From assembly GCA_900317325.1 (NCBI GenBank), contig ONGE01000014.1, forward strand, positions 43,896 to 107,895: 64,000 nt of DNA, read 5' to 3'. Below, piece by piece: positions 1 through 64,000 of the stretch. Under the pieces are notes generated by a model. The model saw only the letters and a list, made by a program, of their open reading frames with translations, was not told where the DNA came from and made no database searches. Positions within the stretch are counted from its first letter, which is position 1, and each line of letters starts with the position of its first letter. The translations under genes were made by a program, and so were the position numbers. Source of the stretch: an uncultured Prevotellaceae bacterium (GTDB lineage Bacteria > Bacteroidota > Bacteroidia > Bacteroidales > Muribaculaceae).

Positions 1-165
1 CATGGAGAAAAATAACCCCGTTAGGGGTGACAGATTGTCCAGGACTTACTGCCGCCCCAATGGGGCTTGAATGGGTGTATTCCATTGCAGGGGTTACACT
101 CGGCTTCGCCTCGCTACACCCCTGCCTATGACCTAACCGCCCCTAACGGGGCTTCACGGGACACT
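1..165. repeat. Dispersed intergenic repeat, family B copy 1
   Basis: Non-coding sequence made of short hairpins (GCCCCGTTAGGGG type), the phrase ACTTACTGCCGCCCCAATGG and a core CGGCTTCGCCTCGCTACACC. The same phrases recur at 36240-36480 and, degraded, at 7905-7975 and 26035-26112. No reading frame in it is supported. The left end is cut by the window edge. Confidence 0.75.
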
Positions 166-209
166 AATGAAAATCTATCGCGTCTCACCCAGCGCCTATC
201 CCAAATAAG

Positions 210-1745
210 TTATTTGCCGGTCACGATGGTGTTGATCCAGTCGAAGAGTTCGTCGAGGGCGTAGTCGCCGCTGTGAGGACGGTTCCATGCCAACAGGAAG
301 TTCACGTCCTTGCCCGCATTCTGGAGTTTTAACGCGAGGTTGATGGGCACGGGGAAGGAGGTATCGCGGTCGCGGGCTCCATGGCGGATGTACCAATGGG
401 GAGCCACGTCGGTCACGCCGTCACCGATGAAGTTCATCGGGTTCAGCAGGCGCACGTTTTCGCGGATATCATCGCTCACCACCGAGCCGGTCTTGGCGGC
501 GCTATAATCGGTAAAGTTGACTTTGCTGCCGCTCTTGTTACCGAACTCATCGTTCTCGCCCGATGCACGGCCTCCTGCAACACCCTGGGTGTCAAATGCA
601 GGGGCGGTCTTCAACGGCTGGGTGGATACGACGTAATTGAGATAGGTCGGCATATCCAGGTCGATGATATAATCGCCAGGCTTGCCGCCACCAGGGCCAC
701 CTCGTTGCATCATCGGCGGCATCTGTCCCCCACCCTGACGCACGCCGCCATTGATCGGAGGCATTCCGCCCATGTCCTCCTTGCTGAACGTGAAGCCGAG
801 GCTATCGGGGATGTCGGCACCGGCATTCTTGGCGATTTGTGCCGCTCGGATGAGTTCACGCTTGATGTAATCCAGGTAGTTGTCGGCAGTGAGCAGTGTG
901 CCGTCGGGCGTGTGCAGGTTCAGGCTTGCCAGATAGGCGGGGAACTGCGCCTTGAGTTCGTTGCTCACTGCCAACACGGCGGCATCGCCCTGCTGACGGC
1001 TGTCGGTGCCGTTATAGAGCCACTCATAGGCCATGTCGGCATGGTCCAGGTCGATAATCGGGCAATAGCAGACCGAGGCGAACACGTCGTCGCGCTGCTG
1101 GGCGGCACCCATGGCACGCAACAAGGGCTCGTAGGCTGGATTGTTGCCCGTGGCGCCCATCAGACTCGACATCGCACCACCGGCGCTGGTGCCGTCGGTG
1201 ATAATCTTCTCAGCATCACCGAGCATCACGTCGTCAAACTGGCGCAGGTAGCGGATGGCGGCTTTCAAGTCCAAGATGGCGGCAGGAGCACGGCCCGTGT
1301 AGATGGTCTGTCCACGCTTGATGCCGGCTTTTTTGTCGGTTTTAGTGGCAACTACTGTCGAGTTGCGGCCACGACTACCAGGAATGGCCACCACATAGCC
1401 TTCACGCAATGCCCTGCCCGTGGCATCGCCGGCCTTGGGCTGCTGGGTAGGTGCTGCCATATAGCCGCCTACATAGGTGCGTAGCAGTATGGGCGTCTGT
1501 TGCGTCGCCCCGTCGGGCACATACACGTTGATGGTCTGATAAGTGGAGTCTTCCACGTTGGTCACGAAGAACATGCCCTCATAGGCCGTATAGTTCACCA
1601 TCTGGCCATCGGGCATCGTCAAGGTCCTCGTTTCACCAATTGTCGGGTCAAACGCCAGTTGCGGCTGTGTTTTCACCGCCTTGGTTTTAGCGCTCGCGCC
1701 AGCTACCACAGCAAACGCCAGCATCCATGTCAATATCCTCTTCAT
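210..1745 (-). CDS. Secreted alpha/beta hydrolase, subtype B tannase-like esterase
   Basis: A 511-residue predicted exported esterase. The start is placed at the ATG that opens a clear signal peptide (MKRILTWMLAFAVVAGASA); an upstream in-frame extension to 1844 is AT-rich, not signal-like and runs into the neighbour's promoter. A nucleophile elbow GTSAG lies at residues 185-189 (Ser187), and a C-terminal His491 sits in the PHSGDY segment, as in subtype B tannases and related feruloyl/tannin esterases. A Gly/Met/Pro-rich stretch around residues 330-360 looks like a flexible insertion. It would hydrolyse ester bonds of plant phenolics in the periplasm or outside the cell; the exact substrate cannot be read from sequence. 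It is divergent from the aldo/keto reductase gene and has no visible operon partner. Confidence 0.85.
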   Translation of the reverse strand: MKRILTWMLAFAVVAGASAKTKAVKTQPQLAFDPTIGETRTLTMPDGQMVNYTAYEGMFFVTNVEDSTYQTINVYVPDGATQQTPILLRTYVGGYMAAPTQQPKAGDATGRALREGYVVAIPGSRGRNSTVVATKTDKKAGIKRGQTIYTGRAPAAILDLKAAIRYLRQFDDVMLGDAEKIITDGTSAGGAMSSLMGATGNNPAYEPLLRAMGAAQQRDDVFASVCYCPIIDLDHADMAYEWLYNGTDSRQQGDAAVLAVSNELKAQFPAYLASLNLHTPDGTLLTADNYLDYIKRELIRAAQIAKNAGADIPDSLGFTFSKEDMGGMPPINGGVRQGGGQMPPMMQRGGPGGGKPGDYIIDLDMPTYLNYVVSTQPLKTAPAFDTQGVAGGRASGENDEFGNKSGSKVNFTDYSAAKTGSVVSDDIRENVRLLNPMNFIGDGVTDVAPHWYIRHGARDRDTSFPVPINLALKLQNAGKDVNFLLAWNRPHSGDYALDELFDWINTIVTGK

Positions 1746-1857
1746 GTGATTATTAAATTGATTACTTGCTCCAAAAGTAATCAAAAAAACAACATAGGCG
1801 GTTCTCTGAACCGCCACTTTTTTCATTTTCTTCAATACTAACAACAGTAAGTTTTTG

Positions 1858-1865
1858 TATTTTTG
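1858..1865 (+). promoter_or_regulatory. Promoter -7 box (TATTTTTG) for the aldo/keto reductase
   Basis: TATTTTTG fits the Bacteroidetes -7 consensus TAnnTTTG and lies 29 bases before the ATG at 1895. No good -33 TTG is visible at the usual spacing, so strength is uncertain. Confidence 0.55.
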
Positions 1866-1894
1866 TGTCTTTCAAACGATAAATCATTTGGGTT

Positions 1895-2953
1895 ATGGAA
1901 TACGTAAAACTGGGAAATTCTGACTTGCGCGTATCGCGCATTTGCCTCGGCTGCATGGGCTTCGGCGACCCGACCATCGGCCAGCACTCATGGACCATCG
2001 GCGAGGAGCCGACACGAGAAATCATCCGCCGCAGCCTCGACCTGGGCGTGAACTTCTTCGACACTGCCATTGCCTATCAGTTAGGCACGTCCGAGCAGTA
2101 TGTGGGGCGGGCTTTGCGTGACATGGCACGGCGCGATGACGTGGTGGTCGCTACCAAATTCTTGCCGCGTACCGACGAGGAGATTGCTGCCGGCATCAAC
2201 GGCCGCCAGCATGTGCTGAACAACATCGACAGCAGCCTGCAGCACCTAGGCATGGATTATGTTGACCTGTACATCTACCACATCTGGGACTATAAGACGC
2301 CTGCCGAGGAGATTCTTGAGGGCATGAACGAGGTGGTCCGTACGGGCAAAGCCCGCTATATCGGCATTGCCAACGCCTATGCCTACCAGTTGGCTAAGAT
2401 GAACGCGCTGGCCGAGAAACGCGGCTGGGCGAAGTTCATCAGCGTGCAGAACCACTACAACCTGATCATGCGCGAGGAGGAACGCGAGATGCAGTCGCTG
2501 TGCCGCGAGGACAACATCGCCCAGACGCCTTACAGCGCACTGGCGTCAGGCAAACTGGCCAAGCGTCCCGGCGAGACCTCCGCACGTCAGGAGAAAGACG
2601 CCTTCATGCATTTCAAGTATGACGCCACGGCCGAGCAGGACAACCGCATCGTGGAGCGCGTTGTGGAACTGGCCGACCGCTACAGCGTGGAGATGACGCA
2701 GATTTCGCTGGCATGGCTGCTGACCAAGGTGGAGTCGCCCATCGTGGGAGCTACAAAACTCCACCACATCGAGGGCGCCGTGCGCGCGCTTGACATCAAA
2801 CTGACGCCCGATGACATCCGCTACCTCGAAGAGCCCTACGTGCCCCACAACCTCTCGGGCGTGATGGCCGTCAACAAACCCGTCATGGACACCGAGCCCG
2901 TCTGGGTACAGGCAGCCAAGAGAAGCTCGCGAAGCTCGCTGATTAAAGGTTAG
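1895..2953 (+). CDS. Aldo/keto reductase
   Basis: A 352-residue cytosolic NAD(P)H-dependent oxidoreductase of the aldo/keto reductase (TIM barrel) superfamily. The catalytic tetrad is visible as Asp56, Tyr61, Lys88 and His129 (in DLYIYHIWD). The N-terminal GNSDLRVSRICLGCMGFG segment is typical of the YajO/YhdN/Tas-like group, and the late segment IVGATKLHHIEGAVRAL is the cofactor-binding region. Length is normal for the group (about 310-350). It probably reduces aldehydes or ketones; the physiological substrate is unknown. It is monocistronic, preceded by its own promoter box and followed by a long repeat region, so context adds nothing about function. Confidence 0.9.
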   Translation: MEYVKLGNSDLRVSRICLGCMGFGDPTIGQHSWTIGEEPTREIIRRSLDLGVNFFDTAIAYQLGTSEQYVGRALRDMARRDDVVVATKFLPRTDEEIAAGINGRQHVLNNIDSSLQHLGMDYVDLYIYHIWDYKTPAEEILEGMNEVVRTGKARYIGIANAYAYQLAKMNALAEKRGWAKFISVQNHYNLIMREEEREMQSLCREDNIAQTPYSALASGKLAKRPGETSARQEKDAFMHFKYDATAEQDNRIVERVVELADRYSVEMTQISLAWLLTKVESPIVGATKLHHIEGAVRALDIKLTPDDIRYLEEPYVPHNLSGVMAVNKPVMDTEPVWVQAAKRSSRSSLIKG

Positions 2954-3240
2954 AGGTTAAAGGTTAGAGGTTACAGAGGCGTCCGCACTCCAGATGACGG
3001 AATGCGGACGCAAACTAATCGATTTTTTTTTTGATTTCTTGCGAGTTCTTGCGAGCAATCGCAATCGTTTAGCGCCTTGGCGTCTTAGCGTGGAGTCCAG
3101 GCGACGGATGCCCCTCTACACTCTACACTCTAAACTCTAAACTGCTCGCGCTAGCGAGCTCTCTACACTCTCCACTGCTTGCATTAGCAAGCACTCTCCA
3201 CCGCTCACACAAGCGGGCACAACGATGAATAATCACTTAG
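2948..3240. repeat. Dispersed intergenic repeat, family A copy 1
   Basis: A composite repeat made of GGTTAGAGGTTAAAGG microrepeats, a GCGTCCGC...GCGGACGC inverted pair around a TGACGGAATG phrase, TGATTTCTTGCGAG...GCGAGCAATC, a TTAGCGCCTTGGCGTCTTAG phrase, CTACACTCT microrepeats and several palindromes (GCTCGCGCTAGCGAGC, TGCTTGCATTAGCAAGCA). Related copies lie at 17694-17935 (reverse orientation), 19924-20335 and 22341-22562. It fills the gap after the aldo/keto reductase. No coding potential is seen. Confidence 0.8.
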
Positions 3241-3285
3241 GAGCCAAATAATGGTTTTTAATTATCAAAAAAAGTAAAAAAAGTC

Positions 3286-3316
3286 TTGTACATTTAAATA
3301 CAAAGCAGTATTTTTG
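3286..3316 (+). promoter_or_regulatory. Promoter for the 3448 secreted protein gene
   Basis: TTG at 3286-3288 and TATTTTTG at 3309-3316 are separated by 20 bases, matching the Bacteroidetes -33/-7 pattern. This leaves an AT-rich 5' leader of about 125 bases before the ATG at 3448. Confidence 0.7.
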
Positions 3317-3447
3317 CAATCGCATAGAGTTTGGAACAAGCCCAAATGATGCACAACTATTTACTGTTAAACCATCAACTTGACTACAAATATTCATTTT
3401 AAGTTTTTTTTAATTCATTTATTACTAACCAATTAATTGATTCATTT

Positions 3448-5247
3448 ATGAAGAGATTATCAGTACTTTTAGCAGGATTGGCAGTTGCCATCACTGTTTC
3501 GGCCGGTGTTCAGCTGAAGAACGTCCGTCCCGACACTAAGAATCACAAGTTTGTGGCTCCTACCACCAAGATGGTGAAGAAGTCAACCAACCGCATCAAC
3601 GCTATCGTTAGCGAGCAGCCCGAGGGCGAGTTCAAGACCTACAAGCGCGCTGGCGAGAGCATGGTCAACAGCATGTTCGGTCTGTCTCTTACCGCACAGA
3701 GCGGCAAGTGCTACATCGTGTATGGCGAGGATGGCAAGATCTACATGAAGGATCCCGTTAGCGGCTACACCCAGGGCGCTTGGGTAGAGGGTACTATCGA
3801 GGGCGACATCATCTCGATTCCCCTGGGCCAGCCTATTTACTACAGCGACTATTATCAAGCTGACGTTGTCCTGAGATGGGCCACCACCTACACCTATGAG
3901 GACTATGATGAAGATGGTGAGCTGACCACCTACATCGGCGTAGAGTATGACGAGCGTGCTACCGAGGTACAGTATCAGGTTGACGGTGACGTTATCACCA
4001 TGCTTGGTTCTGACGGTGACATGAACGCCGATTTCCCTGACTGCTACTGCGCTACCGGTCTGACCGGACAGTGGACCGATGACGACAGCTGGTGCGGCAA
4101 CATGGACTGGAATACCGTCCTGACCTGGACCGAGAACTACGTTCCCCACGGTGTCCTGATGGATCAGCCCGAGGGCGAAATGCTTACCTACTCCCGCGGT
4201 GGTGAGTATGTTGCCTATGACGACTACTATGGCTACTACTTCGATACTGCCTCTGGCAAGATGAACATCGTTTGGGGCGAAGACGGCAAGGTTTACCTGC
4301 AGGATCCGTTCGCAAACGTTGCTACCGGTGCTTGGGTAGAAGGTTACCTGGATCAGGACAACTTCATCAGAGTGCCCATGGGTCAGTACATCTATGAGAG
4401 CATCGCAGGTGAGTGGGGCGCTGCCATGGCATGGGGCACCCTCGAGGTTGATGAGGAAGGTTATGTAACCGAGGTTATCAACAGCGACGTTGAGGAGGCT
4501 GTCTTTGCCTTTGATCCCGAGGCTGGCACCATCACTCTGCTTGACTGCACCACCGAGGTTCCCGTTGACGACGAGGGTTACGTGATCGCCCCGACCAGCA
4601 TCAGTGGTCTGATGTGCTACTACACTGATGACCTGAGCATGGTTGAGCTCGACTTCGGCAGCACCATGAAGGAGCTCCACATCGCTCCCGCTGTTCCCGC
4701 TGATCCCACCGCCGACGACTGGTATGACTGCGGTGACGAGAGCGGCTTCTCGAAGTTCTACTTCACCCTGCCCACCGAGGATGTTGACGGCAACTACCTG
4801 GAGCCCGAGTACATCAGCTACAGCATCTTTGTTGACAACGGTGACGGTCCCGAGCTGTTCGCATTCAGCGGTGAGGACTACACCTTCGACCTTGCTACCG
4901 ACGAGGTAATCACCGAGGTTCCCTACGATCTGTACACCAACGCTGTTGACTTCAAGAGCTACTTCGTTTACATGTATCGCACCAACGCCGAGGGTTACGA
5001 GCCCCTGTTCACCGAGAACATCGGTATCCAGGTTTACTACACCGTTGACGGTGTTACCAACGCTTCGAACATCGCTTGGCTGTACCCGACCGGTACCAAT
5101 GTTAACGAGCTGAACGCCGGCAAGACTGTTGCTAACGTACGCTACTTCAACGTAGCTGGTCAGGAGATGGCTCAGCCCCAGGGCATGACCATCCAGGTTA
5201 CCACCTACACCGACGGCACCACCAGCGCTGTTAAGGTTGTGAAGTAA
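3448..5247 (+). CDS. Large secreted repeat protein with T9SS-like C-terminal domain
   Basis: A 599-residue exported protein of unknown function. The signal peptide is MKRLSVLLAGLAVAITVSAG. Two tandem copies of an acidic, Tyr/Gly/Trp-rich domain follow (about residues 56-230 and 239-415). Each opens with a QPEGE motif and contains Y/WGEDGK(I/V)Y, a GAWVEG turn and a (L/M)GQ(P/Y)IY strand. A third domain (about 425-550) opens with YDCGDESG. The last about 45 residues (NVRYFNVAGQEM... to KVVK) form a short beta domain resembling type A T9SS sorting signals. The protein at 36555-37787 has one repeat copy, the YDCGDESG domain and the same tail; the 14676 protein shares only the tail. Codons rich in GTT, GCT and GGT suggest high expression. 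Surface attachment or secretion is inferred. Confidence 0.8.
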   Translation: MKRLSVLLAGLAVAITVSAGVQLKNVRPDTKNHKFVAPTTKMVKKSTNRINAIVSEQPEGEFKTYKRAGESMVNSMFGLSLTAQSGKCYIVYGEDGKIYMKDPVSGYTQGAWVEGTIEGDIISIPLGQPIYYSDYYQADVVLRWATTYTYEDYDEDGELTTYIGVEYDERATEVQYQVDGDVITMLGSDGDMNADFPDCYCATGLTGQWTDDDSWCGNMDWNTVLTWTENYVPHGVLMDQPEGEMLTYSRGGEYVAYDDYYGYYFDTASGKMNIVWGEDGKVYLQDPFANVATGAWVEGYLDQDNFIRVPMGQYIYESIAGEWGAAMAWGTLEVDEEGYVTEVINSDVEEAVFAFDPEAGTITLLDCTTEVPVDDEGYVIAPTSISGLMCYYTDDLSMVELDFGSTMKELHIAPAVPADPTADDWYDCGDESGFSKFYFTLPTEDVDGNYLEPEYISYSIFVDNGDGPELFAFSGEDYTFDLATDEVITEVPYDLYTNAVDFKSYFVYMYRTNAEGYEPLFTENIGIQVYYTVDGVTNASNIAWLYPTGTNVNELNAGKTVANVRYFNVAGQEMAQPQGMTIQVTTYTDGTTSAVKVVK

Positions 5248-5301
5248 TTCAGCAAGCAATTAGCTGTCAGTCATTAACTGACGGCTTAAGCTAAACGAAT
5301 T

Positions 5302-5337
5302 GTGGGGACGCAAGACATTGCGTCTCCACTTTTTTTT
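5302..5337 (+). terminator. Rho-independent terminator of the 3448 gene
   Basis: An 11-bp stem (GTGGGGACGCA/TGCGTCTCCAC, with one G-U pair) at 5302-5329 is followed by eight T. The rest of the gap up to 5527 shows nothing recognisable. Confidence 0.85.
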
Positions 5338-5526
5338 GGAACGATACAGCAACTCCCCCTCTTTGATAAGATTTGGGCCATTTTCTATATCATTGCCTTT
5401 TTTTAGCCCCCTGATCAAGTATGCGGCCCAAACCCGGCCGAGGCCGATGCGATCCATCAGAGTCAACGGCTATACCGATTCCGTCTGTTTTTGTAGTCAC
5501 TGCGACACAAGATTTCGGGCCACGAC

Positions 5527-5557
5527 TTGCATATATGGTGATAAATCTGTAATTTTG
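5527..5557 (+). promoter_or_regulatory. Promoter placing the fRMsr start codon at about +1
   Basis: TTG at 5527-5529 and TAATTTTG at 5550-5557, with 20 bases between. The -7 box ends only four bases before the ATG at 5562, so the transcript would be leaderless or nearly so. There is no later in-frame Met before residue 35, so the start cannot move much. Confidence 0.6.
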
Positions 5558-5561
5558 TGGT

Positions 5562-6023
5562 ATGGATAAAGAAAAGACTTATGAACTACTCGTCAAGCAG
5601 GTCGAGAGCCTGATCGAGGGCGAGAACAACCCTGCGGGCCAGCTGGCCAACGCCGCAGCACTGATGCACGAGACGATGCAGTGGTGGTGGACCGGGTTCT
5701 ACCTGGTCAAGGACGACATGCTGCAGCTGGGGCCATTCCAGGGGCCTGTGGCGTGCTACCGCATCAAGCGGGGCAAGGGCGTGTGCGGCACAGCCTGGCA
5801 CGAGAACCGCACTGTCGTCGTTGAAGACGTGGAACAATTCCCCGGGCACATCGCCTGCAGCAGCGAGTCGCGCAGCGAGATCGTGGTGCCCCTGCACGAC
5901 AGCCAGGGAGGCGTCGTGGGCGTGATCGACATCGACAGCAAGGACTTGGCGACATTCGACGAGGTGGACGCCCGATGGCTTGAGGAAATCGCACGCGTCA
6001 TCGAGCGACATGTGAAACTTTAA
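5562..6023 (+). CDS. msrC: Free methionine-R-sulfoxide reductase (GAF domain)
   Basis: A 153-residue single-GAF-domain enzyme that reduces free L-methionine-R-sulfoxide in the cytosol, with a thioredoxin-type reductant. The family signature is clear: the WWWTGFYL segment (41-48), GPFQGPVACYRI (58-68), VCGTAW (74-79), and the C-terminal SRSEIVVPL...GVIDIDS strand pair. The three conserved cysteines of the fRMsr family are present as Cys65, Cys75 and Cys99. It is the first gene of a likely operon with rarA (31-base gap) and yraN, mixing oxidative damage repair and DNA maintenance. Length is normal. The symbol msrC follows the E. coli usage. Confidence 0.92.
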   Translation: MDKEKTYELLVKQVESLIEGENNPAGQLANAAALMHETMQWWWTGFYLVKDDMLQLGPFQGPVACYRIKRGKGVCGTAWHENRTVVVEDVEQFPGHIACSSESRSEIVVPLHDSQGGVVGVIDIDSKDLATFDEVDARWLEEIARVIERHVKL

Positions 6024-6054
6024 TCAACCAGGAATCAGAAACTGCAAAAACGCA

Positions 6055-7356
6055 ATGAGCTACGAACCGCTTGCCGAACGCTTGCGTCCACGCACGCTGG
6101 ACGACTACATCGGGCAACGCCATCTGGTGGGGCCTGGAGCCGTCATCCGCCGCATGATCGAGAGCGGCAACATCTCGTCATTCATCCTGTGGGGACCGCC
6201 GGGAGTGGGCAAAACCACCCTGGCACGCATCATCGCCGAGACGACCCAAGTGCCCTTCTACACGCTGAGTGCCGTGACGTCGGGCGTGAAGGATGTGCGC
6301 GAAGTCCTGGACCGCTGTCAAGCCGATGCCCGCAGCGTGTTCACCAAGGGACGCCCCATCCTGTTCATCGACGAGATTCACCGCTTCAACAAGTCACAGC
6401 AGGACTCCCTGCTGGGGGCTGTCGAGCGCGGCACGGTCACACTCATCGGCGCCACGACCGAGAATCCCTCGTTCGAGGTCATCAGGCCCCTGCTCTCGCG
6501 CGCCCAGGTGTATGTGCTCACGCCCCTGGACCGCGACGACCTGCTACAGCTGCTGGATCACGCCGTCAAGACCGACAAGATGTTCAACGGACGCGAGGTG
6601 CGCATCGAGCAGACCGAAGCCCTGTTGCGCTTCTCGGGCGGTGACGCACGCAAGCTGCTCAACATCCTGGACCTGATCATGCAGTCGTTGCAGGAGGGCG
6701 AGCCCTTTGTCGTCACCGACGACATCGTCACCGACCGCCTGCAGCAGAACCCTCTCGCATTCGACAAGAACGGCGAGATGCACTACGACATCATCTCGGC
6801 CTTTATCAAGTCGATTCGCGGCAGCGACCCCGATGCCGCCGTTTACTGGCTGGCCAGACTCATCGCCGGGGGCGAGGACCCCAAGTTCATCGCCCGGCGC
6901 CTGTGCATCCTGGCTGCCGAGGACATCGGCCTGGCCAACCCCAATGCCCTGCTGCTAGCCAACGCCACCTTTGACATCATCAACAAGATTGGCTGGCCCG
7001 AGGGCCGTATCCCCCTGAGCGAGTGTGCCATCTATCTGGCCACGAGCGCCAAGAGCAACAGCGCCTATCTCGCCATCGACGATGCGCTGGCCCTGGTCAA
7101 CCAGACGGGCAATGCCCCCGTGCCGCTGCACCTGCGCAACGCTCCCACTGGCCTGATGAAGCAATTGGGCTACGGCAAGGATTACCGCTACGCCCACGAC
7201 TACCCCGGCCACTTCGTCGTCGAGCAGTACATGCCCGAGGAACTGAACCACCCCCAAATCTGGCACCCGCAGGACAATCCTGCCGAGAATCAGATGGCCG
7301 CACGGCAACAGTCGCGCTGGGGCGAAAATGCCGGGCACGGACCCAAAAAGAGCTAA
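6055..7356 (+). CDS. rarA: Replication-associated recombination protein A (AAA+ ATPase)
   Basis: A 433-residue AAA+ ATPase of the RarA/MgsA/WRNIP1 family, acting at stalled or damaged replication forks. Walker A is GPPGVGKT (47-54), Walker B is LFIDEIH (102-108), sensor 1 is GATTENPS (131-138), and the arginine-finger/lid region SGGDARKLLNILD follows around residue 200. The C-terminal half carries the RarA-specific oligomerisation segment (DPDAAVYWLARLIAGGEDPKFIARR and following; ...LPLHLRNAPTGLMKQLGYGKDYRYAHDY). Length is typical. It lies between fRMsr and yraN, all on the same strand with gaps near 30 bases. Confidence 0.95.
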   Translation: MSYEPLAERLRPRTLDDYIGQRHLVGPGAVIRRMIESGNISSFILWGPPGVGKTTLARIIAETTQVPFYTLSAVTSGVKDVREVLDRCQADARSVFTKGRPILFIDEIHRFNKSQQDSLLGAVERGTVTLIGATTENPSFEVIRPLLSRAQVYVLTPLDRDDLLQLLDHAVKTDKMFNGREVRIEQTEALLRFSGGDARKLLNILDLIMQSLQEGEPFVVTDDIVTDRLQQNPLAFDKNGEMHYDIISAFIKSIRGSDPDAAVYWLARLIAGGEDPKFIARRLCILAAEDIGLANPNALLLANATFDIINKIGWPEGRIPLSECAIYLATSAKSNSAYLAIDDALALVNQTGNAPVPLHLRNAPTGLMKQLGYGKDYRYAHDYPGHFVVEQYMPEELNHPQIWHPQDNPAENQMAARQQSRWGENAGHGPKKS

Positions 7357-7389
7357 AGTATCGCTTGAAACATACCACCGCAATCAGCT

Positions 7390-7770
7390 ATGGCACAAAG
7401 TAAAGAACTCGGAAAAGCCGGCGAACAGGCAGCCTGTGACTTCCTCATCGGCAAGGGCTACACCGTGCGTGAGACCAACTGGCGCCTGGGGCATCTCGAG
7501 ATCGATATCGTGGCCCAGGAGCCTAAAGCCAACAAGCTGCACATCGTCGAGGTGAAGACCCGCACGCGCACCGAGCATTTTGACCCCATGAGCGCCATCA
7601 ACGGCAAGAAAATCCGCAACCTGGTCAATGCCGCCAACGGCTACATCGAGCTCCACCGCCTGCCCATGGCCGTGCAATACGACGTGATGATCATCACCGG
7701 CACGCCACCCGACCTCGACATCCAATTCATCCCCAACGCCTTCCAGCCGCCCCTGCGCACCATCAGGTGA
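7390..7770 (+). CDS. yraN: YraN family (UPF0102) endonuclease-like protein
   Basis: A 126-residue small cytosolic protein of the UPF0102/YraN family, which has a restriction-endonuclease-like fold. The core motif is intact: GxxGE/GEQAA at 10-15, then LEID (36-39, Glu37/Asp39) and VEVKTRT (53-59, Glu54/Lys56), matching the PD-(D/E)xK arrangement. The family is associated with DNA uptake, recombination or Holliday-junction-like substrates, but its cellular role is not settled. It is the last gene of the fRMsr-rarA-yraN run, 33 bases after rarA. Confidence 0.9.
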   Translation: MAQSKELGKAGEQAACDFLIGKGYTVRETNWRLGHLEIDIVAQEPKANKLHIVEVKTRTRTEHFDPMSAINGKKIRNLVNAANGYIELHRLPMAVQYDVMIITGTPPDLDIQFIPNAFQPPLRTIR

Positions 7771-8085
7771 TGGCCCACGGGGAGGCCTCTCCCGCCCGTC
7801 CTGGTAAGGGAGTGACATGATACAGAATCACGCGCTATGCGCGAGAACCTTTTGCTCGGCGGAGCCAAATCATAAAAAAATCATTAGGTTGTCCGGTAAA
7901 GCGCACAGGGGTTCCGTTCGGCTTCGCCTCACTCCACCACCTGCCTATAATCTGACAGCCCTACGGGCTTATCAGTAAGGTCCGCACATAAAGCAGCAAT
8001 TAAAATGATGATGTTCAGATATTTATTGAGCATGGTCAATTATTTATCGGACACCAATCAAAAAAAAACACGAATAGCGATGATT
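7771..8085. repeat. Intergenic gap with degraded family B repeat
   Basis: This convergent gap between yraN and the hybrid kinase holds a degraded family B repeat at about 7905-7975 (GGGGTTCCGTTCGGCTTCGC, CACCACCTGCCTAT, AGCCCTACGGGCTT). A weak hairpin ACGCGCTATGCGCG lies near 7831. I see no gene in it; long frames crossing it are antisense to the kinase. Confidence 0.5.
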
Positions 8086-10983
8086 TTACTTGCCGGCATC
8101 GCGCACCTGGCTCGGGGCCATGCCGTAGTGCTGGCGGAAGACGCGCGAGAAATAGGCCACGTCCTGGAAGCCGCATTGCTCGGCGATGTCGCCGATGAGG
8201 CTGTCGGGGTTGTCCCGCAACAGGCGCATGGCTTTCTCCATGCGCAGCTGGGTGACGTAGGCCGGCACGTTCTTGCCTGTGAGGGTCTGGATCTTGCGGC
8301 GCAGCTGCGTCTCGCCCATCTTGAACGACAGGGCAATACGGTCAAAGTCGAGCTTGGAACCGCTCGACATCTGCTTCTCGACTTGACGGGCGAACTCGGC
8401 CAGGAAGTGGGCGTCGGCAGCGTCTCCGCTCTCGGTGCTGGTCACGCGGGACGACTCGACAGGCTGTCCGCCGGCAAATGCTTCACGCATCACGCGGCGA
8501 CTCTCGATCAAGCGGCTCACCCATGCCCGGAGCTCCTCTCGCACGAACGGCTTCACCAGATAGGCATCGGCGCCGGCTTTGATGCCGCGGATGCGGTCTT
8601 TCTCGCCGATGCGGGCACTGAGCATGATGACCGGTATGTTGCAGGACCATGCGGCCTGACGCAGCTGACTGCAGAAATCGATACCGTTCATCTGCGGCAT
8701 CTTCACGTCGGTAATGATTAAGTCGGGCCTCAGTTCGCCGGCCTTGGCCAGTCCCTGCTCACCGTCACCGGCATAATGAACCTCGTAGTCCTGCTCGAGC
8801 GTTCTTCCCACCACGCGGGCCACATCGATGTGGTCCTCGACGACAAGCACCACGGGGCGGCCAGTGGCTTGGCTGTCCCGCAACCCGCCGTCAAGCGTTT
8901 CGAGCTGCTGGTGGCGCAACACCCTGTGCGCCACGTTGCGCAAGGGCTCCATCGTCAAGTCCAGCCGCTGCTTCACCTCATTGCCGTGCTTGCAGGGCAG
9001 TGTCACGGTGAATACCGCGCCACGCTCCTTCATGCTGTCGACGGCTACGGTACCGCCCAGCGCCATGGTCATGTCGCGCACCACGGTCAGTCCGATGCCG
9101 ATGCCGTCAACGAGCTGCTCGGCGGCAGCACTGCGGTAGAACGGCTCGAACACATGCGGCAGGTCTTCCTTGCCGATGCCCATGCCGTCGTCGGCCACTC
9201 GTATGATGAATTTGCCGACGCTCACCCTCGTTGTGACGATGATCTTGCCATAGTCACGGCAATAGTTGATGGCATTCTCGATGAGGTTGCCCATGATGGT
9301 GTTCAGATAAGCGGGCACCAGATCGATGTCGGTGCTGCTCTCGCGGGGGGCATAGACCAGTTCGATGTTGCGCTCCTGGCATTGGTCGCGATAACTCTCC
9401 AGCACCATTTTCACAAACGTCACCGCATCACCATGGCGCCAGTCGGGCTCCTTGATGGCACTGCGCACACTACCCACCTCAAGGATGCGGTCAACCAGCA
9501 TCAGCAGGTTATTTCCTTGACGCTCAATCACATCAGCATTCTCGTGAAGGATCGACATCTCGGCACCCGACCGAGCGGCCTTGCCGTCCTTGACGATGTC
9601 AATGATGCCGTCGATGGCACCCATGATGGCCGAGAGCGGGCTGCGCAACTGGTGCACCACGTTGGTGAAGAACAGCGAGCGGGTCTCCTCGACCTGGCGC
9701 ATTAGCCGCTGGGTGCGGCCGCGCACACGATTGGCATACCACAAGGTCCCGATGACGGCAGCAGCCATGAGCAACAACAGGATCTGGGACCAAATCTGCA
9801 TCTTGCGCGTGCGTTTCAGGTTGGTGATATCGCGGTTGAGCACGTCCACCTCGTCGCTTCTCACACTGAGCTCATAGTCAATGTGTTGAGAATGCATCTC
9901 GTCGCCCTTCATCAAGCCATGGATGCTGTCCTGAAGCGAGGTTCCCATGATATAATGATTCAAAGCCTCTTGCGGGTTACCTGCCAGCAGGCACAATTCG
10001 TAGTGCAGCATCTGAACCTCGGCCTGATACTCCTTGCTGCCGATGCGCAGGGCCTCGGTTTCGGCTTCGACAAGATAGTCGTGAGCCAGTTTTTCCTCAC
10101 CCAACAGGATGTTCACCCTGACGAGCGCCAGACACGACTTCAGCCAATACCAGACGGCAGATTTTTCCTTCAAGGCATCATAGGCCAGCTTGTATTCCTC
10201 GAGGGCACGCGAGAAGTGACGGCTGTCCTCCTCCAGTTCGCCGAAGTGCTGATGACACATGGCCACGCCCCTGCTGGTATTAGCCTTCTGGTTGAGTTCC
10301 ATAGATTTGCGGTAATACATCCACGCCGAATCAATTTGCCCGATCATGCGCTTGACGTTGCCCAGATGACCATAGTTCAAGGCTGCGCCATGGGTATCGT
10401 TAAGATCCAGCTCGGTCTTCAAGGCAACACGCAGCACGCTGTCGGCAGCCCTGAAGTTGCAGAATTCCATCTCCACATTGCCGATGCCGTTGAGCGTCGA
10501 GGCGCGTAATTGCATCACCTCGTCGAGGTCACGGCCGCTATAGGCATCGACCAGTTTCAAGGCCTTGATATAATGGCCGTTAGCCGTTGTCAAGTCGCTG
10601 ATGCGGCGATAACTGGAGCCCAAGCCGTTCAAGGCCGCCACCATTTCGATGGTATCAGCCTGATTGGTGGCAATAGCCAGGGCGGCTTTGTGACTGTCGA
10701 TGGATTTGTTGTAGAGCGCCTGATCGTGCAGCAGGAGGCCCAAATGCCTCAATGCCAGCATTTCACCCATGAGATCATTCTGCTCATGGGACTGACGGGC
10801 CAACACTGCCAGCGAATCCACATCCCGGATCTGAGCGATCGTGCTGTCGAGCTGGGCATAACGCTCGTCATGGGGGCTGACCGAAGGCTTGCCTTGACGG
10901 CACGACGGCATGACGGCCAACAGCATGGCCACCACACACAGCATCACGCGCCAAGTCTTTAAAGCAACGCTCCGGTTATTCAT
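8086..10983 (-). CDS. TPR hybrid histidine kinase/response regulator with AraC output
   Basis: A 965-residue one-protein two-component system. The N-terminus has a signal or lipobox-like segment (AVMPSC). TPR-type helical repeats follow to about residue 360, then a transmembrane segment near 400-417 and a HisKA domain with the phospho-accepting His near residue 443 (VVHQLRSPL). The HATPase domain has N-box NLIENAINY, DDGMGIG and GIGIGLTVV. A receiver domain carries Asp near 758 (LIITDVKMP) and a C-terminal AraC HTH (about 850-965). This is the Bacteroides hybrid two-component layout, but with TPRs in place of the Reg_prop propeller seen in most polysaccharide-sensing members. No polysaccharide locus is adjacent, so the signal and targets are unknown. 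Confidence 0.93.
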   Translation of the reverse strand: MNNRSVALKTWRVMLCVVAMLLAVMPSCRQGKPSVSPHDERYAQLDSTIAQIRDVDSLAVLARQSHEQNDLMGEMLALRHLGLLLHDQALYNKSIDSHKAALAIATNQADTIEMVAALNGLGSSYRRISDLTTANGHYIKALKLVDAYSGRDLDEVMQLRASTLNGIGNVEMEFCNFRAADSVLRVALKTELDLNDTHGAALNYGHLGNVKRMIGQIDSAWMYYRKSMELNQKANTSRGVAMCHQHFGELEEDSRHFSRALEEYKLAYDALKEKSAVWYWLKSCLALVRVNILLGEEKLAHDYLVEAETEALRIGSKEYQAEVQMLHYELCLLAGNPQEALNHYIMGTSLQDSIHGLMKGDEMHSQHIDYELSVRSDEVDVLNRDITNLKRTRKMQIWSQILLLLMAAAVIGTLWYANRVRGRTQRLMRQVEETRSLFFTNVVHQLRSPLSAIMGAIDGIIDIVKDGKAARSGAEMSILHENADVIERQGNNLLMLVDRILEVGSVRSAIKEPDWRHGDAVTFVKMVLESYRDQCQERNIELVYAPRESSTDIDLVPAYLNTIMGNLIENAINYCRDYGKIIVTTRVSVGKFIIRVADDGMGIGKEDLPHVFEPFYRSAAAEQLVDGIGIGLTVVRDMTMALGGTVAVDSMKERGAVFTVTLPCKHGNEVKQRLDLTMEPLRNVAHRVLRHQQLETLDGGLRDSQATGRPVVLVVEDHIDVARVVGRTLEQDYEVHYAGDGEQGLAKAGELRPDLIITDVKMPQMNGIDFCSQLRQAAWSCNIPVIMLSARIGEKDRIRGIKAGADAYLVKPFVREELRAWVSRLIESRRVMREAFAGGQPVESSRVTSTESGDAADAHFLAEFARQVEKQMSSGSKLDFDRIALSFKMGETQLRRKIQTLTGKNVPAYVTQLRMEKAMRLLRDNPDSLIGDIAEQCGFQDVAYFSRVFRQHYGMAPSQVRDAGK

Positions 10984-11023
10984 CTGTCAAGCACTCTCAA
11001 TAAAAAACATGAATTCAATGCCA

Positions 11024-11053
11024 CAAAAATAATAAAATTCTGCTACTCTGCAA
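11024..11053 (-). promoter_or_regulatory. Promoter of the hybrid kinase gene
   Basis: Read on the minus strand: TTG at 11053-11051 and TATTTTTG at 11031-11024, with 19 bases between. It lies about 40 bases upstream of the ATG at 10983. Confidence 0.65.
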
Positions 11054-11189
11054 CCTTTATTTAAAAAAATTTATTGTTCAAAGGTTATATTTTACGGTTC
11101 TATGGTGATATTATCTGCAAGAATGACGTTTTAAGGACTTATTTCTCGTTTTTTTAGGCACACAACAAGCTTCTTATCGATAAAATGAG

Positions 11190-11197
11190 TAACTTTG
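11190..11197 (+). promoter_or_regulatory. -7 box that fixes the DUF4199 start
   Basis: TAACTTTG lies between the upstream in-frame ATG (11185) and the next ATG (11206). Transcription would begin near 11201, so translation most likely starts at 11206 with only a few untranslated bases. No clear -33 TTG is seen. Confidence 0.55.
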
Positions 11198-11205
11198 CAG
11201 TTTGT

Positions 11206-11739
11206 ATGACAGAGAAGAAGAGCATTTACCAACTGGCAGCCGAGGCCGGATTACCGTTCGGGCTATATTTGGCGTGTGCGGGAGTGGCATCGGTGTTCAC
11301 CGACTGGTTCCCGCCATTGGCCTTTGTGTTCCTGGGACTGCTTGTCGCCACGCCGATGCTGGTGTATCGGTTCCAGCGCCGCAAGTTCATCGAGGACGAC
11401 GGCTTCACCGAGTATGCCGCCCTGTGGATGATGGGCATCATGCTGTTCATCCTGGGAGGCGTCGTGGCCAGTTTCATCGTCTATATGGTGCTGCAGTTCG
11501 GCCGGCCCAACTTCATGTATGAGCAGGCCCAAACGCTCATCAACGCCTACAAGGACATCCCCGAGATGCGCGACAGCGAGATGCTGCAAGTCATCCGCCG
11601 CATGGTCGATGAGAACCTCTTGCCGCGCCCCATCGAGGTGGTATTCAATGCCTTCTGGTTCATCGCCTTTGGCGGGTCGATCTTGAGCGCCATCACCGCT
11701 CTGGTGGCACAACGTCCGCTGCCCCGCCGCCGCAAGTAG
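11206..11739 (+). CDS. DUF4199-type integral membrane protein
   Basis: A 177-residue inner-membrane protein with about four hydrophobic segments (near residues 15-33, 36-52, 68-92 and 143-165) and a short basic tail. The layout and its position directly before a GT2 glycosyltransferase match DUF4199 proteins of Bacteroidetes, whose function is not established. I chose ATG 11206 rather than 11185 because a promoter -7 box sits between the two. It starts a four-gene same-strand group with the GT2, DUF6452-like and DUF6048-like genes, suggesting a role linked to envelope glycolipid or lipoprotein work, which is inference. Confidence 0.8.
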   Translation: MTEKKSIYQLAAEAGLPFGLYLACAGVASVFTDWFPPLAFVFLGLLVATPMLVYRFQRRKFIEDDGFTEYAALWMMGIMLFILGGVVASFIVYMVLQFGRPNFMYEQAQTLINAYKDIPEMRDSEMLQVIRRMVDENLLPRPIEVVFNAFWFIAFGGSILSAITALVAQRPLPRRRK

Positions 11740-11780
11740 AAACATCAACCGTAATATTAAAAAGGTATTATATATTTGAT

Positions 11781-12839
11781 ATGGATATTTCAGTAGTGGT
11801 ACCCTTGTTTAACGAGGCCGAGTCCCTGCCCGAACTGGCGCAGTGGATCGAGCGCGTCATGGACGAGAACAACTTCACCTACGAGGTGCTGTTCATCAAC
11901 GACGGCAGCACCGATGACTCGTGGAACGTCATCAAGGCACTGCACGACAAGAACCCGAGGATGAAAGGCATTGCCTTCCGCCGCAACTACGGCAAGTCTC
12001 CGGCGCTGAACACCGGTTTTGACCGGGCGTGCGGCGATGTCATCATCACCATGGACGCCGACCTCCAGGACAGCCCCGACGAGATTCCCGAGCTCTACCG
12101 CATGATCAAGCAAGACGGCTATGACCTGGTGAGCGGCTGGAAGAAGAAACGCTACGACCCGTTGAGCAAGACCATACCCACCAAGCTGTTCAACGCCACC
12201 GCCAGGCGCGTGAGCGGCATCCACAACCTGCACGACTTCAACTGCGGTCTCAAGGCCTATCGCCGCGATGTGGTCAAGCACATCGAGGTCTATGGCGACA
12301 TGCATCGCTATGTGCCCTATCTGGCCAAGATCGCCGGTTTCACCCGCATCGGCGAGAAGGAGGTCAAGCACCGCGCTCGCAAGTACGGCACGACCAAGTT
12401 CGGTCTCGACCGCTTCGTGAACGGTTACCTCGACCTGCTCACGCTGTGGTTTCAGGGCAAGTTCGGTGTCAAGCCGATGCACTTCTTCGGTCTGCTGGGC
12501 AGCTTCATGTTCCTGCTGGGTTTCATCGCCGTGATCGTGGTGGGCGGACTCAAGCTCTACAACATGTACAGCGGCAACAGCTACCGCCTGGTCACCGAAT
12601 CGCCCTACTTCTACCTGGCCCTGACGTCGATGCTCCTGGGAACGCAGCTGTTCCTCACGGGCTTCCTGGGCGAACTCATCATCCGTCACAGCAACGACCG
12701 CAACCACTACGAGATCGGTGAGGAGATCATGGGCGACACCGTCACCCCGGCAGCAGCCATCGAGGCACGCCGCCACGACACCGACCTGGCCGAAGCCATC
12801 AGCAATATCCAACGCCAAGCCACCGTCGAAGCCCAATGA
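11781..12839 (+). CDS. Family 2 glycosyltransferase, DPM/GtrB-like, with two TM helices
   Basis: A 352-residue membrane-anchored GT2 enzyme. The GT-A domain begins at once (MDISVVVPLFNEAESLPEL), has the nucleotide-binding segment FINDGSTDDSW and the metal-binding run DADLQDSPDE, and continues to about residue 220. Two strong transmembrane helices follow (about 235-258 and 275-300), then a charged cytosolic tail. This is the polyprenyl-phosphate sugar synthase layout (DPM1, GtrB, ArnC-like), so it probably moves a sugar from a nucleotide donor to undecaprenyl phosphate. Its stop overlaps the start of the next gene by four bases (ATGA), implying translational coupling. Confidence 0.9.
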   Translation: MDISVVVPLFNEAESLPELAQWIERVMDENNFTYEVLFINDGSTDDSWNVIKALHDKNPRMKGIAFRRNYGKSPALNTGFDRACGDVIITMDADLQDSPDEIPELYRMIKQDGYDLVSGWKKKRYDPLSKTIPTKLFNATARRVSGIHNLHDFNCGLKAYRRDVVKHIEVYGDMHRYVPYLAKIAGFTRIGEKEVKHRARKYGTTKFGLDRFVNGYLDLLTLWFQGKFGVKPMHFFGLLGSFMFLLGFIAVIVVGGLKLYNMYSGNSYRLVTESPYFYLALTSMLLGTQLFLTGFLGELIIRHSNDRNHYEIGEEIMGDTVTPAAAIEARRHDTDLAEAISNIQRQATVEAQ

Positions 12840-13321
12840 ACCGCCTCCTGCACATAGCACTGCTTGCCCTGCTGGCTGCGGCGGCGCTGACGTCGTGCAA
12901 CGACAACAGTTGCCGCGAGAACGGCAGCAGCCTGCCGCTGGCGGTGTTCTATGTCAACGGTTCACAACAATCGGTGAACGGACTCACCATCATGGGCATC
13001 GGCGCCCCGGGCGACAGTCTGCTGGCCGAAGCCACCGCCCAGAGCGAACTGTACCTGCCCCTGAGGGCCACGACCACGACCACAAGCTACAAGATTTCGC
13101 GCCAGGTCACCCCTGAGCGTCTGGTCAGCGACACCGTCACCATCGACTACCAGCCAGTCGAGTACTTCCACTCGGTCGAGTGCGGCGCGATGTTCAACTT
13201 CGACATCAAGAACGTGCGCTACACCAAGCACGGCATCGACTCGGTGGTGGTTGTCACGCCTCTCGTCACCAACTCGACCCTACCCGCACTACGCTTCTTT
13301 CTCAAGCAGTTTGACCAATGA
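12836..13321 (+). CDS. DUF6452-like lipoprotein
   Basis: A 161-residue predicted lipoprotein: a hydrophobic leader ending in ALTSC (lipidation Cys near residue 20) and then a small beta-rich domain with a short-chain Thr-rich strand (ATTTTTSY). Family assignment rests on size, lipobox, the SCRENG.. start and the adjacent DUF6048-like gene, a pairing common in Bacteroidales. Function is unknown. It overlaps both neighbours by four bases (ATGA), so it is almost certainly cotranslated with the GT2 and the following membrane protein. Confidence 0.75.
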   Translation: MNRLLHIALLALLAAAALTSCNDNSCRENGSSLPLAVFYVNGSQQSVNGLTIMGIGAPGDSLLAEATAQSELYLPLRATTTTTSYKISRQVTPERLVSDTVTIDYQPVEYFHSVECGAMFNFDIKNVRYTKHGIDSVVVVTPLVTNSTLPALRFFLKQFDQ

Positions 13322-14205
13322 CACGTCGCAGCACATATCTCCTTCATGGCATCAAAGGGACGCTCCTTTTGATGACATTCTCGCTGCTGTTTGCCTTCAG
13401 TGGCATGGCACAGGAGCCCGACAAGCGCCACGTGACACCGGTCAAGCCCGAAACCAACCGCGTGCAGCCGCCGCCCAAGGGCACCGACGAGATAATCATC
13501 CAGCAATACATCAGCGGCGACAGCACCGCTGCCATGCAAGAAGCCCGCAAGGACTCGCTGCGCCGCATCTACCACCACTACCCGCTGCTCACCGACCTGA
13601 CGCTGGGCATCGACATCGCCGAGCCCCTGTTCATGGTCTTCGGGCAGAGCTATGCCAGCTCCGGAGTCCATGCCACACTCAACATGTGGAACCGCTTGCA
13701 GCCCACGGTCGAACTGGGTCTGGGATGGGCCAAATCCACGCCCGACGACATGAACTTCACCTATCGTGCCAAGCCCTCGCCCTACTTCAAGGTGGGCGTC
13801 AACTACAACTTCATGTTCAAGAACTCGCCCGACTACCAGGCACTGCTCGGTATCAGGCTGGGCTACAGCACGTTCTCCTATGACGTGACCGACATTCATC
13901 ACGCCAATTCCTATTGGCAGGAAGACCTCATGTTCGATATCAAGGGCGAGCGTTCACACGCCCTGTGGGGCGAAGCCGGCATCGGGCTCAAGGTCCGCCT
14001 GATCGACCGCTTGTCGATGGGTTGGATGATACGCTACCACGGCGTTTTCAACTACGGCAAGAGCGAGCACTCAAGACCCTGGTTCATACCAGGTTACGGA
14101 CCCCGCACCGGTTCGTTGGGCTTCTCGCTGACGATCAACTACACCCTGCCCCTGCATCGCGACAAACACGAGGTCGCTGCGTCCCAATCCGAAGCCAAAC
14201 CCTGA
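13318..14205 (+). CDS. DUF6048-like outer membrane beta-barrel protein
   Basis: A 295-residue exported protein. It has a long leader with a hydrophobic core (GTLLLMTFSLLFAFSGMAQ) and a Pro/Lys-rich linker. From about residue 85 it shows alternating hydrophobic/aromatic strands ending in Tyr or Phe, as in a small outer-membrane barrel; the last strand is GSLGFSLTINYTLPL. Size and gene pairing match DUF6048. Partnering with the upstream lipoprotein in the outer membrane is plausible but inferred. It is the last gene of the four-gene overlapping run. Confidence 0.75.
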   Translation: MTRRSTYLLHGIKGTLLLMTFSLLFAFSGMAQEPDKRHVTPVKPETNRVQPPPKGTDEIIIQQYISGDSTAAMQEARKDSLRRIYHHYPLLTDLTLGIDIAEPLFMVFGQSYASSGVHATLNMWNRLQPTVELGLGWAKSTPDDMNFTYRAKPSPYFKVGVNYNFMFKNSPDYQALLGIRLGYSTFSYDVTDIHHANSYWQEDLMFDIKGERSHALWGEAGIGLKVRLIDRLSMGWMIRYHGVFNYGKSEHSRPWFIPGYGPRTGSLGFSLTINYTLPLHRDKHEVAASQSEAKP

Positions 14206-14222
14206 CACATCTATTCTGCGAT

Positions 14223-14366
14223 ATGGTTATCATCAACAAGAGGAAAATCGGCCCCAGCGCTCGCATTCCGCGGCTTGTTCCACCGGCACAGCCCGGCTGG
14301 TACAAGCGATTCAAGCAGCTGGCAGCCCGAGCCGACAAGCATTTCAAGGCCAAGACCATGCGTTGA
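14223..14366 (+). CDS. Possible small basic protein
   Basis: A 47-codon frame (MVIINKRKIGPSARIP...), very rich in Lys/Arg, begins 17 bases after the DUF6048-like stop and ends before the next promoter. It has no recognised family. The codon pattern resembles neighbouring genes, but the frame is short and could be chance. Reported as a low-confidence candidate only. Confidence 0.2.
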   Translation: MVIINKRKIGPSARIPRLVPPAQPGWYKRFKQLAARADKHFKAKTMR

Positions 14367-14463
14367 GGCAAGCACCGCGCCTGCCGGCTCGCTCTTGAGC
14401 CGCGGCGAGAATTGGGGTCGCCATTGATTTTTTGAGGAATTTATCATCATTTTTCAAAAAAAT

Positions 14464-14494
14464 TTTGTCAGTTCAAAAAAAGTTCGTAATATTG
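14464..14494 (+). promoter_or_regulatory. Promoter of the 14676 secreted protein gene
   Basis: TTTG at 14464-14467 and TAATATTG at 14487-14494 (one mismatch to TAnnTTTG), spaced 19 bases. It leaves a leader of roughly 175 bases, AT-rich near its 3' end, with no clear structure. Confidence 0.55.
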
Positions 14495-14675
14495 TACTCT
14501 GAAAAGCGGGAAAAAATGCGCATTTTAAGTGTATTATTCTCTTTTTCAATGTATTATAAACTTTCATGCACCACATTGGCGAATGCCGATGGCAGGGGTT
14601 TATGGTTACAGATTAAAAACAAAAAAAACTAACAATATTAATTAACATTATTACTAACAATTTAACTCATTTACT

Positions 14676-15659
14676 ATGAAGATTAAAAATTTACTTCTTT
14701 TTGCTGCAGTGGCATCGCTGAGCGTTTCGGCTTTCGCTGATGACCTCGCAACTGGTGAATTGGCAGTCCTCGCCGACGGCACTCCCGCAATGGTAGGCCA
14801 GACCACCACCGACCACCTGTTCGTTCGTGGTGACTATACCGACATGGGTGATGTTAAGACCTACGAGAACACTGTTTCGTTCAAGGCCGGTACTCCCCAA
14901 ACCGTTTGGTTGTGGCTCGATGACGACGCTATCTATCAGAATGAGAAGGTTCAGGCTCTGCCCAAGACCCTCATCAAGGACGGTGGTACTCCCTACAATG
15001 AGATCACTTATAACTCGTTCCAGTGCGACCTGTACTTGCCCATGAGCATACAGATGATCAAGACCGAGAATGAGGATGGTGACGAGATTATGTTCGTACA
15101 GGGTGACCGTATGCCCAACTCGGCTGAGTTCACCTTTGGTGAGAAGGAGTTCACCAAGACCATCGACGGTATTGAGTATCGCGTTTACTCGCTGATCTGC
15201 TCGAACAAGCAGAACAACGGTACCCACTTCTCGGCTAAGAACGCTACCCGTTACACCAACAACGGTGCCCTGAAGAAGGACGACGCTGCCCTGATCGGTA
15301 TCTTCCTGCAGAACAACAACCAGGCTGAGGTTGAAGGCCGTCTGGCTGACATGATCATCGCTAACCAGGAGTTTGGTCTGCGTGAGCCCTTCACCGTAGA
15401 GCCCAAGTGGGAGCCCAACGACTACCGCTTCATCTATGGCACCGGTGGCAACAACGAGACCCAGCGCTTCCAGCTCTACAACCGCGTTGCCCTGTTCGGC
15501 AGCTCGAGCGTAGTTGAGGATCTGGCTCAGAAGACCATCAACAACGTGAAGTATTACAATGTTGCCGGTATGGAGAGCAACATGCCCTTCGACGGTGTTA
15601 ACATCAAGGTGACCACCTACAACGATGGTACCACCAGCACCTGCAAGGTGATCAAGTAA
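14676..15659 (+). CDS. Secreted protein with T9SS-like C-terminal domain
   Basis: A 327-residue exported protein of unknown function. The signal peptide is MKIKNLLLFAAVASLSVSAFA. The central part (about 40-270) is a beta-rich domain I do not recognise, with short Asp/Asn/Thr loops. The last about 45 residues (INNVKYYNVAGMES... to CKVIK) match the tail shared with the proteins at 3448-5247 and 36555-37787, and look like a sorting domain. GGT/GTT/GCT-rich codon use, a long leader and a strong terminator suggest a highly expressed single gene. Confidence 0.78.
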   Translation: MKIKNLLLFAAVASLSVSAFADDLATGELAVLADGTPAMVGQTTTDHLFVRGDYTDMGDVKTYENTVSFKAGTPQTVWLWLDDDAIYQNEKVQALPKTLIKDGGTPYNEITYNSFQCDLYLPMSIQMIKTENEDGDEIMFVQGDRMPNSAEFTFGEKEFTKTIDGIEYRVYSLICSNKQNNGTHFSAKNATRYTNNGALKKDDAALIGIFLQNNNQAEVEGRLADMIIANQEFGLREPFTVEPKWEPNDYRFIYGTGGNNETQRFQLYNRVALFGSSSVVEDLAQKTINNVKYYNVAGMESNMPFDGVNIKVTTYNDGTTSTCKVIK

Positions 15660-15683
15660 TATTACACTTCACTTGACAACAAT

Positions 15684-15716
15684 AAAAAAGCCGTGGGCAA
15701 TGCCCGCGGCTTTTTT
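15684..15716. terminator. Bidirectional terminator between convergent genes
   Basis: A-run, hairpin (GCCGTGGGC/GCCCGCGGC at 15690-15710), then TTTTTT. The symmetric A and T runs let it stop both the 14676 gene (+) and the terminase gene (-). Confidence 0.9.
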
Positions 15717-15756
15717 CGTTTTACCCTGCAGTTCATGTTCAACAAGCGTCACTTGG

Positions 15757-17658
15757 CTATCTTGCGGGATAGCGTGAATTGACCGCGTGCACCATCCAGT
15801 TATCGGGGAAATGCGACGTCTCAGGCTGCTGCTCGGGGGCAGTGCCCTTGATGCGCTCGTCATCCATCACCAGCAGACCGATGGCACGTGTCATCAAGAT
15901 GTCGTCGTGCTTGCCCGGTCGAGCCTCGTAGTGCCCGTTGTGCTCCTGATAGTCACGCATCTCGTTCACCGCATCGATGTCACGCTCGATGTAGCTGCCG
16001 TCACGCACCGACCTGATCAGTGCCGTGATGGCGGCGCGCTTGGTCTTGACATTGGTGTGGAAGCCCAGCTGCTTGCCGTCGCGCTTGTACACCAGTCCGT
16101 AGCAGCGGTGCACCCGTTGCAAGATATACTCGCTCTCGCCCGCACGTGCCGCCTCGTTGATGAGCGTATTGCTCTCGATGACCAACGGTGCCGAGTTGTA
16201 GTACAGGGCCAGCTGCATCGACTTCCATCCCAGCTGGTCGTGGTCGATGTGGCCGCGCCACTGGGCGACGATGGCGGGTTGTCGCGAGGTGTCGGCCATG
16301 CGCCACACGGCAATCACCGAGTAGTCACTGCCCTCGCTGCGGCCGCCCACATCAACCACGACGACATAGTGCACCTTGACGGCTCGGCCCACCTCGGGAT
16401 ACTCCCACACCTTGAGCAGACCGTTGCTGGCTTGCACCAGATGCACGTTACGCTTGGCCTCAAAGCCGCTGTCCCCGTCGGCCTGGATGTCGCCTTTCAA
16501 CACCGGGGCCAGCGTGCAGTTCCTCTCCATGGCGTCGAGGTGTTCCCTCGCGAACGGATTGCTGCCCGTCGTGGCAAAGGCCTCGCTCGCCGTGCCGGGA
16601 TACTCGGCCATCATCAGTTCGTGGGTGCGATATTCCTTGCGCTTGGTGTGATACCAGTTGATCTGCTCCAGCGTGCAACCGTCTTTCCACAATTGGTGCT
16701 CATACTCGTCCATCTCCTGCCACAGCGCCAAGGGGTCATCAACGGGATGGCGATAGATGCCTATCTCATGCCACGGCACGAACACCGGTTCCTTGTCGCT
16801 GTGTTCCCCGCAGGCACGCAGCCACTCGTCGTGAAAGAAGTCGCCCACGCCGTTGGCTGTGGACTCGAGCACAACGACGGTCTCGGGTTTCAGCGCCACG
16901 CTGCCGCACACGCTGCGCACCACGTCGTCGGGGCTGTGCATCGCGCTCTCCTTCCAGTAAGCCACCTCGCTCAGGTGGGCCATCGCGATGTCGTAGCCAC
17001 GTGCCGCATCCTCGCTGCGCGCGCTGCCCGTGAGCACGAGGCAGTCGCGGGACTCGATTTGCTGCACGTTGGGCTGTCCCTCCAGTTTGCTGAACTGCGG
17101 CATCGGTTCGTCGTCATCAAGCAGTTCCTTGGGGTAATGGCGCAGCAGCAGGTTGTACATGCGCTTCAGGCTCTTGCTCGTCACGTGCAGGTGGCCGCAG
17201 ATGAGGCTGTTCCATCCCTTGTGGCGCACCAGTTGCATCCAGGCCATGTACATCTGCACCAGCGTTGAGCCGCCCCACTGACGCGCCTTGAGCAAAATCA
17301 CGCGCACGGGGCGTCCGGCAATGCGCTGCTCTTCCATCACCGCCAGCAGGCGGCGCTGCGGACGGTTCAGAATCAGGGGGACGTTCCTGGCCGTCATCTT
17401 GTCCTTGATGGTCGCGCAACGCACACACCAGTACTCAAAGTCCTCCACAATGCGGCGCCGCTCCTGTTCCAGGGGGTCCAGCGACAAGTAGTCGGGGCTG
17501 CGGGCAAGCACCGCCGCAGGGATGAGGTTGCCGCCCGCTTGCACGCGCTCGCCGCAGCACCCCACCCCGGTCAACGGATCGTAGCGGTCCTCGTCGAGCT
17601 GGGCCTGGCGGCGCGCATTCTCGTCCAAAATCTCATTTAAATATAATGTGTTTTCCAT
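15757..17658 (-). CDS. terL: Phage-type terminase large subunit (ATPase/nuclease)
   Basis: A 633-residue DNA-packaging motor-type protein with both catalytic halves. The ATPase has a Walker A-like loop KARQWGGST (124-132), a Walker B-type strand with catalytic Glu (AMAHLSEVAYW, 225-235, Glu231) and a coupling motif STANG (266-270). The RNase H-like nuclease has Asp436 (VVVVDVGG), an IESN strand (494-497) and the late acidic pair Asp585/Asp586 (KHDDIL). All key residues look intact. No portal, capsid, protease or small terminase lies nearby. The only phage-like neighbour is the propeller protein upstream on the same strand, so this is either a domesticated pair or a relic under selection. Confidence 0.85.
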   Translation of the reverse strand: MENTLYLNEILDENARRQAQLDEDRYDPLTGVGCCGERVQAGGNLIPAAVLARSPDYLSLDPLEQERRRIVEDFEYWCVRCATIKDKMTARNVPLILNRPQRRLLAVMEEQRIAGRPVRVILLKARQWGGSTLVQMYMAWMQLVRHKGWNSLICGHLHVTSKSLKRMYNLLLRHYPKELLDDDEPMPQFSKLEGQPNVQQIESRDCLVLTGSARSEDAARGYDIAMAHLSEVAYWKESAMHSPDDVVRSVCGSVALKPETVVVLESTANGVGDFFHDEWLRACGEHSDKEPVFVPWHEIGIYRHPVDDPLALWQEMDEYEHQLWKDGCTLEQINWYHTKRKEYRTHELMMAEYPGTASEAFATTGSNPFAREHLDAMERNCTLAPVLKGDIQADGDSGFEAKRNVHLVQASNGLLKVWEYPEVGRAVKVHYVVVVDVGGRSEGSDYSVIAVWRMADTSRQPAIVAQWRGHIDHDQLGWKSMQLALYYNSAPLVIESNTLINEAARAGESEYILQRVHRCYGLVYKRDGKQLGFHTNVKTKRAAITALIRSVRDGSYIERDIDAVNEMRDYQEHNGHYEARPGKHDDILMTRAIGLLVMDDERIKGTAPEQQPETSHFPDNWMVHAVNSRYPAR

Positions 17659-17693
17659 GTTACATTTCTCAAACTATTAGTTACCAACTGTCA

Positions 17694-17935
17694 TCCGCAC
17701 ACTGGCCTCCACCCACGACTGAATCGGGATTGCTCGCGAGGGCTCGCAAGAAATCAAAAGAAAACCGTTTAATTATCATCCGCCTCCGACAATGGAGGCG
17801 GATGCCTCTTTAACCTTTAACCTGCTCGCGCTAGCGAGCATCTCTCTACACTCTACACGCTCGCGCCAGCGAGCTCCTCCACCGCTCACGCAGTGAGCGT
17901 CCTCCACTGCTCGCGCCAGCGAGCAAATCTAGCGA
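17694..17935. repeat. Dispersed intergenic repeat, family A copy 2 (reverse orientation)
   Basis: Reverse-oriented relative to the other copies: GATTGCTCGCGAGGGCTCGC then AAGAAATCAAAAG, a CATCCGCCTCC...GGAGGCGGATG pair, CTTTAACCTTTAACC, and a run of palindromes (GCTCGCGCTAGCGAGC, GCTCGCGCCAGCGAGC twice, CCGCTCACGCAGTGAGCG). It sits between the terminase and the propeller gene and touches the latter's stop codon. Confidence 0.82.
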
Positions 17936-19920
17936 ATATAAAGGAGTGTGGGAAGCAGCAAGGTGCCGCTTCGGGCTGTTCCCGTCACCTGCAATCGGAG
18001 TGTGCGGGCACGCACCGCCATGGGTGCTGTCGCCAGCGGCTGGTCGATGTCGCCACTCACGGTGACGGCACTCACCTCGCAATTCTGCGACAAGATCCCG
18101 CGCTGGCCGTTCACCTTGAGCGTCAAGTCGGTCGCCTGGCCGCTCACATGCCACACCACGCGCCCCAATGATTTGCCCAACAGCGGATTCAACGCGATGG
18201 GATGGCTGCACCATGCCACGGACATCGACGACGCCTGTTCCTGCTCCAGATCGAGCAATGTGCCGTCGGCGGTCACGGCCACGGCATGACGCGGGTCGCA
18301 ATAGAGTTGTGCGGCATCGACGGTGCGCTCGCTCATCGCGCCGCTCGTCATCACCGCCACGGGGTTGCCCGAGGCGGGCAGCAGCCACAACTCGTCATGG
18401 GCAGGACACCACGCCAGCGCACGGCAATCCACGCCACGATGCACGACACTCACCTGGGCTCCCGAGAGGCGACACAGGTGGCCGTGCCGCGAGACGAACC
18501 ACACGTCGCGCCACGCCTCAACGGGCGTGACACCGGCTGCGACAACGGTGCGGTCAACCAGACGTGCCTCGCCTAGCGTGCCGGTGGCACTCTGCGGGAT
18601 GGCATAGATGCCGTCGTCGGTGAACACATACACCGGATAACGGCCAAAGCCGCCCGAGTACAAGGAACGCGTCACCACGGCGACGGCCAGCGGTGATGCC
18701 CCAAGCACGCTGCGGCGGTGCGACTCGACAAGGGCATTGCCGGGCGCACTCACCACCACATCGCCCTTGACGGTGCAGCAATACAGGCGCCCGCCGGCGC
18801 TTGTCGAGCACACCACGCCCTGCTGCGACGGCAAGCGGCCGATAGCGGCACACTGTGCGACTGTCAGCGTCAAGGCCTGGGTGGGCGCTTCAAAGTCATC
18901 GCCCGTGAGATGAGCGGCAGCGGGTGCCGTGGCCACCAGGCGCCACGACGAGGCGGCCAATTCCTGGCTGATGGCAACCGACGAACGGCGCGAGAGGCCC
19001 ATCTCAAGCAGGTACTCTCGGCCGCCGGTAGTGCGCGTGAGGCAACGGTAATCGAGCACCTGGACCGAACTCAGCAGCGTAGCCTCGCGGGTGACCAGCA
19101 CATCAATGCTCTTGATGAGCGGCAGCCACTCGGCGGCGATGTCGCTCGTCACTGTGATGTCCAGCCCATAATGGGCCAGCGACATCGTCGTCGTTTCGGT
19201 GCCCGTAAAACCCGAGCCGCCGCTCTCGACAAGCGCGGTGACGCGGCTGGCATTGGCCACGGTAAGGTCGCCCAGACGCACCGGCTCACTCATCCACAGG
19301 TAACTGTCGTCATGCAATCGCACGGCCCAGCGCGCCAGCAACGGAGCGCTGTAGCGCCCCATGGCCGCGATGTCGGCCATGGCGGCGTTCCATGTGTTGC
19401 GCAGCAGGGCGGTGAGGCCCGTGACATCGGCACTGGTCAACGGGGCGTGCCACTGTTGATAGGGTTCGGCAAAGGTGTAGGCAGGCAGTTCAATCGACAC
19501 GCTTGATGTCGTCTCGCCCAACGTCACACCAGGCAGCGCGGCTGCGGGATCGAGCACCCGCCACACGCCGTCGTGTTGTCTCAGGTAGGTCATCCCGGCA
19601 TCCGTGACAATAACGATGAGGTCTCCGATGACGTGGGCGCCCACAATTTCGCCCGGGACGGTCGTCACGGCCACATTATCGACCTTGACGGTTTGGCCGA
19701 CTGAGGTCACGCGGTGGCCACCGGTCAGCAACAGCAGGCGTTCGCCGGAACCGATCGTTCCGACCACCGTCGGGTCACCTGTCACTTGCAGCGACTGTTC
19801 ACACTCGCGCACATTACGCGCCAGCGAGGCAGCGCCGCGACGTGCCGCCTCGCCGTTGACGAGGGGCACCATGCCTCCGGGAACAACCGGAGGCGCTTGC
19901 GTCAATTGATGTTTCTTCAT
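17929..19920 (-). CDS. Propeller-like phage virion-type protein
   Basis: A 663-residue protein without signal peptide. It begins with a segment (VPGGMVPLVNGEAARRGAASLARNVRECEQSL, split here for length: VPGGMVPLVNGEAARRG / AASLARNVRECEQSL) and then shows many repeated short hydrophobic strands of the type RLLLLTGGHRV, DLIVIVTDAG, YPVYVFTDDGIYAIP, DVWFVSRHGHLCRL and DELWLLPASG, as in beta-propellers. The combination resembles phage neck or DNA-stabilisation/tail-hub proteins (P22 gp10-like or tail tubular type); this is inferred from pattern, not a family match. The gene is bracketed by inverted family A repeats, one touching each end, and shares strand with the terminase gene downstream. A candidate -7 box lies about 415 bases upstream. 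Confidence 0.6.
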   Translation of the reverse strand: MKKHQLTQAPPVVPGGMVPLVNGEAARRGAASLARNVRECEQSLQVTGDPTVVGTIGSGERLLLLTGGHRVTSVGQTVKVDNVAVTTVPGEIVGAHVIGDLIVIVTDAGMTYLRQHDGVWRVLDPAAALPGVTLGETTSSVSIELPAYTFAEPYQQWHAPLTSADVTGLTALLRNTWNAAMADIAAMGRYSAPLLARWAVRLHDDSYLWMSEPVRLGDLTVANASRVTALVESGGSGFTGTETTTMSLAHYGLDITVTSDIAAEWLPLIKSIDVLVTREATLLSSVQVLDYRCLTRTTGGREYLLEMGLSRRSSVAISQELAASSWRLVATAPAAAHLTGDDFEAPTQALTLTVAQCAAIGRLPSQQGVVCSTSAGGRLYCCTVKGDVVVSAPGNALVESHRRSVLGASPLAVAVVTRSLYSGGFGRYPVYVFTDDGIYAIPQSATGTLGEARLVDRTVVAAGVTPVEAWRDVWFVSRHGHLCRLSGAQVSVVHRGVDCRALAWCPAHDELWLLPASGNPVAVMTSGAMSERTVDAAQLYCDPRHAVAVTADGTLLDLEQEQASSMSVAWCSHPIALNPLLGKSLGRVVWHVSGQATDLTLKVNGQRGILSQNCEVSAVTVSGDIDQPLATAPMAVRARTLRLQVTGTARSGTLLLPTLLYIR

Positions 19921-19923
19921 GGT

Positions 19924-20335
19924 TCTTAAATGCTCGCGTTGCGAGCAGGTTAATTGTTATTCTTGCTCGCGTTGCGAGCAGGTTAAAGGTTAATGGTTAA
20001 AGGTTAAAGAGGCATCCGCAGTGATGCTCGCGTTGCGAGCAGTGGAGGGCGCTCACTGAGTGAGCGGTGGAGGTGCTCGCTAGCGCTAGCAGGTTAATGG
20101 TTAATGGTTAAAGGTTAAAGAGGTATCCGCTTCCGTTGTCAATGACGGGGTGCGCATGCCAATTAAACTATTCTTTTGATTTCTTGCGAGCCCTAGCGAG
20201 CAATCCCAATTTAGTCGTTGGTGGGGCGGCCACGCCAAGGCGAGGCCCTACAGCGGATGCCAGCTTGTTTTAGTTGTTTTTTAACTTAGCACCTTAGCGT
20301 CTTGGCGTGGGGCACAGCTGAACTATCGTGTGCAA
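19924..20335. repeat. Dispersed intergenic repeat, family A copy 3
   Basis: The longest copy: three GCTCGCGTTGCGAGC palindromes, a GCTCACTGAGTGAGC palindrome, a GCTCGCTAGCGCTAGC unit, GGTTAATGGTTAAAGG microrepeats, CATCCGC/TATCCGC phrases around TCAATGACGG, TTGATTTCTTGCGAGCC, GGTGGGGCGGCCACGCC and TTAGCACCTTAGCGTCTTGG. It starts at the propeller gene's start codon and, on that strand, would be transcribed as its leader. Confidence 0.85.
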
Positions 20336-20340
20336 AGGTA
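20333..20340 (-). promoter_or_regulatory. Possible -7 box for the phage-type pair
   Basis: TACCTTTG on the minus strand, just downstream of the terminator that ends the neighbouring dockerin gene. No -33 TTG at normal spacing. If used, it gives the propeller gene a repeat-filled leader of about 400 bases. Confidence 0.35.
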
Positions 20341-20386
20341 TGTTGCGGGGATTGCTGTGCGCCAGTGCAAAAAGCACAGCAGGGAA

Positions 20387-20422
20387 CAAAAAACAGGACA
20401 GGGCCCGTAACGGGTCCTGTCC
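20387..20422 (-). terminator. Terminator of the dockerin protein gene
   Basis: A 12-bp stem (GGACAGGGCCCG/CGGGTCCTGTCC, one G-U) at 20396-20422. On the minus strand it is followed by a T-rich run (complement of 20386-20393). A second hairpin GCTGTGC...GCACAGC lies at 20354-20380. Confidence 0.8.
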
Positions 20423-20467
20423 CTTTTCACTTTTATAATCTTTCTAGACTGTTAAGTCGGTGCAAGA

Positions 20468-22096
20468 TTACTGAGCCATAACCATGCTAATCAGCAAGGT
20501 GACGTCGGTTACGTTGATAGTACCGTCACCGTTCATGTCGGCGTTGTCAGCATTGATAGTCGAGAAGTTCTCGCTCATCACAGCGCTGATCAAGGTAGTA
20601 ACGTCGGTGATGTTAACAATACCATTGTCATCAACGTCACCAGGCATGCCTCCCTCGAGAGCGGGGATAAGGATCTCGGTTTGAACAACGTTGGACTCAT
20701 GCTTGCCATAAGCCTGAGCAATAGCCATAACGGTTACGGTCTGATCCTCTTCGGTACGTGCGATGGTATAGGGGCTCTCAACATATTCGCCATTAACGGT
20801 CATCAAGTACTGAGCACCTTCCTCAACCTCGAGAGTGATAACAACAGCCTCGTCAGTTACATCGTAGTTGATCACGGGATCAGCGGTGGTGCCAACCATG
20901 AAGAAGTCACCGTCGGTGAAGTTCAGCACGTTGTTAATCATCGGATAATAGCTCAGGGTGTACCACGAACCATTCAAACCAGCCCAACGCTGCCAGGTCA
21001 TTGAATCCCACTTGATAGCGTCAGCTTCCACGGTACCAACAATAGTGTCAAGGTTCCAGAACTCATAACCATCTGACCAATCATATGCAGCATATGCAGA
21101 CTGAAGGTCCTCAATATCACCAGTACCAACAACCTGCGGATAGAGGTTCATCGTGCCATCCTCGTTGATGTTGATCTCTACGCCACGATAGCCAAACTGA
21201 TACAAGTTCCATACATAAGCGGTGTCAGCATCCTGGAACATGTAAACCTTTTTGTTGTAGGTATCACCAGCGCCCTGAGAGTTCGTAGCGGTATAGGTGT
21301 GAAGACCATTCGGAGTCATCAGGTAGGTGTTGTAAATGAAATCGGTTACGCGGCCAGCAACGGTGTCATAAGTTACGTTCTCACTACCATTTCTGATTGT
21401 TCTGATCTTTTGGTAGTCAGTCTCAAAAACAACCCATCCACCAGGAATGCTGATGGTACCATCCTCATAAAGGGAACCCTGCAGATTGGCGTACAGATCG
21501 CCATCCTCTTCGAATAAGGCATCGGCATTGAGGAGCTCAACGAAATACTCGGTCTCGGTAATGGTCGTGGTCTTACCACTTGTAGTGGTATCAGCCTCAA
21601 AACCGCTCAACAGCTCACCAGCTTCCATCTCGACAGTCTTGTTGGCATAGTCAACATCGATGACGAAGGGGATACCAGTGAAATACATGAAGCTGTTGTA
21701 CTTGTTATCACCGATCTTCTCGAGAGAGCCATCCCAGCCACCCTGGCAGTAGTTACCAGTCAGTACCAGAGCTCCACTATCGTTCAAATCATAGGCTACT
21801 AAGAAAACAAGCTTCTCAGCAAGAACATTGTCCTCAGTTACGCGACGAGGAGCCTTCCTCATCATCAGGTTGTCGTTGGGAGTCAGGTTCCTCTCAGCGA
21901 AGAACTTCTGAACTGACATCACATTCTTTTGGCCCTGCATCACAGGAGCAGTGAACTGGTTAGCCAGCGTGTTGCTCTTCAGTACCATGGCCTTCTGGGC
22001 TTTACCCTCGTCCATCTTGGCAGTGTTCACGTGGGGCACAGCAGCCATCGAAGTCAACGCTGCGCTCACAAACAAAAGTGCTAAAAATTTCTTCAT
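20468..22096 (-). CDS. Secreted protein with C-terminal dockerin type I domain
   Basis: A 542-residue exported protein. The signal peptide is MKKFLALLFVSAALTSMA. The middle (about 100-400) is a beta-rich region of unknown family with short repeats of the GNYCQGGWDG and NKYNSFMYF type. A small beta-sandwich-like domain follows (about 410-480, ending in TEILIP). The last 61 residues hold two calcium-binding dockerin repeats, DVDDNGIVNITD (487-498) and DMNGDGTINVTD (520-531), each followed by a TxLI helix. Dockerins bind cohesins in clostridial cellulosomes. In gut Bacteroidales such domains are common at C-termini and no cohesin is known here, so calcium-dependent folding or anchoring is inferred. 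Confidence 0.85.
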   Translation of the reverse strand: MKKFLALLFVSAALTSMAAVPHVNTAKMDEGKAQKAMVLKSNTLANQFTAPVMQGQKNVMSVQKFFAERNLTPNDNLMMRKAPRRVTEDNVLAEKLVFLVAYDLNDSGALVLTGNYCQGGWDGSLEKIGDNKYNSFMYFTGIPFVIDVDYANKTVEMEAGELLSGFEADTTTSGKTTTITETEYFVELLNADALFEEDGDLYANLQGSLYEDGTISIPGGWVVFETDYQKIRTIRNGSENVTYDTVAGRVTDFIYNTYLMTPNGLHTYTATNSQGAGDTYNKKVYMFQDADTAYVWNLYQFGYRGVEININEDGTMNLYPQVVGTGDIEDLQSAYAAYDWSDGYEFWNLDTIVGTVEADAIKWDSMTWQRWAGLNGSWYTLSYYPMINNVLNFTDGDFFMVGTTADPVINYDVTDEAVVITLEVEEGAQYLMTVNGEYVESPYTIARTEEDQTVTVMAIAQAYGKHESNVVQTEILIPALEGGMPGDVDDNGIVNITDVTTLISAVMSENFSTINADNADMNGDGTINVTDVTLLISMVMAQ

Positions 22097-22230
22097 AAAT
22101 CTGTTAGATTTAAAAAATGTTAATAAAAAGTTGTTAATTAAATATGTAAGTTTTTCGTTAAATTCCAGATTTCAAGACTGGTCTTCATAGAATACCGCTT
22201 TAAGATGAATGTCTGTTTTTTACGATGCGA

Positions 22231-22261
22231 CAAATATACACCCTTTTTCTGGATTCCGCAA
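22231..22261 (-). promoter_or_regulatory. Promoter of the dockerin protein gene
   Basis: Minus strand: TTG at 22261-22259 and TATATTTG at 22238-22231, 20 bases between. The leader is about 130 bases. Confidence 0.7.
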
Positions 22262-22340
22262 CATTTTTACTCAAAAATTACATTTTATCCCACATTATTA
22301 ATAATAAAACGCTTGTTTCCCCATCCCTTTGCTATTTGGG

Positions 22341-22562
22341 ATATGCTCGCTGGCGCGAGCAGGTTAATTGTGATGCTCGCTGACGCGAGCAGGTTAAAGG
22401 TTAATGGTTAATGGTTAAAGAGGAATCCGCCTCCGTTGTCAATGACGGGAGGCGGATGCCAATTAAATGATTTTTTTGATTTCTTGCGAGCCCCAGCGAG
22501 CAATCCCAATTTAACCGTGGGTGGGGCGGCCACGCCAAGGCGAGGCCCTACAGCGAGGATGC
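22341..22562. repeat. Dispersed intergenic repeat, family A copy 4
   Basis: Two palindromes (GCTCGCTGGCGCGAGC and GCTCGCTGACGCGAGC), GGTTAATGGTTAATGG microrepeats, CCGCCTCCGTTGTCAATGAC, TTGATTTCTTGCGAGCCC and GGTGGGGCGGCCACGCC, in the same order and orientation as copy 3. It lies between the DJ-1 gene's 3' end and the dockerin gene's promoter. Confidence 0.83.
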
Positions 22563-22572
22563 CACCTAAGAG

Positions 22573-23124
22573 CTAGGCGAAGAGCATACCTGTGGCAACA
22601 GCGTCGGCAGCAGGCTGGCCCAGGCTCAAAGACACCATCGTCAGGGCGAAAGGCGCAGCAGCAGCGGGACCGTTACCAGTCACCACATTGCCAGCTACAG
22701 CCACCTGAGCGTCAAGCCAGTTGACATCGGGCGTGGGCACCTCCATACCGGGGTAGCACACGGCATCACGGCCGTTGAGCAGACCCAGGGGCTCCAGCAC
22801 CACTGCCGGCGAAGCGCAGATTGCAGCCACCTTGCCGCCGCGCTTGTCCTGAGCCACCAGCTCGCGGCACAGCAACTCGTGAGCCGCCAGGTTGGGCGCT
22901 CCGGGCACGCCACCGGGCAGTACCAGCCACTCGGCATCGCTGTAGTCGTTGTCACTGTACAGGCTGTCGGCCATCACGGTCACCCCATGGGCTCCCGTCA
23001 CCTCCAGACCCTCGTTGATCGACACCGTGGTCACGGGCATCCCCGCACGGCGCATCACGTCAATACTCGTCAAAGCCTCGACCTCTTCAAAGCCATCGGC
23101 CAAAAAAACATAACTCGTCTTCAT
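22573..23124 (-). CDS. DJ-1/PfpI family protein
   Basis: A 183-residue cytosolic protein of the DJ-1/ThiJ/PfpI superfamily. The nucleophile-elbow cysteine is Cys103 in AAICASPA, and the acidic partner is in GFEEVEAL (Glu16 aligns with human DJ-1 Glu18). The start LADGFEEVEALTSIDVMRRAG is very close to the DJ-1/YajL pattern. Members act as redox-sensitive chaperones or glyoxalase/deglycase-like enzymes; which applies here is unknown. It is monocistronic, with a possible -7 box (TAATTTTG, minus strand) at 23206-23199. Confidence 0.93.
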   Translation of the reverse strand: MKTSYVFLADGFEEVEALTSIDVMRRAGMPVTTVSINEGLEVTGAHGVTVMADSLYSDNDYSDAEWLVLPGGVPGAPNLAAHELLCRELVAQDKRGGKVAAICASPAVVLEPLGLLNGRDAVCYPGMEVPTPDVNWLDAQVAVAGNVVTGNGPAAAAPFALTMVSLSLGQPAADAVATGMLFA

Positions 23125-23277
23125 CTCTATTTTTATTATTAAGTTAATACTCGTTTGTTGTCAACAGCAGAGTCAGGCAATTTAACCTGTTCACACCTCA
23201 AAATTACCCCCTTTTGGCGAGAAATCGGGCCATTTTCAAAAAAAAATGACATTTTTTGAAAAAAAAGTGCGATTTTT

Positions 23278-23308
23278 TTTGGTAGTTCCAAAAATAGCAG
23301 TACCTTTG
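23278..23308 (+). promoter_or_regulatory. Promoter of tRNA-Val
   Basis: TTTG at 23278-23281 and TACCTTTG at 23301-23308 with 19 bases between: a textbook Bacteroidetes promoter about 20 bases before the mature tRNA 5' end. Confidence 0.85.
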
Positions 23309-23328
23309 CATCGCTTTTGACAACTCAT

Positions 23329-23403
23329 GGGCAGTTAGCGCAGTTGGTTCAGAGCATCTGCCTTACAAGCAGAGGGTCGGGGGTTCGAATCCCTCACTGC
23401 CCA
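23329..23403 (+). tRNA. tRNA-Val (anticodon UAC)
   Basis: Full cloverleaf: acceptor arms GGGCAGT/ACTGCCC, D-arm GCGC...GAGC, anticodon stem TCTGC/GCAGA with loop CTTACAA (anticodon TAC at 23364-23366), and T-arm GGGGG-TTCGAAT-CCCTC. The discriminator is A; the next bases are CCC, so a full 3' CCA is not encoded. Confidence 0.96.
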
Positions 23404-23656
23404 CCCAAGACGGTTCAGCACTCAGGTGCCGGGCCGTTTTTCTTTTCTCCCCCACCACTTGTTCAAACATCTTTAACAACTGTAAACAACTCAAACAACA
23501 ATCTTTTTTAATGTCAACAACATCATTCATAATAAAAGCTGTTCATGTTGTTTGATAGAATCATGTTGTTTGATAAAAAAAGTAAAGTTGTATGAAAAAG
23601 TGGGGCTGTTTCAAAAATCCTGTGTAACTTTGGGGTTTGAAACAAAAAAAGCAGAC

Positions 23657-24250
23657 ATGACTATGAACAAGAACATACTGGCCGTTGTGCTCATCATCGC
23701 CTGCGCTATCACGGGCTCGGCCCAGGTGCGCCTCGGCGTGCGCGGCGGCGTCACGCTGAGCAAGCTGCGCTTTGACCGCAACATCATCGACAGCGACAAC
23801 CGCGTGGGCTACACTGCCGGCCTCGTGCTCGACCTGAACATCCCCGTTGTGGGACTCGGCGTCGAGGCATCGGCCATGTACACCCACCGCACTAACCGCC
23901 TCACCGACGGCAACATCCTGTTCAAGCGGCATTTCATCGATGTCCCAGTGTATGCCCGCTACCGCATGACGCTGCCCAGCATCGAGCACGTGGTGGCCCC
24001 CATCGTGTTCACCGGGCCCTCGCTCTCGATCTTGTTCGACGAGAACGCGCCCACGACCTACAAAAACAGCAAGACCTGCCTCTCGTGGGACGTGGGTGGT
24101 GGCGTGGACCTGTTCAGGCACCTGAGGGTGACGGCATCCTACGGCATCGGCATCTCCAAGGCCTTGAGCTACATCGACCAGGAATACACGGGCAACAAGG
24201 TGCACGGCAAGGACAAGTACTGGACACTGAGCGCCGCATGGATGTTCTGA
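23657..24250 (+). CDS. PorT-type outer membrane beta-barrel protein (first of pair)
   Basis: A 197-residue exported barrel. The start is set at ATG 23657, which opens a signal peptide (MTMNKNILAVVLIIACAITGSAQ); an in-frame extension to 23552 is AT-rich and contains the promoter box TAACTTTG (23625-23632). After cleavage it shows RLGVRGGVTLSKLRF and alternating strands ending in aromatic residues, with a final DKYWTLSAAWMF, typical of PorT/OMP_b-brl_2 proteins. Function beyond outer-membrane localisation is unknown. It is followed after 55 bases by a second barrel of similar design. Confidence 0.8.
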   Translation: MTMNKNILAVVLIIACAITGSAQVRLGVRGGVTLSKLRFDRNIIDSDNRVGYTAGLVLDLNIPVVGLGVEASAMYTHRTNRLTDGNILFKRHFIDVPVYARYRMTLPSIEHVVAPIVFTGPSLSILFDENAPTTYKNSKTCLSWDVGGGVDLFRHLRVTASYGIGISKALSYIDQEYTGNKVHGKDKYWTLSAAWMF

Positions 24251-24305
24251 GGACGCCCCTAAGCGGCAAAAGCCAACGACAACAACCAAAAACGATAATA
24301 TGACA

Positions 24306-24929
24306 ATGAAAAAGATAACACTATTGATCGCCACCTTGCTGCTCGCCAGCATTGCAGCAACGGCACAGACCTCATCGCGATGGGGTATCACCGCCGGTGT
24401 CAACTACAACGAGGTTCACTTCAAGCAGACCGACATCATGCCGGCCAAGCGCATGTGGGGCCCGCAAGTGGGTGTCACGGGCGAGATGAACTTCGGCGGC
24501 ATCGGATTCGGCGTCGAGGGCGGGCTGCTCTACTCGCTCAAGCAAGGCAAGCTCGACTACGGCGACCGCACGGCATGGTCCTCGATGGGCTATGGCAACG
24601 AGACGGTGTCGATGCACTATATCGACGTGCCCCTGCATCTCAAGTTCAAGTACCGCCGCCTGAACGGCCTGGAAGACACCTTCAAGCCGATGGTGTACGT
24701 GGGACCGCAGTTCTCGTTCCTCCCCTACGCCAGCCACAAGAAACTCAACTCCTACCCGCCCGTCAACGTGTATCTCGACATGGGTGCCGGATTTGAGCTC
24801 TTCAATCGCTGGCAGCTGCGCGCCGGCTACAACTTCTCGATAGGACAGTCGTTCCATACCAAGATTCTCGACGACAATGTCGCCAAGAACCGCACCTGGT
24901 ACATCAACCTCACCTGGTTCCTGAAATAA
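24306..24929 (+). CDS. PorT-type outer membrane beta-barrel protein (second of pair)
   Basis: A 207-residue exported barrel. ATG 24306 gives the signal peptide MKKITLLIATLLLASIAATAQ; an ATG two codons earlier (24300) is also possible. Strands such as RWGITAGVNYNEVHFK, GFGVEGGLLYSLKQGKLDYG and the final RTWYINLTWFLK fit the PorT-like family. It is more divergent from the first barrel than a recent duplication would be. The two likely form an operon, possibly extending to apbE 80 bases further on, although an inverted repeat sits in that gap. Confidence 0.8.
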   Translation: MKKITLLIATLLLASIAATAQTSSRWGITAGVNYNEVHFKQTDIMPAKRMWGPQVGVTGEMNFGGIGFGVEGGLLYSLKQGKLDYGDRTAWSSMGYGNETVSMHYIDVPLHLKFKYRRLNGLEDTFKPMVYVGPQFSFLPYASHKKLNSYPPVNVYLDMGAGFELFNRWQLRAGYNFSIGQSFHTKILDDNVAKNRTWYINLTWFLK

Positions 24930-24949
24930 CCTCCTCCTGAAAAAGTCCC

Positions 24950-24987
24950 TAAGGTCGTTAAAGTCATTATAGACCTTAATGACCTTA
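24950..24987. repeat. Inverted repeat before apbE
   Basis: Arms TAAGGTCGTTAAAGTC (24950-24965) and GACCTTAATGACCTTA (24972-24987) are complementary at 14 of 16 positions around a short loop. No T-run follows, so it may be an operator or a weak terminator. It sits 22 bases before the apbE ATG. Confidence 0.6.
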
Positions 24988-25009
24988 AAGTCCCATCAAG
25001 TGAAGAAGA

Positions 25010-26014
25010 ATGAAACGTTATGCGGCCATAGTGATAGCCCTGGTGGTTCTAGCGACCGCCATGCTGTGCTCGCGTGACCGCAAGCGCTACTTCTCGCACG
25101 AGGGCGTGGTGTGGACCACCGACTACCACATCACCTACGAGGCCAACCGCGACCTTAACGACAGCATACAACTCATCCTGGGCAACCTGGACATGAGCGT
25201 CTCGCCCTACAACAAGGCGTCGCTCATCAGCGCCATCAACGAGAACAGCACGTCGCGCGTCGATGCCTACCTCAGGCTCCTGATCGACGCCTCTCGCACC
25301 GTCAACCGCGAGAGCGGAGGTGCCTTCGACCCCACAGTGATGCCGCTGGTCAACGCCTGGGGCTTCGGCTACAAGAGCGGCACACCGCCCACACAGGCGC
25401 AGCTCGACAGCATTCTGCAATTCATCGGCATGAGTAAGGTCACCCTTCACGGCGACACCCTCGTCAAGCAAGACCCGCGCGTGATGCTCGACTTCTCGTC
25501 CATCGCCAAGGGGCTGGCCTGTGACGAAATAGGACGCATGCTTGCCCGCAACGGCGCCGTCAACTGGCTCGTCGAGATCGGCGGCGAGGTGGCAGCCAGC
25601 GGTGTCAACAAGCGCGGCAAGCCGTGGAGCGTGTCGGTTGATATGCCCACCAGCGAACAACAGGGCCAGACAGCGCACGAGAGTGCCCTCACCCTGGCAC
25701 TGGACAGCGGGGCCGTGGCCACCAGCGGCAACTACCGCAAGTGGCGTGAAGAGGGCGGCACCAAGATATCACACATCATCGACCCGCGCACGGGCGACAG
25801 CCGCGCCGGCACCCTGCTGAGCGTCACCGTCGTCGCGCGTGACTGCATGACGGCCGACGCATGGGCCACAGCCTGCATGGTGATGGGAGAAAACGAAGTG
25901 AAAACCATGATGCAACGCCGCACCGACCTGGGCGTGATGACCATCAGCGCCGATACCCTCACCGGCAACCTCATCGTCTGGAGCAACGCCTCCTTCGCCG
26001 CCCGCATCCCATAG
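25010..26014 (+). CDS. apbE: FAD:protein FMN transferase (ApbE family)
   Basis: A 334-residue exported flavin transferase, which covalently attaches FMN to Thr or Ser of target proteins such as Rnf/Nqr subunits or extracytoplasmic flavoproteins. It begins with a membrane or lipoprotein leader ending near Cys20. Family motifs in order: ESGGAFDPTVMPLVNAWGFG (about 103-122), LDFSSIAKGLACDEI (about 161-175), LVEIGGEV (185-192), SGNYRKW near 238, and HIIDPRTG near 255 followed by the VVARDCMTADAWATA metal/flavin site. The length is normal. No client flavoprotein is adjacent. It may be cotranscribed with the two upstream barrels. Confidence 0.93.
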   Translation: MKRYAAIVIALVVLATAMLCSRDRKRYFSHEGVVWTTDYHITYEANRDLNDSIQLILGNLDMSVSPYNKASLISAINENSTSRVDAYLRLLIDASRTVNRESGGAFDPTVMPLVNAWGFGYKSGTPPTQAQLDSILQFIGMSKVTLHGDTLVKQDPRVMLDFSSIAKGLACDEIGRMLARNGAVNWLVEIGGEVAASGVNKRGKPWSVSVDMPTSEQQGQTAHESALTLALDSGAVATSGNYRKWREEGGTKISHIIDPRTGDSRAGTLLSVTVVARDCMTADAWATACMVMGENEVKTMMQRRTDLGVMTISADTLTGNLIVWSNASFAARIP

Positions 26015-26034
26015 CCCATAGCCCCATTGGCGCT

Positions 26035-26112
26035 AAAACGGTTTAGTTTAGGCGGGTGTTACGCTTCGCTTACCCCCGCCTAAACCATACCAGCCCTAAC
26101 GGGCTTCCTTTT
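26035..26112. repeat. Dispersed intergenic repeat, family B copy (short)
   Basis: GGTTTAGTTTAGGCGGG and a near-complement CCCGCCTAAACC around TTACGCTTCGCTTACC, then AGCCCTAACGGGCTT. It sits between convergent apbE and glpR and may act as a terminator hairpin for either. Confidence 0.6.
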
Positions 26113-26126
26113 AAGAGTCAATAAGA

Positions 26127-26891
26127 TTATTGGGCGATGATGAGTTCGATGCCCAGGTCCTCGAGGCGCTTTACGTCCTTGGGGGAGACACCGGCGTCGG
26201 TGATGATGATGTCCACGGCACTGATGTCGGCGATCTTGGCAAAACCGCGACGGCCGAATTTGCTGCTGTCGGCCAGGACGATGGTCTTCTGGGCCGCCGC
26301 CATCATCTTCTGGTTCAGCGAGGCCTCGCGCATCTCGGTCGTGGTGATGCCGAAGTCCACATCGATGCCGTCAACTCCCATGAACAACTTACTGAACGAG
26401 CACTGCTCCATGATGCGGGTCGCATACTCGCCCACCACCGACAGGCTGCTGTGACGCAACATGCCGCCCAACTGGATGATATCGATGTTCTCGTGGGCCG
26501 ACAGGATGTTGCTCACCGGCAGCGAGGCCGACACGACGGTCAGCTTGTGGATGGGCACGATGTTGCGCGCCAGGGCGTGAACTGTCGTCCCCGAGGCGAT
26601 ACAGATGCTGTCGTTGCGCGTGATCAGGCGGGCCGCCTCGCGCCCAATGGCGTGCTTCTGGTCGGTAGCCAACTTCTCCTTCTCGTTGACCGAGCGGTTG
26701 TTGATGTAAGGATTCACCAGCACTGCCTTGCCGTGGCTGCGATACAATTTGTCGGTCTTCTCCAGCTCGGTAAGGTCCTTGCGCACCGTCACCGCCGACA
26801 CGTCGAGCCTACGCACCAGGTCAGCCACCAGCACCGAGCCGTGCTTGATGAGCTCTTCCATGATCATTTCGTGCCGTTGTTCTTTCGTCAT
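26127..26891 (-). CDS. glpR: DeoR-family repressor of the glycerol-3-phosphate regulon
   Basis: A 254-residue DeoR-type regulator. The N-terminal winged HTH spans residues 1-57 (LVADLVRRLDVSAVTVRKDL). The effector domain carries the usual ASGTTVHALAR loop and the late segment LADSSKFGRRGF, the site that in family members binds a phosphorylated sugar or glycerol-3-phosphate. It is divergent from the glpA-glpB-glpC-glpT-glpQ-porin cluster, which is the basis for naming it glpR. Binding to the ACGAAA-type repeats between the two promoters is inferred. The full-length family size (about 250) is kept. Confidence 0.9.
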   Translation of the reverse strand: MTKEQRHEMIMEELIKHGSVLVADLVRRLDVSAVTVRKDLTELEKTDKLYRSHGKAVLVNPYINNRSVNEKEKLATDQKHAIGREAARLITRNDSICIASGTTVHALARNIVPIHKLTVVSASLPVSNILSAHENIDIIQLGGMLRHSSLSVVGEYATRIMEQCSFSKLFMGVDGIDVDFGITTTEMREASLNQKMMAAAQKTIVLADSSKFGRRGFAKIADISAVDIIITDAGVSPKDVKRLEDLGIELIIAQ

Positions 26892-26920
26892 GATGGTTGA
26901 TGGTTTTTATTTTGACACGG

Positions 26921-26951
26921 CAAAAGTAGAAAAAAGAAGATTAACGACCAA
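26921..26951 (-). promoter_or_regulatory. Promoter of glpR
   Basis: Minus strand: TTG at 26951-26949 and TACTTTTG at 26928-26921 with 20 bases between; the leader to the ATG is about 25-30 bases. Confidence 0.6.
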
Positions 26952-26985
26952 GAAAAAAGGCGAAAATCTTTCATTTTTTATCAAA

Positions 26986-27170
26986 ACGAAACCAAATTCA
27001 GCTAAATTAGACCTAAATTTTGGCATCAATTTATTACGAAACGAAACATATTAACAAATGAAACGAAATACCATTTTCGGCAAAACAGACCACCCAATTA
27101 GATATTATTTATTTGATTTTCAATATTATAAGATGAAGTATGAAAAACTTTTACAAAATAAATACGAAAT
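26986..27170. promoter_or_regulatory. Candidate GlpR operator array (ACGAAA repeats)
   Basis: Five copies of ACGAAA(C/T) in the same direction: 26986-26992, 27036-27042, 27041-27047 (overlapping tandem), 27063-27069 and 27164-27170. They lie between the divergent glpR and glpA promoters, the last one just upstream of the glpA -33 element. DeoR-family regulators often bind repeated TTCG/GAAA-type half-sites. Assignment to GlpR is inference from position. Confidence 0.55.
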
Positions 27171-27173
27171 TAT

Positions 27174-27204
27174 TTTGTCAATCCAAAAACATGTTATAAC
27201 TTTG
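27174..27204 (+). promoter_or_regulatory. Promoter of the glp operon
   Basis: TTTG at 27174-27177 and TAACTTTG at 27197-27204, spaced 19 bases: a near-consensus promoter with a leader of about 45 bases before the glpA ATG at 27255. Confidence 0.85.
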
Positions 27205-27254
27205 CACCGAAACTAATTCACAGAATTGGTTTTGCTACCTAAAAAACTGTGTTT

Positions 27255-28898
27255 ATGGTAACAAACGACATCTACAACAAGGAATATGACGTGATCATCG
27301 TCGGTGGCGGCGCTACGGGCGCCGGAACGGCGAGGGATTGCGCGTTGCGCGGCCTGAGCGTGCTGCTGGTCGAGCGCAATGACTATAGCACGGGGGCCAC
27401 GGGTCGCAACCACGGCCTGATGCACAGCGGCGCCCGCTATGCCGTGACCGACGGCGAGAGCGCATCCGAGTGCATCAGCGAGAACATGATCCTGCGCCGC
27501 ATCGCCCGCCACTGCGTTGAGGAGACCGACGGACTGTTCATCACCCTGCCCGAGGACGACTTGCAGTACCAGCAGACCTTTGTCGAGGCCTGCCAGCGCG
27601 CCGGCATCAGTGCCGACATCATCGACCCCGAGGAGGCTCGTCGCATCGAGCCGGCGGTGAATCCGCAGCTCATCGGCGCCGTCCGCGTCCCTGACGCCGC
27701 GATCGACCCGTTCCGCCTCACCGTGGGCAACCTGCTCGACGCACGTCTGCATGGCGCCGAGACGCTCAACTACCACGAGGTCGAGGGGCTCATCATCAAC
27801 CAGAACCGCGTCGAGGGCGTGAAGTTACTGAATAAGCTAAACGGCGAGCGCATCGAGGTGCGCAGCCGCGTCGTGGTCAATGCAGCAGGCATCTGGGGAC
27901 AACGCATCGCCCAAACCGCGGGAGTGAACATCTCGATGTTCCCTGCCCGCGGTGCCTTGCTTATTTTCGGCCACCGCGTCAACAATATGGTGATCAACCG
28001 TTGCCGCAAGCCCGCTAACGCCGACATCCTCGTGCCCGACGACACGGTGTGTGTCATCGGCACCACCAGCGACCGCATTCCCATCGAGACGGTGGACGAC
28101 ATGCGCGTGACCCGCGAGGAGGTTGACGTGCTGCTCAAGGAGGGCGTGAAAATCGCGCCGTCGCTGGCAACGACGAGGATCATTCGCGCCTATGCCGGCG
28201 TGAGGCCGCTCGTCGCCAGCGATGACGACCCCAGCGGCCGCAGCATCAGCCGCGGCATCGTGTGTCTGGACCACGCCAAGCGCGACGGTCTGGAGAGCTT
28301 CATCACCATCACGGGCGGCAAGATGATGACCTACCGCCTGATGGGCGAGATCGCCACCAACGCGGTGTGTGCCAAGCTGGGCAACACGGCACCCTGTGTC
28401 ACCGCCAACCAGCCGCTGCCGGGATCGGAAGAGGACGGCCCCAACCAGGGCGACCTCACGAAGCGCTACAGCTTCGGCCAGCGCGCCGCCATCGGCCGTC
28501 ACGGCTCGCTCGCGGCCCGCATCGAGAAGGACAACGACATCGACAACGCCCTGGTGTGTGAGTGCGAAGGCGTCACTGTGGGCGAGATCAAATATGCCGT
28601 GCATCAGCTGCACGTGCACAACCTGGTGAACCTGCGCCGCCGCACACGCGTGGGCATGGGAACCTGCCAGGGCAAACTCTGCTCCTGCCGCGCTGCGTCG
28701 CTGATGGGTGAATTCAGCCACGATGTGAAACGCGCCCAGGAAGACCTGGCAGCCTTCCTCGACGAGCGCTGGAAGGGCATGAGGCCCGTTGCGTGGGGCG
28801 ACACCCTGCGCGAAGCTCAACTCACAGCATCGATCTACGAGGGTCTGTGCGGACTGGACACCGCAGTTAACTTACAAGGAAAGGAGGACGTGCAATGA
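27255..28898 (+). CDS. glpA: Anaerobic glycerol-3-phosphate dehydrogenase subunit A
   Basis: A 547-residue FAD-dependent catalytic subunit that oxidises sn-glycerol-3-phosphate to dihydroxyacetone phosphate. The FAD Rossmann motif GGGATGAG is at residues 17-24, followed by the LVERNDYSTGATGRNHGLMHSGARYAV segment (in two halves: LVERNDYSTGATG / RNHGLMHSGARYAV) typical of GlpA/GlpD. The C-terminal BFD-type [2Fe-2S] domain has CEC near 434 and CQGKLCSC near 473, which distinguishes GlpA from GlpD. A GTG two codons upstream is in frame, but ATG 27255 is preferred. It overlaps glpB by four bases (ATGA). Confidence 0.95.
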   Translation: MVTNDIYNKEYDVIIVGGGATGAGTARDCALRGLSVLLVERNDYSTGATGRNHGLMHSGARYAVTDGESASECISENMILRRIARHCVEETDGLFITLPEDDLQYQQTFVEACQRAGISADIIDPEEARRIEPAVNPQLIGAVRVPDAAIDPFRLTVGNLLDARLHGAETLNYHEVEGLIINQNRVEGVKLLNKLNGERIEVRSRVVVNAAGIWGQRIAQTAGVNISMFPARGALLIFGHRVNNMVINRCRKPANADILVPDDTVCVIGTTSDRIPIETVDDMRVTREEVDVLLKEGVKIAPSLATTRIIRAYAGVRPLVASDDDPSGRSISRGIVCLDHAKRDGLESFITITGGKMMTYRLMGEIATNAVCAKLGNTAPCVTANQPLPGSEEDGPNQGDLTKRYSFGQRAAIGRHGSLAARIEKDNDIDNALVCECEGVTVGEIKYAVHQLHVHNLVNLRRRTRVGMGTCQGKLCSCRAASLMGEFSHDVKRAQEDLAAFLDERWKGMRPVAWGDTLREAQLTASIYEGLCGLDTAVNLQGKEDVQ

Positions 28899-30142
28899 GA
28901 ATGGATACCGTCATCATGGGCGGAGGCCTGAGCGCACTCGCTTGCGGCATATCTCTGGCCAAGCGCGGCAAGCGCGTGACCATCGTGGCCAGCGGACAAT
29001 CCACGATGCTGTTCAACGGAGGCTCGATGGAGCTGCTGGGCTGCATTGACGGCAAGCCCGTCGAGAAACCCCTGGAGGCCATCGCGACGCTGCCCGGGAG
29101 CCATCCTTACAGCAAAATCGGAGCCGACCGCATCGCTGCGTTATCAGAGCGCGTGAAGTTGCTGTTCAGCGATTCGGGCATCGAGATGACCGGGTCGGCC
29201 AACGCCAACCACTGGCGCATCACCCCGATGGGCGTCGCAAAGCCCGCATGGCTCACCCTGAACGACCACCTGCGCATCGACGACCTCAACAACCTGCCCG
29301 CTAAGCACTTGGCCCTGATGTGCGTGCGCGGCTTCTTCGACCTGCCCAACGCCATGCTGGCTCAAGGCCTGCGCGACCTGGGCTTTGAGGTGGACATGAT
29401 CGAGTTCACCACCGACGACATCACATCGCTGCGCCGCAGTCCCAGCGAGATGCGTGCCACAAGCCTTGCCAAACGCCTGGTGAGCAATCACGCACTGCAA
29501 CGCGTGGCCGACCAACTCAACAGCCTGGCCGGCGAGGCCGATATGGTACTGATGCCCAGCGTATTCGGGCAGACCGACAGCAGCGATTTCCAAACGCTGC
29601 AGGCCATGACCCGTAAGCCGCTGCGCCTGGTTGCCACGCTGCCGCCTTCGGTAGCCGGCATGAGGATGATGACACAGTTGCGGCACTACTTCAGGATGCT
29701 GGGTGGCACCTACCTGATGGGAGACACCGCAGTGAGCGGAACCTTTGAGGGCGACAAACTGACCAGCGTCACCACTGCCAAACTCGGCGACATGCCGTTG
29801 AAGGCCGACAACTTCGTCCTGGCCACCGGCTCGTTCGTCAGCCGCGGCCTGAGGGCCGATTATGAGCGCGTCTATGAACCCGTGCTGGGTGTGGACCTGG
29901 ATGTCGACAACGACCGCGAGCACTGGACCTCCTTCGGCGTGTTGCAGCCTCAAGCCTACTTCGGCTACGGCGTCGCCACCGACGAACAGCTGCGCTGCCT
30001 CAAAAACGGCAAGCCCATTCAAAACCTCCGCGCCATCGGCTCGGTCCTGAGCGGACACGACTCGGTGAAAATGGGTGACGGCACCGGCGTGTCGCTGATG
30101 ACTGCCATCGCCGCAGCCGACCACATCCGAGAGAACAAATGA
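28895..30142 (+). CDS. glpB: Anaerobic glycerol-3-phosphate dehydrogenase subunit B
   Basis: A 415-residue flavoprotein subunit that relays electrons between GlpA and the membrane-bound GlpC. The N-terminal dinucleotide-binding segment is TVIMGGGLSALACGISLAKRG (split: TVIMGGGLSALA / CGISLAKRG), followed by the QSTMLFNGGSMELLG run typical of GlpB. The C-terminal part VLSGHDSVKMGDGTGVSLMTA is the second FAD-contact region. The start overlaps the glpA stop (ATGA), so the two are translationally coupled. Length is close to E. coli GlpB (about 420). Confidence 0.93.
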   Translation: MRMDTVIMGGGLSALACGISLAKRGKRVTIVASGQSTMLFNGGSMELLGCIDGKPVEKPLEAIATLPGSHPYSKIGADRIAALSERVKLLFSDSGIEMTGSANANHWRITPMGVAKPAWLTLNDHLRIDDLNNLPAKHLALMCVRGFFDLPNAMLAQGLRDLGFEVDMIEFTTDDITSLRRSPSEMRATSLAKRLVSNHALQRVADQLNSLAGEADMVLMPSVFGQTDSSDFQTLQAMTRKPLRLVATLPPSVAGMRMMTQLRHYFRMLGGTYLMGDTAVSGTFEGDKLTSVTTAKLGDMPLKADNFVLATGSFVSRGLRADYERVYEPVLGVDLDVDNDREHWTSFGVLQPQAYFGYGVATDEQLRCLKNGKPIQNLRAIGSVLSGHDSVKMGDGTGVSLMTAIAAADHIRENK

Positions 30143-30169
30143 GCGCATCCATAACCATGCGTCACACCA

Positions 30170-30190
30170 TAGTCGATTAAATTTCGACTA
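30170..30190. repeat. Perfect inverted repeat between glpB and glpC
   Basis: TAGTCGA and TCGACTA arms around a TTAAATT centre. It is too AT-rich downstream to call a standard terminator and may tune the relative output of glpC and later genes. Confidence 0.6.
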
Positions 30191-30245
30191 AAGGTTTAGA
30201 TATAGATAGATAACGATTTGATTGATGATTTTTTAATGGGATATC

Positions 30246-31511
30246 ATGGCTGAAAGAATGCAACTTTGCAACATCAGCGAGAACAACTTTGAGCAGTGCA
30301 CCAAGTGCAGCATCTGCACCACCGTCTGCCCCGTTGCCGCTGTGACTACCGACTATCCCGGTCCCAAGCAGGCTGGCCCCGACGGTGAGCGCTACCGCTT
30401 GAAGGACCCCGCCTATTTCGACAAGGCGCTGAAGCTGTGCCTGAACTGCAAGCGATGCGAGGTGGCATGCCCGAGCGGCGTGCACATCGCCGACATCATC
30501 CAGCACGCCCGCATGCGCGCCACGATGGGCAAGAGAGCCAGCCTGCGCGACACGATGCTCGCCAACACCGATCTGCTGGGCACCATGGCCAACCTGGTCG
30601 CCCCCGTCGCCAACGCCACACTGGGACTGTCGCCCACCAAGCTGGTGATGCACAGCGTGATGGCCATCGACAAGCACCGCACCTTCCCCGCCTACAGCCG
30701 CCAGAAGTTCACCACCTGGTTCAAGCGCCATGCCGCCAAGGAGCAGGACGCGTTTGCCCATCACGTGAGCTATTTCCACGGCTGCTATGTCAACTACAAT
30801 TTTCCCAAGCTGGGCCAGGACTTGGTCAAGTTGATGAATGCCGTGGGCTATGGCGTGCACCTGCTCGACAAGGAGCAGTGCTGCGGCGTGGCCCTCATTG
30901 CCAACGGATTGTACAAGCAGGCCATGCGCCAAGGCCGCACCAACATCGACAGCATCCGCAAGTCGGTAAACCGCGACCACCGCGTGGTGCTCACCACCAG
31001 TTCGAGCTGTACCTTCAACATGCGCGACGAGTACCCCTCGATGCTGGGCATCGAGAACGAGGACGTGCGCAACAGCATCAACCTTGCTACACGATTCATC
31101 TACAACCTTGTGGATGAGGAGAAAATCAAACTCATCTTCAAGCAAAACTATAAACGTCGCATCGCCTATCACACCGCGTGTCACATGCAACGCATGGGCT
31201 GGCAGCTGTACAGCATCGAGCTGCTGCGCATGATCCCCGGTCTTGACCTCGTGGAACTCGAGCAGAACTGCTGTGGCATCTCGGGCACCTACGGTTTCAA
31301 GAAGGAGAACTATGAGCGTAGCCAGGCCATCGGCGCCACCCTCTTCAAGGATATAGCCGACGCCAAAGTCGAAGCCGTCGCCACCGACTGCGAGACGTGC
31401 AAGTGGCAGATCGAGATGTCCACCAGCTTGCCCGTAGAGAACCCCATCAGCATCCTAGCCGACGCCCTCGACATCGAGGCCACCCGCCAAGCCAATTTGA
31501 TTAGTGATTAG
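30246..31511 (+). CDS. glpC: Anaerobic glycerol-3-phosphate dehydrogenase subunit C
   Basis: A 421-residue iron-sulfur subunit that anchors the GlpAB dimer and passes electrons to the quinone pool. Two [4Fe-4S] motifs are clear: Cys18/21/24/28 (CTKCSICTTVCP) and Cys65/68/71/75 (CLNCKRCEVACP). Two CCG-type domains follow, with HGCYVN near 178 and CCGVAL near 212, then ENCCGISGTYGFK near 340. Length is normal (E. coli GlpC is about 396). It follows glpB by 103 bases, with a small inverted repeat in the gap. Confidence 0.94.
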   Translation: MAERMQLCNISENNFEQCTKCSICTTVCPVAAVTTDYPGPKQAGPDGERYRLKDPAYFDKALKLCLNCKRCEVACPSGVHIADIIQHARMRATMGKRASLRDTMLANTDLLGTMANLVAPVANATLGLSPTKLVMHSVMAIDKHRTFPAYSRQKFTTWFKRHAAKEQDAFAHHVSYFHGCYVNYNFPKLGQDLVKLMNAVGYGVHLLDKEQCCGVALIANGLYKQAMRQGRTNIDSIRKSVNRDHRVVLTTSSSCTFNMRDEYPSMLGIENEDVRNSINLATRFIYNLVDEEKIKLIFKQNYKRRIAYHTACHMQRMGWQLYSIELLRMIPGLDLVELEQNCCGISGTYGFKKENYERSQAIGATLFKDIADAKVEAVATDCETCKWQIEMSTSLPVENPISILADALDIEATRQANLISD

Positions 31512-31598
31512 AGATTAGAGAGTGATATCTCTGTTAATGACACTTTAACAACATTTATATATCAACCAATAACTTACAACTAAAAACTTAAAGTAATT

Positions 31599-33029
31599 AT
31601 GGCAAGTTTTTTAGCACCCCCGGCCTATAAGCCGGAACAGACCGGCCCCGAGGCCGATGCCAAGTATAAGAGACTGCGTTGGCAAGTCTTTATCGGCATC
31701 TTCATCGGCTATGCCGGCTTCTACCTGGTGAGAAAGAACCTCTCAATGGCAGTTGCGCCTCTGGGCAAGCTCGGATTTAACGAAGCCGAACTCGGTGGTG
31801 CCATGGCAATGAATGCCCTGGCCTACGGTATCTCCAAGTTTGTCATGGCCAGCGTGAGCGACCGCAGCAATGCGCGCCGCTTCTTGCCTTTGGGCTTGAT
31901 TCTGTCGTCCATCGCCATGTTATTCATGATTGTGCCCGTTGTGGCTATCGGCCCCGAGAACAAGGGATTGGCCATCACCCTGATGGGCGCCTTTAACTTC
32001 CTCGTGGGTTGGTTCCAGGGTATGGGTTGGCCTCCGTGCGGTCGTGTGATGACCCGCTGGTTCTCCATCAAGGAACGCGGCACGTGGATGAGTGTGTGGA
32101 ACTGCGCCCACAACGTGGGTGGCGCCCTCGTAGGCCCCATGGCCGGTTATGGTGCGCTGTGGTTCGGTCACTGGTTCTTCGGCGCGAACGAGAAACTCTA
32201 CTTCCTGATCGGTACTTATGCCTTCCCCGCCGCTGTGGCCATCCTGATTGCCATCATCGCCTATGTGCTGATTCGTGACACCCCTCAGTCCTGCGGTCTT
32301 CCCTCGATCGAGAAGTGGAGCGGCTCTGCTTCCAAGAACTATGACGAGAAGAAGAGCGAGCAGTCGCTCAGCGTGAAGGAAATCTTCCGCACCGTGCTGT
32401 CTAACAAGTTCTTGTGGTACATCGCCCTGGCCAACTCCTTTATCTACATGGTTCGCTACGGCTGTCTCGACTGGGCTCCCAAGATTCTCGACACCCAGGG
32501 TGCCGACCTCAAGAGCGCCGGTTGGGCGTATTTCGCATTTGAGTTCGCCGCCATCCCCGGCACCATCTTCTGCGGTTGGTTGAGCGACAAGGTCTTCAAG
32601 GGCCGCCGCGCGATGCCCACGATGCTGTTCATGGCCATCATCATCGCCGTGATCGTCGTCTACTGGCAGTTCATCAACAACTTCTGGGTTGTTGTCGGCT
32701 GTCTGATTGCCATCGGTTTCCTGATTTACGGTCCAGTCATGCTCATCGGTGTGCAGGCCCTCGACCTGGCTCCGAAGAATGCTGCAGGCACCGCTGCCGG
32801 CCTCACCGGTTTCATGGGCTATGTGCTCGGTACCAGTATCCTGGCCAACACCGTTCTGGGCTATGTGCTCAAGATGGCCAAGGGCATCGACGGCTATAAC
32901 TTCACCAATTATTTCCTCTTGCTCATCGGAGCCTGTGTGCTTGCCATCTTCTTTATGGCGCTGACCTTCAAGGAGGAGCAGTACCTCGTGGCCGACCGCA
33001 AGGGCGAACACATCGAAGAGAAGAAATAA
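31599..33029 (+). CDS. glpT: Glycerol-3-phosphate/phosphate antiporter
   Basis: A 476-residue inner-membrane MFS transporter of the organophosphate:phosphate antiporter group, importing glycerol-3-phosphate in exchange for phosphate. Twelve hydrophobic segments are visible. The first carries FYLVRKNLSMA, with Arg45 at the same number as the substrate-binding arginine of E. coli GlpT. The signature-type run GWFQGMGWPPCGRVMTRWFS (about 137-156) is characteristic of the family. It lies within the glp cluster between glpC and glpQ and supplies substrate to GlpABC. Confidence 0.94.
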   Translation: MASFLAPPAYKPEQTGPEADAKYKRLRWQVFIGIFIGYAGFYLVRKNLSMAVAPLGKLGFNEAELGGAMAMNALAYGISKFVMASVSDRSNARRFLPLGLILSSIAMLFMIVPVVAIGPENKGLAITLMGAFNFLVGWFQGMGWPPCGRVMTRWFSIKERGTWMSVWNCAHNVGGALVGPMAGYGALWFGHWFFGANEKLYFLIGTYAFPAAVAILIAIIAYVLIRDTPQSCGLPSIEKWSGSASKNYDEKKSEQSLSVKEIFRTVLSNKFLWYIALANSFIYMVRYGCLDWAPKILDTQGADLKSAGWAYFAFEFAAIPGTIFCGWLSDKVFKGRRAMPTMLFMAIIIAVIVVYWQFINNFWVVVGCLIAIGFLIYGPVMLIGVQALDLAPKNAAGTAAGLTGFMGYVLGTSILANTVLGYVLKMAKGIDGYNFTNYFLLLIGACVLAIFFMALTFKEEQYLVADRKGEHIEEKK

Positions 33030-33072
33030 CAATTCATCATCATAATTATTATTCATTAAAACCAAACTACTT

Positions 33073-34695
33073 ATGTTTAAACATCTCGTTAGAGTAGGTC
33101 TGTTGAGCGCCGTTGTGCTCGCGACCTTCACCTCATGTGAGGAAGAACAGCAGTTCACCAATGAGAAGCTTGACGCCAAGCGTGTCGAAGTTCAAGTACT
33201 GAACAGCGACCTGGCCAAGGTTCGTGATTATGTGCCCCTGTATGCCGTCATCGCCCACCGTGGCTCCACCTTTTGGGCTCCTGAGGAGACCGAGGCATCG
33301 TGGCGCTGGGCCCGCGAAATGGGTGCCGACTACCTCGAGAGCGACGTGCAGTGCACCAAGGACGGTATCGTGCTTGCAAACCACGATGAGAACCTGAAGC
33401 GCACCACCAACATCGAGAACGTCTTCAGCGAGAACGTTCCCGCCAGCCGTGTGGACTTCTACATGAGCCTGGGCTTCTCGCGCGCCGACGCCGAGGCACA
33501 GTATGGCCGCGACATGGCCGCCTTCCGCCCGTTCTACACCCTGAGCTACTACTATGCCGAGCTGCTCATGCTCGACGCCGGCAGCTGGTTCAACGAGAGC
33601 TCGCTGGAGCAGGCCCGTCCCACCTTCAAGGCTACCGAGAACGGCCGCTTCGAGAACGGTCACATCGTTTACAGCAACGGTCTGTACATCAGCGCCATCC
33701 AGGACCAGATCGCCTATGCCCAGGGCAAGCGTCTGATTCGTGACGCCAATGGTCGTCGCATTCTCACCTATAAGGTGAAGGACGAGTACCGTGGCATGAC
33801 GCTGGAGCAGATTTACAACAAGATCAAGGAGAAAGGCCAGTACAACGCCAAGTACATGGACTTCATCGAGTACGACTTCGCCAACGCCTACGAGGCTGAC
33901 CCCGAGGACACCGGCAACCGCCCCGGCATCTATGTCGAGTTCAAGGAGAGCTGGCTCAACCCCGGCAACATGGAGCAGCGCGTGTATGACGTCCTGGCCG
34001 AGCAGGGCTGGAACATCATCACCAACGATCCCGGCGATCAGCCCTTCTACAAGAACGGCAAGGTGAACGTGGGCAACACCCGCGGTCGCGTCATCCTGCA
34101 GACCTTCTCGTTCGACGCTCTGCGTCGCGCCAACGACGTCTTCAAGGGTCGCATCCCCATGTGCTACCTGTTGTGGATCAGCGAGCCTGCCTACGCTACC
34201 GATATCGCCTATGACACCCCCACCGGCTATGCAGCCTTCATCAAGTGGGCTCAGGACAATGGCGCTCACATCATCGGTCCCGCCATCAGTGGTGCTCCCA
34301 ACAACTATCCCGAGATGAACGCTCCCTGGCAGGCCTACATGATTCGCCGTGCCGGTATGATTAACCATCCCTACAGCTTCGACAGCTGGGCACAGATGTG
34401 CAAGTATATGGGTTACTACAACTATGAGTGGGAGACCGAGTTCGACGACTTGCTCCGCCTGGATATTCCCGCTACTCCCTACTGCACGACCAGCTATCCC
34501 AGCAGTGTACCCGTGTACATGGACGGTTTCTTCACCAACCGCACCGAGATGTCGTTGCGTTACATGATCGAGAACGGTTTCCGTGGCAACGCCCAACTGC
34601 CCAACCCCTTCCACGCTGGTCAGAAGTATGACAACTCGCAGGCCAACGTCATCGTTCCCGATGCCGTTGCTACCCTCGAACGTCTGGGCTACTAA
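33073..34695 (+). CDS. glpQ: Glycerophosphodiester phosphodiesterase lipoprotein
   Basis: A 540-residue exported enzyme that splits glycerophosphodiesters into glycerol-3-phosphate and an alcohol. It is a lipoprotein (TFTSC, Cys22). The GDPD active site is present: His62-Arg63 (AHRGST), Glu72, Glu89/Asp91 (LESDVQ) and His104 (NHDENL). The protein is much longer than classical GlpQ (about 330-360): an insertion follows His104 (about residues 112-265), with further C-terminal sequence. It lies between glpT and the porin gene, consistent with producing G3P for GlpT. Confidence 0.92.
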   Translation: MFKHLVRVGLLSAVVLATFTSCEEEQQFTNEKLDAKRVEVQVLNSDLAKVRDYVPLYAVIAHRGSTFWAPEETEASWRWAREMGADYLESDVQCTKDGIVLANHDENLKRTTNIENVFSENVPASRVDFYMSLGFSRADAEAQYGRDMAAFRPFYTLSYYYAELLMLDAGSWFNESSLEQARPTFKATENGRFENGHIVYSNGLYISAIQDQIAYAQGKRLIRDANGRRILTYKVKDEYRGMTLEQIYNKIKEKGQYNAKYMDFIEYDFANAYEADPEDTGNRPGIYVEFKESWLNPGNMEQRVYDVLAEQGWNIITNDPGDQPFYKNGKVNVGNTRGRVILQTFSFDALRRANDVFKGRIPMCYLLWISEPAYATDIAYDTPTGYAAFIKWAQDNGAHIIGPAISGAPNNYPEMNAPWQAYMIRRAGMINHPYSFDSWAQMCKYMGYYNYEWETEFDDLLRLDIPATPYCTTSYPSSVPVYMDGFFTNRTEMSLRYMIENGFRGNAQLPNPFHAGQKYDNSQANVIVPDAVATLERLGY

Positions 34696-34742
34696 TCAGG
34701 TGTAATAAACATTAACAACAACATTAAATGATACAATTTAAT

Positions 34743-36086
34743 ATGAAAAAATATATTTTGATGCCTGTTCTGGCAATCTTCGCGCTGACCGCAGCTGCTC
34801 AGGACTTTGACACCGACCCCACCCTGGAGCTTGAGAACGCCGAGAAGGAAGTGAAGTTCACCGTGGGTGCTCGCATGATGGCCGACGCCGCTTACTATCG
34901 CAGCGATTTCACCCCTCTGCAGAGCGGCGCTTCAATCACCGATGCCCGCATCCGCACCTCGATGACCTACAAGGACTGGTACTTCTATGCTGACTTCGGC
35001 TTTGGCGGCGGCAAGTTCTCTCAGAAGAACATCTTCCTGCAGTACAGCCACCTCGACAACAACGACAACACCCATGCCGTGAAGGTGGGTTACTACAACG
35101 ATCCCGCCGGTTCGATGGCCCGCAACACCTCGCTGGGTAGCTACCACTTCATCAGCCGTCCCGGTTCGTCCTACGCATTGGGCGAGGGCCGTGAGCTGGG
35201 TATCACCTACAAGTTCAACAGCAACCACTTCATGGCCTATCAGGGCGTGTTCACCGAGAACCAGTACAACAAGATTGACGCTGGCTTCAACGGTATCACC
35301 CTTGCCGGCCGCTACCTGTTCCGTCCCATCGCCGACGAGAACCAGACCATGCACGTGGGCGTCAGCGCACGTTGGGCACACCTGGGCGGTGGCGAGGTTT
35401 ACAACAACGTGCTCAAGAAGAGCCTGCACCTGGGTCAGTCTCTCGAGACCCTCGTTGACGAGGATGAGCAGTTTGTAAACGCCGACCTCGACTGGGCCAA
35501 CAACGTGTTCAATGCTGGTGCCGAAGCGCTCTACCTCAACAACAAGTTCTTTGCCCGTGGTGAGTTCTTCTACAAGCATGTCACCAAGAAGCGCGACAGC
35601 TACTCGCTCTACATCGACGCCCAGAACAACATCGACGGTTGGGGCGACATCGACTGGTGGGAGAATGCCAACAAGCTCAAGAACAACAACTTCCTCGGCG
35701 GTTATGTAGAGGCTGGCATCCAGCTTCTGGGCAACGGCTACAAGTATAACATGCAGGAAGGCGTGATGGGCGGCATGGACGGCAAGTCACTCGAGATCGT
35801 GGCTCGCTACAACTACACCGGCCTCAACAATCTCACCGACGGTGAGTACTACAATGCTGGTCGCGGTCACTACTATGCCAACGGTTATATGGAGGATTGG
35901 CCCGGTACTGGTGCTACCAGCGTCGGCGGTGGCGACATCCACAGCTTCACCCTTGGTCTGAACTACGCGTTCAACCGCTACGTGCTGTGCATGTTTGACT
36001 ACACCTTCCACAAGCTCGACAAGCCTTTCCTGCCCAACGATAAGAACTTCCACGTGGCTCAGGCCCGTGTACAGTTCACCTTCTAA
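34743..36086 (+). CDS. Outer membrane porin of the glp cluster
   Basis: A 447-residue predicted outer-membrane barrel. ATG 34743 opens a signal peptide (MKKYILMPVLAIFALTAAAQ); an ATG five codons earlier is less likely. The body has regular amphipathic strands such as WYFYADFGFGGGKFSQKNIFLQYS (given as WYFYADFGFGGGK and NIFLQYS), YALGEGRELGITYKF and a final KNFHVAQARVQFTF ending in Phe. The pattern resembles OprP/OprO-type phosphate-selective porins. As the last gene after glpQ it probably admits glycerophosphodiesters or phosphate. A hairpin terminator follows. Confidence 0.85.
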   Translation: MKKYILMPVLAIFALTAAAQDFDTDPTLELENAEKEVKFTVGARMMADAAYYRSDFTPLQSGASITDARIRTSMTYKDWYFYADFGFGGGKFSQKNIFLQYSHLDNNDNTHAVKVGYYNDPAGSMARNTSLGSYHFISRPGSSYALGEGRELGITYKFNSNHFMAYQGVFTENQYNKIDAGFNGITLAGRYLFRPIADENQTMHVGVSARWAHLGGGEVYNNVLKKSLHLGQSLETLVDEDEQFVNADLDWANNVFNAGAEALYLNNKFFARGEFFYKHVTKKRDSYSLYIDAQNNIDGWGDIDWWENANKLKNNNFLGGYVEAGIQLLGNGYKYNMQEGVMGGMDGKSLEIVARYNYTGLNNLTDGEYYNAGRGHYYANGYMEDWPGTGATSVGGGDIHSFTLGLNYAFNRYVLCMFDYTFHKLDKPFLPNDKNFHVAQARVQFTF

Positions 36087-36176
36087 TTGAAGAACTCTGG
36101 ATCTTGAAAATTATCTAAGTAACATCTGATTACCATCACAGATTTTTAGTAATATAATTTTCCCATCAATCACTTT

Positions 36177-36215
36177 ATCCCGCCTCACCCGCGATTGGGC
36201 CAGGCGGGATTTTTC
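36177..36215 (+). terminator. Terminator of the glp cluster
   Basis: Arms ATCCCGCCT (36177-36185) and AGGCGGGAT (36202-36210), followed by TTTTTC. It closes the transcript ending with the porin gene. Confidence 0.85.
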
Positions 36216-36234
36216 TTTGCTAGGCCATGGTCTG

Positions 36235-36482
36235 GTAATACTTTTAAGCCCGTAGGGCTGCAAGGGCATAGGCAGGGGCGGAGCAAAGCGGAACCCCTGT
36301 GAATGGGCATTACGAGAAAAAAATAGCCCCGTTAGGGGTGGCAGGTTGTGCATCAAGGACTTACTGCCGCCCCAATGGGGCTTGAATGGGAGTGTGTTCT
36401 ATTACAGGGGTTGCACTCGGCTTCGCCTCGTTACACCCCTGCCTATGTCCTGGCCGCTCCTAACGGAGTTGCTTGCCGAACA
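36235..36482. repeat. Dispersed intergenic repeat, family B copy (long)
   Basis: Two inverted half-copies back to back: CATAGGCAGGGGCGGAGC...ACCCCTG, then GCCCCGTTAGGGGTGGCAGG, ACTTACTGCCGCCCCAATGG, CACTCGGCTTCGCCTCG and TACACCCCTGCCTATG. It closely matches window bases 20-160. No coding potential is seen in this gap (36087-36554) beyond the terminator and repeat. Confidence 0.82.
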
Positions 36483-36554
36483 CCAGTAGGGTAATGCAAA
36501 ACAGGCACCGCCCAATGTGGCAGTGCCTGTTGTTGTGATAGAGTGCGTGGTGGT

Positions 36555-37787
36555 TTACTTGATGACCTTAACAGCACTGGAGGTGCCGTCGCTGTAGGTG
36601 GTCACCTGGATAGTAAGACCCTCGGGCTGAGCCATCTCCTGACCTGCCACGTTGAAGTAGCGCACGCCGGCAACCGTCTTGCCGTCGGCAAGCTCATTCA
36701 CTGCACTGGGCTTGGGATAAACTTCCAGATAAACAATGTCGGACTTGTTGCTTACGCCGTCAACGGTATAGTTCAGCTGGATACCGATGCGCCAGTTGAA
36801 CATGGGATTGTCGCCCTCGTTGGTGCGATAGAAGTAAACGCGGCGCAGGTAGAAGTCTTCACCACTGAAGCCGTAGGGAATCTCGGTCATGTCGGTATCG
36901 AAGCCGTTGAGCGCGCCGTAGGTCTCGACATCGAATGTGAACAGCTGATCGTCATCGGTGAAGATGCTGTAAGTCAAGCAGTCGGAATTCAGCGGGTTTC
37001 CGTCAACGTCAACCAGGTTGATGTTGAAGTCAAAGCGGGTGTAACCGCTCTCATCGCCGCAGTCATAGAACTCGAGCGCCTCGGGGTTGGCAGGAACGGC
37101 GGCAACCGTCTCGCCCATCGGTGTCCACTCCGACTTCCACTCGATTGTGGCCACCGAACCGTCGTCGCTCCACAGGCCGGCAAGACCGGTAGCAACACAG
37201 TTGTAGGGGTAAGGGTTGTCCACACTGCCATCGCTTCCCAGCATCGTGATGACACCGGTCTCGGGGTCAATGGCATAGGTCACCTCGGTAGCACGCTCAT
37301 CGGCAATGAAGTCAAGCCAATAGAAGTCATCGCCCAGGTCGATGACATCGGTCGTGCCCCATGACAGGACTACGCCGTAGCCATAATCCTCGTTATAGGC
37401 GATGTACTGTCCCAGTGGCACCGAGATCGTCGAACCGTCATCGTTCAATTCACCCTCTACCCACACACCGGTGCCTTCGCCATAGCACATGATGTCCTGG
37501 ATGTAAACCGTATGGCCGTCGTCGGCATAGACCACTCGCACACGACCCGTCTGGTAGTCGGTGTCGTAGCCATAAAAACTCGAGAGCAGATACTCGCCAC
37601 CGCGCAGGTAGTTCACCAGCGTGCCCTCGGGCTGCTCGGTGATGATGTCAACGCGCGACGGAGCCTGCACCTTGGTGCTGGGCTGCATCTTGTCCAGCGG
37701 GCGGTAAGCCTGTCCAGCCGATTTCACGATTGCCGATGCACTCAGCGCAATCACAGCACTCAATAAAAGTAAAGTAAATTTCTTCAT
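36555..37787 (-). CDS. Secreted protein with QPEG repeat domain and T9SS-like tail
   Basis: A 410-residue exported protein. The start is set at ATG 37787, opening the signal peptide MKKFTLLLLSAVIALSASA; a 20-codon extension upstream overlaps the promoter. It contains one copy of the domain that is duplicated in the 3448 gene product (opening TEQPEGTLVNY, then YADDGHTVYIQD, GVWVEG and LGQYIAY). The YDCGDESGYTRFDF domain follows, then the shared tail (VRYFNVAGQEM... to KVIK). Function is unknown. The two proteins are clear paralogues 31 kb apart. Confidence 0.8.
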   Translation of the reverse strand: MKKFTLLLLSAVIALSASAIVKSAGQAYRPLDKMQPSTKVQAPSRVDIITEQPEGTLVNYLRGGEYLLSSFYGYDTDYQTGRVRVVYADDGHTVYIQDIMCYGEGTGVWVEGELNDDGSTISVPLGQYIAYNEDYGYGVVLSWGTTDVIDLGDDFYWLDFIADERATEVTYAIDPETGVITMLGSDGSVDNPYPYNCVATGLAGLWSDDGSVATIEWKSEWTPMGETVAAVPANPEALEFYDCGDESGYTRFDFNINLVDVDGNPLNSDCLTYSIFTDDDQLFTFDVETYGALNGFDTDMTEIPYGFSGEDFYLRRVYFYRTNEGDNPMFNWRIGIQLNYTVDGVSNKSDIVYLEVYPKPSAVNELADGKTVAGVRYFNVAGQEMAQPEGLTIQVTTYSDGTSSAVKVIK

Positions 37788-37844
37788 AAGCTTGAATTGA
37801 TAATAAATTAATGTTAATAGGTTATTGTTGGTCATATTTTGGCG

Positions 37845-37852
37845 CAAATATA
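37845..37852 (-). promoter_or_regulatory. -7 box for the 36555-37787 gene
   Basis: TATATTTG on the minus strand about 58 bases before the ATG; no well-spaced -33 TTG. Confidence 0.5.
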
Positions 37853-37944
37853 ATCAAAATGCTGAAAATATTTCATTAATTGCTGAAAAAATGCTAGCTT
37901 TGTGACCTCAAATAGATAATAACTGAATAGAAAAACTGCAAACT

Positions 37945-38577
37945 ATGAAACATCTCATCAAGACTTCATTATTGCTTTTGGCAATGTGTATGCCGCTGTC
38001 AGTCATAGCCTATGACTTTGTCGCTGACGGCATTTACTACAAGACAGACCTCTGGGGCGACTACGCTATGGTGTGCGACCAGGGCGAGGACGGTGGGCTG
38101 TACCGTGGAGACGTGACGATTCCCGAGGCTGTCACCAATGATGGAACACGTTATCCCGTTCTCAAAATCGGAGCTTACGCCTTCAACAACTGTACCGAAC
38201 TCACCAGCGTGAACATGCCCGCCTCGATCAACGAAATCGGCGATCATGCGTTTGAGAACTGCAGCGCCTTGTCAAACGTGACGATTCCCTATGCGGTCAC
38301 CCTCATCGGGCCGAGCGCTTTTAAGGATTGTGCATCAATCACCCAGATTAACATACCCGCCCGTGTCACCGAAGTGAAGATCTGGGCCTTCGAGAACTGC
38401 ACCAGCCTTACCGACGTGTACTGCCACATTGCCGACCCGAACGCCATTAACAGTTTAGCATTTTCGCTGGAATCTGAAAATTACGCCAACCGCACGCTCC
38501 ACGTTCCCGCAGGCTGCGTCGATGCCTACAAGGAAGCAGGATGGAACGAATACTTCGGCAACATTGTCGAGATGTAA
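37945..38577 (+). CDS. BspA-type leucine-rich repeat secreted protein
   Basis: A 210-residue exported protein. The signal peptide is MKHLIKTSLLLLAMCMPLSVIA, then a DFVADGIYYK segment that recurs in other BspA-like proteins. At least three LRR_5 repeats follow (pattern IGAYAFNNCTELTSVNMPASI, IGDHAFENCSALSNVTIP, IGPSAFKDCASITQINIP). The closing cap LHVPAGCVDAYKEAGWNEYFGNIVEM (in parts: LHVPAGCVDAYKEAGW, NEYFGNIVEM) is the usual end of such proteins. Members bind host or microbial surfaces; the partner is unknown. A -7 box TAGCTTTG lies at 37895-37902. Confidence 0.88.
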   Translation: MKHLIKTSLLLLAMCMPLSVIAYDFVADGIYYKTDLWGDYAMVCDQGEDGGLYRGDVTIPEAVTNDGTRYPVLKIGAYAFNNCTELTSVNMPASINEIGDHAFENCSALSNVTIPYAVTLIGPSAFKDCASITQINIPARVTEVKIWAFENCTSLTDVYCHIADPNAINSLAFSLESENYANRTLHVPAGCVDAYKEAGWNEYFGNIVEM

Positions 38578-38620
38578 ACGCGAACGGCCACACAGCAGGC
38601 AACGCAGTGGAGCCACCACA

Positions 38621-38636
38621 TTGAGGGTAGCCTCAA
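38621..38636. terminator. Small hairpin between LRR gene and symporter gene
   Basis: TTGAGG and CCTCAA arms with a four-base loop, without a T-run. A weak terminator candidate only. Confidence 0.35.
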
Positions 38637-38681
38637 CTTGGATTCCTGGTGAGAAAGCTTACACTTTTTACCAGAAATTCT

Positions 38682-38689
38682 TATCTTTG
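38682..38689 (+). promoter_or_regulatory. -7 box for the AGCS symporter gene
   Basis: TATCTTTG, 27 bases before the ATG at 38717. No strong -33 TTG is visible. Confidence 0.5.
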
Positions 38690-38716
38690 CACTTTCAACC
38701 TTAATAACGACAACCG

Positions 38717-40114
38717 ATGATGGAAACCTTAAACGACTTTTTCAAGATATTGAGCGACTACCTGTGGGGGTGGCCCATGATCATATTGCTGCTGGGCACA
38801 CACATCTTCCTCACCTTCAGGTTGGGCGTCCCGCAGCGCAAACTGTTGACGGCTATCAAGTTGTCCATCAGCAAAGATAAAGGTTCTACGGGCGATGTGT
38901 CGCAGTTCGGCGCGCTGGCAACGGCGCTGGCGGCGACCATTGGCACGGGTAACATTGTGGGCGTGGCGACGGCTGTCGCCCTGGGCGGTCCTGGTGCAGT
39001 GCTGTGGTGCTGGCTCTCGGGCGTGTTCGGCATGGCCACAAAATACGGCGAGGGACTGCTTGCCATCAAGTACCGCGTCAAGACCAAAGACGGTCGCATG
39101 CTTGGCGGCCCGATGTATGCTCTGGAGCGCGGCTTGGGCTGGAAATGGCTTGCCGTGCTGTTCGCCCTGTTCACTGCGCTGGCATCCTTCGGCATCGGCA
39201 ACACAGTGCAGGCCAACGCCATCTCGACCATCGCACAGGAGTCCTACGGCATCCCCGTCTGGCTCACCGGCGGCGGAGTCTGCCTGCTGACGGCGCTCGT
39301 CTTGTTGGGCGGCATCAAGAGCATCGCCCGCGTGTGTGGCGCGTTGGTGCCTTTCATGGCGTTTTTCTACGTCCTCGGATGCATCTATATCCTGTTTGCC
39401 AACGGGCAGTACGTCTGGCCCGCCATCAAACTCATCTTTGAGTCGGCCTTCACGCTGCAGGCTGCCGGAGGCGGCTTTGTGGGTACTACGGTCATCATCG
39501 CGGCGCGCATGGGTATTGCCCGCGGTCTGTTCAGCAACGAGTCCGGTCTGGGTTCGGCACCTATCGTCGCCGCAGCGGCCCAGACGCGCAACCCTGTGCG
39601 CCAGGCCCTTGTCTCATCGACGGGCACCTTCTGGGACACGGTGGTCATCTGCGCCTTTACGGGCCTGGTCATCGTCAGTTCCATCCTTGCTCATCCCGAC
39701 ATCAGCGCCAGCGACGGCGCCGCGCTCACCAAGGCGGCCTTCTCCAAGATTCCCTATGTGGGCACGCCGCTGCTGTCCTTCGGGCTGCTGACGTTTGCCT
39801 TCACCACCATCCTGGGATGGTGCTATTACGGCGAGCGCGCCGTCGAGTACCTCAAGGGCAAGCGCTGGATGCTGGGCTACCGCATCCTGTTCGTGGTGAT
39901 GGTCTTTGTGGGCAGCGTCATCAGCCTTGACATCGTGTGGAACGCTGCCGACTGCATGAACGCCCTCATGGCGATTCCCAACCTCATCGCCCTGCTGATG
40001 CTGAGCGGTGTCATTGCCCGCGAGACCAAGCACTACCTCTACGAGAACCGCCTCGACCACCATGCCCCCGACCAACCGAATGATTTACCAAAAGACGAAG
40101 AACAAACCCTATAA
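38717..40114 (+). CDS. Sodium:alanine (AGCS family) symporter
   Basis: A 465-residue inner-membrane amino acid:cation symporter of the AGCS family, importing alanine or glycine with Na+ (or H+). The family signature is strong: QFGALATALAATIGTGNIVGVATAVALGGPGAVLW (parts: ALAATIGTGNIVGVATA, LGGPGAVLWCW), GMATKYGEGLLA, GGPMYALERG, then later GIARGLFSNESGLGSAP. About ten to eleven transmembrane segments can be counted. Either Met at residue 1 or 2 can start it. The following small gene begins nine bases after the stop, so the two are probably cotranscribed. Confidence 0.95.
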   Translation: MMETLNDFFKILSDYLWGWPMIILLLGTHIFLTFRLGVPQRKLLTAIKLSISKDKGSTGDVSQFGALATALAATIGTGNIVGVATAVALGGPGAVLWCWLSGVFGMATKYGEGLLAIKYRVKTKDGRMLGGPMYALERGLGWKWLAVLFALFTALASFGIGNTVQANAISTIAQESYGIPVWLTGGGVCLLTALVLLGGIKSIARVCGALVPFMAFFYVLGCIYILFANGQYVWPAIKLIFESAFTLQAAGGGFVGTTVIIAARMGIARGLFSNESGLGSAPIVAAAAQTRNPVRQALVSSTGTFWDTVVICAFTGLVIVSSILAHPDISASDGAALTKAAFSKIPYVGTPLLSFGLLTFAFTTILGWCYYGERAVEYLKGKRWMLGYRILFVVMVFVGSVISLDIVWNAADCMNALMAIPNLIALLMLSGVIARETKHYLYENRLDHHAPDQPNDLPKDEEQTL

Positions 40115-40123
40115 CTGAACAAT

Positions 40124-40519
40124 ATGGATATTTTTGATTATACCGACGACCTTGAGTTTTTAAGGGATTACTATCATCTGCATGGCAAAAACTTCGATTG
40201 GGCCATCATTGAGGAGAAAATCAGTTCTGACCCTGGCGAGAGCAGGCTTAAACCAGGGCTTATCATCGAGGGCAGTCGTGCCTGTGTCGATTTATACGAG
40301 CGCAAACTCAAGCGTATTCATGACGGTCTTGACAATTCCCGCAAACCCTATCGTGCCAAAAGGGAAAGCGCAGGCAATGACGGTAAATATGCCGTGCTGG
40401 TATCCCTTGAAAATCCTGACATGAGCATCATCCTTCCAAGCAGTTTTGTCTTAGACATCCACCGTCAATGCTGGTATGGTGAATGGATGGATGATGGTGA
40501 ACACATCATGGAAATATAA
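40124..40519 (+). CDS. Hypothetical protein downstream of AGCS symporter
   Basis: A 131-residue soluble acidic protein with no signal peptide or membrane segment (MDIFDYTDDLEFLRDYYHLHG...). I do not recognise a family. It has a helical N-terminal half and a C-terminal strand-rich half (YAVLVSLENPDMSIILPSSFVLDI). The nine-base spacing to the symporter stop suggests cotranscription. Base composition is somewhat lower in GC than its neighbour, so it may be a more recent addition. Confidence 0.7.
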   Translation: MDIFDYTDDLEFLRDYYHLHGKNFDWAIIEEKISSDPGESRLKPGLIIEGSRACVDLYERKLKRIHDGLDNSRKPYRAKRESAGNDGKYAVLVSLENPDMSIILPSSFVLDIHRQCWYGEWMDDGEHIMEI

Positions 40520-40582
40520 ATCCACTTGCAACAAGAGAGACAAGCAACTCATTAATAGAGGATTATGTTTTAGATGAAATAA

Positions 40583-40615
40583 TTTTCCCGAAAAAGCCTT
40601 GCTAGTTCGGGAAAA
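40583..40615. promoter_or_regulatory. Inverted repeat overlapping the SRP RNA promoter
   Basis: TTTTCCCGAA (40583-40592) and TTCGGGAAAA (40606-40615) are perfectly complementary. They straddle the -33 TTG (40599-40601) of the SRP RNA promoter. It could end the preceding transcript or be an operator. Confidence 0.6.
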
Positions 40616-40628
40616 AGCAGTACTTTTG
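40599..40628 (+). promoter_or_regulatory. Promoter of the SRP RNA
   Basis: TTG at 40599-40601 and TACTTTTG at 40621-40628 with 19 bases between; RNA start is predicted near 40632. Confidence 0.8.
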
Positions 40629-40633
40629 CAGCC

Positions 40634-40738
40634 GGGTAAGTCCTACACGGCCAGCTCCCTCCCAATCCCCCAGGCCTTGACCGGAGCAAGGGTAACGAGG
40701 TTGTAGCGGCGCGCTGTAGCTCACTTGCCCTTTTTTTT
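40634..40738 (+). ncRNA. ffs: Signal recognition particle RNA (small bacterial type)
   Basis: About 100 bases. The closing stem is GGGTAAGT (40634-40641) with ACTTGCCC (40723-40730), then eight T. A second stem CTACA/TGTAG follows inside. The apical region CCCCCAGG-CCTTGACCGGAG-CAAGGGTAAC has the conserved CCAGG and GGAGCAAGGGTAA blocks of bacterial small SRP RNA domain IV, where Ffh binds. It has its own promoter. The apical loop differs from the common GGAA form, as far as can be judged by eye, so a covariance search would settle details. Confidence 0.85.
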
Positions 40739-40802
40739 GTATCCCTAATACACGAGTGCACGCCACCAGACGGTAGCATGCACTCGCGCTATATTGTTTA
40801 AG

Positions 40803-40840
40803 ACTGTCTTACGAGCCAAAGGCTCGCACTACAGGACAGA
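40803..40840. repeat. Short hairpin repeat, family C copy 1
   Basis: CTGTC (40804-40808) and GACAG (40835-40839) enclose CGAGCC/GGCTCG. The design matches the copy at 42155-42200, so the two flank the phosphodiesterase gene. Confidence 0.5.
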
Positions 40841-40866
40841 GACCTTGATCGCAAATAGTGCCGGCT

Positions 40867-42066
40867 TTAGCGGAGCATGTCGCGGACCTCGTCGAGCGAG
40901 CCGTCGTTGGGTGACGGTGTCACGCCCAGCAGGTAGCACAGCAGCGGATAGACACACACGTTGCGGAAGCGGTCAGGCTTCTCATACCCCACCTTGAAGT
41001 CGGGGCCGATGGCACGGAAGCCCACCTGCATGTCGGCTGCCGTGTGGTCGAAGCCGTGGCTGCCGCGTTGCTTCTTGCTGGGCTTGTCGGCAAAGAGCCA
41101 ACCCACGTCGGGCAGTACCACGACGTCGCCCATGTTCTTGTTGGTGCCATAGCCCAAATAGGCAGGGATGTCGGCCTTTTTCCAGGCACGGATATGGTCC
41201 ACACCCTGCAGGGCGTCGTAGATGGAATCGATGTACTGCGGTGCGCTGGCATAGATGAGCGTGGGATAATCGTTGCAGAAACGCTCATACCAGTGCTTGG
41301 GCAGCACGTCGTCGATATCTACAAAGCGCTTGGGGTCGACACTGGTCATGCCATGGTCGCCCGTAACGATGAAATTCACCTTATCGGCAATGGGCAACAA
41401 CTGGATACGGGCCCACAAGTTACTGAGCAACAAGTCTAACTCCTCGAGGGCACGGCGTGTCATGCGGTTCATCGGGCCGTAGTTATGTCCACTGCGGTCG
41501 GGCTCTTCAAAGTAGGCCATCACCAGGTGGGGACGGTCTTGCTCGGGCAGTTTCAACAGACGGATGATTTCGGCGACACGGTCGGGGTAGTCGAGCTGCT
41601 GGGTCTGGTAGTCACGCCAGTAGGTGGGATGCTCGCCGTTCACGGCCACATCACTGCCCACCCAGAAGACAGCCGCCGTCTTCACGCCCTGATGCTTGGC
41701 GGTGAGCCACACGGGGTCGCCGCCGTAGTAGCGACCATCGGCACGTGTCTCCTTGTTGCCCAGCGAGAACTCCACGCCACGCTCCCGATCCCAAAAGGTG
41801 TTAGCGATAACGCCGTGATGGTCGGGCGTGAGGCCCGTCGCCAGCGTGTAGTGGTTGGGGAAGGTCTTGCTGGGGAAAGACGGCTGCATCACCGCCTTGA
41901 CGCCCTCGCGCGCCAGCTGGTTAAGGAACGGGACATCGTAGGTGTCCAGATAATCCCAACGCAAGCCATCCAGTGAAATAATCACCGTGTAGTTGTCACG
42001 GCCTGCGGCCTGGCCCGCAAGCGTCATCATCGACAGCAATGTCAACAGTAAAAGCAATCTTTTCAT
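40867..42066 (-). CDS. NPP-type phosphodiesterase/nucleotide pyrophosphatase (alkaline phosphatase superfamily)
   Basis: A 399-residue exported hydrolase. The signal peptide is MKRLLLLLTLLSMMTLAGQAAG. It belongs to the ENPP-like branch of the alkaline phosphatase superfamily: first metal ligand Asp33 (SLDGLRWDY), nucleophile Thr68 in PSKTFPNHY (66-73), then DRSGHNYGP, VTGDHGM and SHGFDH, which supply the remaining zinc ligands. It would cleave phosphodiester or pyrophosphate bonds in the periplasm, for example in nucleotides or nucleotide sugars. A -7 box TACCTTTG lies at 42105-42098 on the minus strand. It has its own transcription unit. Confidence 0.9.
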   Translation of the reverse strand: MKRLLLLLTLLSMMTLAGQAAGRDNYTVIISLDGLRWDYLDTYDVPFLNQLAREGVKAVMQPSFPSKTFPNHYTLATGLTPDHHGVIANTFWDRERGVEFSLGNKETRADGRYYGGDPVWLTAKHQGVKTAAVFWVGSDVAVNGEHPTYWRDYQTQQLDYPDRVAEIIRLLKLPEQDRPHLVMAYFEEPDRSGHNYGPMNRMTRRALEELDLLLSNLWARIQLLPIADKVNFIVTGDHGMTSVDPKRFVDIDDVLPKHWYERFCNDYPTLIYASAPQYIDSIYDALQGVDHIRAWKKADIPAYLGYGTNKNMGDVVVLPDVGWLFADKPSKKQRGSHGFDHTAADMQVGFRAIGPDFKVGYEKPDRFRNVCVYPLLCYLLGVTPSPNDGSLDEVRDMLR

Positions 42067-42097
42067 CGTCTATTAGTTTTAAAGTCAATCAATGCCA

Positions 42098-42105
42098 CAA
42101 AGGTA
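42098..42105 (-). promoter_or_regulatory. -7 box of the NPP gene
   Basis: TACCTTTG on the minus strand, about 32 bases before the ATG at 42066. No well-placed -33 TTG was identified. Confidence 0.55.
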
Positions 42106-42149
42106 ACTAAAATCCTGCACCCCACCAAGTCTCCCCTGCCCCATTCTCC

Positions 42150-42202
42150 CGCAGTCCTGTCCCGCAGTCCGAGGCTAAGCCTCGGATTACACGACAGGGG
42201 CA
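42150..42202. repeat. Short hairpin repeat, family C copy 2
   Basis: CCTGT...GACAGG enclosing the near-perfect palindrome TCCGAGGCTAAGCCTCGGA (42168-42186), the same design as 40803-40840. Confidence 0.5.
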
Positions 42203-42246
42203 AAACGACTATACAAGTGACGACAAAGGCAAAATGGGAAAGACAA

Positions 42247-42270
42247 GGGAGCGGCCAAATGGTCGCTCCC
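42247..42270 (-). terminator. Likely terminator of the BACON/OB-fold lipoprotein gene
   Basis: GGGAGCGGCC and GGTCGCTCCC arms. On the minus strand a moderately T-rich run follows, so efficiency is uncertain. Confidence 0.55.
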
Positions 42271-42336
42271 TGCAACAAATTCATGAAATGAAATGTAATG
42301 CTTAGTAACTGGACTCAGATATAGTCTCTCTCACAG

Positions 42337-43854
42337 TTACTCGGGCTTCTCATGCGAGAAGTAAACACCGTTAGACATCTGCGGGTTGCCGTTGTGGGTG
42401 TAACGCACACCAATCACACTGAGCTTGTCGCCCACTTCGATGCCCTCTCTCTCGAACAAGCCCTTGCGGTTGTCGCCGGTAGCACCCCAACCGGGATAGC
42501 AGCCATAGACATACACGCTGTTGGTCTCATCCTCCAGGGTCACGTTACCATAAGCGGGATTAGCGATATCCACGATGGTACCAGTGATCATGTAGTAGGT
42601 ATTGGGATCATCCTCCTTGTCGAGGAACTCGTCGATCGAAACCGGGGTCACGGGGATTACCGACTCAAGGACAGCGCCAGTCATCTGGGGATCGCCCTTG
42701 TACTCGCCGCGCTTGCCCACGAGGGTAACGACGTCACCAGCCTTCAGGCCAGCAGCCTCGAAGTCACCCTTGGCACCGATGCCATAGACGTAGGTCTCAC
42801 CCGACCAGTCACGGATGTAAACATTGCCATAAGTAGGATTGGCCACCTTGGTGATCACACCGGTGATGCGATACTGGGTGTCACCCACTGGAGCCTCCAG
42901 GAACTCGGCTACGGTAGCAGCCACGATAGCGCCCTTCTGGTTGATGGTAACCATAGCGGAATACTCCTTACCCTGGTCGTCGGTAGTCTTGAACACAACG
43001 GTAGTGCTGCGGTCGCCACCGTTATTGGCATTGGCATGGAAGGTTACCTCGGGCTCTGCGCCACCGGTTACCGATACGATGCCCAGCCAATTCTTGGCCT
43101 CGTCGGGAATCTCAACCGAGATGCCGTTGTTGGTCTTGCAGCTCAGGTTAACGGTCATGTTGCCACCCTCCAGAGGAATCGTAGCGTCCTCGGGGTCATA
43201 ACCCTCGACCTTGACGAGCGACTTCTGAATCTTGACAACGGTCACGTCAACCAGCTCTACAGTACCGTTATACACGGTCTTGGGACCTTCAACGGTGACG
43301 ATGTCACCCTCATCGAGACCCAGGCTCAGGAAGTTCTTGGTGCCACCCTTAGCGTCAAGCGTACCATAGATATAAACCTCACCCGTCTCGTCAACCAGAT
43401 ACCAGTTGCCGTAGGTCGTGTTAACGATCCTGGTCACGGTACCGGTCACGCGGTAGGTCTTGCTCTCGGGGCCGGCAATAACCTCGGCACAGGTAGCCTC
43501 CTTAACGACTGCGAGGCCTTGAATCACGTTGATGGTCTGGCTCTTGTCGCCACACTTCACGTGCAACACAGCGGTGCGACCGTCGGGGGCAGCGGGAGCA
43601 GTAAAGGTCACCTTGGTCTCACCGGCGCCACCGTTCATCGGGCTCACGGTCAACCAAGCGGGAAGTTCAGCCTCGTCAAACGACCAACCTTCCTTGGCGT
43701 TGAGAGTAATCGTATTGGAACCGCCAGCCTCGTTGATGCTCACATAGGAAGATGAAACCTTAATCTCATCGAGCAGAGTAATTGCATCGTCATCGGAGCA
43801 ACTTGCCAACAAAGCGACCAGTGCAAAAAACGAAATAAAATATTTGAGCTTCAT
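42337..43854 (-). CDS. Lipoprotein with BACON and OB-fold repeats
   Basis: A 505-residue surface lipoprotein (LLASC, Cys19). It alternates BACON-type beta sandwiches (about 28-113 and 218-312; motifs AWLTVSP..GGAGETKVTFTA and NWLGIVSVTGG) with OB-fold-like domains (about 120-215, 320-410 and 412-500). Each OB-fold carries a YRVTGTV/YRITGVI/YMITGTI strand and TYGNWYL/TYGNVYI/AYGNVTL. BACON domains often bind carbohydrate or mucin. No enzymatic domain is present. It lies 24 bases downstream of the Oar-like receptor on the same strand, so they may be cotranscribed and act together at the outer membrane. Confidence 0.85.
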   Translation of the reverse strand: MKLKYFISFFALVALLASCSDDDAITLLDEIKVSSSYVSINEAGGSNTITLNAKEGWSFDEAELPAWLTVSPMNGGAGETKVTFTAPAAPDGRTAVLHVKCGDKSQTINVIQGLAVVKEATCAEVIAGPESKTYRVTGTVTRIVNTTYGNWYLVDETGEVYIYGTLDAKGGTKNFLSLGLDEGDIVTVEGPKTVYNGTVELVDVTVVKIQKSLVKVEGYDPEDATIPLEGGNMTVNLSCKTNNGISVEIPDEAKNWLGIVSVTGGAEPEVTFHANANNGGDRSTTVVFKTTDDQGKEYSAMVTINQKGAIVAATVAEFLEAPVGDTQYRITGVITKVANPTYGNVYIRDWSGETYVYGIGAKGDFEAAGLKAGDVVTLVGKRGEYKGDPQMTGAVLESVIPVTPVSIDEFLDKEDDPNTYYMITGTIVDIANPAYGNVTLEDETNSVYVYGCYPGWGATGDNRKGLFEREGIEVGDKLSVIGVRYTHNGNPQMSNGVYFSHEKPE

Positions 43855-43878
43855 AATATTGTCTTAATCTATTAGGAA

Positions 43879-46800
43879 TTAGTTGAAGATGTACTTGATA
43901 CCGATAGAAGCGTTCCAGCACTGACCGATGGAGTGGTTGGGAACGAAGGTCTTGGTGTCACCATGGATAGCGCTCGGAGTCGAGAAGGTGGCATATCCCT
44001 CAGCGTCAACGCCCTCATACTTGAGGATGCGGGGATCGCTGCCGATATCGGAATTGAGGAACTTGCTCACACCCCAGCTCGAGTTGAAGATGTTCAGGAC
44101 GTTCTTCACGTCGAGGAGCAACTGCAGGGTGTGCTTAGCGCCACACACGTTCAGCGAGAAGTCATGCTTGTAGCTCAGGTCGATGCGATGAACCCAAGGA
44201 TTGTACAGGCTGTAGGCCTCGGCATACTGACCCTGATGGTTCTTCAGGTAGCTGTTGGCATGAACGTAGTCCATGAAGCGGGTCTTGTCGTCCTCGCTCA
44301 CGAAGCGGAACTCGCGGTTAGCGACCTGATCGTCGGTGGGGATATACAGAGCGTCGTAGTTGTAACCGTCACCGTTCATGTCGTTGGCCATCATGAAGGA
44401 GTAGTTAGCACCACCATGCCAGGTCTCATAGATCAGACCATAGTGGTTACCGCTGTGGTCATGACCGGTAGCCGACAGGATGAAACGGTCAGGAGTTACA
44501 TACTGCGAGTTGTGCAGCTTGATGTTGTTGGGACCCTCGATGGTGGGAACATAGGTGAAGGCACTCTCGGCAGCGCTACCGGGCATACCGGTAACCTCCT
44601 TCTGTACGGTGTGGGTGTAAGCAGCCATCAAGCTCAGCCAATCGGTGGGCTCAGCATTCAGGGTGATGTTGCCAATCCAACCATAACCACGGCTGGTGTT
44701 CTCCAGGACGAATGCCTTGGTACCCATGCGGTAACCGGCAGGATAGATGGGACGGTTGTCAACACCGTTGAAGCGGGCAAAGCCACCCACGCTGGGGATA
44801 GACCAGTCGCTGATGCTGGCTTGGTTGATGTTCTTGTTGAAGATACCCTCAATGGTCACGCTGAAGGGGAAGCTTACGGGGATGCTGTAGTCAACAGCCA
44901 GCGAAGTCTTCCACACCATCGGCATCTTGAACTTGGGATCCACGCCATTGACTGCCGAGGGAACAGTACCCATGTCGGAGGTCACGTTCTCGGGATAACC
45001 CATGCTGATGAGCATGTTGCGCAGAGCGTTGATCGTAGCCTGGCCGTTCTCGGTCACCAGACCGCCGGCGAACTGGCTCATGTCGATGAAACGGTTACCG
45101 TTGGCATCGGTGGTGTAGGCACCAGTGTAGTTCTCAAAGCCACGGGTGGGCTTGCCGGTCTTGGCGTCCCAAACCTTGGTGTTGGCGTTGAGCTGAGCCT
45201 GATACTGTACCAGACCGCCGTTGGTGGGCATGTTGGTGAAGAATACGAGGGGCAGACGACCCGAGAAGAGGCCCGTACCACCACGCACCTTGAGGCTCTT
45301 GTTGCCGAATACATCCCAGTTGAAACCAACACGAGGTTGAACAATCAGGTTGCTGTTGGGCCACTTGCCAGTGTCGATGTGGCGAACGTTGCCCTTCTTG
45401 TCATAATAGTCAAGAGCCAGGATGGCGTTGTTGGTGATTAGGTCACCATTATTGAAGAACAGACCGTCGAGACGCAAGCCGTAGGTCAGCTTGAAGTTCT
45501 TGGTCACGTTCCACTCGTCCTGAGCATACAGACCAGCCTTGTTGAACTGCACGCGGGCAGCAGGCTTGGTCTCGCTACCGTAACCGTAGGTCAAGCAGAC
45601 AACCTCGGGCGTAGCGCCGTTGATGAAGTCGTCAACGCTGTTGTAGCGGTAGTAACCGGTACCATTGCGCATGTACTGGTTGTCGGCCATCTGATGCTCG
45701 AAGCTCAGACCGCCCATGATCTTATGGTTACCATAGTACCAGGTCACATCGTCACGCAGGTTCCAAATGGTGTTGTGAACGGCGTTGTTCCAGGTGAACA
45801 ACTCATAACCCAGGGCCATATAGTTGTCCTTGTTGCCAGCGGCATCGGTCATGGTGATGTCGATGAAGGGGAACTCGCTCGAGTTGCTGGCGCGGATATC
45901 GTCCAGCTTAGACAGGGTAGCCAGGAACTGGTTCGACAGGTTGTCGGTCAGACGGCTGTTCAGGTCAAACGAGAAAGAGTGTACCAGGTTGTCCATGCCA
46001 TACATCGAGTTGGCAAACGAGAATGAATTCTGTGATACACGGTAGCTTGCCATGCGCGTGCCACCATCCATCGAGGTACCGTTGGGATTGCTCCAGTAGC
46101 GGTTCTTGGTGTAGTTGTAGCGCAAAGCCAAGTGGTGGTCTTGGGTAATGTTCCAGTCGATGCGGGCAAGAATCTTATAGTTGTTCTCGTCGGCGGGGAA
46201 CTTGGTCCATGAACCAGTTTCGTAACCATACTCGTTCCTTACATAATTGCTCACACGCTCCAGGTCGGCATACGTGGTGCGCGAGATGTACTGATTGGGA
46301 ACAGCGACACCGTTCTCCGAGGGGCGCCAGGTGTTGACGATGGTCGGCTTCTTGGTCATCTCACCATTGACGAAGAAGAACAGCTTATCCTTGATGATCG
46401 GGCCGCCCAGGGTAGCACCGTAGGTGGTCACGCGGTCCTTCTCTCGGGCCGTAGCGATCTGAATACGCTCAACGGCGTCACCACGCAGGTTCTCGTTGCG
46501 GTGGAAGATGTAGGCACTGCCACGGAACTTGTTGGTACCACTCTTGGTGATAGCGTTCACACCACCACCGATGAAGTTGGTCTGACGAACGTCGTAGGGC
46601 GAGATAACAACCTGCAACTCCTCGATTGCCTCGATGCTGATGGGGTTACCACCACCGGGCAGGTTGTCGCTCAGACCGAAGTTGTTGTTGAAGTTGGCAC
46701 CGTCAACGGTGAAGTTGGCGGTACGGCCATCGGTACCGGCGAAGCTCATGCCGTTACCACCGTAGGGCGACAGACGGGTCACATCGGTCAGGTTACGGGT

Positions 46801-47250
46801 AACGGTGGGCAGATTGCTGATCTGGGTGCTGTTGATGTTGGTAGCCGCACCGGTCTTCTCGGCGCGGAACTTGGTAGCAGCAGCAGTAACCACAACCTCA
46901 CCCAGGGCGTTGGCGTCAACACTCAGGTCAAAGTCGAGATTCGAGGTCTCGGCCAGTTGCAGCGTCACGCCTTGCACGCTACGGGGCTCATAGCCGATGT
47001 AAGACACGCTGACAGTGTAGGGACCACCGGGGCGCATACCTTGGATGGTGTAACGTCCGTCGATGTTGGTCACGGCGTTGTACTTGGTGCCCGAGGGCGT
47101 GTGCAACGCAGTAATCGTGGCGCCAATCATCGCCTGCTGGTTTTCATCGGTCACAACGCCCGACAGCGCCGAGGTCGTCACCTGGGCACTCGATGCCAAT
47201 GCCACAAAGAACATTGCCACTAATGCCAAAAGCTTAACTGTTCTCAACAT
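43879..47250 (-). CDS. Oar-like TonB-dependent receptor
   Basis: A 1123-residue outer-membrane receptor. The start is set at ATG 47250, the beginning of the signal peptide MLRTVKLLALVAMFFVALASSAQ; an extension to 47358 would run through a strong RNA hairpin. An N-terminal carboxypeptidase-regulatory-like domain (about 24-105; GVVTDENQQAMIGATI, DGRYTIQGMRPG) precedes a plug (about 120-250) and a long barrel ending in GIKYIFN. Motifs FTVDGANFNNNFG and GGGVNAITKSGTNKFRGSAY match Oar/TonB receptors rather than SusC, and no SusD-like gene is adjacent. The partner may be the BACON lipoprotein downstream. The ligand is unknown. Confidence 0.92.
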   Translation of the reverse strand: MLRTVKLLALVAMFFVALASSAQVTTSALSGVVTDENQQAMIGATITALHTPSGTKYNAVTNIDGRYTIQGMRPGGPYTVSVSYIGYEPRSVQGVTLQLAETSNLDFDLSVDANALGEVVVTAAATKFRAEKTGAATNINSTQISNLPTVTRNLTDVTRLSPYGGNGMSFAGTDGRTANFTVDGANFNNNFGLSDNLPGGGNPISIEAIEELQVVISPYDVRQTNFIGGGVNAITKSGTNKFRGSAYIFHRNENLRGDAVERIQIATAREKDRVTTYGATLGGPIIKDKLFFFVNGEMTKKPTIVNTWRPSENGVAVPNQYISRTTYADLERVSNYVRNEYGYETGSWTKFPADENNYKILARIDWNITQDHHLALRYNYTKNRYWSNPNGTSMDGGTRMASYRVSQNSFSFANSMYGMDNLVHSFSFDLNSRLTDNLSNQFLATLSKLDDIRASNSSEFPFIDITMTDAAGNKDNYMALGYELFTWNNAVHNTIWNLRDDVTWYYGNHKIMGGLSFEHQMADNQYMRNGTGYYRYNSVDDFINGATPEVVCLTYGYGSETKPAARVQFNKAGLYAQDEWNVTKNFKLTYGLRLDGLFFNNGDLITNNAILALDYYDKKGNVRHIDTGKWPNSNLIVQPRVGFNWDVFGNKSLKVRGGTGLFSGRLPLVFFTNMPTNGGLVQYQAQLNANTKVWDAKTGKPTRGFENYTGAYTTDANGNRFIDMSQFAGGLVTENGQATINALRNMLISMGYPENVTSDMGTVPSAVNGVDPKFKMPMVWKTSLAVDYSIPVSFPFSVTIEGIFNKNINQASISDWSIPSVGGFARFNGVDNRPIYPAGYRMGTKAFVLENTSRGYGWIGNITLNAEPTDWLSLMAAYTHTVQKEVTGMPGSAAESAFTYVPTIEGPNNIKLHNSQYVTPDRFILSATGHDHSGNHYGLIYETWHGGANYSFMMANDMNGDGYNYDALYIPTDDQVANREFRFVSEDDKTRFMDYVHANSYLKNHQGQYAEAYSLYNPWVHRIDLSYKHDFSLNVCGAKHTLQLLLDVKNVLNIFNSSWGVSKFLNSDIGSDPRILKYEGVDAEGYATFSTPSAIHGDTKTFVPNHSIGQCWNASIGIKYIFN

Positions 47251-47331
47251 ACAAATGATTTGTTTAAATTGATGAAAAAATGATGAATTATTAAAAAATT
47301 GATTTGTTTTATTCGTTTTTAAAAATGATTT

Positions 47332-47370
47332 GCGCCACATTAGTGGGGTCTCCCCCATCCATTGTGGCGC
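47332..47370 (-). promoter_or_regulatory. Structured leader hairpin of the Oar-like receptor gene
   Basis: On the minus strand: outer stem GCGCCACA/TGTGGCGC (8 bp), an internal loop (ATGGA/CTAA) and an inner stem TGGGG/CCCCA capped by GAGA. Further pairings (GTTGC/GCGAC, GGC/GCC) lie upstream in the leader up to 47440. No long T-run follows, so it is more like a regulatory element than a terminator. Confidence 0.55.
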
Positions 47371-47508
47371 ATAGGTCGCTTAAAAGACTCTCTTGCAACG
47401 GGTTATGAAACTGGCTTGCCGCCTCTCCGCTACAAGAAACTATCCTGAAAGGTATGCCAAATATGTTATGAATTGACATTAATAATAAAACCTCTTCAAA
47501 TTTCGCCG

Positions 47509-47539
47509 CAAAGGTAGTCATTTTTTTCCACCCTGCAAA
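47509..47539 (-). promoter_or_regulatory. Promoter of the Oar-like receptor gene
   Basis: Minus strand: TTTG at 47539-47536 and TACCTTTG at 47516-47509 with 19 bases between: near-consensus. It leaves a leader of roughly 250 bases before ATG 47250. Confidence 0.85.
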
Positions 47540-47712
47540 CAAACTTGAACAAGTTTTTATTAACAATCAAAAAAACTGCTTTGCGCTTAATTAACTTCAC
47601 AACCGAGAAGTGAACAAATCTATTAGCAACCTTTTGCCGTTCAACAATTAATTATTATTTTTGCAACTGGAAATTAAAGTATTATTATTAATCCTTAAAA
47701 CCTTTTCTAGTT

Positions 47713-48594
47713 ATGAAACATGTGTCTGCTTGTTTACTGTTCATCCTGGCCCTGCTGTTGCCGGCTACCGCTTTGGCCCACGACTTTGAGGTCGACGGCA
47801 TCTACTACAACATCAACGGCAACGAAGCCACCGTTACCTACAAGGGCCCTGATTATGACACCTATAACGATGACTATATCGGTGATGTCATCATCCCTGC
47901 CACTGTTACCTATAACGGAATCACCTATCCTGTCACTTATATCGACTACAACGCCTTTAACAGTTGCTCACGGCTGACCAGTATTGTCATCGGCGACTCT
48001 ATCACTGCGGTCGGTTATAACGCATTCCAGAGTTGCAACGGACTGAAAAGCGCCGTCATCGGCAAATCGGTCAAGGTGCTTGAAGGGCGCTCATTCGCCA
48101 ATTGCAACTACTTGGAAAGTGTCACCTTCGGTCCTTCGCTGCAAATCATTGGAGAAGGTGCATTCTTAAATTGCCGGAGCCTGCTCAGCGCCACCATCCC
48201 CGAGGGTGTTACCATCATCGATGCCGAGGCATTCTCGGCATGCACGAGCATGACCAGCGTCAGCATCCCGCAATCGGTCAAGATCATCAATCACATGGCG
48301 TTTTCGGGGTGCATCAGCATGCCGACCATCACCATCCCCGACTCGGTCAAGTTCCTCGGACACAACATGTTCTACAACTGTTATGAGCTCCAGAGCGTGT
48401 ATATGCCCAACTCGGTCACCGAGATGGGCTCCCTGGCGTTCTACGGCTGCCGTAGCCTCACCGATGTCACGCTCTCCAACTCGCTGACCGACATTCCCTC
48501 TTACACATTCAGGGGGTGCACAAGTCTCAAAACCGTCACCATCCCCAACTCTGTAAGAACGATCGACGGCAATGCATTTAATGAATGTATTTAG
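47713..48594 (+). CDS. BspA-type leucine-rich repeat protein, probably truncated
   Basis: A 293-residue exported LRR protein. The signal peptide MKHVSACLLFILALLLPATALA is followed by DFEVDGIYYNI as in the 37945 protein. About nine LRR_5 units follow (for example IGEGAFLNCRSLLSATIPEGV, IDAEAFSACTSMTSVSIPQSV). The frame stops abruptly inside a repeat (TIDGNAFNECI), with no closing cap like the one in the 37945 protein. The stop falls at the left edge of the mobile element, so the 3' end was probably lost through insertion or deletion. The product may still be exported. Confidence 0.75.
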   Translation: MKHVSACLLFILALLLPATALAHDFEVDGIYYNINGNEATVTYKGPDYDTYNDDYIGDVIIPATVTYNGITYPVTYIDYNAFNSCSRLTSIVIGDSITAVGYNAFQSCNGLKSAVIGKSVKVLEGRSFANCNYLESVTFGPSLQIIGEGAFLNCRSLLSATIPEGVTIIDAEAFSACTSMTSVSIPQSVKIINHMAFSGCISMPTITIPDSVKFLGHNMFYNCYELQSVYMPNSVTEMGSLAFYGCRSLTDVTLSNSLTDIPSYTFRGCTSLKTVTIPNSVRTIDGNAFNECI

Positions 48595-48682
48595 AGACCT
48601 CAAACCAACCATGAACAGCACTAAACAACCAAATGTAAAACACTGAATTACAGATACTTTTAGGCTTTAACACTTCGGGGCG

Positions 48683-48761
48683 TATTTTTGGTTGCTTCGG
48701 AAATTCCCTATATTTTTGTCACGTATTTCTACCGCAGGGAATTTACGGGGCTATATTTTTG
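48683..48761 (+). promoter_or_regulatory. Three TATTTTTG boxes and an inverted repeat near the left end
   Basis: TATTTTTG occurs at 48683-48690, 48711-48718 and 48754-48761, the first and last preceded by GGGGC(G/TA). AAATTCCCT (near 48701) and AGGGAATTT (near 48735) form an inverted repeat around the second box. This may be a regulated multiple promoter for the HTH/integrase genes, or part of an integrase binding region. The rest of the 48595-48942 gap shows nothing else. Confidence 0.45.
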
Positions 48762-48942
48762 CCACATCGTGAACGTAGTTGACAAAGGTTGCTGACGGAT
48801 TACAATAGATGACAGGTTCTTGACCCGTTTTGAGAAAAGCGACATCGTGGCAAAAGGCGACATCGGGAGTCGAGTGTTTACTTGTGATGACCATGCGTAG
48901 AGGTACAACAAAGAACATGTTGAACCAATAAATATCGCAAGT

Positions 48943-49905
48943 ATGTCAAAGACCAGAAAATGCGCACATTGTGGCAAGGTTTTCACCACAAAGAGCGGAA
49001 TGCAGAAGTTCTGCTCGGAAGAATGTGCCGAGCAGGCAAAAGAAGCCAGGAAGAAACGTCAGCGTGACTTCCTTCGAGCCGTTGAACCGGTAATGGAACT
49101 CCAGCAGCAGGAGTACCTGACCTTCTCCAAAGCAGCCATCCTGTTAGGTTGTACCCGTCAGTATGTCTATAAACTCGTTGAGCAGGGGAAACTTCCTGCC
49201 TCACGGCTGAGCAGCCGGATGTCACTTGTCCGCAGGAGTGACATCGAAAAGATGTTTGATAACAATCCCTACAATCGTGTCATACCATGTTCAAAGCCAA
49301 AGAGGGCTGCTGACAAAGTACAACGAACATCTTCCAAGAAGGATAGCAAGAATGTACAGCCGACAGATGAAGTCCTTGAATACTATTCCGGCGAAGAGGT
49401 GATGGAGACCTACAAGGTCAAACGGTCTTGGTTATACACCACAGCCAAGCGTCACCAGATCCCCGTATGCCACATAGCAGGACGCAACTACTACAGCAAA
49501 AAACACGTTGATGCCATTTTCGCCCCACCCTCCGACATTGAAGGAATCATTGACTGGCTTTCATCCCAGGAGGTAGCCGAGCGTTACGGCATGAACCTCA
49601 ATGCTGTTCGTTCATATGCCCATAACCACAAGATACCGAGTAAGCGTGAGCACGGACGCACCTACTACTCCCAAAGCCATTTTGACGAGCTTCGCCGCAC
49701 CGACCTCGTTTCCGACGCCCGCTACTGCTCATCCGCAGAAGTGGCAGAGAAATACGGCATTTCCAAAGCCAACGTAGGAGTCATCGTAAAGATGCACCAT
49801 ATCACCAAGGTCAAGGTGGGACGGAACAACCTGCTTGTCAAGGAGGAGTTTGATAAAGTGATGGCAGACCGACTGGCGCAATTCGGTTCCTACAGGATAC
49901 TATGA
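48943..49905 (+). CDS. Zinc-ribbon protein with four excisionase-type HTH domains
   Basis: A 320-residue DNA-binding protein. The N-terminus is a zinc ribbon (Cys7, Cys10, Cys24, Cys28). Four MerR/excisionase-like winged HTH units follow: about 57-104 (YLTFSKAAILLGCTRQYVYKL), 146-190 (YYSGEEVMETYKVKRSWLYTT), 206-250 (WLSSQEVAERYGMNLNAVRSY) and 262-310 (YCSSAEVAEKYGISKANVGVI). Repeated xis-type folds suggest binding to several sites on the element ends, as an excision or directionality factor. It lies 205 bases upstream of the integrase on the same strand. The role is inferred. Confidence 0.82.
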   Translation: MSKTRKCAHCGKVFTTKSGMQKFCSEECAEQAKEARKKRQRDFLRAVEPVMELQQQEYLTFSKAAILLGCTRQYVYKLVEQGKLPASRLSSRMSLVRRSDIEKMFDNNPYNRVIPCSKPKRAADKVQRTSSKKDSKNVQPTDEVLEYYSGEEVMETYKVKRSWLYTTAKRHQIPVCHIAGRNYYSKKHVDAIFAPPSDIEGIIDWLSSQEVAERYGMNLNAVRSYAHNHKIPSKREHGRTYYSQSHFDELRRTDLVSDARYCSSAEVAEKYGISKANVGVIVKMHHITKVKVGRNNLLVKEEFDKVMADRLAQFGSYRIL

Positions 49906-50110
49906 GCACATTAATTCCGGCAAATTTAACGATTACTCGCCAATAACCAAGTTATTCCGCAATGATTCACAAGTTACGGCAAGTTATCAATGTCACGCGC
50001 GCATCATTCCACTACTTTGCGCCTGAAAAGTGGCAACAGCCATCATCAATCAAGGCAACCGAAAACGAATCAATGTATAACATATAATAAAGATAATAAA
50101 GTAAAGTACT

Positions 50111-51244
50111 ATGAGCAACATCTGCAAGACCGTGACACTCCGCACACGGAAGATCAAAGGCGGAGAACAGTTGTCCTTCTATTTGGACTATTACCCCGGC
50201 TACAGGGACGAGAGCACAATGAAGGTCATGCGCCATGAATCCCTCGGCATCTACATCTACGCCAAGCCTAAGAATCAGAGAGAAAGGGATTATAACGACC
50301 GCATGCGCGAGAAAGCCGAGGCTTTGCGCTGCCGCCGCTTCGAGTCCATCGTCAACGAACGCTATGACTTCTTTGACAAGGAGAAGATGAAGGGCGACTT
50401 TCTTGCTTACTTCAAGATGAAGGCCGATAAGAAAAACTGCAAGTGGCAGCATGTCTATAAACATTTCAACCGATTCTGCATCGGCAAATGCACATTTGAG
50501 GAAATCAATGTCGATCTGTGCAACAGATTCCGTGAGTACCTGATGACCGCCCCGCAGACCATCCACACAGAACACAGGCTGCACATCAATTCCATCGCAG
50601 GCTATTGGTCAACATTCAGGGCAGTCCTTCATACCGCCTACAGGGAACACAAGATTATGGAAAACCCTAACGGCTTCTTGGAACGAATTGATACCATCCC
50701 GACAGTCAAGGAACACTTGTCACGACAGGAACTTGTCAGGCTGGCGAACACTCCATGCGAATACCCTGTATTAAAGAAAGCCTTCCTTTTCGCCTGTCTT
50801 ACTGGACTGAGGAAAAGCGACATCAAGCAGCTCGAATGGACACACATACAGCCATATGGTGACGGCGGCATGTATGTCACCCTACGGATGCAGAAGACCA
50901 AGGAACTGGTGAACAACCCCATCAGTGACGAGGCATTGGAACTGATTGGCGGCAGCGGAACAGGCAAGGTCTTTGAGGGTTTCACCGACAAGATGACGCA
51001 GACACCGCTGAAGAACTGGCTGAAAGCGGCCGGCATCACGAAAAAGATCTCGTTCCATTGCAGTCGTCACACTTTCGGCTCATTACAGGTGGATGCAGGC
51101 ACAAGTGTCTATACCGTCCAGCACATGCTGGGTCACAAGAATGTCTCGACCACGCAGATCTATGCGACCATGGCAGACGATTCCAAGCGCGAGTCCGTCA
51201 ACCGCATCACGCTAAAGCCGTTCAAAGGATGCCGATTGTGCTGA
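50111..51244 (+). CDS. int: Tyrosine recombinase/integrase of the element
   Basis: A 377-residue site-specific recombinase. An Arm/SAM-like N-terminal region (about 1-195) precedes the catalytic domain with Arg234 (TGLRKSD), a Lys in MQKTKE near 261, His316-x-x-Arg319 (HCSRHTF), His342 (GHKNVSTT) and the nucleophile Tyr351. All catalytic residues are intact, so the element could still integrate or excise. The layout is typical of Bacteroidetes integrases of NBU/CTn-related elements. The att site is not identified here. Confidence 0.95.
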   Translation: MSNICKTVTLRTRKIKGGEQLSFYLDYYPGYRDESTMKVMRHESLGIYIYAKPKNQRERDYNDRMREKAEALRCRRFESIVNERYDFFDKEKMKGDFLAYFKMKADKKNCKWQHVYKHFNRFCIGKCTFEEINVDLCNRFREYLMTAPQTIHTEHRLHINSIAGYWSTFRAVLHTAYREHKIMENPNGFLERIDTIPTVKEHLSRQELVRLANTPCEYPVLKKAFLFACLTGLRKSDIKQLEWTHIQPYGDGGMYVTLRMQKTKELVNNPISDEALELIGGSGTGKVFEGFTDKMTQTPLKNWLKAAGITKKISFHCSRHTFGSLQVDAGTSVYTVQHMLGHKNVSTTQIYATMADDSKRESVNRITLKPFKGCRLC

Positions 51245-51383
51245 TCACAAATTCAGCCTACCCAGCAGTACAAGTTGTTGAACAGCATACGGATTGGGCA
51301 AGCCAGAATCTGTTGTGTGATAAGCGTGAATAATTTGGAAGTAATTTTTGTTCCAAAATGTTTCCATCTTTATAAAAAACAAC

Positions 51384-51600
51384 TACCTTTGTAGGTGGTA
51401 AGGGTGAGCCTTACTATTACATTTTGACAAAAAGCGTTATGCACGCCTTGTAATTGGAAATGTGAGAAACTTTCAGTAGGCAAGGGAGGCATAATGGTTC
51501 ATGCTTATAGCGTGGACTGTTATAGCTATATCTTCCTACAAAGGTAATTCTCACAACCTCCAATTAAAGATGTGGCTAATCAGTTCCACGCTTTATGACA
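51384..51600 (+). ncRNA. Candidate structured RNA downstream of the integrase
   Basis: A -7 box TACCTTTG (51384-51391) is followed at once by a perfect hairpin GTAAGG-GTGAG-CCTTAC (51398-51414). Two longer-range pairs then enclose the middle: AATTGGAAATGTGAGAA (51452-51468) with TTCTCACAACCTCCAATT (51548-51565), and AGCGTGGACTG (near 51509) with CAGTTCCACGCT (near 51580). The pairs interleave, so they cannot all be nested. There is no good reading frame. It could be a small RNA, a leader of the 51641 gene or a recombination site. No known family was recognised. Confidence 0.4.
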
Positions 51601-51640
51601 TTTTATACCCTTATGGAACTGGAGGGTAAAGAATGAAAAT

Positions 51641-52210
51641 ATGAAAAAGTTATTAGTTCTTTCTTTTTTAGTATTGTTTTCTGCTTTGATCTCCGGAGCA
51701 AAAGAAAAAATCCTTTTAGATTATACCGAGGATGGCATTCGAACAGTTCAAACTGATTTTACAAAATCAGATTATTTGTTCTATGCCGTAAGGGCAAACA
51801 AAAGTAATTCAGATGTATCATGGGCAATTGTTCTCAGAATGACAACATTTGATGTTCCTATTACTGGGGTTGAAAAAGGTGCTCCTCTTTTAATCAGATT
51901 GGGAAATGATGAGGTTCTTGAACTTAATTGCGCCGCAAAGGCAAGTGATGATGTTGGTGAAGCCGCGTCATATAATTGGAGATATGACATATATCCTACT
52001 TTTTATATTTCTAAAACGGATTTGGATAAAATTGCCCAATATGGCATAAAAAAAGTCCGCATTCAGCTAATAGATAAAGACGAAATGCAATCTGAATGGA
52101 ATTTTACCAAACAAAAAGACATAGATAAGATTAGTCGAAATTTCATGGATAAGATTGAAGTTGTTGAGGCTTTGATATCAAAAAGTAATGATATAAGGGA
52201 AGACTTCTGA
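51641..52210 (+). CDS. Secreted hypothetical protein, AT-rich
   Basis: A 189-residue exported protein (signal peptide MKKLLVLSFLVLFSALISGA) with no recognised family. After the leader it has a short beta-rich domain (ILLDYTEDGIRTVQTDF, WAIVLRMTTFDVPI) and a helical C-terminal end. Its low GC differs from the integrase before it, and no partner gene is evident. It may be cargo or part of an older insertion. Confidence 0.65.
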   Translation: MKKLLVLSFLVLFSALISGAKEKILLDYTEDGIRTVQTDFTKSDYLFYAVRANKSNSDVSWAIVLRMTTFDVPITGVEKGAPLLIRLGNDEVLELNCAAKASDDVGEAASYNWRYDIYPTFYISKTDLDKIAQYGIKKVRIQLIDKDEMQSEWNFTKQKDIDKISRNFMDKIEVVEALISKSNDIREDF

Positions 52211-52305
52211 CTCTGTCTTTTTGGTATAGCTCCATACTTTTGTGGAAACTTAAACCGCAAGATTATGGAGTTAAATTTTAAAAGTGTGTAGAAATTTTTC
52301 CCAAC

Positions 52306-52491
52306 TTGAACGCATCGGCTGCAATCCAGGTGGACAGCGGCAAGATGTTCAAGGAGGACGTGGACATTGTGCAGGTCTTTATTGACGACAAACTGTCCTA
52401 TGTACCTTGGGGCGGTGACAACATCCCCTACAACATCCTCAACCTGATTGAGAGAGATGAATCGTTATCTCGACCAAGTTTGCAGCATTAG
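52306..52491 (+). pseudogene. Fragment resembling a phage portal-type protein
   Basis: About 55 codons of higher-GC sequence open without a natural start: LNASAAIQVDSGKMFKEDV, then VQVFIDDKLSYVPWGGDN and IPYNILNLIERDESLS. The VPWGGDNIPYNIL... stretch recalls portal-type proteins (Y-I/V-PWG-x-DN-x-P). It stops soon after and has no flanking phage genes, so it is called a remnant. The rest of the 52211-52791 gap holds no other recognisable feature. Family identity is uncertain. Confidence 0.35.
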
Positions 52492-52791
52492 TCGCCACGC
52501 AGTGACGGCGTTTTGTCAAACCCTTGCAACATGCGAGATGTTCTACACCTAGGTTTCCTACAGCAGTGGGCTGGAGTAAAACATCAATCAAATATGTACG
52601 TTTCTATATTAATTATATACGAGAGGCGTTGCTTTTCCCTTCATCTTTCCCTGATCATTATCCATATTCCGTTTTTAATAAAAGATGATGGTTCTGTTTG
52701 TACGGATTCTTTTACAATTAAGTCAGTACTATTTTTCATGGATTCAAATTGCATATATTTTTGGCTTATTGTCATCTTATTACCACTAATT

Positions 52792-53706
52792 TTATCTTAG
52801 GGCGAGCATTTTAGCCTTACTTATCTCCCTCGCAGCTTTATTGATGTCAGCTGTCTGCTCCTTGCCATCTGATTCGGCTTTAGTATGCAGTCCAGCCATA
52901 ATAATAGAGCCATCATCTTGATAGCCAAAATATATACGAAGACCACTACCTAATTGACGCAATTCATAGACAGATACGTTTCTTTTTACTTCACACTTCT
53001 TAATTAGGTCATCATCTTTCCTGATAGGGAAGAGCATATCTTTTCTTAATGCAGCTTTGAAACGTTCAAAAGCTATTTGCTGCAATTCTACTGGTGCGTT
53101 GTTCCAATTCTTCTCGAATGAGGGAGTTATTGTTATGCCATGTTTTTCAAATAATCCCTTGAAACGAGTCAATCCATCTGCTCCCTGATTAGCTTTTTCG
53201 AACAACCACCTCTCAATAAATGATATATCTTCCTGTGCATAATAGTTAATAGCACTTATGGTATTTCCACCCTCGTTAAGAATGTCAAGAGTATCATGTT
53301 CTAAGTATTCAGCAAGTGGTATCGAGAGTAAAGGCCAAGACATGCGATGTGCTATCATCAAATTAATAGCATCTTCTCCTTGGAATTTGTAACCTTTTTC
53401 AAGTAATTCTTCCTGATCTTTTTCACTAAGAGCATTTTCATGCGAAGCTATAAGATTCTGTGTGAACAAAAACTGTGCTGCAGTACGCACATCTCGATTG
53501 GCACAAGACTCAATTAGGCGTGATAATGTAATCCCACATATAATGATTGAGTTTGGCGGAACAGCTGTAATGATGGGACGTGTCAGCTTTAAGTCTGGTT
53601 TTTTGGCAAGAAGAGTGGTCATACAAACCATCTGTTCAAATGCAGCCTGTATATCTCTGTCGCTTTTTTGCGGCAATACATCATTTAGAAAAAAAGTTGT
53701 CATCAT
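52792..53706 (-). CDS. Third gene of putative defence operon, RelE/HigB-like C-terminus
   Basis: A 304-residue soluble protein without signal or membrane segments. The first about 200 residues are helical and unrecognised (ICGITLSRLIESCANRDVRTAA; FERFKAALRKDM near 220). The last about 75 residues (VSVYELRQLGSGLRIYFGYQ, GSIIMAGLHTKAESDGKEQT and a final basic helix AAREISKAKML) resemble the fold of RelE/HigB-type toxins (phage Gp49-like). Its start overlaps the ATPase gene by 26 bases, so it is cotranslated with it. An effector role is inferred. Confidence 0.7.
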   Translation of the reverse strand: MMTTFFLNDVLPQKSDRDIQAAFEQMVCMTTLLAKKPDLKLTRPIITAVPPNSIIICGITLSRLIESCANRDVRTAAQFLFTQNLIASHENALSEKDQEELLEKGYKFQGEDAINLMIAHRMSWPLLSIPLAEYLEHDTLDILNEGGNTISAINYYAQEDISFIERWLFEKANQGADGLTRFKGLFEKHGITITPSFEKNWNNAPVELQQIAFERFKAALRKDMLFPIRKDDDLIKKCEVKRNVSVYELRQLGSGLRIYFGYQDDGSIIMAGLHTKAESDGKEQTADINKAAREISKAKMLALR

Positions 53707-54712
53707 TCATGCTCTTAAGTAGCTCACCTGCATTTATACCAAACTGGTCAAACATTCCATTTGGCCACTGACTGAGGCTTCCGTCATCAAACAACTTGGG
53801 AGATTCAACTGTGGTTAGTTTTTCGTTGTCAAGCTCAAACCAATGAGTGCTGACTTTTTGAGCAAAACCATGATGTTGCTTTGCGTATATTCTGATTCCA
53901 TCGAAAAGATGGTCACTATGAGTTTCCACTACCGCCTGTGCGCCCGCTTCTACAGCAAGGCAAATAAGACGCGCAAGTTCTGTTTGACCTTTAGGATGAA
54001 GATGAGCTTCTGGATTCTCCAATAATACAACTGAGCCTTTTTCTATAGTGCTTATGAAAAGAGCTACTATGATTGGGAGTGTATAACTAAGACCGAATCC
54101 TACATTCTTTGCTCTATGACCATTAAATTCCGAATAAGATGAATCACTTGTTTTGATGATATTTGACTTGAATCTCACACCCGGAGAAATGGTACCCAGC
54201 CATGCTTCAAGGTTGAATTCAAATGTTTCGCCTTGTGAATTAGGATGAATAAGAGATTTGTCAAGAATGGTATTCCAATAATGATCTATGCAATTTAAAA
54301 CATTGTCACCTCGATCATCTAATTGATAGTCAGATGCGATGGGTATAGATGTGCGGGGGCCGAAACGATCTGCGGACACATAAATAAGATTTGGGAAACC
54401 TCCTCCAAAAATGCCACCATCCCCTGCAGTATAACTAATTGAATCTGATACATCTATATCGTCTATCTTGTCATAGATGGCTTCTATTTCAAATGGTTCT
54501 TTTGCATAAGTATTCTGCAACTCGTCAATTGTTCCATGCCCCTCAAGTAATGGATTATATCTATTCTGAGCAACATTTCCCAATATGCGCAAAGCCTGGA
54601 TTACTGTACTTTTGCCACTACTATTCAGACCCGTAAGAACTGTGAGTTGTGAAATAGATATGGTCTCGTCCAGAAATGACTTGAAACCACGTAGTGAAAC
54701 TTCCTTTATCAT
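53681..54712 (-). CDS. OLD/DUF3696-type AAA ATPase of putative defence operon
   Basis: A 343-residue ABC/RecF-type ATPase. Walker A is GLNSSGKST (28-36); the late Walker B and D-loop region is VVLLENPEAHLHPKGQ near 233-248, and the H-loop is ETHSDHLF near 268. The LENPEAHLHP run is characteristic of the OLD-like AAA_15/AAA_21 families and of DUF3696-containing ATPases. There is no TOPRIM nuclease domain. It overlaps the DUF262 gene by four bases (ATGA) and the following gene by 26. In such systems the ATPase typically senses phage activity and controls an effector. Confidence 0.85.
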   Translation of the reverse strand: MIKEVSLRGFKSFLDETISISQLTVLTGLNSSGKSTVIQALRILGNVAQNRYNPLLEGHGTIDELQNTYAKEPFEIEAIYDKIDDIDVSDSISYTAGDGGIFGGGFPNLIYVSADRFGPRTSIPIASDYQLDDRGDNVLNCIDHYWNTILDKSLIHPNSQGETFEFNLEAWLGTISPGVRFKSNIIKTSDSSYSEFNGHRAKNVGFGLSYTLPIIVALFISTIEKGSVVLLENPEAHLHPKGQTELARLICLAVEAGAQAVVETHSDHLFDGIRIYAKQHHGFAQKVSTHWFELDNEKLTTVESPKLFDDGSLSQWPNGMFDQFGINAGELLKSMNDDNFFSK

Positions 54713-56136
54713 ACAAAATATTTATTCATTAATTCTTCTAATTTTTCAAATCTCATCTTTACTGACAAGTGCTTCATACTGTCACGTGATATGGCTATTG
54801 TAAAATACGGATCATCAAGCAGCTCACGATACTCTTTCATAAACAGCCCTCTCCTTGAATAGAGCTTATTAAAACTATCTTCACTGATTGTTGGCAGCAA
54901 GACACCCCACGCTTCGAAAAGCGACTTATTAATTGGCCGACGGCGCATATCTCCTGTACTCTTTCGGAAAGCATGTCGCCCAAATAACTTATGTGCACGC
55001 TCCATCGCTAGTAAGAAGGTCTGGCGTATGTCGTCTATATTAACGCTCTCAATATCATCCATATTGACAGTTTTCTGCTTAACACATTTTTTAAGTTCTC
55101 GAGTGTCAAGTTCTGGAAGTGAATTCAGAATAACCATTGTATCAGATAACCATGTATCTATATTGACTGTCCGTCTGTATGTCGAAGGCTTTCTTACCAA
55201 AAATGATAAAAAACGGAGGATAAGCTCACGATCTTCGAGACGTTGTGCATTGATTGAGTCACAGGTAGCTCGTCTAAATGCTTCAGTCTTAGCCAACTCG
55301 TTTAGTAATCTGGTTGAAGGGCCTGTATAAAGAGCATTTCTTATTTCCTGAGAACTTAATGGCATGCCTCCCGTGTTGAGCCGTTTGAAAATATTACGTT
55401 TCACTTCTTCATGAGTGCCAGGATTGATAATAGTGAATGTGAAAACGGTCTCAATGACTCTATTGTAAAGGTGGGTTGGCAATTCATTCATTGTCTTCCC
55501 CTCTAATTTTTTCCAAAACTCCAGTTTAGTAAGTCTAATGCCATTACCTTTTTCAGATAGGTTGTTTTCCTTATCATCAAGATATTTCTTGCCTAAAACA
55601 AAATCCCGGAATGTACTAATGCGCTGAAGCCCATCAACAACTGTCCAGTTTGACTTTTCATCGGAAGAAACATAGAACATAGGAATAGGGATGTTCAAAA
55701 GAAGCGATTCTATTAGTTGAGACTTTCTGTCATCACTCCATACTTCATTACGTTGGAAGTCTGGATTTAGTCGAATACTACCCTGCTCTAAACGACGAAG
55801 GAGTGTCTCCATAGTAACGAGTTTAGTATCTATTGACACCTCCTCAGGGTCAAACGGATCATTCTCATCATCTTCTCCACCTTCCTCATCGTCCTCAATA
55901 CCAGTAAGGCTTTGATTCATTTCATGTCGCAAGAGAACTTCAAGCTTTCTTTTTAATTCATCGAGTTCCTCGTCAAGTTCTCCTGTTCCATCAAAATGGA
56001 TGGAATTATTATCATCGAAGTAAAAGAAGAAAAAACTCTTACCTGTCTCATCTGTCAAGTTGTATTTATTAACATCCAACTTGTTTAACTGCAACGGTTG
56101 CTCTTCACCGTGCTTTATTTTAAATTTTACTGCCAT
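54709..56136 (-). CDS. DUF262 (GmrSD N-terminal-type) protein of putative defence operon
   Basis: A 475-residue protein. A strand-rich N-terminus and an acidic linker (about 80-103, Asp/Glu-rich) precede the DUF262/ParB-like fold: DFQRNEVWSDDRKSQLIESL (126-145) and the nucleotide-hydrolysis motif as DGLQRIST (168-175), where most members have DGQQR. Later runs FKRLNTGGMPLSSQEIRNAL and RELILRFLSF are typical of the family. No HNH/GmrD-like nuclease tail is visible, so it is not a complete type IV restriction enzyme. It is the first gene of the operon, with promoter box at 56165-56158. Confidence 0.88.
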   Translation of the reverse strand: MAVKFKIKHGEEQPLQLNKLDVNKYNLTDETGKSFFFFYFDDNNSIHFDGTGELDEELDELKRKLEVLLRHEMNQSLTGIEDDEEGGEDDENDPFDPEEVSIDTKLVTMETLLRRLEQGSIRLNPDFQRNEVWSDDRKSQLIESLLLNIPIPMFYVSSDEKSNWTVVDGLQRISTFRDFVLGKKYLDDKENNLSEKGNGIRLTKLEFWKKLEGKTMNELPTHLYNRVIETVFTFTIINPGTHEEVKRNIFKRLNTGGMPLSSQEIRNALYTGPSTRLLNELAKTEAFRRATCDSINAQRLEDRELILRFLSFLVRKPSTYRRTVNIDTWLSDTMVILNSLPELDTRELKKCVKQKTVNMDDIESVNIDDIRQTFLLAMERAHKLFGRHAFRKSTGDMRRRPINKSLFEAWGVLLPTISEDSFNKLYSRRGLFMKEYRELLDDPYFTIAISRDSMKHLSVKMRFEKLEELMNKYFV

Positions 56137-56157
56137 TAGTCAAATAGAATTTGGCGT

Positions 56158-56165
56158 CAAAGATA
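56158..56165 (-). promoter_or_regulatory. -7 box of the defence-type operon
   Basis: TATCTTTG on the minus strand, about 22 bases before the ATG at 56136, so the leader is very short. Confidence 0.6.
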
Positions 56166-56779
56166 CGAAAAAAAACGAAAAGCACTCATTTTTATCTTTA
56201 AAACTTTTTTATTACTTACTGTGCTCAATATGGTTTAATAATAAATAGAGACCAATAAAGCATGCGGTAGAAAAAGAAACAAAGTGGCCTGCCATTAGAA
56301 AAACAATGAAGAATTATGAATGCAACGTCGATAATGTAAACATCCTATGTGAGATAAGTTTCACTCTATCAAAGAAATGAAGCCATGGGTATTGACAAGA
56401 GTGATAAAAGGCTAAACAAATACTCAAGATATAATACACCCTAAAGAAAGAGGTACCTGATTCGTGAGACATTTATTTGGGTTAAACATGCCAAGAAGCA
56501 ACAACGAATCTCTCGCTCACATAACTTCGCGATTCCCTCGACTCATCATTTATGACTTCTTTTGAATCAAATCAAATGTTGGTTCTATTTGAGTGGATAA
56601 ATAGAACCAAATGGCCAGATAGTGCGAAAATGAATCGGAAAATCGGGGCAATCGTCAACAATAGACAAGAATCAGAGTAATTTCGCGATACGTTTTAACT
56701 GCATGTGTACTGACGAGAAACTATCGCAAGCATACGGTAACAAATAGATATTTGACAACAATACGAAAAAATCAAGGAG
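56166..56779. other. Gene-free stretch with perfect 12-bp inverted repeat
   Basis: About 600 AT-rich bases without a supported gene. The one clear structure is TTGGTTCTATTT (56579-56590) and AAATAGAACCAA (56599-56610) around an eight-base centre, preceded by short AATCAAATCAAATG repeats. It could be a terminator-less hairpin, an operator or a replication/transfer site. Nothing else is recognised. Confidence 0.5.
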
Positions 56780-57625
56780 ATGAAAACAACTCTGATTCGA
56801 GAGAGTGCAAATACAACGATGCACTTCAAAATGACCTTTAAAGCGACGCTGCATGTTCTTCTTGGCATTGCAGTTCTGTTCATCGCTATCATCCCGGCCA
56901 GGATGGTAAGTGGTATCTTTTCACAAGACACGACCATATTCATTATCTCGTTGACAGGCTTTATTGCCCTGCTGGAATATGTCGTGTGGTGTTTCCTCGA
57001 CGCTCCATCGCGGGTATATGATTCATTCCAATCCTCCAAGGCTGACGGTTTGCTTCAAGACAGTCCTATCGTTGATGTGCCGATAAAGCCGACATTGGCG
57101 AACACAGAGATGGATTCCCAAGAATCAATTGAGAAGATTGTTGAGGCAGCTGAGGAGAACAAAACGGAGAACAATCATCTTGCCCTCTACAGGAAAGGAT
57201 GTGATGATTACTATCAGAATGTGGCTGCACAAAAGAAGGAACAACTTGACATCATCGCCGCCTATCTGCACTACATCATGGCTCCTTTCATCAAGCAGGA
57301 GGAAATGGACAGCTTTTGTAGCGAAATCATGTCTTTCGCCATCAATCCAGACTATCTGCCGAAGCCATGGAAGGGTCTAAAAGGCACGTTGACCAGCTTC
57401 GATGTCCGTCACCTGATATGGAACATTGCCGTAAGATTGGGACTCGGCAAGGGCAAGCCCTATAGCGTGGAAACCTGCATCAATTTCATCCGCACCATGT
57501 TTCCTGACCTGTGTGAAGACCTTGACTCTTCCACATTGAAGAATCTAAGAGTAACATCCACCACTGAAAAGATCCACATTGACGAACCTGGCAATGACGG
57601 CATCTCATTCCATATACCGGAATAA
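56780..57625 (+). CDS. Mobile-element membrane protein of unknown function
   Basis: A 281-residue protein with two membrane segments near the N-terminus (TLHVLLGIAVLFIAIIP and TIFIISLTGFIALLEYVVW). A hydrophilic, partly coiled-coil linker follows, then a conserved-looking C-terminal domain (LTSFDVRHLIWNIAVRLGLG and VETCINFIRTMFPDLCED). The ATG at 56780 follows GGAG immediately, so a start at 56819 is possible. It lies on the same strand as the mobilisation genes and resembles accessory proteins found beside mob genes in Bacteroides elements; no function is known. Confidence 0.75.
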   Translation: MKTTLIRESANTTMHFKMTFKATLHVLLGIAVLFIAIIPARMVSGIFSQDTTIFIISLTGFIALLEYVVWCFLDAPSRVYDSFQSSKADGLLQDSPIVDVPIKPTLANTEMDSQESIEKIVEAAEENKTENNHLALYRKGCDDYYQNVAAQKKEQLDIIAAYLHYIMAPFIKQEEMDSFCSEIMSFAINPDYLPKPWKGLKGTLTSFDVRHLIWNIAVRLGLGKGKPYSVETCINFIRTMFPDLCEDLDSSTLKNLRVTSTTEKIHIDEPGNDGISFHIPE

Positions 57626-57660
57626 TTCAACAAAACCTAGTGCCAAAAAGTACAAAGATT

Positions 57661-57675
57661 CCTTATTTAATAAGG
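57661..57675. repeat. Small palindrome after the 56780 gene
   Basis: CCTTATT-T-AATAAGG, without a T-run. Confidence 0.4.
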
Positions 57676-57873
57676 AGAGTTGGAAAATATGGTCAAATTC
57701 GAATGTTTTCCAACTATTTATCGTTGTCCGTTATAGCCATTATCATGCCATTTGTAATGCCTTTTGAGTCCAATAATCGTCAATGTTCATGTCTTTTCAA
57801 GTTTTAATGAGGTGATTCAGAAGTTACCGTGAGTTTCCATCGGCACGGGTGCGTCATTCCTGTCCTTTGCCGC

Positions 57874-57893
57874 CGGTCTCTAACCAAAGACCG
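57874..57893 (+). promoter_or_regulatory. Hairpin just before the excisionase-type gene
   Basis: CGGTCT and AGACCG arms around CTAACCAA, ending ten bases before ATG 57903. It may affect ribosome access. Confidence 0.45.
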
Positions 57894-57902
57894 TGAAAAA
57901 AC

Positions 57903-58247
57903 ATGGAAAAACAAGAACTTACATTCAACGACCTCCCGCAGGTCGTCGCCCAGCTTCGGGATGAGGTGATGGATAACCAAGTACGTGAAAACCGCCACAA
58001 GCCTATGACGGTGGAGGAAGCGGCTGAGTACACGCGCATCCCTATAGGAACGCTGTACATGAAACTCGGTGACGGGACGATACCGGCAACGAAACCAGGG
58101 AAACGCTACGTCCTCTATCAGGATGAGCTTGACAAGTGGCTGGAAGCGAACCGCAAGAACGCAGTGCCTCTTACTGCCGACGAGAAGAACGAGGCCATCC
58201 TCTCTTCGCACAAGCGGAAGCCGAACAAGGCGGATTGGCACGATTAA
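57903..58247 (+). CDS. Excisionase-type helix-turn-helix protein
   Basis: A 114-residue protein with one HTH_17/excisionase fold at about residues 35-85 (MTVEEAAEYTRIPIGTLYMKL, then IPATKPGKRYVLYQDELDKWL). A charged helix precedes it. This is the standard size and layout of Xis-like directionality factors in Bacteroidetes elements. It starts 33 bases upstream of the 58280 gene and is probably in the same transcript. Confidence 0.88.
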   Translation: MEKQELTFNDLPQVVAQLRDEVMDNQVRENRHKPMTVEEAAEYTRIPIGTLYMKLGDGTIPATKPGKRYVLYQDELDKWLEANRKNAVPLTADEKNEAILSSHKRKPNKADWHD

Positions 58248-58279
58248 CCTTTTTGTTCAACATCTATACAGAAACGATT

Positions 58280-58975
58280 ATGAAGTCACTTGACAGAATT
58301 CCGTTTTTAGCGAACGTGCTCATCGTTGCATGTTCACGTCCGAATGCCGAAGTCGGCAAACTGGTAAAGGCATTGGTGACCTATGCCACCGATGGTAAAC
58401 GAACCGACCTTGATGACATCCGTCTGGAAGCCTACTTCGATTTGATTGCACAAGACCTTGATTCACTGCGAATGGCTGCAGAGCAGAAAAGCCGCAAATG
58501 TAGCGAGAGTGCGAAGTGCAGAACTGCAAGGTATGGCAGTTCGTCTAATGGTTCTACAAAAAAAGCAAATGCAGCAAACGCAACGAACGTTACCACGGCA
58601 AAGCCAAAAGCGGTTGCAGACCTGTCCGCCGAATCATCAGCTACTAACGCATCTACCGATGTTGACATTGCTGTTGAATCCAGAGAATTAAGCAATGACA
58701 ACCATCCCAAGGACACCGCCACAATTGGATGCACCACCAATTTCAGCGCAGCCGATGTCACTTCATCCTTTGAACAAATGAAGGAGTGTTACAAGAAGAT
58801 CGGTGACAACGAATCGCAAGCCTTGGCTGTATGGCAGCAACTCAGTGATGACGAGCGAACGTCAGCATTCGCTCACGTTCAGCGATTGCAAGGTGACCTT
58901 TCCTCACGTTCCTATCTCTACGTCTATCTGCGAGACAAGGAATGGACGAAAGTTACTTCACCTGTCAACCAATGA
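58280..58975 (+). CDS. Element accessory protein, DUF6291-like N-terminus
   Basis: A 231-residue soluble protein. ATG 58280 is chosen; an in-frame extension to 58136 only runs antiphase through the previous gene. The N-terminal helical part (KSLDRIPFLANVLIVACSRP, LVKALVTYATDGKRT, FDLIAQDLDSLRM) resembles DUF6291-type replication-accessory proteins. A low-complexity Ala/Thr/Asn/Ser linker (about 80-150) leads to a short C-terminal helical domain (SFEQMKECYKKIG to VYLRDKEWTKV). Position next to oriT/mob suggests a replication or transfer role, which is inference. Confidence 0.7.
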   Translation: MKSLDRIPFLANVLIVACSRPNAEVGKLVKALVTYATDGKRTDLDDIRLEAYFDLIAQDLDSLRMAAEQKSRKCSESAKCRTARYGSSSNGSTKKANAANATNVTTAKPKAVADLSAESSATNASTDVDIAVESRELSNDNHPKDTATIGCTTNFSAADVTSSFEQMKECYKKIGDNESQALAVWQQLSDDERTSAFAHVQRLQGDLSSRSYLYVYLRDKEWTKVTSPVNQ

Positions 58976-59009
58976 GGATGCACAAGGTGACATCCTTGAT
59001 TCCCTGGTA

Positions 59010-59231
59010 ACCTGAGTGGAGGCGTCCGCCGAGGGGGATTTCTAAAAATCCCATAACACAATATGGACTTTTAGATTCGCTTTGCTCCCTTAAAAAGTCC
59101 CATTATGCTCTCCGAGGGGTAAGCCAATTCCCCATAATGCGGAACAGTCCAGCCCTAACAGATGTGATAGGTATTGGCAAGGGACTGCATCCGCGAGGGA
59201 GTGACTCTCTCCCTCGACCCTCCACTCAGGT
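59010..59231. other. Putative oriT of the element
   Basis: Outer perfect 13-bp inverted repeat: ACCTGAGTGGAGG (59010-59022) and CCTCCACTCAGGT (59219-59231). Inside are GGGATTT-CTAA-AAATCCC (59036-59053), GGACTTTTA with TAAAAAGTCC, CATTATG with CATAATG, GGGG/CCCC, and CGAGGGAG-TGACTCT-CTCCCTCG (near 59192). It sits 50 bases before the relaxase gene, the normal place for a mobilisation origin. The exact nick site cannot be identified. Confidence 0.6.
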
Positions 59232-59281
59232 TTCACCCGAGACCTGAATCATATCCGGCAACAGAATCAAGAGGATAAAAA

Positions 59282-61339
59282 ATGAGTAAATCAACAAAAC
59301 AAAAGGCATGTGCGGCTATCCATGTAGGAGCACCCGCAAAGTCTTTTTCCGCTGCCGAAGGCTATGAGCCGGAACGTCGCGGATGGGACGAGAAAACATA
59401 CCGCCTCAAGAACAACGACACCAATAACCACTACGATTTCTCTCGCAAGCATCTCAACTTTGAGATCAATTGCGAGGGAAAGATAGTCCCCCTTGGCTCC
59501 AATCCCATACCACTTCATGAGCGTCTGAAGCATCGTCTTGACGAACTCGGTTTCAAACCGTACAAGGACAAAGGCAATCCTCTGGGCAATTCCGACAACA
59601 GTCCTAACTGCACCGTCGGCATCATCGTCAGCGGCGACCATGATGTATTGACTCGTCTCGCTTTTGGAGAGCAGGATGTGGATTTCACACTCCAAAGAAG
59701 CAATGCAAACGTCCAATTGATGCAGGGTATCAAGGACTGGGCTATGGACACCTACCTATGGGCATGTGAGCGTTGGGGTTCAGAGAACATCATTGGCTTT
59801 GATGTCCATTGTGACGAGACCACACCGCACATTCACATCCAGACCATTCCTGTGGCGAAGACCAAAACAAGAGGTCGAGCACCGGTCAAGTATGTGCATA
59901 AGAATGACTCTTCCAAGGTGCTTTCCCATAAGGAATGGAAGAAACTGTCTGAAGAAAACCGTTGCGACTTCATAAAAACTGAAGTCGAACGGAGGGAAAA
60001 GGAATGTGTATCATTCGCCCGTGTTTGGGGCGCAGACAAATACGAGGTAGGACGGACATACTATCAGATGCACACCGACTACCACGACAAAGTGGGCTAC
60101 AAATACGGGCTGGAACGTGGTGATAACTTCTCCTCGCTGACTGATGAGGAACAGCGTGAGCGGGTCCACAAGGACAAAGCGGTGCTGGAAGCTGAGCGCC
60201 AGGCGAGGGTGTCCATCGAGCAATCCAAACTCGAGAAGGTAGAAATCGAACGGCGAAAGAACAGAATTGCTGATGAAGTTCTGGAAGCAGAACAACGTAT
60301 AGACAAGGCAGAGAGGGAACTCGCCAATTTGGAGGCGTACATCAAGGCTACTGACGTCACGCGGGAAGACCTGCTTGTACCTTCACTGAACACGACCCCT
60401 CTTGTCATGGACACATACAAGGCAATCATTGAAGAACTCAGCAAACCGATTCCGTTTAATAGCCAGAAGGCATGGCGGGAGGAACGGAAGACGGCAATAA
60501 AGCGGATTCTCACTGATTTGCAGGACCACCTGTTCGAAGCCAAAGAAGCGCAGAAGAAAGACATCCTCAACTTGGGTCAGTCGCTTTATGATAAAGCGAT
60601 GAAGGATGCAAGAGCCATCATCTTGCAGAACCAGCAACTCCAGAAGACCAACGAGTTAGTGGCGGCCGAGAATAGCCGGTTGAAGGAGAAAATCTCAACG
60701 ATGGATGAGACGGCCATCAGCAAGCTGCGCAAGGAAAAAGACGAGGAAATCACCAGACTCAAAGCAGAGCGGGACAAGGCCTTGTCCAATGAAATCCATT
60801 CTAACAACATGGCATCCAGGGAACGCCAACGGGCAGACAATGCCGAGAGGCAACTCTATGAAATACTCTCCATCCCAGAAATCAAGGGACTTTGGGACAC
60901 CATACAGCAAAACAGGAGAACCTTCTGGCAGCAGGTTGACAGGTGGATTGGCGATGCCAAGACTGCCATATACAATTTTGCCAAAAGCCATAGCCAACAT
61001 GACTTCATGGCGGATGACAGAAACTTCATCAGCTGGGGTATCATAGCTGAAGCCTTGCGGAACAATCTCGATGCGGCCAATGCAGAGCAGCGGATGAAGG
61101 CTACGGAGCTGTTGTTGGACGATATCTCCTGGAGTGGCACCACTAATTTCATGTGCGACCTTGCGATGAAACGTACTGGACAACTCTGCGAGGAGATGAG
61201 CATCACCAAGGAATTGATGCAAGGTCTTCTACTGGCAGCAGGAGGCAGAGTGCCCATCACCCACGGTGGCGGAGGCACCGACAATACCCTCACCAACTGG
61301 GACGGTACAAAGAAACGCAATGGATGGGGAATCAGTTGA
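59282..61339 (+). CDS. mob: MobV/Pre-type relaxase
   Basis: A 685-residue mobilisation protein that would nick oriT and lead the transferred strand. The metal-binding signature HCDETTPHIHI (near 176-186) is the Mob_Pre/MobV three-histidine motif. An N-terminal relaxase domain (about 1-290) is followed by a long coiled coil (about 295-550; runs such as AEQRIDKAERELANLEAY) and a C-terminal accessory region ending in a Gly-rich tail. The size is at the large end for MobV. The preceding 50 bases follow the putative oriT. No other transfer genes are present, so a helper conjugative system is needed. Confidence 0.93.
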   Translation: MSKSTKQKACAAIHVGAPAKSFSAAEGYEPERRGWDEKTYRLKNNDTNNHYDFSRKHLNFEINCEGKIVPLGSNPIPLHERLKHRLDELGFKPYKDKGNPLGNSDNSPNCTVGIIVSGDHDVLTRLAFGEQDVDFTLQRSNANVQLMQGIKDWAMDTYLWACERWGSENIIGFDVHCDETTPHIHIQTIPVAKTKTRGRAPVKYVHKNDSSKVLSHKEWKKLSEENRCDFIKTEVERREKECVSFARVWGADKYEVGRTYYQMHTDYHDKVGYKYGLERGDNFSSLTDEEQRERVHKDKAVLEAERQARVSIEQSKLEKVEIERRKNRIADEVLEAEQRIDKAERELANLEAYIKATDVTREDLLVPSLNTTPLVMDTYKAIIEELSKPIPFNSQKAWREERKTAIKRILTDLQDHLFEAKEAQKKDILNLGQSLYDKAMKDARAIILQNQQLQKTNELVAAENSRLKEKISTMDETAISKLRKEKDEEITRLKAERDKALSNEIHSNNMASRERQRADNAERQLYEILSIPEIKGLWDTIQQNRRTFWQQVDRWIGDAKTAIYNFAKSHSQHDFMADDRNFISWGIIAEALRNNLDAANAEQRMKATELLLDDISWSGTTNFMCDLAMKRTGQLCEEMSITKELMQGLLLAAGGRVPITHGGGGTDNTLTNWDGTKKRNGWGIS

Positions 61340-61475
61340 TGCCACTTGTGACAAAACATGTTAGGTCTTATCATCAATTCGCAAAGGGGAAAAATTCGAT
61401 TCGTTCGCTTTTGGATTAGGCAACGGACTAAATATCAATAATTTCAAAGAACTTTTACAATTGTTTAGGGTGGTG

Positions 61476-61487
61476 GACACTAGTGTC
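61476..61487. repeat. Perfect palindrome near the right end of the element
   Basis: GACACTAGTGTC, in a non-coding gap between mob and the pseudogene. It could be part of an attachment site or IS end; no matching copy was found near the left end by eye. Confidence 0.35.
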
Positions 61488-61520
61488 TGGACTAATGACG
61501 TATTGAAACATGAATACGAC

Positions 61521-62572
61521 CTATCTTAGAGGAAGGATGTCTTGTGTAGTGTATTTAGCAATCTGTTTCCTCATCCATTGGTTGAAATCCTTTTGGTCAA
61601 TGCCAATCTCTTTTTTGAGGAAAGCAAAGAAATCTTCTACAGTTGGTTTTGTGTTAAATGCTCGTTTCAACGCATCGTAACCACCTTTCTTGTAGAGTTC
61701 GTAACACACAATTTTCCCGACAAGATAAGTGGGTGCAGTCTGGTTATCCATAATGTAAAAGCTACTGTTGTAATTGGCAATATCATCATCAGGATGTGCC
61801 TCAAGCCAGTCCTTCATTCGTTGATAATGCTGGCGATAGGTGAGACCAAACTCTTCATTGCCTTGATGTTTCTGGTTCAAAACTCTCACCATGCACCGAG
61901 TCTCCGTAAACAATAAAATTATTCGTGTCGGTGCTGCCGCCAGTATTGCCTACATGGTCGCCCATTCCAGCCACATAGTCAAAACCTTTTATTTTGAATT
62001 CTTCATCCTGGTTCTGTGCAATATAATATGTGATACGGTTGGGAACGTTAGCGCCTAACTTGTCACGGAACATCGTCACTGTGTTATTTGCCTCACGAGC
62101 AATGTCTTCATTGAAGTCAAATCCAGGGTAATAGCAATAATCAAATACTCCTACCGCCTTGCGTGGCCAGTTGCGAGTATTATAATCAATCCAATTATAG
62201 AGTTTAAACTCACCGTTCTCATCTTTCTTGGCAATATGATTAGTGATGGCGAGCACATAGATTTCCGTATTCTCATTATAAGGCGTGAAAAACATAGAAC
62301 GGATGACATAGACATCGTTCTCGGGACGGATTTCAATTACTTTATTGAGATACGAATAAAGGTCTGTTGACAGATAGCCGTCACAATTCACTAGGTCGGG
62401 GGACTTCCATTTGATTTTATCAGCATCATTCCACTGAGGAAAGTCGGTTGTCGAATCGTTATGCGCTTCAACAAAAGACTTCCACAAATCATATACCACC
62501 GCCTTGTTCCCAAGCCATTGAATGGATTGCGAAAAGGATCATGAAGATTGAGATTATTGATAGTCGTTTCAT
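61521..62572 (-). pseudogene. Frameshifted secreted protein gene (possible peptidase-like)
   Basis: A broken gene. A signal peptide (MKRLSIISIFMILFAIHSMAW from 62572) runs into a stop; one surplus base near 62510 (in TTGGGAAC) shifts the frame to NKAVVYDLWKSFVEAHNDS..., which continues to a stop near 61855. The remainder (NQKHQGNEEFGLTYRQHYQR ... to 61521) is in another frame, so a second shift or deletion lies near 61890, just after VYGDSVHGE. No HExxH zinc site remains. The intact family may be a surface metallopeptidase-like protein, but this is uncertain. It borders the mobile element's right side. Confidence 0.6.
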
Positions 62573-62649
62573 CATCTTGAATGTTTATTGTGCCACAATA
62601 TTCAACTAATTGCATATAATAGACGCACTCAACACATTGCAAGTCCTAT

Positions 62650-64000
62650 TTAGTCCACTCGTCCATCACTGCTCTTATTGATCTGAGCATTACGGAAGGA
62701 TGTACTAATGCTATTAAATGTGTAACGCAGGCTTAACTTAACACCCCGCGTATCGTATCTGTTTCGGTTCCATTGTTTCACGTTGAAGAAGTCAATGCTC
62801 CAACGAGGGGTAACTCCCTCGGCGAAAAGATCGGTCAACTCGATGGCTGTACGCAGTTTGCCGTCAAAGAAAATCTTGCTCATTCCGATGTCAAATCTTA
62901 AGGTGCGGCCTATTCTCATGTTGCTGTCATACCATGGACTTTGATATGAGAATCTGCCGAACGCCTCAGCGGTTTTCCAGAATTGATAGCTCACATCGCA
63001 CGACACGAAGATGTTATGCTGCCCAAACTCCCGATTGAACATTCCGTTTATGCTCGGGAGTTTTGTGAATTGGTAACTATATTCAACCTCAGGGTCAAGC
63101 CTTAATTTGCCGAAATTCGTTGAATAGGAGGCTTTGACTGCCACATTATTGCTGTACAGGCTGTTAATAGGCTGGTCTATGATGGCTCCGTTTTCACCGA
63201 ACGGGAATGAACCTGTTACGATCATGTTGTTTATTCTCATGTAATCAATCCCTATCGTAATGTCCTTAATGTTGGCAAACAATGCTATCTTATGGGTTTT
63301 GATGTTTTTGAGATCGGCATTCCCCTTTTTATAATGCAGTGTGTCACTATAAACGATGGCAGGGTTAAGTTGTGAAATTGTTGGATAACCTACAAACATT
63401 GTATAATAAGTTCCAATTGAGTAATTGTCGCTGATGGTATATCTCAAGCCGACATAAGGGCGGAAAATGCTAGTGTTTTTATTGCTGCTTTGACCTTCTT
63501 GCTTCAATTCCGTTTTGTTGAAAAGCATCCTGGCACCTACATCAAGTTTCAACTTTTTAATTTTTCGACCCCAAGAGCCGTAAAGGGTGTTGGTATAGTC
63601 ATTTCTGATGGTTGATTGCCCAACCCCATCATTGATGAAATCATACGAGTTATGGATCATGCTCAGATTGTAGCCCAATCCCCAGTCGCTTCCTTTATGA
63701 GAGAAGCGCCAGTTAGCTTCAGCGTCCAACAAATCATAAATGGAGTTGCTGGCAATATTCTTTTGCTTAGGGATATTATCTACAGTATTGAAGATGTCAA
63801 CAAATTGGGTTTCACCATTGTTTTGACGTGAATAACTGAGGGTGGCATTAAAGAAGTGGCCGGTCGGGGAGAAATATGTGAATCCCGATGTCAGATTGTG
63901 CCCCGAGGACTTGCGATGCGGAATAGATTTATTCTCTTCAAGGGTTGATTCCGCGCCATTCATCAATAATTGGTGAATCTTCATTTCATTGAAATCCACA
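62650..64000 (-). CDS. Outer membrane receptor barrel, C-terminal part (runs off the window)
   Basis: About 450 residues of an outer-membrane beta-barrel, open at its 5' end beyond the window. Alternating strands such as TFYSPTG-like turns, FFNATLSYSRQNNGETQF, LGYNLSMIHNSYDF, KIALFANIKDITIGIDYMRI and VKLSLRYTFNSISTSF fit the OMP_b-brl_3 type of TonB-dependent receptors with an N-terminal CarboxypepD_reg domain. The last strands end in Arg-Tyr-Thr-Phe with an extra short tail. No plug or signal peptide is visible because the start lies outside the window. The pseudogene follows on the same strand. Confidence 0.8.
   Translation of the reverse strand, partial: VDFNEMKIHQLLMNGAESTLEENKSIPHRKSSGHNLTSGFTYFSPTGHFFNATLSYSRQNNGETQFVDIFNTVDNIPKQKNIASNSIYDLLDAEANWRFSHKGSDWGLGYNLSMIHNSYDFINDGVGQSTIRNDYTNTLYGSWGRKIKKLKLDVGARMLFNKTELKQEGQSSNKNTSIFRPYVGLRYTISDNYSIGTYYTMFVGYPTISQLNPAIVYSDTLHYKKGNADLKNIKTHKIALFANIKDITIGIDYMRINNMIVTGSFPFGENGAIIDQPINSLYSNNVAVKASYSTNFGKLRLDPEVEYSYQFTKLPSINGMFNREFGQHNIFVSCDVSYQFWKTAEAFGRFSYQSPWYDSNMRIGRTLRFDIGMSKIFFDGKLRTAIELTDLFAEGVTPRWSIDFFNVKQWNRNRYDTRGVKLSLRYTFNSISTSFRNAQINKSSDGRVD

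What the first reader, a model, noticed from the sequence alone, without database searches (positions are those of the whole stretch)
52792..56136. Overlapping three-gene defence-type operon (DUF262, DUF3696-type ATPase, HigB-like third protein) carried by a mobilizable element
The sequence shows three minus-strand genes with 4- and 26-base overlaps, AT-rich against their surroundings, inside an integrase/relaxase element. The first has the DUF262 QRNxxW and DGLQR motifs without a GmrD nuclease tail; the second is an OLD-like ATPase with LENPEAHLHP; the third has a RelE/HigB-like tail. From memory, the three-gene Menshen anti-phage system also combines a DUF262 protein, a DUF3696-type ATPase and a third protein, so this may be a divergent member or a related unnamed system. 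I could not verify that match.
Basis: partly seen in the sequence, partly recalled or inferred. Interest (0 to 1): 0.82.

Follow-up and report, generated by a model that had tools for sequence, protein, structure and literature searches.

The report
Menshen anti-phage operon, RelE-type effector
Three overlapping bacterial genes in this window form a member of a known family of virus-defence operons (Menshen), most likely a sensor pair that releases an RNA-cutting toxin to stop infected cells, and they ride as optional cargo on a small mobile DNA element.

Summary
Three intact minus-strand genes (54709-56136, 53681-54712, 52792-53706) overlap by 4 and 26 bases and are AT-rich. They lie in a roughly 5.3-kb cargo of an integrase/MobV element; the three sister elements whose contigs span the site lack it. 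All three proteins match PADLOC's Menshen models over nearly their whole profiles (NsnA 3e-124, NsnB 1e-87, NsnC 2e-29). The same architecture was published as "ptuXYZ", in a text that never says Menshen. NsnA: DUF262/ParB fold, DGLQR intact, no DUF1524; best solved structure BrxU. NsnB: OLD/SMC-type ATPase with DUF3696 tail. NsnC: model pLDDT 91, closest to RelE/HigB-type toxins. Across 98 non-redundant third proteins the N-terminus forms one cluster in 85 while C-termini fall into six multi-member kinds, with at least 16 changes of kind on the NsnA-NsnB tree. Best reading: NsnA-NsnB senses infection and releases an exchangeable effector, here RelE-like. Activity is untested. New member of a known kind. 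In passing: the carrier's left end sits at one codon of leucine-rich-repeat genes in 9 of 9 copies.

The parts
54709..56136 (-). nsnA (DUF262/ParB-fold NTPase-type protein, 475 aa; core from about residue 94, DGLQR at 168-172)
   Evidence: PADLOC NsnA PDLC03877 E=3.1e-124; Pfam GmrSD_N PF03235 2.3e-26 is the only family listed at E<=1; AF2 pLDDT 82.6, pTM 0.55, best PDB match BrxU 7p9k E=1.6e-4 prob 1.00; DGLQR invariant in 24 sequences, window included
55858..56136 (-). extra N-terminal module of nsnA, residues 1-93 (predicted small beta domain about residues 1-76, then an acidic linker); one of several kinds of N-terminal extension in the family
   Evidence: AF2 strands within 3-48, helix 58-76, low-confidence 77-95; 19 of 97 NsnA, window included, fall in this kind by single-linkage phmmer
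53681..54712 (-). nsnB (OLD/SMC-type P-loop ATPase with DUF3696 tail, 343 aa)
   Evidence: PADLOC NsnB PDLC03878 1.4e-87; Pfam AAA_15, AAA_21 and DUF3696 (32.5 bits, cut-off 22); PDB 6p74 OLD-family protein 2.7e-7; no TOPRIM family among the 9 listed
52792..53706 (-). nsnC (304 aa: shared N-terminal domain plus RelE/HigB-like C-terminal domain, about residues 190-304)
   Evidence: PADLOC NsnC PDLC03897 1.7e-29 over residues 2-293; AF2 pLDDT 90.9; top PDB matches are toxin-antitoxin toxins (which gives no aligned range; C-terminal placement rests on TIGR02683 at 245-293, and stand-alone 61-99-aa frames matching only NsnC profile 244-295); E248, R257, K276 invariant and K236 nearly so in 22 sequences, window included
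56158..56165 (-). TATCTTTG, a match to the Bacteroidetes -7 box TAnnTTTG (consensus recalled), starting 29 bases before the nsnA ATG; candidate operon promoter
   Evidence: sequence; 3 matches on this strand in 5,800 bases, so suggestive only
51226..56575 (.). cargo segment (Menshen operon plus ORF 51641-52210) missing from three sister elements, which have 85-125 bases instead; right edge 56532 by one of the three
   Evidence: blastn against L213 (G006), L214 (G021, right side seen only to 57216), L215 (G026): backbone 89-95% identical on both sides; a 75% match of window 52621-52700 to the short spacer of L213 and L215
51641..52210 (+). 189-aa ORF of the same cargo, apparent signal peptide by eye, no significant family
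48585..61447 (.). carrier: mobilizable integrative element; left end sharp, right end unresolved
   Evidence: left boundary: G025 match ends at 48579 and shared element end from 48585; right side
50111..51244 (+). tyrosine recombinase of the carrier
   Evidence: PF00589 2.8e-20, PF13102, PF17293
59282..61339 (+). MobV-family relaxase of the carrier
   Evidence: NF041497 116.9 bits, cut-off 100

Best explanation
A complete Menshen (NsnABC) anti-phage operon. NsnA (DUF262, ParB/sulfiredoxin fold, nucleotide site) and NsnB (OLD/SMC-like ATPase) form a sensing complex; NsnC docks on it through its conserved N-terminal domain and carries a RelE/HigB-type ribonuclease at its C-terminus. In healthy cells NsnA-NsnB holds NsnC inactive or unreleased; a phage cue changes the nucleotide state of NsnA/NsnB, NsnC is freed, cuts mRNA or otherwise blocks translation, and the infected cell stops making phage. 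Shown here: gene content, order, conservation, the predicted folds of NsnA and NsnC, repeated exchange of the NsnC C-terminus (or of all NsnC) on a conserved NsnA-NsnB chassis, and carriage as optional cargo of a mobilizable element. Inferred: complex formation, restraint and release, RNase activity, the trigger, abortive infection.
For: Three near-full-length PADLOC hits. NsnC fold: the first six PDB matches are chains of a Streptococcus pneumoniae toxin-antitoxin module (6af4, 6af3; HigBA by recall) and RelE 1wmi (E 2.3e-3 to 5.7e-3, prob 1.00), then Cami1, HigB2, RelE 4fxe. E248, R257, K276 conserved. NsnA: BrxU/ParB fold, DGLQR invariant, no DUF1524. Effector exchange: first 150 aa of gene 3 in one cluster for 85 of 98 non-redundant proteins, against C-terminal clusters of 35, 23, 18, 6, 4, 4 and 8 singletons; at least 16 changes of C-terminal kind on the 97-row NsnA+NsnB tree, where 5 is the least possible and shuffles average 47.8; L066 against L175: NsnA 84%, NsnB 82%, NsnC 20% identical. 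Pfam names among 95 gene-3 proteins: Gp49 13, YoeB 4, DUF4160 1. Contexts, four neighbourhoods looked at: TraG/TraJ/TraK conjugative transposon in Phocaeicola vulgatus (L100), type I R-M genes (L098), AbiEii (L105), nothing recognised in L097. Published: mutation or deletion of the DUF262 gene abolishes Menshen resistance (review PMC10952713, passages).
Against: No Foldseek match of NsnC reached E 1e-3 and no aligned range is given; the RelE call rests on consistent family, probability and one weak sequence hit. Catalysis is unproven, and ParE-type relatives of this fold inhibit gyrase (stated in the PMC11980606 abstract). The PIN-like N-terminal fold that Gerdes reports was not among the 50 listed matches. 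A review links an OLD-family TOPRIM domain to one Menshen component; none was found here. The NsnA model has pTM 0.55 and a low TM-score to BrxU (0.23 by query length), so that match is domain-level. Four of the six multi-member C-terminal kinds got no family name from any call, so 'all are RNases' is not shown. The operon is sporadic: P0003 in 2 of 101 genomes searched, one the window's own; no match in plasmids or phages.
Confidence: 0.8

Rival explanations
1. Menshen by descent, but the killing step is DNA cleavage by NsnA-NsnB (ParB/Srx- or OLD-nuclease-like), with NsnC only an accessory or specificity factor.
For: Gerdes calls PtuX a putative nuclease; Mariano and Blower describe the Menshen partner as a predicted OLD nuclease and link a TOPRIM domain to one component; NsnB resembles an OLD-family protein.
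Against: No TOPRIM or DUF1524 domain listed for either protein; NsnB is only 343 aa; exchange of tails, some toxin-like, sits in NsnC.
Confidence: 0.1
2. A toxin-antitoxin-like module: NsnA-NsnB is chiefly an antitoxin chassis that stabilises the mobile element, with phage defence secondary.
For: RelE/HigB-like tail; carried by a mobilizable element.
Against: No small antitoxin gene seen beside it; two of four homologous neighbourhoods looked at hold type I R-M or AbiE genes; published Menshen protects from phage.
Confidence: 0.07
3. A decaying or unrelated metabolic operon that only resembles Menshen.
For: Only its sporadic distribution.
Against: Three near-full-length specific hits, intact frames, third-position-biased divergence, operon conserved across phyla.
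Confidence: 0.01

Closest known systems
Menshen (NsnA-NsnB-NsnC), as modelled in PADLOC-DB 2.0.0
   Same: All three components, order and near-overlapping spacing; NsnA DUF262, NsnB ATPase, NsnC from a set of many NsnC models.
   Different: NsnA has an extra 93-residue N-terminus with a predicted small beta domain; NsnC is only 101.5 bits to its best model; the TOPRIM domain a review links to one Menshen component was not found.
ptuXYZ (Gerdes, mBio 2025, PMC11980606; section 26 read)
   Same: DUF262 protein without DUF1524, P-loop ATPase, two-domain third protein with a YoeB/HigB-like BECR C-terminus. The main text holds 'Menshen' 0 times, so the two names very likely denote overlapping sets (my inference).
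   Different: PIN-like N-terminal domain not confirmed here; whether the 17 published operons include this clade was not checked.
GmrSD / BrxU / SspE (DUF262 + DUF1524 restriction)
   Same: DUF262 fold and D-G-x-Q-R nucleotide motif; BrxU is the best structural match.
   Different: No DUF1524/HNH domain; separate ATPase and toxin-like partners.
HigB/RelE/YoeB toxins; Cami1
   Same: Predicted fold of the NsnC C-terminus.
   Different: Fused behind another N-terminal domain and partnered with NsnA and NsnB, not a small antitoxin (Cami1's CARF domain is recalled).
PARIS (AriA-AriB), Septu (PtuA-PtuB)
   Same: ABC/SMC-type ATPase beside an effector; NsnB hits AriA at 1.4e-27, after NsnB at 1.4e-87. 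The trap-and-release mechanism is recalled.
   Different: No DUF262 protein and other effectors (recalled).

Membership tests
Menshen | NsnA: DUF262 protein | tested here: met
   PDLC03877 3.1e-124; PF03235 2.3e-26
Menshen | NsnB: ATPase | tested here: met
   PDLC03878 1.4e-87 over protein 1-333, profile 1-344 of 345; DUF3696 above Pfam cut-off
Menshen | NsnC third component | tested here: met
   PDLC03897 1.7e-29 over 2-293 of 304; PADLOC's own score threshold is not shown by the tool
Menshen | three genes adjacent, one strand, A-B-C order | tested here: met
   same in homologues
Menshen | OLD-family TOPRIM domain in one component (said of Menshen in a review; not treated as defining, because PADLOC's 345-position NsnB model is matched over 1-344 without it) | tested here: not met
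   no TOPRIM family among Pfam hits at E<=1 for the three proteins
Menshen | anti-phage activity dependent on its genes | not testable with these tools
   needs phage plating
ptuXYZ | DUF262 without DUF1524 | tested here: met
ptuXYZ | PtuA-like P-loop ATPase | tested here: inconclusive
   NCBIfam PtuA 4.7e-6 but 25.8 bits against cut-off 500; NsnB not folded here
ptuXYZ | third protein C-terminal BECR (YoeB/HigB) domain | tested here: met
   Foldseek top matches RelE/HigB-type toxins, prob up to 1.00, best E 2.3e-3, none at 1e-3; placement at the C-terminus
ptuXYZ | third protein N-terminal PIN-like domain | tested here: inconclusive
   no PIN protein in the 50 matches listed of 526; no dedicated N-terminal search
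GmrSD type IV restriction | DUF1524 nuclease domain | tested here: not met
   only GmrSD_N listed for P0001
type II toxin-antitoxin HigBA/RelBE | stand-alone toxin with adjacent small antitoxin | tested here: not met
   toxin-like domain is part of a 304-aa protein; its operon partners are NsnA and NsnB

The most novel reading that the evidence does not exclude
NsnA-NsnB is a general latch onto which both halves of a defence response are swapped independently: recognition modules at the NsnA N-terminus (the window carries a small beta domain; others carry unrelated extensions of 63-206 residues) and killing modules at the NsnC C-terminus (RelE/HigB-like, YoeB, DUF4160, a colicin-E3-like motif by recall, and kinds without a name), several of them plausibly aimed at translation. 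That would make Menshen a modular, naturally re-targeted translation-shutdown system. [quoted passage not shown]
Probability: 0.45. Interest if true: 0.5.

Novelty: new member of a known kind. Interest (0 to 1): 0.33.

Why it matters
It adds a clean, mobile, rare Menshen operon with a well-modelled RelE-type effector, links two names in print (Menshen and ptuXYZ), and points to a natural experiment (near-identical NsnA-NsnB with unrelated NsnC, L066 and L175) for testing whether one sensor pair can drive different effectors. A 2026 review lists Menshen's mechanism among the unknown (PMC12926258, passage seen).

Tried and rejected
Sequence searches with NsnC alone gave little: genome-contig scan 0 relatives, plasmids and phages no match at E 0.01, PDB only chance hits. 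An NsnA-like stretch is in 123 plasmid records, all under 60% identity and none covering 80% of the query; whether NsnB and NsnC follow there was not checked. The key Menshen polymorphism paper (PMC12065111) is not held, so its content is unknown to me beyond its title. VIA-align was unavailable. Considered and rejected: GmrSD type IV restriction (no DUF1524), plain toxin-antitoxin pair, metabolic operon. Repeats, tRNA genes (one tRNA-Val at 23328, far away) and Rfam (none in 46-64 kb) gave no att site; sister genomes gave the left end. Two scripts that looked for leucine-rich repeats to the right of the element used a faulty pattern, found while checking this report, and are discarded; one search repeats the search with positive controls. 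Names such as 'colicin-E3-like' for one tail class, HigBA for 6af3/6af4 and the -7 box consensus are recalled and come from no call. One fetched ORF (L084) matched both NsnA and NsnB and gave no third gene; L067's 'third gene' (203-base gap) is doubtful but was counted as a singleton; some gene-3 starts with long upstream overlap may be mis-set. Four gene-3 proteins also matched a PADLOC CARF model, not followed up.
Full report
WHAT IS THERE. Three intact ORFs on the minus strand at 54709-56136 (475 aa), 53681-54712 (343 aa) and 52792-53706 (304 aa) overlap by 4 and 26 bases. GC is 0.38-0.39 against 0.45-0.50 in the element's ends and about 0.55 upstream. A TAnnTTTG box starts 29 bases before the first ATG (consensus recalled, 3 matches in 5,800 bases of that strand).

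FAMILY. PADLOC gives NsnA (3.1e-124), NsnB (1.4e-87) and NsnC (1.7e-29) in order, i.e. Menshen. Pfam: P0001 GmrSD_N only; P0002 nine families led by AAA_15, AAA_21, with DUF3696 above its cut-off; P0003 nothing. NCBIfam puts a sub-threshold RelE/ParE match on residues 245-293 of P0003. The same three-gene architecture is described as 'ptuXYZ' in PMC11980606 (section 26 read in full); its main text contains the word Menshen 0 times. A library search for 'ptuXYZ' found that one paper. A search for Menshen with phage found 11 papers, of which I saw passages of four; one of these, a review, links an OLD-family TOPRIM domain to one Menshen component, which I did not find here. The dedicated paper by Li et al. 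2025 is not held.

STRUCTURES. NsnC, in an alignment of 22 sequences, models at pLDDT 90.9, pTM 0.68. Its first six PDB matches are toxin-antitoxin toxins (6af4 and 6af3 chains, RelE 1wmi; E 2.3e-3 to 5.7e-3, prob 1.00), followed by Cami1, HigB2 and others; none of 526 matches reaches 1e-3, and the table gives no aligned range. That the toxin fold is the C-terminal part follows from the NCBIfam stretch and from three stand-alone frames of 61-99 aa that match only positions 244-295 of the NsnC profile. NsnA, in an alignment of 24, models at pLDDT 82.6, pTM 0.55; BrxU is first (1.6e-4, prob 1.00), then ParB proteins, with SspE at 0.033. NsnB was not folded; it finds an OLD-family protein in PDB (6p74, 2.7e-7).

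CENSUS. NsnA's PADLOC model hits 45 of 393 genomes of the order at E<=1e-50, and 1 of 14 control genomes. This NsnC model hits 8 of 393, three of them by the short frames above and five by long ones (250-331 aa frames); 0 of 14 controls. P0003 itself hits 2 of 101 genomes (relatives plus own), one being the window's own. From 56 fetched neighbourhoods of NsnA hits, 33 had an NsnB match (one of them an ORF matching both proteins) and 29 a third gene. From 80 named and 15 viral-contig loci (118 relatives were found in genome contigs, the best 80 kept), 79 had NsnB next to NsnA and 73 a candidate third gene, 72 of at least 150 aa. With the window this makes 102 third proteins, 98 after removing near-copies.

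EXCHANGEABLE EFFECTOR. The first 150 residues of the third protein fall into one phmmer cluster for 85 of 98; the last 125 residues split into clusters of 41, 35, 6, 5 and 4 with 7 singletons, and the last 95 residues, at a stricter cut, into 35 (window's kind), 23, 18, 6, 4, 4 and 8 singletons. Clusters are single-linkage and the stretches differ in length, so this is a comparison, not a proof. On a quick maximum-likelihood tree of NsnA+NsnB (97 rows) the six kinds, 90 rows, need at least 16 changes (least possible 5; shuffled mean 47.8, 0 of 200 as low): the tails are inherited with the operon but replaced repeatedly. L066 and L175 have 84% and 82% identical NsnA and NsnB and 20% identical NsnC; there all of NsnC differs, so whole-gene replacement is as good a reading as tail replacement. 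Of 95 third proteins scanned (seven of 102 left out: four copies and L067, L068, L131), Pfam names Gp49 in 13, YoeB in 4, DUF4160 in 1 and two other families in 1 each at E<=0.01; PADLOC has many separate NsnC models that match members, the commonest in 47, so the diversity was already known to that database. Four of the six multi-member kinds got no family name.

NsnA N-TERMINUS. The window's NsnA has 93 residues before the conserved core. Of 97 NsnA, 38 have 60 or more residues there; 19 (window included) fall in the window's kind, 5 and 4 in two others, and 10 stand alone. The AF2 model gives a small beta domain for it. A recognition role is inference.

CARRIER. Sister elements in G006, G021 and G026, the three found whose contigs span the site, match the window at 89-95% on both sides of the segment 51226 to 56532/56575 but have 85-125 bases in its place, so the Menshen operon and ORF 51641-52210 are optional cargo. 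Elsewhere Menshen lies inside a TraG/TraJ/TraK conjugative transposon in Phocaeicola vulgatus ATCC 8482 (L100), beside type I R-M genes (L098) and beside AbiEii (L105); the nearest relative, L097, has no recognised mobile or defence gene among the five neighbours scanned. Four neighbourhoods were looked at.

MECHANISM. Most likely: NsnA-NsnB senses infection through their nucleotide sites and releases or licenses NsnC, whose RelE-type domain blocks translation. Shown: components, predicted folds, motifs, exchange, mobility. Inferred: complex, trigger, RNase activity, cell arrest. My odds: a Menshen operon about 0.95; the RelE-type domain being the killing part about 0.75; the whole explanation 0.8.

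NOVELTY. New member of a known kind.

Noticed in passing
48585 (left end of carrier); L222-L230: In 9 of 9 copies of the carrier's left end found in 61 same-genus genomes (window's included), the end lies in a leucine-rich-repeat gene (Pfam-tested only for the window, LRR_5/BspA type; the others by their translation) at the same codon, right after the Cys of AFxxC (VFxxC in one); the element supplies ATT TAG, so each protein is cut short as ...FxxCI-stop. In G025 the gene is uninterrupted and its repeats go on for about 1.2 kb past the site. An element aimed at a repeated protein-coding motif; one literature search gave 2 papers whose listings did not bear on it.
   Followed up: partly
61427-63999; L213, L214, L215, L231, L232: Leucine-rich repeats do not resume in window 48601-64000, in 3.3 kb of G021, or up to the contig end in G006; in G026 they recur about 27 kb to the right of the left end (with positive controls). 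The window's right flank matches other genes of G003 and G011, and 61427-61488 is a dispersed repeat in the genus. Larger element, IS-mediated loss or misassembly is open.
   Followed up: partly
57680-57717; L213:6600-9910; L215:5870-9170: Sister elements carry other cargo at a second site: an outer-membrane-receptor-like protein and a regulator-like protein in G006, an ATPase-like protein and two smaller ORFs in G026 (names by eye; three of them without NCBIfam hits).
   Followed up: partly
61521-62499: Two overlapping minus-strand ORFs (61521-61913, 61855-62499) look like one broken gene; related DNA in G003 and G011 covers most of both. Described only.
   Followed up: no
48943-49905: A 320-aa protein with four HTH_17 (excisionase-type) stretches just before the integrase.
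   Followed up: no
L112, L113, L177, L178, L142, L056, L070 (NsnA N-termini): NsnA proteins carry several unrelated N-terminal extensions (63-206 residues before the core in 38 of 97), candidates for recognition modules.
   Followed up: partly
L068:3252-3971: The third gene of one operon clusters with no NsnC, at either end; by eye it might be of phospholipase-D nuclease type.
   Followed up: no
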